A stretch of 31,876 nt of DNA, taken from the NCBI GenBank assembly GCA_013416795.1, contig RQSC01000630.1:244789-276664 (forward strand), in the 5' to 3' direction. Within the stretch, counting starts at the first letter, position 1, and every line of letters begins with the position of its first letter. The stretch is from Prasinococcaceae sp. CCMP 1430. Taxonomy: Eukaryota > Prasinodermophyta > Palmophyllophyceae > Prasinococcales > Prasinococcaceae. A model generated the notes under the pieces. The model was not told the DNA's origin. It worked only from the letters and a program-made list of their open reading frames with translations, and did not search any database. Below, one piece after another: positions 1 through 31,876 of the stretch. Made by a program: the position numbers and the translations under genes.

Positions 1-838
1 GCGCGCGATCCGCGGCCGCGCGGCGCCCCGCGGCCTCGCCCCGCCAACCGTTCCCCGGCGGACGCGCGGCCCCCACCGAGGAACATACATGGATGGATGT
101 GCCTCCCTTGGTTGGTGTCTGTGCTCCGGCCGGGCCCCGGCAGGCACGCCGCAGGCAGAGGAGCGCACAGGAACGTAACGGCGCCGAGCGCGGCGGCGGC
201 GCGCCCCCGCCGGAGGGGGGAAGAGGAGGGAGGTGCGTGTGCCCGGCGCCCCAGCAGCCAGGTGCCCTGCCGTTCCAGCCGACAGCGATGGGAGGCAGGG
301 GGGGAGGGGGGGAGGCGCGACGCTCCGCCGGAGTGGGAAGCAAGGCGGCCTGCCCGGGTGGCGCAGGCGGCCATGCCCTGCTCCGAGGCAAGCGCGCCGC
401 AGCAGCTGCGAGGCCGCATCCCGTTCCCGCAGGCTTTACTACAGGCCCGCAGCGACAGCAGCAGCACGCAGCGGCGGCTTGAGCACCGGCGCATCAGCGT
501 CGTCGTGGGCAGCGGCAGTGGGGCTGGCATTGGCAGCAGCGGCGCTGGGGAGGAGAGAGAACTGTCGTGATGGTCGCTACCGTCGTCGCTGCCGGGGTCC
601 TCGGCGACGGCGAGCGCCGCCCGCTCGGGGCCCGCCTGTTCGTTCACCGCAGGAGTCACGTCGACGCCCTGTCTCGATGGCAGCAAAGGTCGAGGCCACA
701 AGCACCGGAATCGTAAGGACCGAGCGGCGCCTCGGTGAGCGGCGCAACTTGGGCGAGCGGCTGAGCGCGCCCGCCGTGCCAATGAGCCTCGCCGTCGCGC
801 TCAGCCCTCGGCGGCGCGTCTCCCGCCTCGCGACAGGT

Positions 839-1054
839 TTAGGCGTGCCCCACGTCCCCCTGTTTGAAGGGCCAGGCGAGGGGCGCAGCAGACATGTCAG
901 TATGGCCGACCGGCACCATTTCGCTGTCCATGAGGATGGACCCCAGCAAGGCGGCGTTGTGCATGTCACCCTCGCCGCGCGCCCTGTCGAGCAGCAGGCG
1001 CGTGAGCGCACGCGCCAGCCTGCCTGGCCACAGCTGCACAGCTGCACAGCTCAT
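839..1054 (-). other. Candidate coding fragment, 71 codons, unknown
   Basis: A minus-strand frame opens with ATG at 1054 and stops at 839. Its middle (about 850-1010) has balanced composition: LARALTRLLLDRARGEGD is followed by a methionine-, leucine- and serine-containing stretch ending in GDVGHA, and codon third positions are mostly G or C. That differs from the arginine/proline-rich noise around it. I do not recognise a family. It could be a short gene, a last exon whose other exons I cannot find, or chance. A GCAG at 1020-1023 could be a splice acceptor, but no CTGAC-type branch motif precedes it. Confidence 0.18.
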
Positions 1055-1077
1055 GCGCTCATGCTCATGCGCTCATG
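1031..1077. repeat. Short imperfect tandem repeats
   Basis: Two full copies and one partial copy of CAGCTGCA (1031-1051) run straight into CATGCGCT/CATGCT repeats (1052-1077). This is simple-sequence DNA just before the A-rich pocket upstream of the MAPR gene. No function can be read from it. Confidence 0.7.
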
Positions 1078-1298
1078 GGTGTCCATAAACCCTGTGAAAA
1101 CCCATATGCCCAACCCAATCGCGACGACGGAAAAGGACAAAAAGTGGAAAAAAGTGGCGCCTGGGGAAAAAACGCATTGGGGTGCGGCGGCCGGCTCATA
1201 TGTGCGCGCCACACGTCGCGCGGCCCTGGAGGCGAGGCGCGGCGGCCGGCGCTCGGCGATCGCTCCCAGGGCCGCTCTCCCGGCGGGTTCTGAATCAT

Positions 1299-2240
1299 AT
1301 GCTATCCGCTCTCGGCGCCGTCGCCGCGGGACTCACGCCCGAGCGCATCGCGCTCGCCCTCGTCGCGGTCGCGTCCGTGCGGCTACTGCTCGCGTTCGTG
1401 CCTGCGCTGCTCCACGGCGGCATTTCTCTTGGTCTTTTCCGTGAGCGCGAGCGAATGGCGACAGCACCCCAGTCAGAGCCGGAGGAGGAGATCCCGGATT
1501 ACCCCGAGGCGGAGAAGGCCGACTTCTCGCTCGAGGCCCTGCGTGCCTTCGATGGCAGCGACAGCTCCAAGCCGCTGCTCGTAGGCTGCAAGAGCAACAT
1601 CTACGACATGGCCAAGGGGAAGGACTTCTATGGCAAGGTGAGCGGTAGGGTTCGGGCCGTGGCGGACTGCCCTGCGCGATGCCCACGCCGCCCCCCTCAC
1701 CTGGTGCCCGCGCGCCCGCCTGCCGTTTACTGATCGACGCGCCACCTGTGCGTGCGCTCGTGCAGGGCGGTCCCTACAACTGCTTCGCAGGACGCGATGC
1801 GAGCGTCGCGCTCGCAAAGGTACGCCCCGCGCCGAAGCGTCGGCGCTGCGATGCTGCGGGCACGCGCGCGCGGGCGATGCCGCCTCGACCACGAGGCGAC
1901 GCGCGCCCCTGGCCATGACGAACACGGCACTCTCTTTGGTCCGAGGCAGCGGGAACGCTGTGACCGTGCGGATACAATTTGCTCAACCAGCTACTAGACC
2001 TGAGCCACACGCGCGTCCCAGCACGCGCGCCGCCCGCACTGCCCGATGCTCTGGAGCTGACACTTGGCCGCGGGCGCCGCTGCGCTGGGGCCGGCGCGCT
2101 CGCAGATGGCCTTCAACGAGGAATACCTCGCCGCCGACTGGGAGAACTACAAGATGAGCCAGTCCGAAAGCGACATTCTGGACGACTGGGAGAAGAAGTT
2201 TGCGACGAAGTACCCTCTCGTCGGCAAGATTCTCAAGTAG
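1299..2240 (+). CDS. Membrane-associated progesterone receptor-like protein (MAPR, cytochrome b5-like haem domain)
   Basis: Three exons (1299-1637, 1766-1819, 2106-2240) join in phase 0 into 175 residues. The first 45 residues hold one hydrophobic helix (about 14-40), then an acidic linker with EEEIPDYPEAEK, then the cytochrome b5-like MAPR domain. The domain is recognisable from F-S-LEALRAFDGSDSSKPLLVG, the residues around YDMAKGKDFYG, and GGPYNCFAGRDAS followed by DWENYK near the end. GPY...FAGRDAS is the family hallmark, and the tyrosines are in the places expected for haem binding. PGRMC/MAPR proteins are single-pass ER membrane haem proteins that partner cytochrome P450s and sterol enzymes; that role is inferred here. 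ATG 1299 is chosen because the membrane helix starts directly after it. Introns of 128 and 286 bases end in GCAG. It is tail to tail with the next gene. Confidence 0.88.
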
Positions 2241-2259
2241 TCTCGAGTAGTCTCGAGTG
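2235..2259. repeat. Short tandem repeat at the MAPR stop codon
   Basis: The ten-base unit AGTAGTCTCG occurs twice in a row across the stop codon of the MAPR gene, giving two CTCGAG palindromes in the 3' untranslated region. It is probably a small slippage duplication. Confidence 0.6.
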
Positions 2260-2473
2260 GCGCCGATGCGCCGCTCTTGGCGTGGCGTCGGACCTTCCGG
2301 CCGCGCCTTGTAAAGTCAAGACATAGCACGCGATTTCCGCTGGCGGCAGAGCGCACTGCAAAGCTGCACCCTGCGCGTGCGGTCGCTGAGCCATTGGTAC
2401 ACGTACACGCTTTTTGTTACACACACAAATGGGCGCTGTCGCGCCGCTCTCCCGAGGTCCTCGCTGCGTGAGA

Positions 2474-3045
2474 TTACTCATCGCCGTCTTCCTCGCCCGC
2501 TGACACATCAATGCTGTAGAAACCATGCGCGTGCTCGCCGTGCGGGTTGGACACGCGGTCGGCGATCATTCTCTCTCCGTAGGTCCAGTCGTCCCACACG
2601 ACATACTCCCCCGTCCGCAGCACCTGCAGCGACAGATCGGTCAGAGCGGCGCGTGCGGTCAGAGCGGCACTAGAGACGTGCAAGACGTGTGCTCGCGCAG
2701 CATCATCCCCAGAACAACGCCCATGCGCGCGCTGGGGGACGAGGGGGGGGAGGGGCCGCCGCACATGCGCTTGCGCTGCGGCTTGCGCTGCTCAGCCGCC
2801 CAAGTGCGCACCTGGAATGTCTCCGTTTCGACGTGGTCCAGCCAGCCCGGCATGAGTGGTTCGTCTTCGCCCTCGGGGAGCGCCTCGAGCAGTTCCACCT
2901 CGACTGATCCGAGCCCCATTTCGACCACCACGCCGAACTCGGCCGCCTCACCTTTGGTGACGCGCACGACGTCGCCGCACACTGGCAGCTCAGCGGCCGC
3001 CGCGGCGGCCGCCCGCATCGCAGCCGCGGCAGCGGCTTTCGCCAT
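2474..3045 (-). CDS. Unknown acidic 127-residue protein
   Basis: Two exons on the minus strand (3045-2812 and 2623-2474) join in phase 0 across a 188-base intron (GTGCGC...GCTGCAG, with CTGAC near the 3' end). The protein starts MAK followed by two alanine runs. A compact beta-rich segment follows, about residues 20-53 (CGDVVRVTKGEAAEFGVVVE), which resembles a small SH3/KOW-like barrel; then an acidic loop, GWLDHVETETFQ, and after the splice VLRTGEYVVWDDWTYGERM and an acidic tail EEDGDE. The splice is supported because both sides are well-behaved protein sequence and the intron reading is not. I do not recognise the family. The ATG at 3045 is the first that makes sense, but the frame stays open upstream, so an N-terminal extension is possible. 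Confidence 0.7.
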
Positions 3046-4488
3046 CGACCCCGCCCGCGCCGCCTCGCGTCGTCCCACGCGCGCGCTGTGCACCCTGCCG
3101 CCCGCCCCCGCATACCGACCCCCTCCCAGTCCCCAGCTTTTTGTTGTCCGCGCTCTTGCTTTGGGTACGAATTCGCGTGTCAAGCACTTTTGAGGTATAG
3201 TGGGAACAGGGTTGCAAAGGTGTTCCCCCGATCGGAAGCGTTCCCCAAAGCGGTCCCACCCAGCGCGCGCGATGGCGCGCGGGCGACGTCGGCCGGCGGC
3301 GGCAGGGAAGGGGTGGCGGGAGCAGCCGCTGGGGCGGGGAGGCGCGCGCATGGCGGACGCGCGCGCGCGGCCCCCTCCCGGCGGATCAAACGGCAGGCTC
3401 GCGAGCAGGGCAGGCGCACCGGCGGATTTTATTTCCTGCCGCGCGTGGATGCGCTGCGATGCGGGGGGCAGCGCCGGCAGGGGCGGGGGCGCCCCGCGGT
3501 CTCGCGCGCGGCGCGCCCCGGCGGGCGCGCGGGGCCGCGAGGTGCTCGGGGGGCTCACTCCCCCCGTGCCCTCCGCCCCGGTACGTCCGACCCCCTCGCG
3601 CCCTGCGCAGGTGGCCGAACTTTTGCGCCAGGTGAGGGCTGTCCTGCTTAGGGCGGAGCGCGAGGCTGCGCGTGTGGGAAGGGAAGAGACGGGTGGGGGG
3701 GAGGGGCGTTCCCCGAGAGCGGCGACGGCGCGCAGCAGCCGCGGGCGGGGCGAGTGGGTGAGGCGGGCGCGCGCGGCGAGGGGGAGGGGGAGCGGGGTGA
3801 GAGCGAAAGATTGCTGTGGCCGCGGGCGTCCGCGTGCCAGGGCATCCCCTCCTTCCCTCCGTTGCTCGATCGCGCGGTCGAGGACACGCGTGGCACGCCG
3901 CGCGTCGGGGGGGCGGGCGAGGGCGCGGCGGCGGCGCAGCGCTCTCGCCCCGTTCTCCAACATGCATTTTTTGCTGGGCGCGCACGAGAGTGGGTCCGCA
4001 GCCGGTCGCGAACCCGAATATGCGCGGCGACGCTGGGCGCGTATCGCGCCCCCCGACGGTACACGCGCGTGTGGCGGGGTGGGTCGTAGCATCAGAGGAC
4101 ACTGATCGTCTGGCGCCGACGCGTGGCTGCGTGGGGTGGGATGGGGGGAGACGTGCAGCGCTGCGCCTCTAGCCTCTCAGCTGCGAATCTTTGAGGTCTT
4201 TCTCTGGGTGGCGGTGGGGACGCCTGCGCGGGGACCGCCACGCCTCATCGCGCATGCGCTTGGGTTGGCAAAGTCGCGCTGGGGCACGGGCTGACACGCG
4301 CGGCGCACGCGCGCTGTCGCCATCGCCGACTCTGATCACAGGAGGTCGAGCGTCGAGGGGGGGGCGTCGAAACACGGCGTCGAAACACGCGAGAGCGTGG
4401 ACACTGTTGTGAGAAGCTGGAGGTTGGGCGAGGGTGAGGCGAGGGTGGTGGTGACGAGGGGGTGGAGAAGGCAGTGGGCGCAGCCTCG
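3046..4488. other. Long divergent intergenic region
   Basis: Between the 127-residue gene (-) and the giant Sfi1 gene (+) are 1.44 kb of GC-rich DNA. Open frames on both strands are arginine/proline/alanine-rich and overlap each other in every frame, so I treat them as noise. An AT-rich pocket at about 3130-3240, with CACTTTT at 3185-3191, is a plausible promoter for the minus gene. A less GC-rich stretch at about 4180-4400 probably holds the Sfi1 promoter or leader. Confidence 0.5.
4364..4388. repeat. Direct repeat GCGTCGAAACAC x2
   Basis: The twelve bases GCGTCGAAACAC occur at 4364-4375 and again at 4377-4388, about 100 bases before the Sfi1 start codon. It could be a paired transcription factor site or a small duplication; nothing further can be said. 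Confidence 0.5.
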
Positions 4489-7400
4489 ATGGCGTCATCA
4501 GCGCGCTGGATCGGCGAGTGGGACATGAATGGCACGCTCGCTCCGCAGGGCATGCAGCGCGTCGGCGGCGGATTCCGCCCCCGGCCGAATTCGCCAGGGC
4601 GCGGCTCTCCGTCGTCGCCGGGCGCTGCTGCGGTGTCGCGCGCCACGCTGCGCGCGATCTCAGAGCCGCTGGAACCGTACAGTACGGAGGACCTTGATCT
4701 GCTCGCCGAGATCCTGCGGTCGGCCGAGGATCGCGCGCTGCGCGATGCTAAGCGCGGGCGGCGTGCCGTCGAAGTGACGCAGCTGCGCGTGCTGCAGGCG
4801 TACGAGGCGGTGCTCCGCGCTGTCGGAATCGACGCGCAGGAGGACGAGTACTTCTACAGACCTGTGCTCCAGATGTGCCTCGACCCGGAGCCAGACTGGT
4901 GGCGAAAATTTGATGCCCTGTGCCGCGACAACGCCGATAAGGCCGCGTGGCTGGAGCGCGCTCGTGCCCTCGGCGCCTCGCCGGCGCCGTCGGCAGCGAT
5001 TGAGACGCAGACGCAGACGCCGCCTGTCCAGGACGTTCCGCCACCGCTGCCCCAGAGGGATGCACTGACCGAGACGCAGGCGTACGCACTTTTCAAGCTG
5101 TTGTCGATGGCCTTCCACGGCTGGGCGCAGCAGGCATCGTCGGCCAGCGCCGTGGCCGCAGCGCGGCGTCGCGCCGTTGAGAATTGGATGGTGGCTGTGT
5201 CGTTCTGGGAGTGCCGGGCGAGCGCCAATGCGTTGCGTCGCTGGCGTCGGCGCGGGGATGCCATGCGGGGCGTCGCCGAGGCGTTCGGTGCCGGTCGGTC
5301 GCGGCGGACCAGGTTCAGGCAGTGGAGATCGGCCGCGCGCAGCAGCTGTGACGGGCGCAAGCGCGGGCAGGCGCGCGCCATCGCCATGTGGCGCGGGAAT
5401 GCGCTGGGTGCGGCGTTGCGGCGCTGGCGGCAGGGCGCAGACGACGACCGCGCATTCGCGCTACGCTGCATGGCCTCGTGCGCAGACACGCGCACGCGCA
5501 TGTGCATGCGCGGATGGGCTAGCGTGGCGCACAAGCTGGCGCTCACGGAAGCGTGCGGGCGCGAGGCCGAATACCTGGCCGAGCGCGGGATGAAGACGCG
5601 CACCTACATGCGCTGGCGGGCCGCTTACAATGAGCGTGTGCGCCGCCGCACGCAGATGGGTAGGGCTGTCGCCGCCTGCCGCTTGCGCACGCTCGTGGCC
5701 GCCCTCAACACTTGGAGGCACCGGGCCACCACCCTGATCCACTACCGCGAGTCGGTGCAGCTCAGTCTCGCCAACATCAGACTGAATCGCGAGCGCGCGG
5801 CGCTCGCGCGGTGGGTTGAATTTGCGCACGAGCGGGCTGCAGTCAAGACAAAGACTGCAATGGCGGTCGCCAAGATGCAGTTTTCGCTGGCGGCGCGCGC
5901 GACCGCCCGCTGGACCGCGTACGTGCAGGAGACAATCAAGCAGCGCGTGAGGCTTGAGCGCTGCACGCGGATCCTCCAGTGTGGCATCGGACGCAGAGCG
6001 ATGAACCAATGGAAGGGGATTGCCCTCGAGCACGCGCGACTGAGGCGCATCGCTGGCTATGCTCTCAAGCGGACGCAGCAGCGGCAGGTGTCAGCCGCTT
6101 TCGAGCGTTGGTGTGTGCGCGCTGCTGAAATCGCAGATGAGCGCGAGGCAGCAGGCAAGGCGGCGCGCTATTGGCTCAACCGCACGGTTGGCAGCGCGTT
6201 CGACTCCTGGTACGAGAAGACGCAGGACTTTAAGGCCCAGCGTCAGCAATTGCGCAAGGCTGTGGCGTGGTTCACCACGCGTGCGTCGGCTGTTGCGTTC
6301 CAGACGTGGATGATCCGCGTTGAGGAGGCCTCCGCGCAGCGCGATGCGCTGACATTGGCCGTGCGCTGGTGGATCAGTCGCTCGGTCGGCGCGGCATTTG
6401 AATGCTGGGTTGAGAAGACCACGAGCATGGCACACGCGCGTGAGTTGGCCAACAGGTCGCTCCTGCGTTTGCTCAATGCAACCAAGGCCGCCGCCTTCGC
6501 TTCCTGGAGCGCCAACGCGAAGTCCTTCAGGCACGAGCGGGAGCTGCTACACAAGGCGGCGGCGCTCTGGCGCAACGTCGAGCTGCGCAAGGGATTTGCA
6601 GGCTGGGTGGCAACCGTGGCGGCGATGCGAGCTGCGGAGGCTGCCCTCTTGCGCGTGGCCAAGAATATGCTGCACCGGCAGCTGTCGAGCGCTTTCGAGG
6701 CATGGATTGCTTTTACCGCCGAGCGGCAGCGCAAGGCAGTGCTGGTCGCCAAGGCGGTGGGCTGCTTCACGCGGGGTGCTATCTCGCGCGCGCTTAACAC
6801 ATGGATCGAAGTCGTTGCGGAGGCCAAAGACGAGAATGACAAAATGGCACGCGCTCTCGTGTACTTCCGGGGGCGTGCTGAGCAGCTCGCTTTTCTTCAG
6901 TGGCAGGAGAACGCCTCGAGGCTCGCTTACCAGCGCGAGGCCCTCGAGGGGGCCATAAGGCGTCTGAACATGCGCGCACAGGCCGCTGTGATGGCGCGAT
7001 GGGTCGACTACGTCGTTGAGGTCGAGGAGATGCGCATGCTGGGGGAGCGTGCCGCGCGCTACTTCCGCAACAGCACTCTCGGGGCGGCCTGGCGACGCTG
7101 GCTGGCCTATGTTGAGGAGCTTGAGGAGGCCCGCGCGTTGGTCCAGCGCGCGGCGTCCTTCTGGATCAACCGCGCCCTGCTCGGGGCTTGGTCACGCTGG
7201 ATGGACTTCGCTGTTGAGTCCGTCGACATGCGCTCCAAGCTGCGCGTTGCCGTGCAACGCTTTGCCCACGCCAAGTTGGCGGCGGCGTTGCTCTCGTGGC
7301 GCGAATGGGTGCCCGCGAACAAGGAGAAGGTGCGCAAGGTCAGCATGGCAGCTGCATTTATGACCAAGCGGAGCATGGTCGCTTCGTTCGCAGCGTGGAA

Positions 7401-10400
7401 GCGCGTGTACGAGGCGCACAAGCGAGCTGTGAATTTCTTCGTTCATAGCGCGATGTTCCGCTCATTCCTGCAGTGGCGCGAGGGTGCGCTCTACCAGAAG
7501 GAGACCTTCCACAAGCTCCAGCAGGCTGCTGCGCGCATGATGAAGCGTCAGCTCAGCGCCGCATTCACAACGCTGAAACAGCACGTGGATGACATGCGGA
7601 AGGCGCGCCAAGCGATGATCTGGTTCGCGAACTTAGCATTGGCGAAGGCATTCAAGCGCTGGTGTGATTACGCCGTGGAGGTGCAGGTGGCGCGCGATCA
7701 AGCCGAGAAGGCGATGCGGCTGTGGATGAACACATCGACACGGCAGGCATTTGCACGCTGGGAGGAGTTTGCGGTCGAGTCAGCCGAGCTCCGCGCAAAG
7801 ATGCTGTACCTCGTGAAGCGCTTCTCCATGCGCGCCGCCGCCGCGGCGCTCTCGAGATGGCTCGACTTTGCGGTCGAGTCGGCGGCCATGCGCGACGCTG
7901 TGCGGCAGGCCGTAGCGCACTGGGTGAAGAAGGAGCTCGTTGTTGCATTCGAGCGCTGGTGCAACTTCGTGGTTGCGCAGCAGGAGGATGCCGAAAAGAT
8001 GGGCAAAGCACTGCGTCGCTTGCGCAACCGTCAGCTCACGGTGGCGTGGGAGCGCTGGACAGACGCTGTGGAGGAGATCTTCGACATGCGCGCCAAGCTT
8101 GAGAAAGCGCTTCGCCGCTTCGCCAACGCCGCGGTGTATGCTGCGTACAACGCGTGGGCTACCCTCGTTGAGACGAGGATTCGCCAGCGCGCTGCCGTGC
8201 GCAAGTCCCTTGGGCGCGTCATGAACCGCGAGAAGGCGGCAGCGATGGTACAGTGGCTGTTCTTCCTTGAGCGCAGGCGCGCGCGCTACGCGGCGGAGGA
8301 TCACTACCGCGCGCACCTTGCGAAGGCTATGCTGAGGTCGTTCGCGCACAGCGCCAACATCGCCAATCTCGCACGCAAGGGCATGAGGCGCTTGCTGAAC
8401 AGGCAGCTGTCCGGGGCCTGGGCAGTATGGACAGGGTACATGCAGTACTTGCACGAGCAGCAGGAGCAGGCGCTGTCCATGCAGGGCCGCGTGATCGCGC
8501 GTATGAGGAATGCCGCGCTCGCCGGGGCCTTCAACAAGCTGCGCGAGCACGCGCGGCAGTCGGGGGGAGCCAGGCGTATCCTGCACCGCATCGTCAACCG
8601 CAGGGCACTCGCTGCGCTCAACGGATGGTGCGCGTACGTCGCACGGATAGCGGGCGTGCGCTCGATGCTGTCGCGCATACTCGGTCGCATGGAGGCAACA
8701 TACCTCGAGGCCTGGGCCGAGTACGCCGCTGAAGGCACGCTCGCCCTCCGCCTGGCTGGTGTCGCGCGCGAGGGTGGGCGGAAGGGCACGCTCAAGCGCG
8801 AGTCGAGGCGGTTCGTCGGCCTGCTGCGCGTATGCGGCACGCGGGGCGCCAGGGCCGTGAAGGGCTGGAATCAGTGGCAGCGCGCGATGGCCCTCCGCAA
8901 GCAGGAGCGCCTGCTGAGCAAGATTGCATACGACAACTTGTACGGCAGTATTGCCGGGAAGGCATTCGCTGCGATGAGGCGCGGAGTCGTGGAGGGCAGG
9001 AAGGAGCGCAGTGCTGACGACGTGTGGTCGAAACTGCTGGCGCGCAAGACCCTGCGAGCGTGGCAGGTGCACCATCGCCGGCAGGCGGTGAAGACCAAGG
9101 CCTCAATGAAGGCCTTCGTACACTGGGCAAAGGGGGCTGCGGGTGTCGCGCTCACGCTCTGGCGTGATTGGGCGCGCGAGCGACGGCACGCGCGCTTCGT
9201 GAACACCGCAGCGCTGGTGGCATACGCCGACATGTTGCGCCGCAAAGCGCTCATCTCGTGGGCCGATGCGGTGGTGCAGCTACGCGAGTGGCGCGTATTC
9301 GTCGATGCGTACGACGCACGCATGCTCGTACTGCGCACCGCACGCGTGCTGCAACAGTGGCGCTCGGTGGCGGCAGACCTTGCGGAGCTGCGCCGCGAGG
9401 TGAACGACTTCCATGCGCGCTCGGTGGCCAACCGAATGTCCGAGTCCATGCGGCAGTGGCTACTGCTCGCTCGCACGCGCCGCGTGCAGCGCTCGGGCGT
9501 CACAGGCATGATCTTCGGCCGCTATCAGGCACAGGCTTTCATCGGCTGGTCGGACGTCGCGAGCGAGCTAAAGCGTGAGCGCCGCGCGCGTCACCTCGCG
9601 GCCACCTACTTCGTTGGCAAGGTCAGCCGCGAGGTGTTGATCGCCTGGCGTCGCGAAGCCAGCACCGCGCGCAAGCACGAGCGCATCATGCTCAAGGTCG
9701 CTGCCAGGATGCGCACTAAGGCGCTGGCATCGTCCTTTGCCGGCTGGTCGGAGACTGCGACCCTTCTCATCAAGCAGCGCGAGGCAGCGCACCGTGTGCT
9801 TGGCCGCGTGATGAATCGTACGCTCGGGATGGCCTGGCGCAGGTGGCGCGAGAACGTTGCGGAGCTGGCGCACATGCGCACTTGCCTCAGTGCCGCTGTG
9901 TCCATGATGCGCAAACGCAAGCTCGCGCAAGGATGGAACACTTGGAAGGCGTACTACGCGTATGAGACCTACCTGAGGGGAAAGCTCGCGAAGCACTTCG
10001 CGGCGAGATTCAAGCGCGACAAGGAGGCCTTCTTCATCGAGTGGCGCACGGTTGCGCAGTACGAGATCGAGGTGCGCGAGAAACTGTCCAGGTACGTCGG
10101 GCGCATCATGCACGGTGCCATGGCCGGCGCGTGGGCCACTTGGAAGGGCTGGTGGCAATCTTCGAAGCAACTCAAGCGTGCGGCGCGTTATCTGCGCAAT
10201 GCGGCGCTCGGCAAGGCGTGGCGCTCGTGGGCGCAGTACTACTTGCTCTGCAAGGTCGGCCGCGCGGTCTCGCAATACTCGCGCAACCTTCTCTACAAGA
10301 GCATGCAGAAGCTCAAGACCAACGCGCAGGAGGAGCGCAAGAAGCGCAGGCAGAACAGCGCAGCGCTCCTCTTCGCCTCGGGGATGGTGTGCAGCCGCCA

Positions 10401-11682
10401 ATTCATGATCTGGCGCCGAGCCGCACAGGTCCTGCCGGTGGTGCGCCGTCTCCGCGCCCGCGTGCTCAACCGTGTGGCGCACGCCTGCTTGGTCGGGTGG
10501 GCTGGGCACGCCGCGCACAAGGTCCATCTGCGAGAGGCCGGCCAGCGACTGCAAGCCTCGCTGGGACTCGACACCATGGGGCGCCTGTACGCCCTGTGGC
10601 GAACCCTGTACCGCGCGCGCTGCTACATGGGCGAATACAACGCCACGCGCGCGTTCCACGCGTGGCGTCGCGAGGCCTACGCCGCGTCCGCGCGCCGCAT
10701 GCGCCACAACGCGATCCTCGCCGAGATGTTGATGGGCACCACACGCCGCGTTTTCATCGGCTGGTTCGCGCTCATGATCGAACTGCGCGAGGCGCGGGCG
10801 CTCTTCCAGGAGAAGCAGCGACGCCTCAAGGCCGCCGTGCGTTACGGCGACCTCATGGCGCGCCGTCGCCGCTTCCAGACCATGCTGCTCCAATTCCGCG
10901 CGTGGCAGCAGATTACGAAGGCGCTCAGGCTTTTCGCCGTGCTAGCGGACGACCACGCTATTCGCGCGATGCGCGGATGGCGCAAGGAGGCGCGCGGCCT
11001 CGCGCTCGACCGCGAATTCCAGGAGGTCGCGCGCCGCCACGATGCGCGCCGCGCGGGCCGCGTGGTGTTGCGCGAGTGGCTGGACGCATGCGGCAAGATG
11101 GACCCCGCGCAGGAGGCGAGGCTCAAGTACGCACTGTCTGAGATGAGCGCGAATAGGCTCTTCAGTGTACTCGCACAGTGGAGTGGCTACGTGACGCTTT
11201 GCCGCAAGCGCCGCAAGGCGCTCAAGAATGCCTTCGCCGTCGTGATGGAGGCCGATGAGGACAATCTCGGCAGGAAGTGCCTTCGCGCTTGGCACCGCAC
11301 GGCCGCGCTCAGCACCCTGAGCTTCGAGGAAGAGGACGCACCCGCGAACGACTACATGTCGCCGATGCTCGACAGGCGCACGCGCGCCATGTACGGCGAC
11401 CGCGCGGGGGCCTTCTGGCGCGAGCGCCGATTGGCGGACGCGCTGCAGGCGTGGTCCTCGTACACCTCGGCGATGAACATTGACGCGAGCGAGGCCGTGT
11501 CAATGGCCATCAGCCGCCACAACGCCGAGGCGAGATCGGGCGCGTCGGGCCGGTCGTCCTACTCCTTGCACTCGCGTTTCGACACTCCGGTGGGCGCCGG
11601 CGCCGACTCGTCGCGCAGCAAGCTTCGCCTCCGGGACATGTCCATGAGCGTCGGGAGCGAGCGCTTCTACAGGTACGGGTAG
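4489..11682 (+). CDS. Giant Sfi1-repeat centrin-binding-type protein, 2397 residues, single exon
   Basis: One uninterrupted frame of 7.2 kb. Residues about 57-155 form a non-repeated helical N-terminal region (YSTEDLDLLAEILRSAEDRA ... DPEPDWWRKFDAL). From about residue 210 to 2322 the protein is an array of roughly 65 units of the Sfi1 type. Each is one helical segment centred on an (A/S)(F/W/L)xxW anchor, often preceded by a basic NR or KR and followed by a charged stretch with E..R. Units 11 to 33 (anchor Trp at residues 541 to 1256) are spaced 33 residues apart, with two shorter steps. In yeast and animals each such repeat binds one centrin along a long helix at the spindle pole body or centrosome; here centrin binding and a basal-body or fibre location are inferred. 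Yeast and human Sfi1 have about a third as many repeats. The C-terminal 75 residues are Ser/Gly/Arg-rich and non-repeated. ATG 4489 is the first in frame; a GTG nine codons earlier is in frame but is not a usual eukaryotic start. Confidence 0.9.
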   Translation: MASSARWIGEWDMNGTLAPQGMQRVGGGFRPRPNSPGRGSPSSPGAAAVSRATLRAISEPLEPYSTEDLDLLAEILRSAEDRALRDAKRGRRAVEVTQLRVLQAYEAVLRAVGIDAQEDEYFYRPVLQMCLDPEPDWWRKFDALCRDNADKAAWLERARALGASPAPSAAIETQTQTPPVQDVPPPLPQRDALTETQAYALFKLLSMAFHGWAQQASSASAVAAARRRAVENWMVAVSFWECRASANALRRWRRRGDAMRGVAEAFGAGRSRRTRFRQWRSAARSSCDGRKRGQARAIAMWRGNALGAALRRWRQGADDDRAFALRCMASCADTRTRMCMRGWASVAHKLALTEACGREAEYLAERGMKTRTYMRWRAAYNERVRRRTQMGRAVAACRLRTLVAALNTWRHRATTLIHYRESVQLSLANIRLNRERAALARWVEFAHERAAVKTKTAMAVAKMQFSLAARATARWTAYVQETIKQRVRLERCTRILQCGIGRRAMNQWKGIALEHARLRRIAGYALKRTQQRQVSAAFERWCVRAAEIADEREAAGKAARYWLNRTVGSAFDSWYEKTQDFKAQRQQLRKAVAWFTTRASAVAFQTWMIRVEEASAQRDALTLAVRWWISRSVGAAFECWVEKTTSMAHARELANRSLLRLLNATKAAAFASWSANAKSFRHERELLHKAAALWRNVELRKGFAGWVATVAAMRAAEAALLRVAKNMLHRQLSSAFEAWIAFTAERQRKAVLVAKAVGCFTRGAISRALNTWIEVVAEAKDENDKMARALVYFRGRAEQLAFLQWQENASRLAYQREALEGAIRRLNMRAQAAVMARWVDYVVEVEEMRMLGERAARYFRNSTLGAAWRRWLAYVEELEEARALVQRAASFWINRALLGAWSRWMDFAVESVDMRSKLRVAVQRFAHAKLAAALLSWREWVPANKEKVRKVSMAAAFMTKRSMVASFAAWKRVYEAHKRAVNFFVHSAMFRSFLQWREGALYQKETFHKLQQAAARMMKRQLSAAFTTLKQHVDDMRKARQAMIWFANLALAKAFKRWCDYAVEVQVARDQAEKAMRLWMNTSTRQAFARWEEFAVESAELRAKMLYLVKRFSMRAAAAALSRWLDFAVESAAMRDAVRQAVAHWVKKELVVAFERWCNFVVAQQEDAEKMGKALRRLRNRQLTVAWERWTDAVEEIFDMRAKLEKALRRFANAAVYAAYNAWATLVETRIRQRAAVRKSLGRVMNREKAAAMVQWLFFLERRRARYAAEDHYRAHLAKAMLRSFAHSANIANLARKGMRRLLNRQLSGAWAVWTGYMQYLHEQQEQALSMQGRVIARMRNAALAGAFNKLREHARQSGGARRILHRIVNRRALAALNGWCAYVARIAGVRSMLSRILGRMEATYLEAWAEYAAEGTLALRLAGVAREGGRKGTLKRESRRFVGLLRVCGTRGARAVKGWNQWQRAMALRKQERLLSKIAYDNLYGSIAGKAFAAMRRGVVEGRKERSADDVWSKLLARKTLRAWQVHHRRQAVKTKASMKAFVHWAKGAAGVALTLWRDWARERRHARFVNTAALVAYADMLRRKALISWADAVVQLREWRVFVDAYDARMLVLRTARVLQQWRSVAADLAELRREVNDFHARSVANRMSESMRQWLLLARTRRVQRSGVTGMIFGRYQAQAFIGWSDVASELKRERRARHLAATYFVGKVSREVLIAWRREASTARKHERIMLKVAARMRTKALASSFAGWSETATLLIKQREAAHRVLGRVMNRTLGMAWRRWRENVAELAHMRTCLSAAVSMMRKRKLAQGWNTWKAYYAYETYLRGKLAKHFAARFKRDKEAFFIEWRTVAQYEIEVREKLSRYVGRIMHGAMAGAWATWKGWWQSSKQLKRAARYLRNAALGKAWRSWAQYYLLCKVGRAVSQYSRNLLYKSMQKLKTNAQEERKKRRQNSAALLFASGMVCSRQFMIWRRAAQVLPVVRRLRARVLNRVAHACLVGWAGHAAHKVHLREAGQRLQASLGLDTMGRLYALWRTLYRARCYMGEYNATRAFHAWRREAYAASARRMRHNAILAEMLMGTTRRVFIGWFALMIELREARALFQEKQRRLKAAVRYGDLMARRRRFQTMLLQFRAWQQITKALRLFAVLADDHAIRAMRGWRKEARGLALDREFQEVARRHDARRAGRVVLREWLDACGKMDPAQEARLKYALSEMSANRLFSVLAQWSGYVTLCRKRRKALKNAFAVVMEADEDNLGRKCLRAWHRTAALSTLSFEEEDAPANDYMSPMLDRRTRAMYGDRAGAFWRERRLADALQAWSSYTSAMNIDASEAVSMAISRHNAEARSGASGRSSYSLHSRFDTPVGAGADSSRSKLRLRDMSMSVGSERFYRYG
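6109..8256 (+). repeat. In-register 99-base coding repeat block (33-residue Sfi1 units)
   Basis: From the Trp codon at 6109 to that at 8254 there are 22 steps between successive repeat anchors. Counting residues directly, 20 steps are exactly 33 residues, one is 26 and one is 29, totalling 715, which matches the nucleotide distance. Two of the anchors have Leu in place of Trp or otherwise vary, but the pitch holds. The DNA copies are well diverged, so this is an old protein repeat and not a recent DNA tandem array. Confidence 0.9.
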
Positions 11683-12320
11683 AATCCGTAGCACCCTCTA
11701 GGAGCCTTAACCTCAAAACATTTTACGTTTTCGCCATCGTTGGGGTCCGCGACGCCCCCAGGCAGAGTGCCCGTGCCGGCGCGAAAAAGAAAAACTCAAA
11801 AAGAAAAAGTCCACCTGAATTAGGGTCATTTCAAATACCCAAACCCGGTCAGCGTGCATGGACACTTTTCAAGTGATATCGCTGCGTCCTGTTTTAAAAG
11901 AAACGCAAACCCTCTTTTGCGAGCTGGTTTTGGAACTGGTGCGGCGTCCTCCCGCCGTGCGCGCGGCGGCCCACCATAGGGCGCGCGCGCGGCTCGGTGA
12001 GGGTCGGGGGACGAGCGGGGGCGCCGCTGCTGGGCGCGCACAAAGGGGGGAGGGGAGTGCGGAGGGAGGGCGAGAGGGAGGGGTGAGAGAGAGCCGGGGC
12101 GGGGGAAGCGCGGGCGCGGGCGCTGAGCGCGAGCGCGCGCGCGACAAGGTGCGCCCGCAGGCCTCAGGGGCGCGCCAAAGCGTGAAATATCGCTTGCGGC
12201 CGGCGGGGAGTGCGGGGTGGGCAAGGAGAGGGGAAGGGGGGGTGGGGGAAGGGGGGAAGAGAGGTTGGGTGAGGTTACGAAGGTCGTTGAGCAGGCGCAG
12301 CGGGAGCCGGTGTGCGCGTC
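11683..12320. other. Intergenic region between Sfi1 and CDP-DAG synthase genes
   Basis: The 5' part holds the Sfi1 3' end, with A-rich AAAAAGAAAAA tracts at about 11785-11812. An AT-rich pocket follows at about 11820-11935 with CACTTTT at 11863-11869. The rest is purine-rich, G-heavy DNA up to the next start codon. Frames on both strands here are low-complexity and I do not call a gene. Confidence 0.5.
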
Positions 12321-13790
12321 ATGGCGGCGACGCAGGTGCGGCGAAGGCGGAAGAACGAGTCGGATGGGGACTCCTCGGCGGGAGGCAGCGCAAACGAAGG
12401 CGGGGTCGGGCGGGGCGCCGGCGGCGAGGGCGCAGACAGTGCTGGCGATGGCGGCGGCAGCAAGCCTACGCTGCTGCTGTACTCCAGCTCGAAGTACAAG
12501 AGCTTGCGGACGCGCGTGGGCAGCGCCGTGGTCCTTGTGGTTTCGTTCGCGGGGGCCATTTACATGGGCCACGCATGGATCACGCTCTATGTCATCGGCC
12601 TGCAGACGGCAATCGTGCACGAGCTCTTCACAGTTGCGCGCCGGCGGCCACCGAAGCGCGGCAGCAAGCCAGCGCAGGCAGCGAGCGATGCACCGCCCAT
12701 GGTGGATGAGTTCAAGCACCTGCCCTGGTTCCGCACCCTGAACTGGTACTGGTATGTGTGTGTCATGTACTTCATGTACGGCAGTCTTGCGCGGATCCAT
12801 TTTGACATCCCGGATGTGCACGAGCTAGGCGAGTACGCATTCGTGCCTGGGGAGTACGCGTGGGCGCTGCACAGGCTCGTGCTGCACACGCTCCGGCACC
12901 TCTCGTTCTATAGCTACATGATGTACATAGCCGGGTGGGTATGGTTCGTGCTCATCCTGGAGAAGGGCACGTATATGTACCAATTCTCGCAGTTCGCGTG
13001 GACGCACATGATCCTCATCGTAGCCGTCGTCCAGACGTGCTTTCTCACTGCCAACATCTGGAGGGGGATGATATGGTTCCTGCTGCCGTGCTCGCTCGTC
13101 ATCGTAAACGACATCATGGCGTACTTCTCGGGCTTTTTCTTCGGCCGCACGCCACTGTTGAAGATCTCGCCCAAGAAGACGTGGGAGGGCTTCATCGGCG
13201 CTATCTTCTTCACCATGCTGTGGGGGTTCTTCGTGAGCCGTGCGATGGCGCAGTTCGAGTACATGACATGCCCTCAGAAGGAGGTCTCGCTGGCGCTCAA
13301 CGTGCCGCCGCTCACCTGCCCGACCAACCCGCTCTTCGTGGACGTCGAGTACCGTTTGCCCGAGATGCTAGTGGATGTGTACAAGTACTTGCATTTCCTG
13401 CCCTCATGGGCCAAGGTGGAAGTGGTGCACATCATGCCAGTTCAGCTGCACGGCTGCGTGCTGGCGGCGTTCGCGTCCATCGTGGCGCCCTTTGGTGGGT
13501 TCTTCGCCTCGGGCTTCAAGCGCGCCATGAAGGTGAAGGACTTCTCCGACTCAATCCCAGGTCACGGGGGCGTGACCGACCGCATGGACTGTCAGATGAT
13601 GATGGGACTGTTCGCATTTATCTACTGCCAAGCGTTCTGCATGGGTGGAGAGCTCAGTTTGCAAAACGTGGTAGCCTTGGTGATGTTGATGAGCAGAGAG
13701 GATCAAGTCGAGCTCTGGCGCAAGCTGGGGGAGGAGCTGTCCGCGCAGGGACTGCTCCAGGCAGGCACGGAGGCAGCAGGGGCACAGTGA
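12321..13790 (+). CDS. CDP-diacylglycerol synthase (phosphatidate cytidylyltransferase)
   Basis: One exon encodes 489 residues. The enzyme makes CDP-diacylglycerol from phosphatidate and CTP, the precursor of phosphatidylinositol, phosphatidylglycerol and cardiolipin, in the ER membrane. A soluble, charged, Gly-rich N-terminus (about 1-50) is followed by repeated hydrophobic segments. The family signature is intact near residues 396-423: SGFKRAMKVKDF followed by IPGHGGVTDRMD, with the conserved KD and HGG...DR residues for metal and CTP. SPKKTWEGFIG upstream is also a conserved block. The length and layout match the eukaryotic CDS1/CDS2 type, not the mitochondrial TAM41 type. The frame opens three codons earlier at a GTG, but ATG 12321 is the first real start. 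Its stop lies 114 bases from the stop of the converging polyprenol reductase-like gene, another ER lipid enzyme. Confidence 0.93.
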   Translation: MAATQVRRRRKNESDGDSSAGGSANEGGVGRGAGGEGADSAGDGGGSKPTLLLYSSSKYKSLRTRVGSAVVLVVSFAGAIYMGHAWITLYVIGLQTAIVHELFTVARRRPPKRGSKPAQAASDAPPMVDEFKHLPWFRTLNWYWYVCVMYFMYGSLARIHFDIPDVHELGEYAFVPGEYAWALHRLVLHTLRHLSFYSYMMYIAGWVWFVLILEKGTYMYQFSQFAWTHMILIVAVVQTCFLTANIWRGMIWFLLPCSLVIVNDIMAYFSGFFFGRTPLLKISPKKTWEGFIGAIFFTMLWGFFVSRAMAQFEYMTCPQKEVSLALNVPPLTCPTNPLFVDVEYRLPEMLVDVYKYLHFLPSWAKVEVVHIMPVQLHGCVLAAFASIVAPFGGFFASGFKRAMKVKDFSDSIPGHGGVTDRMDCQMMMGLFAFIYCQAFCMGGELSLQNVVALVMLMSREDQVELWRKLGEELSAQGLLQAGTEAAGAQ

Positions 13791-13904
13791 GTCGTACAAG
13801 CGCGAGCATTTGTCTTCACATCATTCCTAAGATACGTATCGGGGTGGACGCACAAGCGCCGAGCTCGAGCGCGTGACGCACGCGCAGCTTGCGCGCCTCG
13901 GATC

Positions 13905-14813
13905 TCAGAAAATGCCGGGAAGGATCGCCGCCACGCGAGCGGCGTACCCCGGGAACTTGCTCGCGTACCACGCCTTGGACTGCGCGGCACCAACCGCTAG
14001 GTTGGTCGCCACCCACAGCAGTAGGGTCCATGGGGCGCCAGCGCACTCACTCGGCGGCCCGCAGGTGCACGCGAGGGCCGAGTAGATGAGCACCTCGGCG
14101 GTGTAGTGCGGGCAGCAGACGTGCTCGAACCACCCACCGGACGGTTGCGTGTATTGATGCGGACGCGCGGCGCGCCAGGCTCGCAGTGCGGCGTGCGCGC
14201 GGGCGTGCTGCAAGCTCGCGTAAGCAAAGAGTCCCGCGCAGAAGCACAGAGCTGCGCTCGACGGCGTGCCTGCGCCGGATCTGTCCCTTGCTGTGACGGC
14301 GACGCAGGCGTACGTCGCTGGCGCCATCACGTAGTAGCCGAGGCCAGTCATGTATCCCGCGACGTGCATGCGGGAGGCACGCGGGCCCGTCGCGGAATTT
14401 GTAGCGATTTCCTCTGCAAGGCGGCGTACGACGTGGCACGAGAACAGCGCCAGCGGCACAGCTGCCCTGGCGGCGGCCGTGCCGCCGTCAGTGACGAGCG
14501 CGACGCCGTACGCAGCGGTGACGCAAGCAACAACGCCGACGACATAGAAGTGCACGAACCACTCGTGCGGCACCGTAGCGCGGGCGACGATTGCGACCAG
14601 CCCCCTGGGCCGCGTAACCTGGTCGGTGGCTCCGCCTCCTGCAGTGCCGTCCGCGCACGCAGCACCGCTCCCCATAGTCTTGCCGCGGCGCGCGAGCGAC
14701 CCGGCCATGGGCGAAAGCGCAACTGCAGAGGCGCCCGCTGCGGCGGCGAGCCACGCGCCGCTGAGCGCCGCGGGCGAGAGCGCGAGGAGCGCGCCGCTGG
14801 CAGCGGCATCCAT
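13905..14813 (-). CDS. Polyprenol reductase / steroid 5-alpha-reductase family protein (SRD5A3/DFG10-like)
   Basis: One exon of 302 residues with several hydrophobic segments. The C-terminal half carries the SRD5A-family blocks: a CHVVRRLAEE helix in the middle, GWFEHVCCPHYTAEVLIYS near residue 230, and the tail KAWYASKFPGYAARVAAILPGIF-like ending with Y-xx-KFPGY and a hydrophobic C-terminus. GWFE.V..P.Y.AE..IY is closer to SRD5A3 (polyprenol reductase) than to SRD5A1/2 or enoyl-CoA reductase (TECR). SRD5A3/DFG10 uses NADPH to saturate the alpha-isoprene of polyprenol to give dolichol for N-glycosylation in the ER. Substrate is inferred from family only. The N-terminal 60 residues are Ala/Gly-rich and weakly conserved. 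ATG 14813 is the first in frame, preceded only by GTG codons. Confidence 0.8.
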   Translation of the reverse strand: MDAAASGALLALSPAALSGAWLAAAAGASAVALSPMAGSLARRGKTMGSGAACADGTAGGGATDQVTRPRGLVAIVARATVPHEWFVHFYVVGVVACVTAAYGVALVTDGGTAAARAAVPLALFSCHVVRRLAEEIATNSATGPRASRMHVAGYMTGLGYYVMAPATYACVAVTARDRSGAGTPSSAALCFCAGLFAYASLQHARAHAALRAWRAARPHQYTQPSGGWFEHVCCPHYTAEVLIYSALACTCGPPSECAGAPWTLLLWVATNLAVGAAQSKAWYASKFPGYAARVAAILPGIF

Positions 14814-15294
14814 CACCACCCTCACGCTCCCCCCAGAAAACCTCGCATCGGCGGCCGGTGCGGGGACGGGAGGGGCGGGGGGGGGAGGGAGGGAGGGGGG
14901 AAGGCGGACAGGCCTGGCTCGTCCGCGCGCGCTCTGTGGCGACCAGCAAGCTCTCTTCCAAACGAGTTTTTAGGGTTAAAAATAGGGTTTATATCAGCCT
15001 CGGCCTCGCACCTCGCCTCGCTGGCGGCGGCTTCCTGCCGCGCGCGCGCGCGCGCGGTACCCTCTGCAGGGCGGGCTGCGCCACACGCTGCGCGGGCAGC
15101 TACCCACACATACCACCACCACCCACGACCTCTCTTGCTCTCCCGCCCCACCCATAGACACACGCGCGCACGTACGCGAGCGCCTGGCCGCAAACGTATC
15201 AACCAGTCGCGCGCAGACATCTCGCCCGCCCGACTGCGCGCGCGCGCGTGGTGCGCGGCGCAGGGTGGCCGGGGCGCACGAGGGAGAGAGAGCC
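14814..15294. promoter_or_regulatory. Divergent promoter region, polyprenol reductase-like (-) / NAD synthetase (+)
   Basis: The 481 bases between two divergent start codons must hold both promoters. An AT-rich pocket at 14961-14998 contains TTAGGGTTA and TAGGGTTTA, resembling the telo-box (AAACCCTAA and complement) of plant promoters. An alternating CG tract lies at 15039-15056 and a CA/CCA-rich stretch at about 15110-15170. There is no TATA box I would defend, although TTTATATC at 14988-14995 is the nearest. Assignment of elements to either gene is a guess. Confidence 0.4.
15039..15056. repeat. Alternating (CG)9 tract
   Basis: Eighteen bases of strictly alternating C and G in the divergent promoter region. 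Such tracts can adopt Z-DNA and are prone to length change. Confidence 0.7.
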
Positions 15295-17620
15295 ATGCCG
15301 CGCTATGCGACGGTGGCGGCATGCACTCTCAACCAGTGGGCGATGGACTTCGCGGGCAACCTCGAGCGCACAATGCGGTCCGTAGCGCAGGCGAGAGAGG
15401 CGGGCGCAAGCTACAGGCTGGGGCCCGAGCTAGAGGTCTGCGGGTACTCGTGCGATGATCACTTCTACGAGGTGCGCGAGAGCGGGGGCGAGCCGGGGCG
15501 CGTGCAGCTGGACTCACGGCCACGCGCCATCCGCGGCTGCGCGTGTGCGTAGCGCAGACGCCCCAAAGCGCCGCTGACAGCAGGTGCGCTGCTGTGGTGG
15601 CTGCGGCGCGCTTGCGCGCGCCCGAATCGCGCAGGCCGATACGTGCACACATTCTTGGGAGTGTCTCGCTAAGCTCCTCTCGTCCGGCCTGACGGACGGT
15701 ATGCTGGTAGACGTTGGCCTGCCAGTCGAGCACCGCGGCGCGCGCTACAACTGCCGCGCCTTCCTGCTGGATGGGCGCATACTGCTCCTGCGCGCCAAGA
15801 TGTGGCTCGCCAACGACGGCAACTACCGCGAGCTGCGCTGGTTCTCAGCCTGGAAGCGATACGACGAGACCGAGCGGTATATGCTGCCGGAGTGCGTGCG
15901 CGCCGTATCTGGGCAGGCGCACGCGCCCATAGGTGATGCCACGCTGCAGCTGGCCGACACGAGCATGGGCACAGAGCTGTGTGAGGAGCTGTTCACGCCG
16001 CAGTCGCCGCACATCCGCATGGCGCTCCGCGGTGTGGAGGTGATGGCCAACGGCTCGGGCTCGCACCACCAGCTGCGCAAGCTCGACCAGAGGCTGGACC
16101 TGGTGAGGTCCGCCACGGCGAAGACGGGCGGCGTCTATCTGTACTCCAACTTGCGCGGCTGCGACGGCACGCGCATGTACTTCGACGGATGCTCGTGTGT
16201 GGTCGTCAACGGCGAAGTTGTCGCGCAGGGCCAGCAGTTCGCGCTGGAGGACGTAGAGACTGTGGTGGCCACGTGCGACCTGGACGCGGTCACGTCGTTC
16301 CGCGCAGCGACGTCCAGCTTCAGGGAGCAAGCGAGCGCCCAGCCAACGATATCTGCCGGCGCTGTCATTGACGCTACCCACTTTTCACTGTGTGCGCGCG
16401 GTCCGGGCCTGGCCGCGGGCCGGGTGCCACGCTTCCCTACGGAGCCTCGCGCCCCGCACTTCCACCGCTTCGAGGACGAGATAGCGCGTGGGCCTGCGTG
16501 CTGGCTGTGGGACTACCTGCGCAGAAGCGGGGCGAGCGGATTTCTGCTGCCGCTCAGCGGCGGCGCAGATAGCGCGGCGGTGGCAGCCATCGTCGCCGGC
16601 ATGTGTCAGCTGGTTGTTGAGGCCATCTCCGACGGCGACAAGGTTGTTCTGGATGACGCGCGGCGGATAGGAGGGTACGCGCTCGACGAGCGTCCAACCA
16701 GCGCCAAGGAGCTGGCGGGGAGACTGCTCACGACCATCTACATGGGGAGCTCCAATTCGAGTGCGGAGACGCGCGCGCTCGCAGCATCGCTCGCCGGCGA
16801 TATTGGCGCGAGCCACCACGCCCTGGAGATAGACACCGTCACTGCCGCGCTCGTCACCGTGTTCGAGGCCGTGTCCGGACGGCGGCCGCGCTTCCGCAGT
16901 CGCGGGGGCACCACTGCGGAGAACCTTGCATTGCAAAACATCCAGGCCCGCGCGCGCATGGTGCTGGCGTTCATGTGTGCACAGCTCATGCCATGGGTAT
17001 CCGGTCGGTCCGGCTTTCTCTTGGTGCTGGGCAGTGCGAACGTGGACGAGGGCCTGCGCGGCTACCTGACCAAGTACGACTGCAGCTCGGCTGACTTGAA
17101 TCCAATTGGCGGTGTCTGCAAGAACGACCTAAAGGCCTTCTTGAGGTGGTCGTCTTCCGCAGACTCGCTAACCGGTGGCACGTTGCCTTCCTTGGCAAGG
17201 ATCGTGACCGCACCGCCCACTGCAGAGCTCGAGCCGCGCGAGGACGGATACGTCCAGACAGACGAGCAGGACATGGGCATGTCTTACGAGGAGCTCGGTA
17301 TCTTCGGGCGGCTGCGCAAGATCGGGCGCTGCGGCCCTCTCTCCATGTTCCATGCCCTCCTGCCGAAGTGGGGTGACAGGCTCAACCCTGCACAGATTGC
17401 CGAGAAAGTCAAGTTTTTCTTCCGTATGTACTCCATCAATAGGCACAAGATGACCACCATCACGCCGGCGTACCATGCGGAGTCATACTCACCGGACGAC
17501 AACCGCTTCGACCTCCGCCAGTTTCTATACAACACGAGATGGCCGTGGCAGTTCGCGGCAGTTGACGAAGCTGCGCAGGCTGCCACCGACGTTGGCGCGG
17601 ACGGATCTCGTAGTCAGTAG
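15295..17620 (+). CDS. Glutamine-dependent NAD+ synthetase
   Basis: Two exons (15295-15471, 15635-17620) join in phase 0 over a 163-base intron into 720 residues, close to the 706 of the human enzyme. It makes NAD from nicotinic acid adenine dinucleotide, ATP and glutamine in the cytosol, the last step of de novo and Preiss-Handler synthesis. The N-terminal carbon-nitrogen hydrolase (glutaminase) domain has its full triad, Glu45 (in GPELEV), Lys114 (in LLLRAKM) and Cys175 (in TELCEELF), at positions that match the human numbering. The C-terminal synthetase domain has the PP-loop [11 protein letters not shown] near residue 366 and [28 protein letters not shown]-type substrate residues (written here as GSANVDEG and [13 protein letters not shown]). 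The splice falls just after YSCDDHFYE and continues into ADTCTHSWE, as in homologues. No internal frameshift or missing residue is seen. Confidence 0.95.
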
Positions 17621-17760
17621 GAAGCTCTCCCTCCCTCCCCCTCTCTCTCTAGATAGTTGGGCTAGCGAAACTCGCGTCTGCTCGTGGCTCGCGGGAAGCA
17701 TTTTGCGATTGTTTTCTATTACTGTACACGCACACCCCACACTGATTTTGGGGATAGTGT

Positions 17761-20700
17761 TTAGATCGTGCCATATTTGCTCTCGTAGGCTGCCACCACG
17801 CGGTTGAGCTCCGAATGCTCCCACTTGAGGTCCTCGAGCTCTTCGAAGAACTCTGGTGTGAAAGCGCTCAGTTCGCTTCGCAGATCGTCGCGCTCTTTCG
17901 CCAAAGCGACATGGGCGTTCTTGAGCGAGGCGAGCTCTCGCGCTACGTCGGCGGTAGCAACCCCGGCGGACGCGGCGGCGACTTCTCGCTTCAGAGCGGC
18001 GCGTTCCGCCTCCAGCTCCACACACCGCGCCTGCAGGCGCTTCGCCTCATCGGCCGCATCCTTCGCCGCCGCGGAGAGCTGCGCGATCTCTTCGCGTCCT
18101 GCATCGCCGCTTTTCTGGCGTTCCGCAGCGGCGCGCTCGGCCGCCTTTGCAGCTCTCTTGGCCTCCGACAGATTCTTGCGCAGCCCCTCGGCGCGCTCTT
18201 CGAGCCGCGCAATGGCGTTTGCATGCTCCCGCTTGTCACCCTCACGCCCGCGCGCAGCCTTCTCGAGCTCGTCTCTGAGAGACTTGTTTTTTCCCCTGAG
18301 ATCCTTCGCAGCCTTCACAGCCTCTAAGTACGTCGACGCCGATGCTGCCCCGCGGCGCAGAGACTCGTTCTCAGCGCGCAGCTTCTCGATGATTGCCTTG
18401 AGGGCCTTGACAACGTCCTCGAGATTGTCGGCGGATGACGGCCGCGCCGCCGATTGCCCCGCCTTCCCCGCGCGGGCTTGAGTGGCGTCATCGAAGAGGA
18501 GGTCCATCCTGGTCCGCAGCGAGGCCCCTTGTGTCTCGGCCGCCTCTTTTTCGACCTTGACCTCGGCAAGTTCCATGTCGCGCGCGATGATTGCGGATCG
18601 AAGCTCATCGCGCTCCTTTTCGCCATCAGCAAGGGCTTGCGACACATCAGCCGCGCTCCCACTAGCGGAGCGTCGGGCAAGGTCGAGCTCAAATCGAAGC
18701 TTTTCGACCTCCGCTGCTCGCGCGCTGTCGCCCGCGGCCTCGGACGCTGCGCTTGACCTGGCCTCAGCAAGCTCGCTCTCCAGGCGCCTGCACTCGTCCT
18801 CCATGGACTTGAGCTTGGCGGCGTCGCGCGCGCGGATGGAGGCCTTGCTCTCGGCAGACCCTGTGCGACCAGTGCCCACCCGGAGAAGAAGGGCGTCGCG
18901 TTCGCGAGCGAGGCTTGCCGCGGTGCGCTCAAAGCGGTCGGCTTCCTCCTTTGCTTCCGCGGCCTCCTTGCGCGACGCGACCAGCTTCGCGCGCAGGGCT
19001 TCGATGCGCTTGGCGGCCTTTTTGCCCTCCTCCCATTGGGCAACGGCGGCGGCGGAGCGGGCCTCGGGCTGGCTCGAATCTTCTTGCAAGCTCGCGTTCG
19101 CTTCCTCCAGCGTCTTGACGCGCGCCTCAAGCTCACTGACCCTCGATCGCGCCACAGAGAGGGCCGTCTGGTCGGCTGCCCCACTCGGGCGGTCAGACGG
19201 GGCACGGACCTTCGAGCCGGCGGCGCGGGCCTTGCGGGCAGTCTCGCGCGCCTCTGCGAGTTCCGAGCGTAGCTGCGCGATCTCCACAGAAAGCCGCTGC
19301 TCGGCCTCCTTGGCCGCCTTCGAGGCCGAGGTCGCGTCTGCAAGCCGCCGCTGGGTCGTCTTGAGCTGCGATTGCGCGTGGGCGAGCTGGGCCAGCGTGT
19401 CCTCCGAGAACTGTTCGTTGCTCTTGCCGATGGTCACGTCGGCTTGCCTCTTCATCTCCTTAGCAAGCTTGTCCTTGAGATCACCAACGGCCACCTTGAG
19501 CTGCTCCAATTTGCGCTCCTTCGAACCGAGCTGCAGCTTGAGACGCTGCACAAGATTCTCCATGGCCCTACTTGGGCCACGCATCCGTTCAAGCTCACTC
19601 TCGCGGCGCATCGCCTCGAGCTCGGAGGCCTTCGCAGACAGCTGCTCGCGGAGCTCAGCCTCTGACGCCTCGTACTTGAGACGAAGCGCCTCGATCTTGC
19701 CATTCAGCACCTCCACCTGCGACTCGCGCTCGCCAAGGAGCGCGACGAGCTGGTCGTAGCCCTCCGACATGCTCGCCGCGGCCGGTGCGGCCCCTCGAGA
19801 GGCTGCAGGCTCCAGCAAGGCTTGGCGCATTTCGTCGACGTGCCGGGACTCCGCCTTGTGAAGCTCGTCCTGGAGGCGCAGCAGCTCTGCGCGATCGGCC
19901 TCCTGTGCCTCCAGCGATCGCTCCTGCGCAGTGCGCACCGCATTTCTGTACTCGTCGACCTGCTTCGACTTCTCCTCAAGCGCGGCGCGGAGGCGATCGA
20001 TGGTGCCCTGCGCGACTTGTGACACGCGCTCGAAGGCGGCGTCGGTGTCCTGTCCGGGTGCACTAGCAGCCGCACTCTGCGTGTGGCCAGCGGCGGATGA
20101 AGCCTCCATCCGCGTCAAGAGGCTGCGGAGCTCGAGCACCTGATCCTTTGCTTGATCGAGCTGCGCCTCAAGCTGCAAGCGCGCCTGCTCGGATGCTGCG
20201 AGCTGCCTCGCCAGCGCGCCGGTCTCACCCTGGAGCTTCATCAAGCGCTCCAGCTGGCCGAGCGTTTCAAGGCTCGATCCCTCCGCATCCGCCGCGACCG
20301 CAGGCGGCGAACCTGTGGGTACTGCTGCGGCGGCCGCCGCACCAGACTGCACATTGCCAACGACGGCGCCAGCTTGGGGAGGCGCGCCCGACGCGACCGC
20401 AGGAGTATCGGCGGTGCTCACGGCGCGATGCCCCTTTGCGTCAGCAAGCTCGGCCTGCGTCATCTCGAGCTCGATCGTGGCCCTAAGTGCAGTCTCCTCC
20501 GCTTCCGCCCGCTCTCGCTCCGCCGTGGCACGCCCAGCTGTGGCGGTCTCGAGTTGCGCGCGCACATCATCGAGGAGGCGACCCATGCGCCTAACCTCGA
20601 GCCGCGCATCGAGTTCCTCGCGGCGTTGCGCGCGGGTCGTGCCGTGCTCAAGCACACCGGACTCTGACGATACCATGCTCGCAGCGCTCAGCGTCGGCCG

Positions 20701-23700
20701 AAGTTCAGACGCGGGAGCGCGCACCGACGATGTCTGAAGCTGCAACTCAGCGGCCTGGCGAGCGTCTTCTGCAACGCGAACCTGCTCCGTCAGCTCGGAG
20801 ACCTTCTTCGACAGCTTCTGTGCATGAGTTTGCATCTCCTTCAGACCCTTTGCCCACGCTTGCGCTTTGCTGATCGACACGCTTCCGGTCATTGAAAGTT
20901 CCAGCCTCTGCTGTGTACGCCGGCGAGCTTCCTCTGCGCTGCGCGCGCTGGCGTTTGCACGCACGACTGAAGCCCGTGCCGCCTCCAGCTCCTGGCGCAG
21001 AAGGGCGTCTGCGGCAGCAATCCGATCCATGGCCGTAGTCGTCGCACTCGGCTGCGAACCCGTGGACGTGACGAGAGGCCTCTCCGCGCTGCCGCTGGCC
21101 ATGACTGCCTCCTCGCGCGCCAAGGAGAGGGTGCGATTCACTTGCTCCAGCTCATGCCTGAGCGCATCTGCCTCCTCTGGAGGCATCATGCGATCAAGGC
21201 TCTCCTCGAGCTCGCTCTGCTTCTCCACAGAGGTGCGCAACGCGGTCGACAGCTCCTTCACCTGGTCCTCGAGCTCGAGGATCTGCTCGCGCAGCTTCTC
21301 ACTCTTGTGCTCAGACGCCTCGACTTCCGACTGGAGCACGCGACACCTGCGCTCAGAGGCTGCTTCGGACATGCGGAGCGCCACGAGCTCCTCACTGGCA
21401 ATCGCCTGTCCGCTGCCGCCGCCGCCAGAGGAGCTCGCAAGCGCAGCCCGCAGCGCGACCACCTGGTCCTGTGCCTGGGCGCTCTCTTCCTGAGCGAGTG
21501 CCAGCGCCGACGACAGCCGCGTGGAGTCGCTGGCAATGCCTTCTTGCGCGGCCGCGTTGGTCACAAGTTCGCCCAGGGCTTCGCTAAGCTCCTTGTTCTG
21601 CTTCGCTGCGGCCAGGACGTCGTCCTGAAGCGCCTGGAGCTCTGACTTGGGGACCATGCCAGCAAGTAGCGACTCCAGCTGGCTGACCTGAAGCGCTGCG
21701 GAGGCAACCTTCTTCTCGACTGCCTCGTTCCGCTTGCGCATGGACTCGTCGAGCGATTCCATCCTCGACTTCGCTGCCGCCAAGGCACGCTGGGCCTTGC
21801 GCTCAGACGACTGCGCCGCCGCAAGAGCCTCGTTCAGCTTGGCGTTCTTGGCATGCGCGAGCATGAGCTGCTGCACGGCGTCGGACGCCGCCTTCTTCAA
21901 GGTGCTCTCGCCCCCGCCACCGCTGCCGCTGCCTTCGGCCACGGCTGAGTCTGCGAGGCGCTGGGCGGCCTCCGCGCGCTCGATAGCCGCCATTTGCGCA
22001 GCCTCGGCCGTCCGCACGCGTTCTTGCAGCGCAGTCTCGTCGCTCTTCCACTCCTTGCGGCGCCGCACGTACTCGGCGTAGAGCAGCCTCTGTTGATCGA
22101 GGACCCGCTCCCACGAGGCGCGGTACGCCTCGACCTCGCCAGTCATGGCCTCGAGCTGCTGCTCGCGACGGGCCAGCTCCGTGAGCGCCTCGACCAGCTG
22201 CACATTCGCCAAGTGCGCGTCGTGAGACATCTCCCCGGCGGTACCCCCGACGGCAATGCCACCAGTGCCAGCGCCCAACGCGCGCGCAAGCGCAGACTCG
22301 GGCACGGCAGGGCGCAGGGGTGTGCCACTGGCATTGCCAGCATCCTGAGCGCTCCCAGTGGCCTGAAGCGTCTCACGCAGACCCTGCAGCTCCCTGCGAA
22401 GCGCAGCGACGTCGCTGGCAAGAGCAGGGTCCGTATGCACAGTAGGCGCCATCTGCGTCGGTGCGGGCGTGTCGAGCTGCGCGAGCGCCATCTGGGGCGG
22501 GGGCCGCGACTCCAGTCCCTGGCGCAGAGCTTGCAGCACAGAAGACAGCTCATTGCCTACAGACTCCGCACTCGCCTCGCTCGGTTCGGCAGAAGGCGCG
22601 CCCGCCTGTCCGCCCGACGTCATGGCCTCCCGCTGAGTCGCTTCAATGTTTGCGAGCTTGTTCGCGATCGCATCGCGGAGGGCCGCGTTTTCCGCAGCAT
22701 ATGTATTGCGCTCGGCGACCGCGGCGCTGAGCTTCTCAAGAGCAGCCCCCTTCTCTGCCGTGGCGGTGGCGAGCGAGATCTCGAGCTCGCGCACACGCGC
22801 GGCGTTCTCACGGTCAGACTCATCGCGCGTGCCCCGCTCGGCGTCGCGAAGGCGGTCGCGGAGGATCTGGACCTGGCGCTCGAGCGTGGCAACGCTCAGA
22901 GACTGGCCCTCCTCCGTACCCTTGTGCTCGTGACGCAACGAGTCGGCGTACTCGTCGAGCAGTTGAAGCTGAGTGGCGCTGAGGCCCAGGCGGGCCGCTT
23001 CCATGCCCTGCCACTTGGCGCGGAATCGCAGCTCAACCTTCAACGCCCGCCGCTCGTCCTCGAGGTTCCCAACCTCCTTCTCCAACTGCTTGCAGAGCGC
23101 CCGGAGCTGCTCCAGCTCGACCTGCGCCGCAGTCCTGAACCCAGTGACGTCCAGGGCCTCCTCCTCTGGGAGGCCAGCGCGATGCCGCAGCATGCGATTC
23201 TCCTCGAGGAGATCTTCCATCTGTTCACCGCGCTGGTTGAGGGCTCGGACGGATGAGCTGAGCTCGTCTTCGACTGAGCGGAGCTGACGCTTGAGCATCT
23301 TGATATCACGCATCGCGTCGGACAGGCCGTAGACGCCACTCTCGTACGCCCCCAGCTGCGATTTTGCCTCCTCGGCGTCGCCCTGAGCAGCTGCAAGGGC
23401 CTCATCAAGCTGCACAAAGCGCTGCCTTTCGGCCTGGAGCTGGTCTTGCAGCCGCTGGACGTCAGCGCGCAGGGCGTTAAGCTCGCCATCCTGCTCGGCA
23501 AGAGCGTCGACGATCTCGGCCTTGGTGTCCTTCTCCAGCTGTTCATAGGCCTCGAGAAGGAGGACCTCCTTGTTGCGCGCATCGCGCAGCGCGGATGCGA
23601 GCGCGCTCGAGCCCTCCGCAGGAAGGGCACCGCTCGGTACGACGCCCGCGCCGGGCGCAGGGCGCAGCACTGCGGGTACAGGCTGGCCAGCCGCCTCCGC

Positions 23701-24976
23701 GACGGCTGAGGCGGCCGCGGCTGCCTGCCGCAGCGACTCGATTTCGCCAGACAGTTGCCCCTCGCGCGACTGCCACTCGGCGAACTGCGTCGAAAACTGC
23801 TCTTCGAAGGAGGACAGCAACGCGTCGCGCTCCTCTACGCTGCCCTCGAGCGAGCTCGCGTGCTCCTTGAGGGCCTCGATTTCACGCTCGAGCTCTGCCC
23901 TGGCAGCGGTGAACGACGCCGCAGTTTCCTCGGCCGTCCGCACCCGCGCATCCAGGGACACCGTCGCCTCGCTGAGCTGCACCACCTCCTCCGCACACTT
24001 GAGCTTTGCTGCGCGCAAGTCCGCGTTCGCCTTCTCGAGCATCTTATTCTCACGGAGCAGGCGGTCGAGCTCCCTGTTCTTGGCCTTGAGCTTGTTGCGA
24101 TCACCGCTCTTGCCCTGATCGGAGAGCTCGGCGCGCCGCTGCTCCGCCTGGACCATGGCGCGCATCTCCTCGAGGCGCGACGCTTTTTCGGCGACTTCGG
24201 CTTCGAGCTTGAGCGCGCGCTCGCGCTCCCGCTCGGCTTCCTCCTCTGCGGCGGCCAGTCGGCGGCCAATGCGCGCGTTGTCTTCGCGCGCCTGGTCAAG
24301 CTCGCCCTGCAGGCGAAGCTGCTCGAGATTAGTGGGGGCGTTCTGGAGTCCCTCGACTTCCTCTGTCAGGCGCTCGCGCTCGCGCTCGCTCTCGTCCAAC
24401 TGCTTGTACATCTCCTCAAGCTCGCGGTTGGCCTCGTTGAGCTGCTTAAGCGCGTCGTCGCTGCCCAGAGTCGACTGGGCGCTGGCGACATCGAGCTTCA
24501 ATTGCTTGACCTGCTGCTCCAGGTCCTCAGCGTCGTCCTGGGCCTGCTCGCTGAGCGCAGCTGAGAGCTCCGCGCTCAGCTGGAGCACGCGAGCGAGCTG
24601 CAGGAAGTCCTCAGGGCTGCGGCCGGCGATGGCGGCCTCGTCGAGCTGCGCTGCGAGCAGTGACTGCGTGGCAGTGATGAGCGACTCATTGCCCTCGTCG
24701 CCCTGCGATCAGCGCATACACATGGAAGATGCGCCGCGCCACGTCGCGTCAGCGGCCAGGCCCTGCATACGCACCGCGAGGTCGCTGCGCCGCGCAACCC
24801 GCTTGCGCGTGGGGGGGTGCACGCGAGGGGACGCGCAGCGGGCGGCGCGAGCGCATGGGTGGACAGGGGGTGGGATGGGCGGGGTTCCTCACCGTCTGGA
24901 TGGCCTCGACGTCGATGCCGTTGACGAGGTCCCAGTCCACGGCGTCCGCCTTGGCGCCGAACGTGACCTCTGCCAT
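17761..24976 (-). CDS. CEP290 orthologue, ciliary transition-zone coiled-coil protein
   Basis: Two exons on the minus strand: exon 1 (24976-24893) gives 28 residues, MAEVTFGAKADAVDWDLVNG onward. A 190-base intron (GTGAGG...GCAG, with CTGAC inside) follows, then one 6.9-kb exon (24702-17761), for about 2341 residues in total; human CEP290 has 2479. Nearly the whole protein is coiled coil. Several blocks identify CEP290 and not just any coiled coil: a VDWDLVN N-terminus; YESGVYGLSDAMRDIK near residue 480 followed by LLEENRMLRHRAGLPEE; DQQRLLYAEYVRRRKEWKS; MENLVQRLKLQLGSKERKL; AQWEEGKKAAKRIEALR near 1915; and FFEELEDLKWEHSELN near 2314. CEP290 bridges microtubule Y-links to the membrane at the ciliary transition zone and gates protein entry. 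The tail after the last block is shorter than in animals. It converges with the NAD synthetase gene at 140 bases. Confidence 0.93.
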
Positions 24977-25872
24977 CGTTCAGCCCGGCCTGCGCGCCCG
25001 CCGTCGGCGCGCACCGAAATTCAAAAAAGGGGCGTCCCCTGCGCGAAGCGCCGGCCGCCGGGCCGCGGCGCTGCGGCGCGACGTGCCGCCCCTCCCCCGC
25101 GCCGCACGCCGCGTCCCTCCCCGCAGGCGCGCGCACGCGCGGTCACACGGGCCGCTCCCCTAAACCGCGGTTTGCCATCCGAAATCCACAACATGATGCG
25201 TCGGACGGTGCCCCGCGGACAATGCTCCCTACGGTGCGCGCGCCGAAACCGCCCCCCAGAAAGCGGGCGTTTTTCGCACGCCGCGCGCGCGCAAATGCGC
25301 GCGCGCGCGCGCTTTCGCGCCGAGCATGCAAAGTGACCAACGGGCGCCGAACGAGCCATCAGAACGAATGCGCGAGCGCCTTCAGAGCGGCTCCGCAGCT
25401 TTTTAAAAAAAAAAAAGGTTTTTGGCCAAAAACGCAGACGGTCTGCCGAAGATTGCATCTGCGGCGCCCCCAGTTTTATATTTGTCACATTTTGAGAAGA
25501 AAATCATGGTCGCGATCGATGCGCGATCTTGACCCACAAAAGGACTCGAAGCGCGTCGGCCCGGCGCGGGCGCGCAACGGGACCCTCGCGCGCACGTGCG
25601 AGGGCGAGCGCCGGGGACGAGGACCCGTGCGGCGCGCCGACGCCGCGGGCGAGCGCCCGGCCCGAGCTCGCACGCGCCGTGTCGCACGCACGCGTTCGTT
25701 CCACGGTGAGCTGTGAGCTTCTGTGCTGATGATCGAAGTTGTTGTACGTGTGTACGTGTACATCTACAATGGTGGTGTGGCGTCTCTTTGATCATGTCAG
25801 CCGCGCCGTCGCCGCTGACGGTGAAGACGATGCGTTTCAACGAATGTGTACGCACGAAGTGGGTCGGCGATC
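24977..25872. other. Intergenic region upstream of CEP290
   Basis: About 900 bases between the CEP290 start and the 3' end of the next minus gene. Directly upstream of CEP290 the DNA is GC-rich with an AAATTCAAAAAAGGGG patch at 25017-25032. Around 25282-25312 there are CG-alternating tracts split by AAAT. At 25400-25440 there is TTTTTAAAAAAAAAAAAGG and more AT-rich DNA to about 25510. I see no reading frame with protein-like composition. It holds the CEP290 promoter and probably the 3' untranslated region of the neighbour. Confidence 0.45.
25282..25312. repeat. Alternating CG tracts
   Basis: Two runs of alternating C and G separated by AAAT. The second is at 25297-25312. Likely simple-sequence DNA with Z-forming potential and no readable function. 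Confidence 0.6.
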
Positions 25873-26571
25873 TCACGCCTCCCCCATCTCGTCGTCGCTT
25901 TCGGCGGCGCTTGCTCCCCCCGCGCCCGCCTGCTCTGTTTCTGCTCGCGACTCCCGTGCGCCCTCGCGCTCGATGAAGCCATTCTTGCGCAGCGACCTCT
26001 CTACGGCGTGCTGCATGTCGTCTCGCAAGACGATGTCCCACCCGTGCGAGGACACACCCCTCGGCACGCACATACCAGGCGGTGCACCCGCCAGTGCCGC
26101 CGCCGCCGATGCGTCCGTGAGCAAGGCTCCCAGCGCGTCGCGCTCTGTGATTCGTCTGCGCACGATCTGCTCGCGCACTGTCGACGGCACAGACGCGTAC
26201 AGGTCCTCGTGCGGGCGTTTCTCTCCGGCGTGCGGGGCCTCGCCCGGTCCGTGGTCGGCGCTGGTCGCGGCCACGCTCGTGCTCGTGCTCGCGCCCGCCG
26301 GCCCGCCCGCGGACGTAGAGACCGCCCACGGGTTCGCGGGCCGCGGCTCGTACAGTGTCAGCTGCCTTGCCTCGGCGGCCTCGCGCGTGCGCTGCCTCTT
26401 TCGGATGTGCATCCGGTTGAGCTCATTGGCGAGGCCTGTGTCCACGTCCTGCTCGTCCGTTCGCGATGTCGACGCGAGCTGTGGCGTCGCATCCCGCGCC
26501 CCAGCGCCGGCGGAGGCGCCCAGTGGGCCAGCGCCATTCTCCATGCTTCTGTTGCGCGGCGCCCGCCCCAT
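25873..26571 (-). CDS. Unknown protein, likely nuclear; 5' end uncertain
   Basis: The frame ending at 25873 encodes at least 232 residues from the ATG at 26571. It contains a basic patch NRMHIRKRQRTREAAEAR, an Ala/Ser/Gly-rich linker, and a better structured C-terminal part: YASVPSTVREQIVRRRITERD, ALGALLTDASAAAALAG, GWDIVLRDDMQHAVERS and RKNGFIERE, ending in an acidic AAESDDEMGEA. The basic patch suggests a nuclear location signal. I do not recognise the family. The frame is open far upstream, and residues such as QSAKRHADGKLAEP just before the ATG look coding, so the true start may be in an upstream exon. One possibility is ATG 26896 spliced from a GTATCT donor to a GCAG at about 26657, but no CTGAC branch motif supports it. 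Treat 26571 as a minimum. Confidence 0.5.
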   Translation of the reverse strand: MGRAPRNRSMENGAGPLGASAGAGARDATPQLASTSRTDEQDVDTGLANELNRMHIRKRQRTREAAEARQLTLYEPRPANPWAVSTSAGGPAGASTSTSVAATSADHGPGEAPHAGEKRPHEDLYASVPSTVREQIVRRRITERDALGALLTDASAAAALAGAPPGMCVPRGVSSHGWDIVLRDDMQHAVERSLRKNGFIEREGARESRAETEQAGAGGASAAESDDEMGEA

Positions 26572-27255
26572 CGGAATCTCCGCGAGCACGCCCCCGTTCG
26601 GCCGCGCGGGCTCGGCGAGCTTGCCGTCCGCGTGACGCTTGGCTGATTGCGGCTGCTCGGCAGTCGCGCGGCGCGCGGCTGCCTGCTGCGCGCCGCGGCG
26701 CACCCCGCCGTGCCCGCGGGCCGCGGCGCGGCGCGGCGCGCGCCCCGTGTGACAGCGTAGCACCAGCGCCAGCCTTCCCTCCTTCTCTCTGCGTGGTGCC
26801 CGTGCGTGCACGCCTCGCCTTTGATGAAGCACGCGTACAAGATACGGGTCGCCCTGCACTTTTTGACAAATCTGTGGCCACGCCGTCTGAATGCATGCGC
26901 TCAGAATCTGCAGAAAGCTATTCGACCACTCGATCCGACTTTTTGCTCGGCATGGGCTTTGACCTGGGGGGACTCGAACGAACGTGACTACTGCTGCTGC
27001 GGCGGGCGGGCGCCACACTGTGCTCGGGGCGGCGGCGGGGCGCCTGGGCGGGGGCTGCTGCGTGAGGAGAAGGGAGGGGCGGGGACGGACGTGGGGGTCG
27101 ATCCGTCCCGGGGGGGGGGGGGGGGGGGGGGGGGAGGAGTGCCGGCTGCGCCCCCTCCCCCCCCCACCGCGCGCTGGCACGCACGCGCGACTGCGACCGG
27201 CGCCAGCGGGCGCGCGAGAAAATAAATATCAGACAGAGCTGGGGGGCCGGCGGGC
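26572..27255. promoter_or_regulatory. Divergent promoter region with AT-rich pocket
   Basis: The region separates the unknown minus gene from the coiled-coil plus gene. About 26820-26960 is clearly less GC-rich than its surroundings and holds CACTTTTT at 26857-26864, as in other upstream pockets of this window. A 25-base G run sits at 27110-27134. AAAATAAATAT at 27221-27231 lies about 25 bases before the coiled-coil ATG and could be a TATA-like element or part of the leader. The left 70-100 bases may be coding for the unknown minus gene. Confidence 0.4.
27110..27134 (+). repeat. Homopolymer of 25 G
   Basis: An unbroken run of G from 27110 to 27134, preceded by TCCC and followed by AGGAG, then a C-rich stretch at about 27160-27170. 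Its length is hard to sequence, so the exact count should not be trusted. It can form a G-quadruplex. Confidence 0.85.
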
Positions 27256-28077
27256 ATGGCGGGCACGCCGCCAAGCAAGCCTGCGCCATGCGCGCCTGAG
27301 TGCGCGCGTTCGCCTGCCGAGGAGGACGGCGAGTGGATGAACGAGGTGCACCGCGGCATGGAGGCCATCGTGCTGGAGCGGGGGGCCGAAAACGCGCGGC
27401 TGCGCATGGACGTGGACGTCCTGCGGCGGACGCTCGAGGCGAAGGACGAAGCGCTGCGGGACATGAGCGAAGCGCTCAGGGAGACTCGCGCTGCGCTCGA
27501 GCGCTCGGAGGAATCGCGCGCGCGCTCATCCTCGTCCAGCGACGAGGCGGTGGCGCTCCGCCAGATGCTCGATGAGGCAAACACATCGGCCGCCGACGCG
27601 GAGCGCATGCGTGACGAGGCCATGGCCGGCCGGCGGCGTGCAGAGCACGCCGCCGAGAGCGCCAAGGCGGAGCTCGAGCGGGCGCAGCAGCAGCTGGCGG
27701 AGCTCGAGCGAGAGAGCGCACAGGAGCAGCTGCGAGAAGGGCCGATGGGAAACGGCGGTGGCGGCGGCGGTCAGAGCGACGCGCCGACCCAGGCGCAGGT
27801 GTCCGCCGCGGAGGTGACGCGCCTGCAGAACCTGCTGGAGGAGATGCGCGTCGCCGTCGTGCACGCGCAAGAGCGCGAGCAAGTTCTGGAGCAGGAGAAT
27901 GAGGCGCTGCTCATGAGCATGCGTGGGCAGGCACCGCGCCGGGAAAGCAACGGCGCGTCCATTGGCGAGCGGCTGAGGTCGAGCCCGGCCGCGACGGCGG
28001 CGAGCTCGTTCGCGCGGCGCGTGTCGCAGCGCCTGAACGGCTCGCCGAAGTTGCAGGGCGAGTTCACGCCCTGTTAG
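27256..28077 (+). CDS. Short coiled-coil protein, unknown
   Basis: A single exon encodes 273 residues. After a Pro/Cys-containing N-terminus (1-25), residues about 30-155 are an almost continuous coiled coil rich in E, R, A and L (for example [20 protein letters not shown] and [19 protein letters not shown]). A glycine-rich break (GNGGGGGG) follows, then a second coil, [20 protein letters not shown] and [12 protein letters not shown], and a basic, Ser-rich tail with [15 protein letters not shown]. It has no enzyme motif. Coiled-coil proteins of this size are often cytoskeletal or trafficking adaptors; with CEP290 and the Sfi1-like gene nearby a centrosomal role is tempting but not shown. ATG 27256 is the first in frame and gives a clean start. 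It ends 160 bases from the converging AT-hook gene. Confidence 0.7.
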
Positions 28078-28237
28078 CAGCGCGGTGGCATACATAAGCG
28101 CCGGTCGTAGCTGCAGCCGCGCGCGCGTCTACTTGTACAGAGGGCAGTCATTTGGTCATCCGTTGATGTGTTCTCACTACGTCGCGATCGATGGGCGGCT
28201 GTGCCAGCCCGCTCGATCGCAGCAGGCTCTCGCCCGA

Positions 28238-29311
28238 CTATGTGCATGCGGCCAGCGCCTTGGTGTTTTTGCCGTCTGGCCCCGCCTTCTTCTTCGTGCT
28301 GTTGCTCTTCTTCTTCTTCTTCGCGCGCGCGGCGGCGCTGTTGGCGCCGCGCGCGCGCTTGGGCGGCGCCGCGATCAGCTCGTGTGGCAGCATCTGCACG
28401 AGCTGCTCGATGCTGAGGGAGGTGACGTCGGTCGCGTCCCCGCCCAGCAGCACCGACGGCTCGTTGTCGCGCAGGTAGCGCGCGAGCGCGGGCAGGTCCT
28501 CGGGCCTCGGGTACTTGCGCGGGCGCCCGCGACTGCGCTTGAAGGTCAGCGAGCCATCCTGCTCGCGACGCACGTCCACTCCGTCGTCCTCGTCGATCGA
28601 TCCGCCGCCCGCCACCAGGAGCTCGGCGGCGGCGCGCTTGACGCGCTCGCCCTCGGAGGAGCGCAGCGCGTTCACCGCCGCGGGCAGCCTCGCGAGTGGG
28701 GGCGCCTTGCGCTTGCGGGTGGCCTCCTCCAGCTCCGGCGAGAGCTTGTGCGCGGCGTGCACCTCCCGCCCCACCCGCGTGCGCATCACGGCCTCGTCGA
28801 GCGCGCGCTGGGAGGAGGCCTTCTTCTTCTTCTTCTTCTTCTTCTTCTTGAGCAGGTGGTACTGCGGCTGTTGCGCGCTCGTGCTGGCGGCCCTCGGCCC
28901 GTCGACGTCGCTGCTGTCGCTGCCGACGTCGCCCTCGCCCGCCGCGATGAGGAGGCGCCGGGGGGTGTCCACGATGCCGATCGCCGCGCCGCCCATGGCG
29001 GCGAGGAGCTGCTGACGCAGCCACACGTTGCTCTTGGAGCCGATGGAGCGGCCGAAGGTGCGCTCGAAGGTGGCGTGGAGCTCGCGCTCGCCCATCGCCC
29101 ATATGATCGCCGCGTGCGCCTCGAAGGCGGCGGCGGCACGCGCGGCGTCGAACTCCTCCCGCGGCGGCTCGTCCTCGTCGCTGCTCGTGCCGTCGCTGCT
29201 GCCGTCGTCCCACCGATGATCCTCCGAGTCCCAGGAGCCGTCGTCCTCCTCCGCCGAGGATGCGTTCTCCTGCGCCCAGCCGCACTCGTCCGAGTCCGAG
29301 AACGACGCCTC
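28238..29311 (-). CDS. AT-hook nuclear protein; 5' end unresolved
   Basis: A minus-strand frame with clear protein character runs from about 29311 to the stop at 28238 (about 357 residues). It begins with an acidic Ser-rich part ([25 protein letters not shown]), then a compact conserved-looking module, [20 protein letters not shown] with [17 protein letters not shown]. Next comes a run of ten lysines, a basic/acidic middle, one AT-hook ([17 protein letters not shown]), a C-terminal helix [16 protein letters not shown], and a lysine-rich nuclear-signal tail. AT-hooks bind the minor groove of AT-rich DNA, so a chromatin role is likely. The only in-frame ATG inside the coding-looking part is at 29095 (285 residues), which would drop the acidic part. 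Upstream the frame runs through poly-Ala and then antisense to the ABCF gene. A spliced first exon is therefore likely but I cannot place it. Confidence 0.6.
28820..28849. repeat. (CTT)10 microsatellite coding for poly-lysine
   Basis: Ten perfect CTT units, read on the minus strand as AAG, give ten lysines in the AT-hook protein. All codons are identical, so this is a young, slippage-prone repeat and its length may vary between strains. Confidence 0.85.
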
Positions 29312-29413
29312 CGCTGCCGCGGCGGCCGCGGCCGCCGCCGCTACCTGGTGGTGCGCGGCCGCCGCCGCCGCCGCGATGTCCCTGATGCACGACCGAACGC
29401 ACCGGGTGTCACC

Positions 29414-30214
29414 ATGCAGCGCTGGAGCGACTACGAGGTCAAGTTTGACTTCCCCGAGCCCACCGAGCTGCCGCCGCCCTTGCTCCAGCTGATTGACGTG
29501 TCCTTCCAGTACCCTACCAAGAAGGAGTTCAAGCTCGACAAGGTCAACGTCGGCGTGGACATGGGCACGCGCGTGGCCATCGTGGGACCCAACGGCGCGG
29601 GCAAGAGCACGCTGCTCAACCTGCTCGCGGGCGACATCGAGCCGAAGGAGGGCGAGTGGCGGCGCTCGCACAAGCTGCGCATCGGGCGCTACTCGCAGCA
29701 CTTCCTTGACGTGCTCACCATGAACGAGACGCCCGTCGAGTACCTCATGCGCCTCTACCCGAACGTGGAGGGCATGTCAAAGGTCGAGGCCATGCGCAAG
29801 ATGCTCGGCAAGTTCGGGCTCGTGTCGCACAACCATACGGCGCCTATCACGAAGCTGTCGGGTGGGCAGAAGGCACGCGTGGTGTTCGCCTCCATTGCGC
29901 TCTCGCAGCCGCACATCCTGCTCTTTGACGAGCCCACCAACCATCTGGACATGCAGTCCATCGATGCGCTGGCGGACGCGCTCGAGGAGTTCAGCGGAGG
30001 CGTGGTGCTCGTGTCACACGATGCAAGGCTCATCTCGCGCGTGTGCGACGACGCAGAGACGGGTGCGCAGATCTGGTCCGTGGATTTCCGCGACGAGCAG
30101 CCTGGCGACGACCCGGAGTGCCGCTACGCTACCGTCCAGCACTTCAAGGGCGAGTTCGAGGAGTTCCGTGAGCGGCTGCTGGAGGAGATCAGGCGCGAGA
30201 ACGAGGAGGACTGA
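29414..30214 (+). CDS. Half-length ABCF4-like ATPase (C-terminal nucleotide-binding domain only)
   Basis: 266 residues from ATG 29414. The protein holds one complete ABC domain: Walker [10 protein letters not shown] (near residue 58), LSGGQKARV (about 148), Walker [13 protein letters not shown] (about 170) and the switch histidine in [11 protein letters not shown]. It closely follows the second half of plant ABCF4/GCN4 proteins, starting exactly at their inter-domain segment ([20 protein letters not shown]). ABCF proteins are soluble, have two such domains in one chain and act on ribosomes or translation control. The first half is absent from this window. The assumed start lies in ATGCAG directly before CGCTGGAGC, and that CAG fits a splice acceptor: CTGATG lies about 35 bases upstream. 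So this may be a downstream exon of a broken or misassembled gene. If the ATG is used it has a good ACCATG context. Confidence 0.75.
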
Positions 30215-30758
30215 TCGACGCGAGCGCATGCGGCCAGGGGACAGCGGGGCAGTTGGGCGGCGATCACGGTGCGTGAAGAGGGGTGGCGAGCGTCGCGACA
30301 GGCACGTGTGCCGAGCGCGCGCAACGCCGGTGCCACTGATTACAACCATGAAGGTAACATGGAGAATGGGGCAGGGAGGCGAGACTGCCTACGCATGTTC
30401 GCCATTTCGCCATTTGTATTCGTTCTATGAAGGCACGAGAGCGAGAGAACGCTCGCCCACATATTCTATGGGCGTCCTGTGGCGCAGATGTGCGATTTGG
30501 GTGGGCCTCGCTGACACACAGGTGCATTTACTGCGACTCACCATTGCTGGCTCGCGCACCCCATCCCAGGTTGCTCCTCGAGACGCGTGGACGGCTGGCC
30601 GCGCGGCCGCCAGAGTGCTTCGTGTCGAACATAATAGCCAATTTTTTACACGCGATTGCTCGTGTATGCTGCACTGCTGCTCTCAACTGCTGCTGTCGCA
30701 GGTATTACACAATGGGTGGGTGGGTGGGGGTGGGGGGTCACAAAGCCACGTGCAATGC
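30215..30758. other. Intergenic region between converging ABCF and methyltransferase genes
   Basis: It holds the two 3' ends and is less GC-rich than most of the window, for example CGCCATTTCGCCATTTG at about 30400. I see no protein-like frame. A G-quadruplex motif at 30714-30738 lies just past the methyltransferase stop. Confidence 0.5.
30714..30738 (+). repeat. G-quadruplex motif
   Basis: GGGTGGGTGGGTGGGGG followed by TGGGGGG: five G-runs separated by single T. This is one of the strongest four-stranded motifs possible. It is on the template side for the methyltransferase gene, about 20 bases after its stop codon, where it could help polymerase pausing. Confidence 0.7.
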
Positions 30759-31826
30759 TCACATGTCCTTGCTCTCGAGCTTCCGCCCATAGATGACGTA
30801 CCTGCACGAGCGCACGCGCAGTCGCATGGCGTGGAGTAGGCGGTCAGATGGCGAAACTGGAGCACACAGCCGCCGCTACGCGGCGCAAGCTGGATCAAAG
30901 AGAGCGGACGGGCGAGCGCAACATACATGGGATCGGATGCCCCAGGGTTCGGGGAGATGTCGTCCGCCATGGGGTCGGAGAGCTGCGGTGCTGGCGTCAG
31001 CGACGGCGGACGAAGGCGTTCGAGGCGAGCTGTTGGTGCCACGCGCGCGCGATCTGACTCAAACGCACAGCACGCATAGCACGCGCATGCTCGTACCTTC
31101 GGCTCGAACCGGAAGTAGCTGCCAACTATCAAACAGTGATCGGCGTCGGTGGTTTGGTTCCAAATGCCGATAACCTTGGTGGGAAAGCACCTATTCGAGA
31201 AGCTGCAGGCCGCCATGCCCCCGGGCTTGAGGACGCGGCCAATCTCTGCGAAGACTTCCTGCGGGCGGCACAGGTAGTCCACGCTGACGGCATTTGTGAC
31301 GAAGTCGAAAGAGTTGTCCTCGAATGGCAGGGTGGGATCCTCGTTGAGGTCCTGCGGCGAAGAGAGTGTGTCAGCGATGGCACGCAGACGGACGGGCGGA
31401 CAGCGCGCGCGCGACACGCACCTTGACAACAAACTCCGTGAGCTGCTTGTTGCGCTTGAGCTCCTCCTCGTTCATGCCCAGGCCGACGACACGTTCGGCG
31501 GAGTAGTCCTCAGGGTAGTGCGAGATCCAGCTGGAGCACATGTCGAGCACTGCGACGTCGTCACCCCTCGGCAGCATCTCTCCATACCACCTCGTGAGAG
31601 CGCCAATTGCGAAGTCGTCGATGTGCGTGCAAAAGCGAGGCTGCGCGTAGAAGTCGAAGTCAGAGCTCTCGTCCATGCGCTTGAGATCGGCGGGGCCGAA
31701 GGGAAACTCCTCAGGCCAGGTGATGTCCGCATAGAGCTCCTCGCCGAACTTGCCCGTCGCGAGCTGCGCGGCGCCACTCGCCCCGCCGGCTGCGGCAGGG
31801 CGGTGGCTGCCGGCCGCGCGGCGCAT
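30759..31826 (-). CDS. S-adenosylmethionine-dependent methyltransferase (type 11), 5' end possibly beyond window
   Basis: Four exons on the minus strand: 31826-31422, 31351-31097, 30982-30927 and 30801-30759, giving 252 residues from the ATG at 31826. Introns are 70, 114 and 125 bases with GTGCGT, GTACGA and GTATGT donors and GCAG acceptors. The SAM-binding motif I is the unusual VAVLDMCSSWISHYP in place of the common LDxGxGxG; DMCSSW.SHYP is typical of a plant/cyanobacterial/algal group of unknown substrate. It is followed by VVGLGMNEEEL, LPFEDNSFDFVTNAVSVDYL and EIGRVLKPGGMAACSFSNR. Near the C-terminus, DISPNPGASDPM continues across the last splice into YVIYGRKLESKDM, which matches how such proteins end. 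The frame stays open to the window edge with Arg/Ala-rich residues (AARAAHRAPRLG), so it may start upstream with an organelle targeting peptide. The substrate is unknown. Confidence 0.85.
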
Positions 31827-31876
31827 ACCCAGGCGTGGGGCGCGGTGCGCAGCACGCGCGGCAACCGCCGCACGCG

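Follow-up and report, generated by a model that had tools for sequence, protein, structure and literature searches.

The window analysed here, a stretch of 31,876 nucleotides, raises the question of what kind of protein is specified by the very large open frame at 4489-11682 on its forward strand, which the first-pass annotation had described as a giant Sfi1-type protein with about 65 centrin-binding-like units. The frame comprises 2,397 codons, runs from an ATG at 4489 to a TAG ending at 11682 and has no internal stop, and the coordinates and length originally given for it are correct. An in-frame stop at 4435 closes the frame upstream, and the GC content by codon position (0.645/0.515/0.83) is uniform from end to end. 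Based on the open frame, the upstream stop and the even codon-position GC pattern, the interval is a genuine single-exon coding sequence, and we describe its product as a Sfi1-like repeat protein. Residue numbers of the tryptophan anchors mentioned below are counted from a GTG at 4462, nine codons before the ATG.

The repeat array was delimited by HMM and composition-controlled scoring and occupies positions 5059-11214 (+), with anchors from W221 to W2240. Distances between tryptophans form sharp peaks at 33 (42 pairs), 66 (36 pairs) and 99 residues (28 pairs). The strict motif (A/S)(F/W/L)xxW is found 36 times in the protein, compared with a mean of 3.4 and a maximum of 9 in shuffled sequences, and the looser motif [FWLMI]xxW is found 65 times, in part out of register (mean of 20.6 and maximum of 32 in shuffles). 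An HMM of the repeat built from the protein itself detected 61 stretches, and the same HMM did not exceed 4.5 bits in 20 shuffles. With a background model of the protein's own composition, 56 places scored above 4 bits; 48 of them were retained when each repeat was scored with a model built without it, compared with 0.67 places expected by chance per shuffled protein under the composition-controlled model. The array is far beyond chance and contains about 50 to 60 repeats. The long tryptophan-anchored array reported in the first-pass annotation is thereby borne out, with a period of 33 residues, while its figure of about 65 units is a mild overcount that only the looser motif reaches.

The longest in-register block consists of 20 consecutive 33-residue repeats without a single indel (W352 to W979; 5452-7431, +). 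Two further blocks contain seven repeats each, one from W1067 to W1265 (7597-8289, +) and the other from W1696 to W1894 (9484-10176, +), the latter including the top-scoring repeat, W1795. In the two main blocks the hydrophobicity spectrum peaks most strongly at 4.12 (33/8), 3.30 (33/10) and 3.66 (33/9), all harmonics of 33. Weaker HMM stretches extend beyond W2240 to residue 2337. The array is flanked by an N-terminal non-repeat region that contains proline (4645-5058, +) and by a short Ser/Arg-rich C-terminal tail, which is without repeats as read from the translation (11479-11682, +). The N-terminal region has no match in Pfam or the PDB and no paralogue in the genome, and AlphaFold predicts short helices for it at low confidence (pLDDT 49). 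A bacterioferritin hit of this region in the PDB (E = 0.12) was dismissed as chance.

The centrin-binding motif is characterized by a hydrophobic triad, W1-L4-L8. Sfi1 repeats have a 33-residue periodicity and the motif Ax7LLx3F/Lx2WK/R (PMC5112337), and human SFI1 is known to possess regular 10-residue gaps (PMC8622359). For comparison with this consensus, 53 anchors were picked on tryptophan spacing alone, and the other positions were then tested. Alanine occupies position -16 at 28 of the 53 anchors (background 0.18, P = 8e-9) and position -4 at 31 (P = 4e-11); F/L/W/M/Y is present at -3 in 46 (P = 4e-23) and a hydrophobic residue at -12 in 42 (P = 4e-13). The enrichment is weak for L/I/V/M/F at -7 (21/53, P = 0.009) and for K/R at +1 (17/53, P = 0.013), and there is none for L/I/V/M/F at -8, the first L of the LL pair (9/53, P = 0.92). 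Judged by these positions, the consensus is followed at most but not all of its sites. The minimal centrin motif [FLW]xxW[KR], which has been applied to the Plasmodium protein PfSlp (PMC10180636), is found 17 times (shuffles: mean 2.8, maximum 9).

A profile derived from the window protein alone was used to score the Sfi1 segments of solved centrin complexes. Scores above those of their shuffles were obtained for the 2K2I peptide of human SFI1 (P = 0.0016) and for the 2DOQ segment of yeast Sfi1p (P = 0.0036); as both segments are short, these scores support the Sfi1 reading and fall short of proof. The first-pass annotation had suggested a search with the Pfam Sfi1 family, PF08457, and had counted a lack of profile hits against its own reading. 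We found no match to PF08457 in the 2,397-residue protein at the curated cut-off of 22 bits. The search of the whole genome with PF08457 was also negative, which shows little, since control genomes gave no match either, and neither the whole protein nor the repeat profile retrieved a Sfi1 chain in sequence searches of the PDB. Non-fungal Sfi1 proteins have been described as having motifs in common, with no clear homology over the full sequence (PMC10180636, PMC9406199), and for this reason we do not regard the PF08457 miss as decisive. By motif and period, the window protein classifies as a Sfi1-repeat protein and not as a PF08457 member. The Sfi1-type assignment is thus supported by the 33-residue period, the positional consensus, the scarcity of proline and the resemblance to Sfi1 segments from human and yeast, with the Pfam family remaining silent.

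Among the described Sfi1 proteins, those of yeast and human (spindle pole body and centriole) share with the window protein the 33-residue repeats with A(-16), F/L(-3) and W(0), and their fragments match its profile. However, they have about 20-25 repeats compared with about 50-60 here, and the window protein differs from them in its lack of a PF08457 match, its weak K/R at +1 and the missing L at -8. As in TgSFI1 from Toxoplasma and PfSlp, the repeats are recognised by motif and there is no clear overall homology (PMC9406199, PMC10180636); F and W are also frequent at -3 in TgSFI1 (PMC9406199). TgSFI1 has fewer repeats, 32 in 3,903 residues, and in contrast to TgSFI1 and PfSlp, which carry long non-repeat extensions, the window protein is almost all repeat.

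Only five prolines are present in residues 200-2340 (2,140 residues), a scarcity that speaks for a continuous helix. Positions 0, -3, -4, -7, +4, +8 and +11 fall on one helical face and -16 and -12 on the opposite one, and this two-faced conservation would fit a centrin that grips the helix between its two lobes. The array is strongly basic (412 K+R versus 177 D+E). AlphaFold modelling of six of the seven repeats in the W1067 to W1265 block, with a self-alignment, gave an all-helical model with breaks at low confidence (mean pLDDT 47), which cannot decide for or against a single rod. On the combined evidence of motif, period, composition and gene content of the genome, the gene product is very probably a centrin-binding scaffold of the Sfi1 type. 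In such a scaffold each 33-residue repeat would be one stretch of continuous alpha-helix gripped by one centrin, with the centrin C-lobe on the W0/F-3/L-7 face and the N-lobe on the opposite A-16/hydrophobic-12 face. The rod would carry about 50 centrins in a row and, with 0.15 nm for each of 2,140 residues, would measure about 0.3 um; such rods would form a basal-body fibre, which could be a connector, a rhizoplast-like root or a centriole-lumen scaffold. The length or stiffness of the fibre may respond to calcium via the bound centrins; for Sfi1 fibres coated with centrin, a rise in calcium is believed to cause coiling and shortening (PMC6070942).

A different partner or a different fold could be proposed for the same array. 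Calmodulin and centrin are close relatives, a calmodulin gene (L006) is present in the genome, and the excess of basic residues would suit calmodulin equally, so that the repeats might bind calmodulin in the manner of IQ-repeat proteins such as ASPM and the myosin necks. However, not a single IQ motif (IQxxxRGxxxR) was found at any tested stringency in 2,406 residues, the period is 33 and not 20-25, and the arrangement W(0)/F,L(-3)/A(-16) is that of a centrin site, with the Sfi1 segments of centrin complexes scoring against it; we therefore consider a calmodulin scaffold very unlikely. The unit length is also close to the 34 residues of helical-hairpin solenoids of the HAT/TPR type, which serve as ordinary protein-interaction platforms, and such a fold would accommodate both the conserved W and A and the irregular helix breaks of the low-confidence model. 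It is nevertheless highly improbable, as no TPR, HAT or other Pfam repeat family was detected up to E = 10, proline is almost absent, no glycine turn is fixed, and the conserved positions are grouped on one face of one helix. Finally, long coiled-coil proteins are common at basal bodies, and a coiled-coil-like protein (P0002) is encoded nearby in the window, which brings to mind a generic two-stranded centrosomal rod without centrin sites. A protein of this kind is hardly credible here, given that the strongest spectral peaks are the harmonics of 33 with no heptad signal at 3.5 residues, and that the majority of the 94 tryptophans in the protein are in register.

The genome assembly comprises 24.5 Mb in 145 contigs, with a GC content of 66.7% in the DNA examined. 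The light-harvesting proteins it encodes belong to the green chlorophyll a/b type, which identifies the source, on sequence grounds, as a green alga and not a haptophyte; the suggestion of a haptonema made in the first-pass annotation is unsupported. The genome encodes SAS-6, radial spoke protein 3 (RSP3, E = 8.5e-92) and SF-assemblin, from which one would expect centrioles, striated flagellar-root fibres and a motile axoneme. One recognisable centrin gene (L005) was found, with two readable exons, and centrins are its closest relatives among solved structures. A genome search with this centrin revealed no second close centrin in exon-by-exon matches over the readable stretches, from which further ones could have escaped. 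The flagellar root to which the protein had been tentatively assigned fits this gene content of SAS-6, RSP3, SF-assemblin and centrin, while the location itself is inferred. As an aside on the light-harvesting proteins, the polyprotein-like, multi-domain LHCI chains of 9VFJ rank first among their PDB matches by summed score, while ordinary green LHCII scores higher per domain.

If the protein is a centrin scaffold, its main site of action could still be the centriole lumen or the mitotic pole, where it would take part in scaffolding or duplication like the Sfi1 proteins of human and yeast, instead of a flagellar-root fibre. This alternative differs in location only and has the centrin-scaffold mechanism in common with the leading reading. 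SFI1 is centrosomal in most eukaryotes (PMC8622359), and the single recognised centrin stands against the dozens of centrins in ciliates with contractile networks, such as the 36 lattice centrins of Paramecium (PMC5483020). On the other hand, the array exceeds that of yeast or human SFI1 two- to threefold in length, and the shorter Sfi1-repeat genes of the same genome could fill the centriolar or mitotic role. We regard this role as a serious contender with somewhat less than an even chance, and see the prospects of a root or connector fibre external to the centriole, as opposed to the inside of the centriole or the mitotic pole, as evenly balanced. A more specific proposal casts the protein as the scaffold that bears the load in a calcium-contractile flagellar root, a rhizoplast or nucleus-basal body connector, with some 50 copies of the single recognised centrin aligned on one rod. 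The contractile networks of ciliates have large centrin families, and by comparison the single centrin recognised here weakens a strongly contractile role; we consider this proposal possible and rather doubtful.

The scaffold reading places the window protein as an unusually long representative of known Sfi1-type scaffolds, giant arrays being already known in ciliates. Contractile protists reportedly make use of giant scaffolds of the Sfi1 type that offer a very large number of centrin sites (PMC12661445), and the infraciliary lattice of Paramecium and the myonemes of Spirostomum and others resemble the present case in their very long Sfi1-type arrays with many centrins (PMC12661445, PMC5483020). 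The giant ciliate proteins, however, belong to cortical contractile networks, with a large centrin family in Paramecium, whereas the window protein comes from a green alga with one recognised centrin. Green algal centrin fibres, such as the prasinophyte rhizoplast and the nucleus-basal body connectors of Chlamydomonas, offer a comparison within the same organism group and with the same expected partner. The contractile rhizoplast of a green flagellate was the original source of isolated centrin, and centrin fibres are said to involve Sfi1p in many cases (PMC6070942); in the open-licence literature we found no giant scaffold gene described for the green algal fibres. Should the contractile-root proposal hold, the protein would be the missing partner of the fibre type from which centrin was first isolated, and giant Sfi1 arrays would not be a ciliate speciality. 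With its small genome, one recognisable centrin, one very long array and few shorter paralogues, this alga would offer a simple setting for studying how the length and contraction of a fibre depend on the length of the array, free of the dozens of centrins that ciliates possess.

In addition to the window gene, the genome contains at least two and probably four further Sfi1-repeat genes, as suggested by repeat similarity. Several Sfi1-repeat genes per genome are also known in Tetrahymena, which has 13 (Sfr1-13; PMC5112337). The window gene has the longest array among the genes of this family, as far as they are readable. A second large array, with 21-23 anchors, is located at about C81:88796-90937 (locus C81:85500-95400) and is clearly similar to the window repeats (E = 4e-17 with a seven-repeat protein query; 23 anchors, on a partly masked contig). 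L/I/V/M/F at -7, weak in the window protein, is strong in this array (17/21), and F/L/W/M/Y is present at -3 in 21/21, a position that was part of the anchor choice. Part of the array is made up of near-identical higher-order units, with self-matches (79-91% over 33 residues) at offsets of 135, 138 and 220; after them, a 50-residue unit (DSPPRASVSPARRMGDAMAHLLQQF...) is present in three nearly identical copies. These duplications look younger than those of the window protein. Much of the contig upstream of the array is N. A piece of a Sfi1-repeat gene was identified in C109, and C51 and C76 are weaker candidates. At C51:84410-85198 (minus) a 660-residue frame carries some ten related repeats with frequent F or Y in place of W (AAFAGF, KAYRGY); they may represent a diverged Sfi1-like repeat or a related basic helical one. 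At C76:494500-498000 (minus), Sfi1-like W repeats occur in adjacent stretches in two different reading frames, so that this locus is probably an intron-containing further member.

The remaining genes of the window include a member of the CTP transferase family (CTP_transf_1; 12312-13790, +) and a NAD synthetase with a carbon-nitrogen hydrolase domain (15584-17620, +). A coiled-coil-rich open frame (17761-24588, -; 2,275 residues) has no Pfam family above its cut-off, the best being PUMA_CC with 16.8 bits versus 30.1, and could be another centrosomal or flagellar-base rod. It is followed by a frame with a weak match to the dynein light intermediate chain (25873-27180, -; 20.5 bits versus a cut-off of 19.7) and by an ABC-transporter ATPase frame (28085-30214, +).
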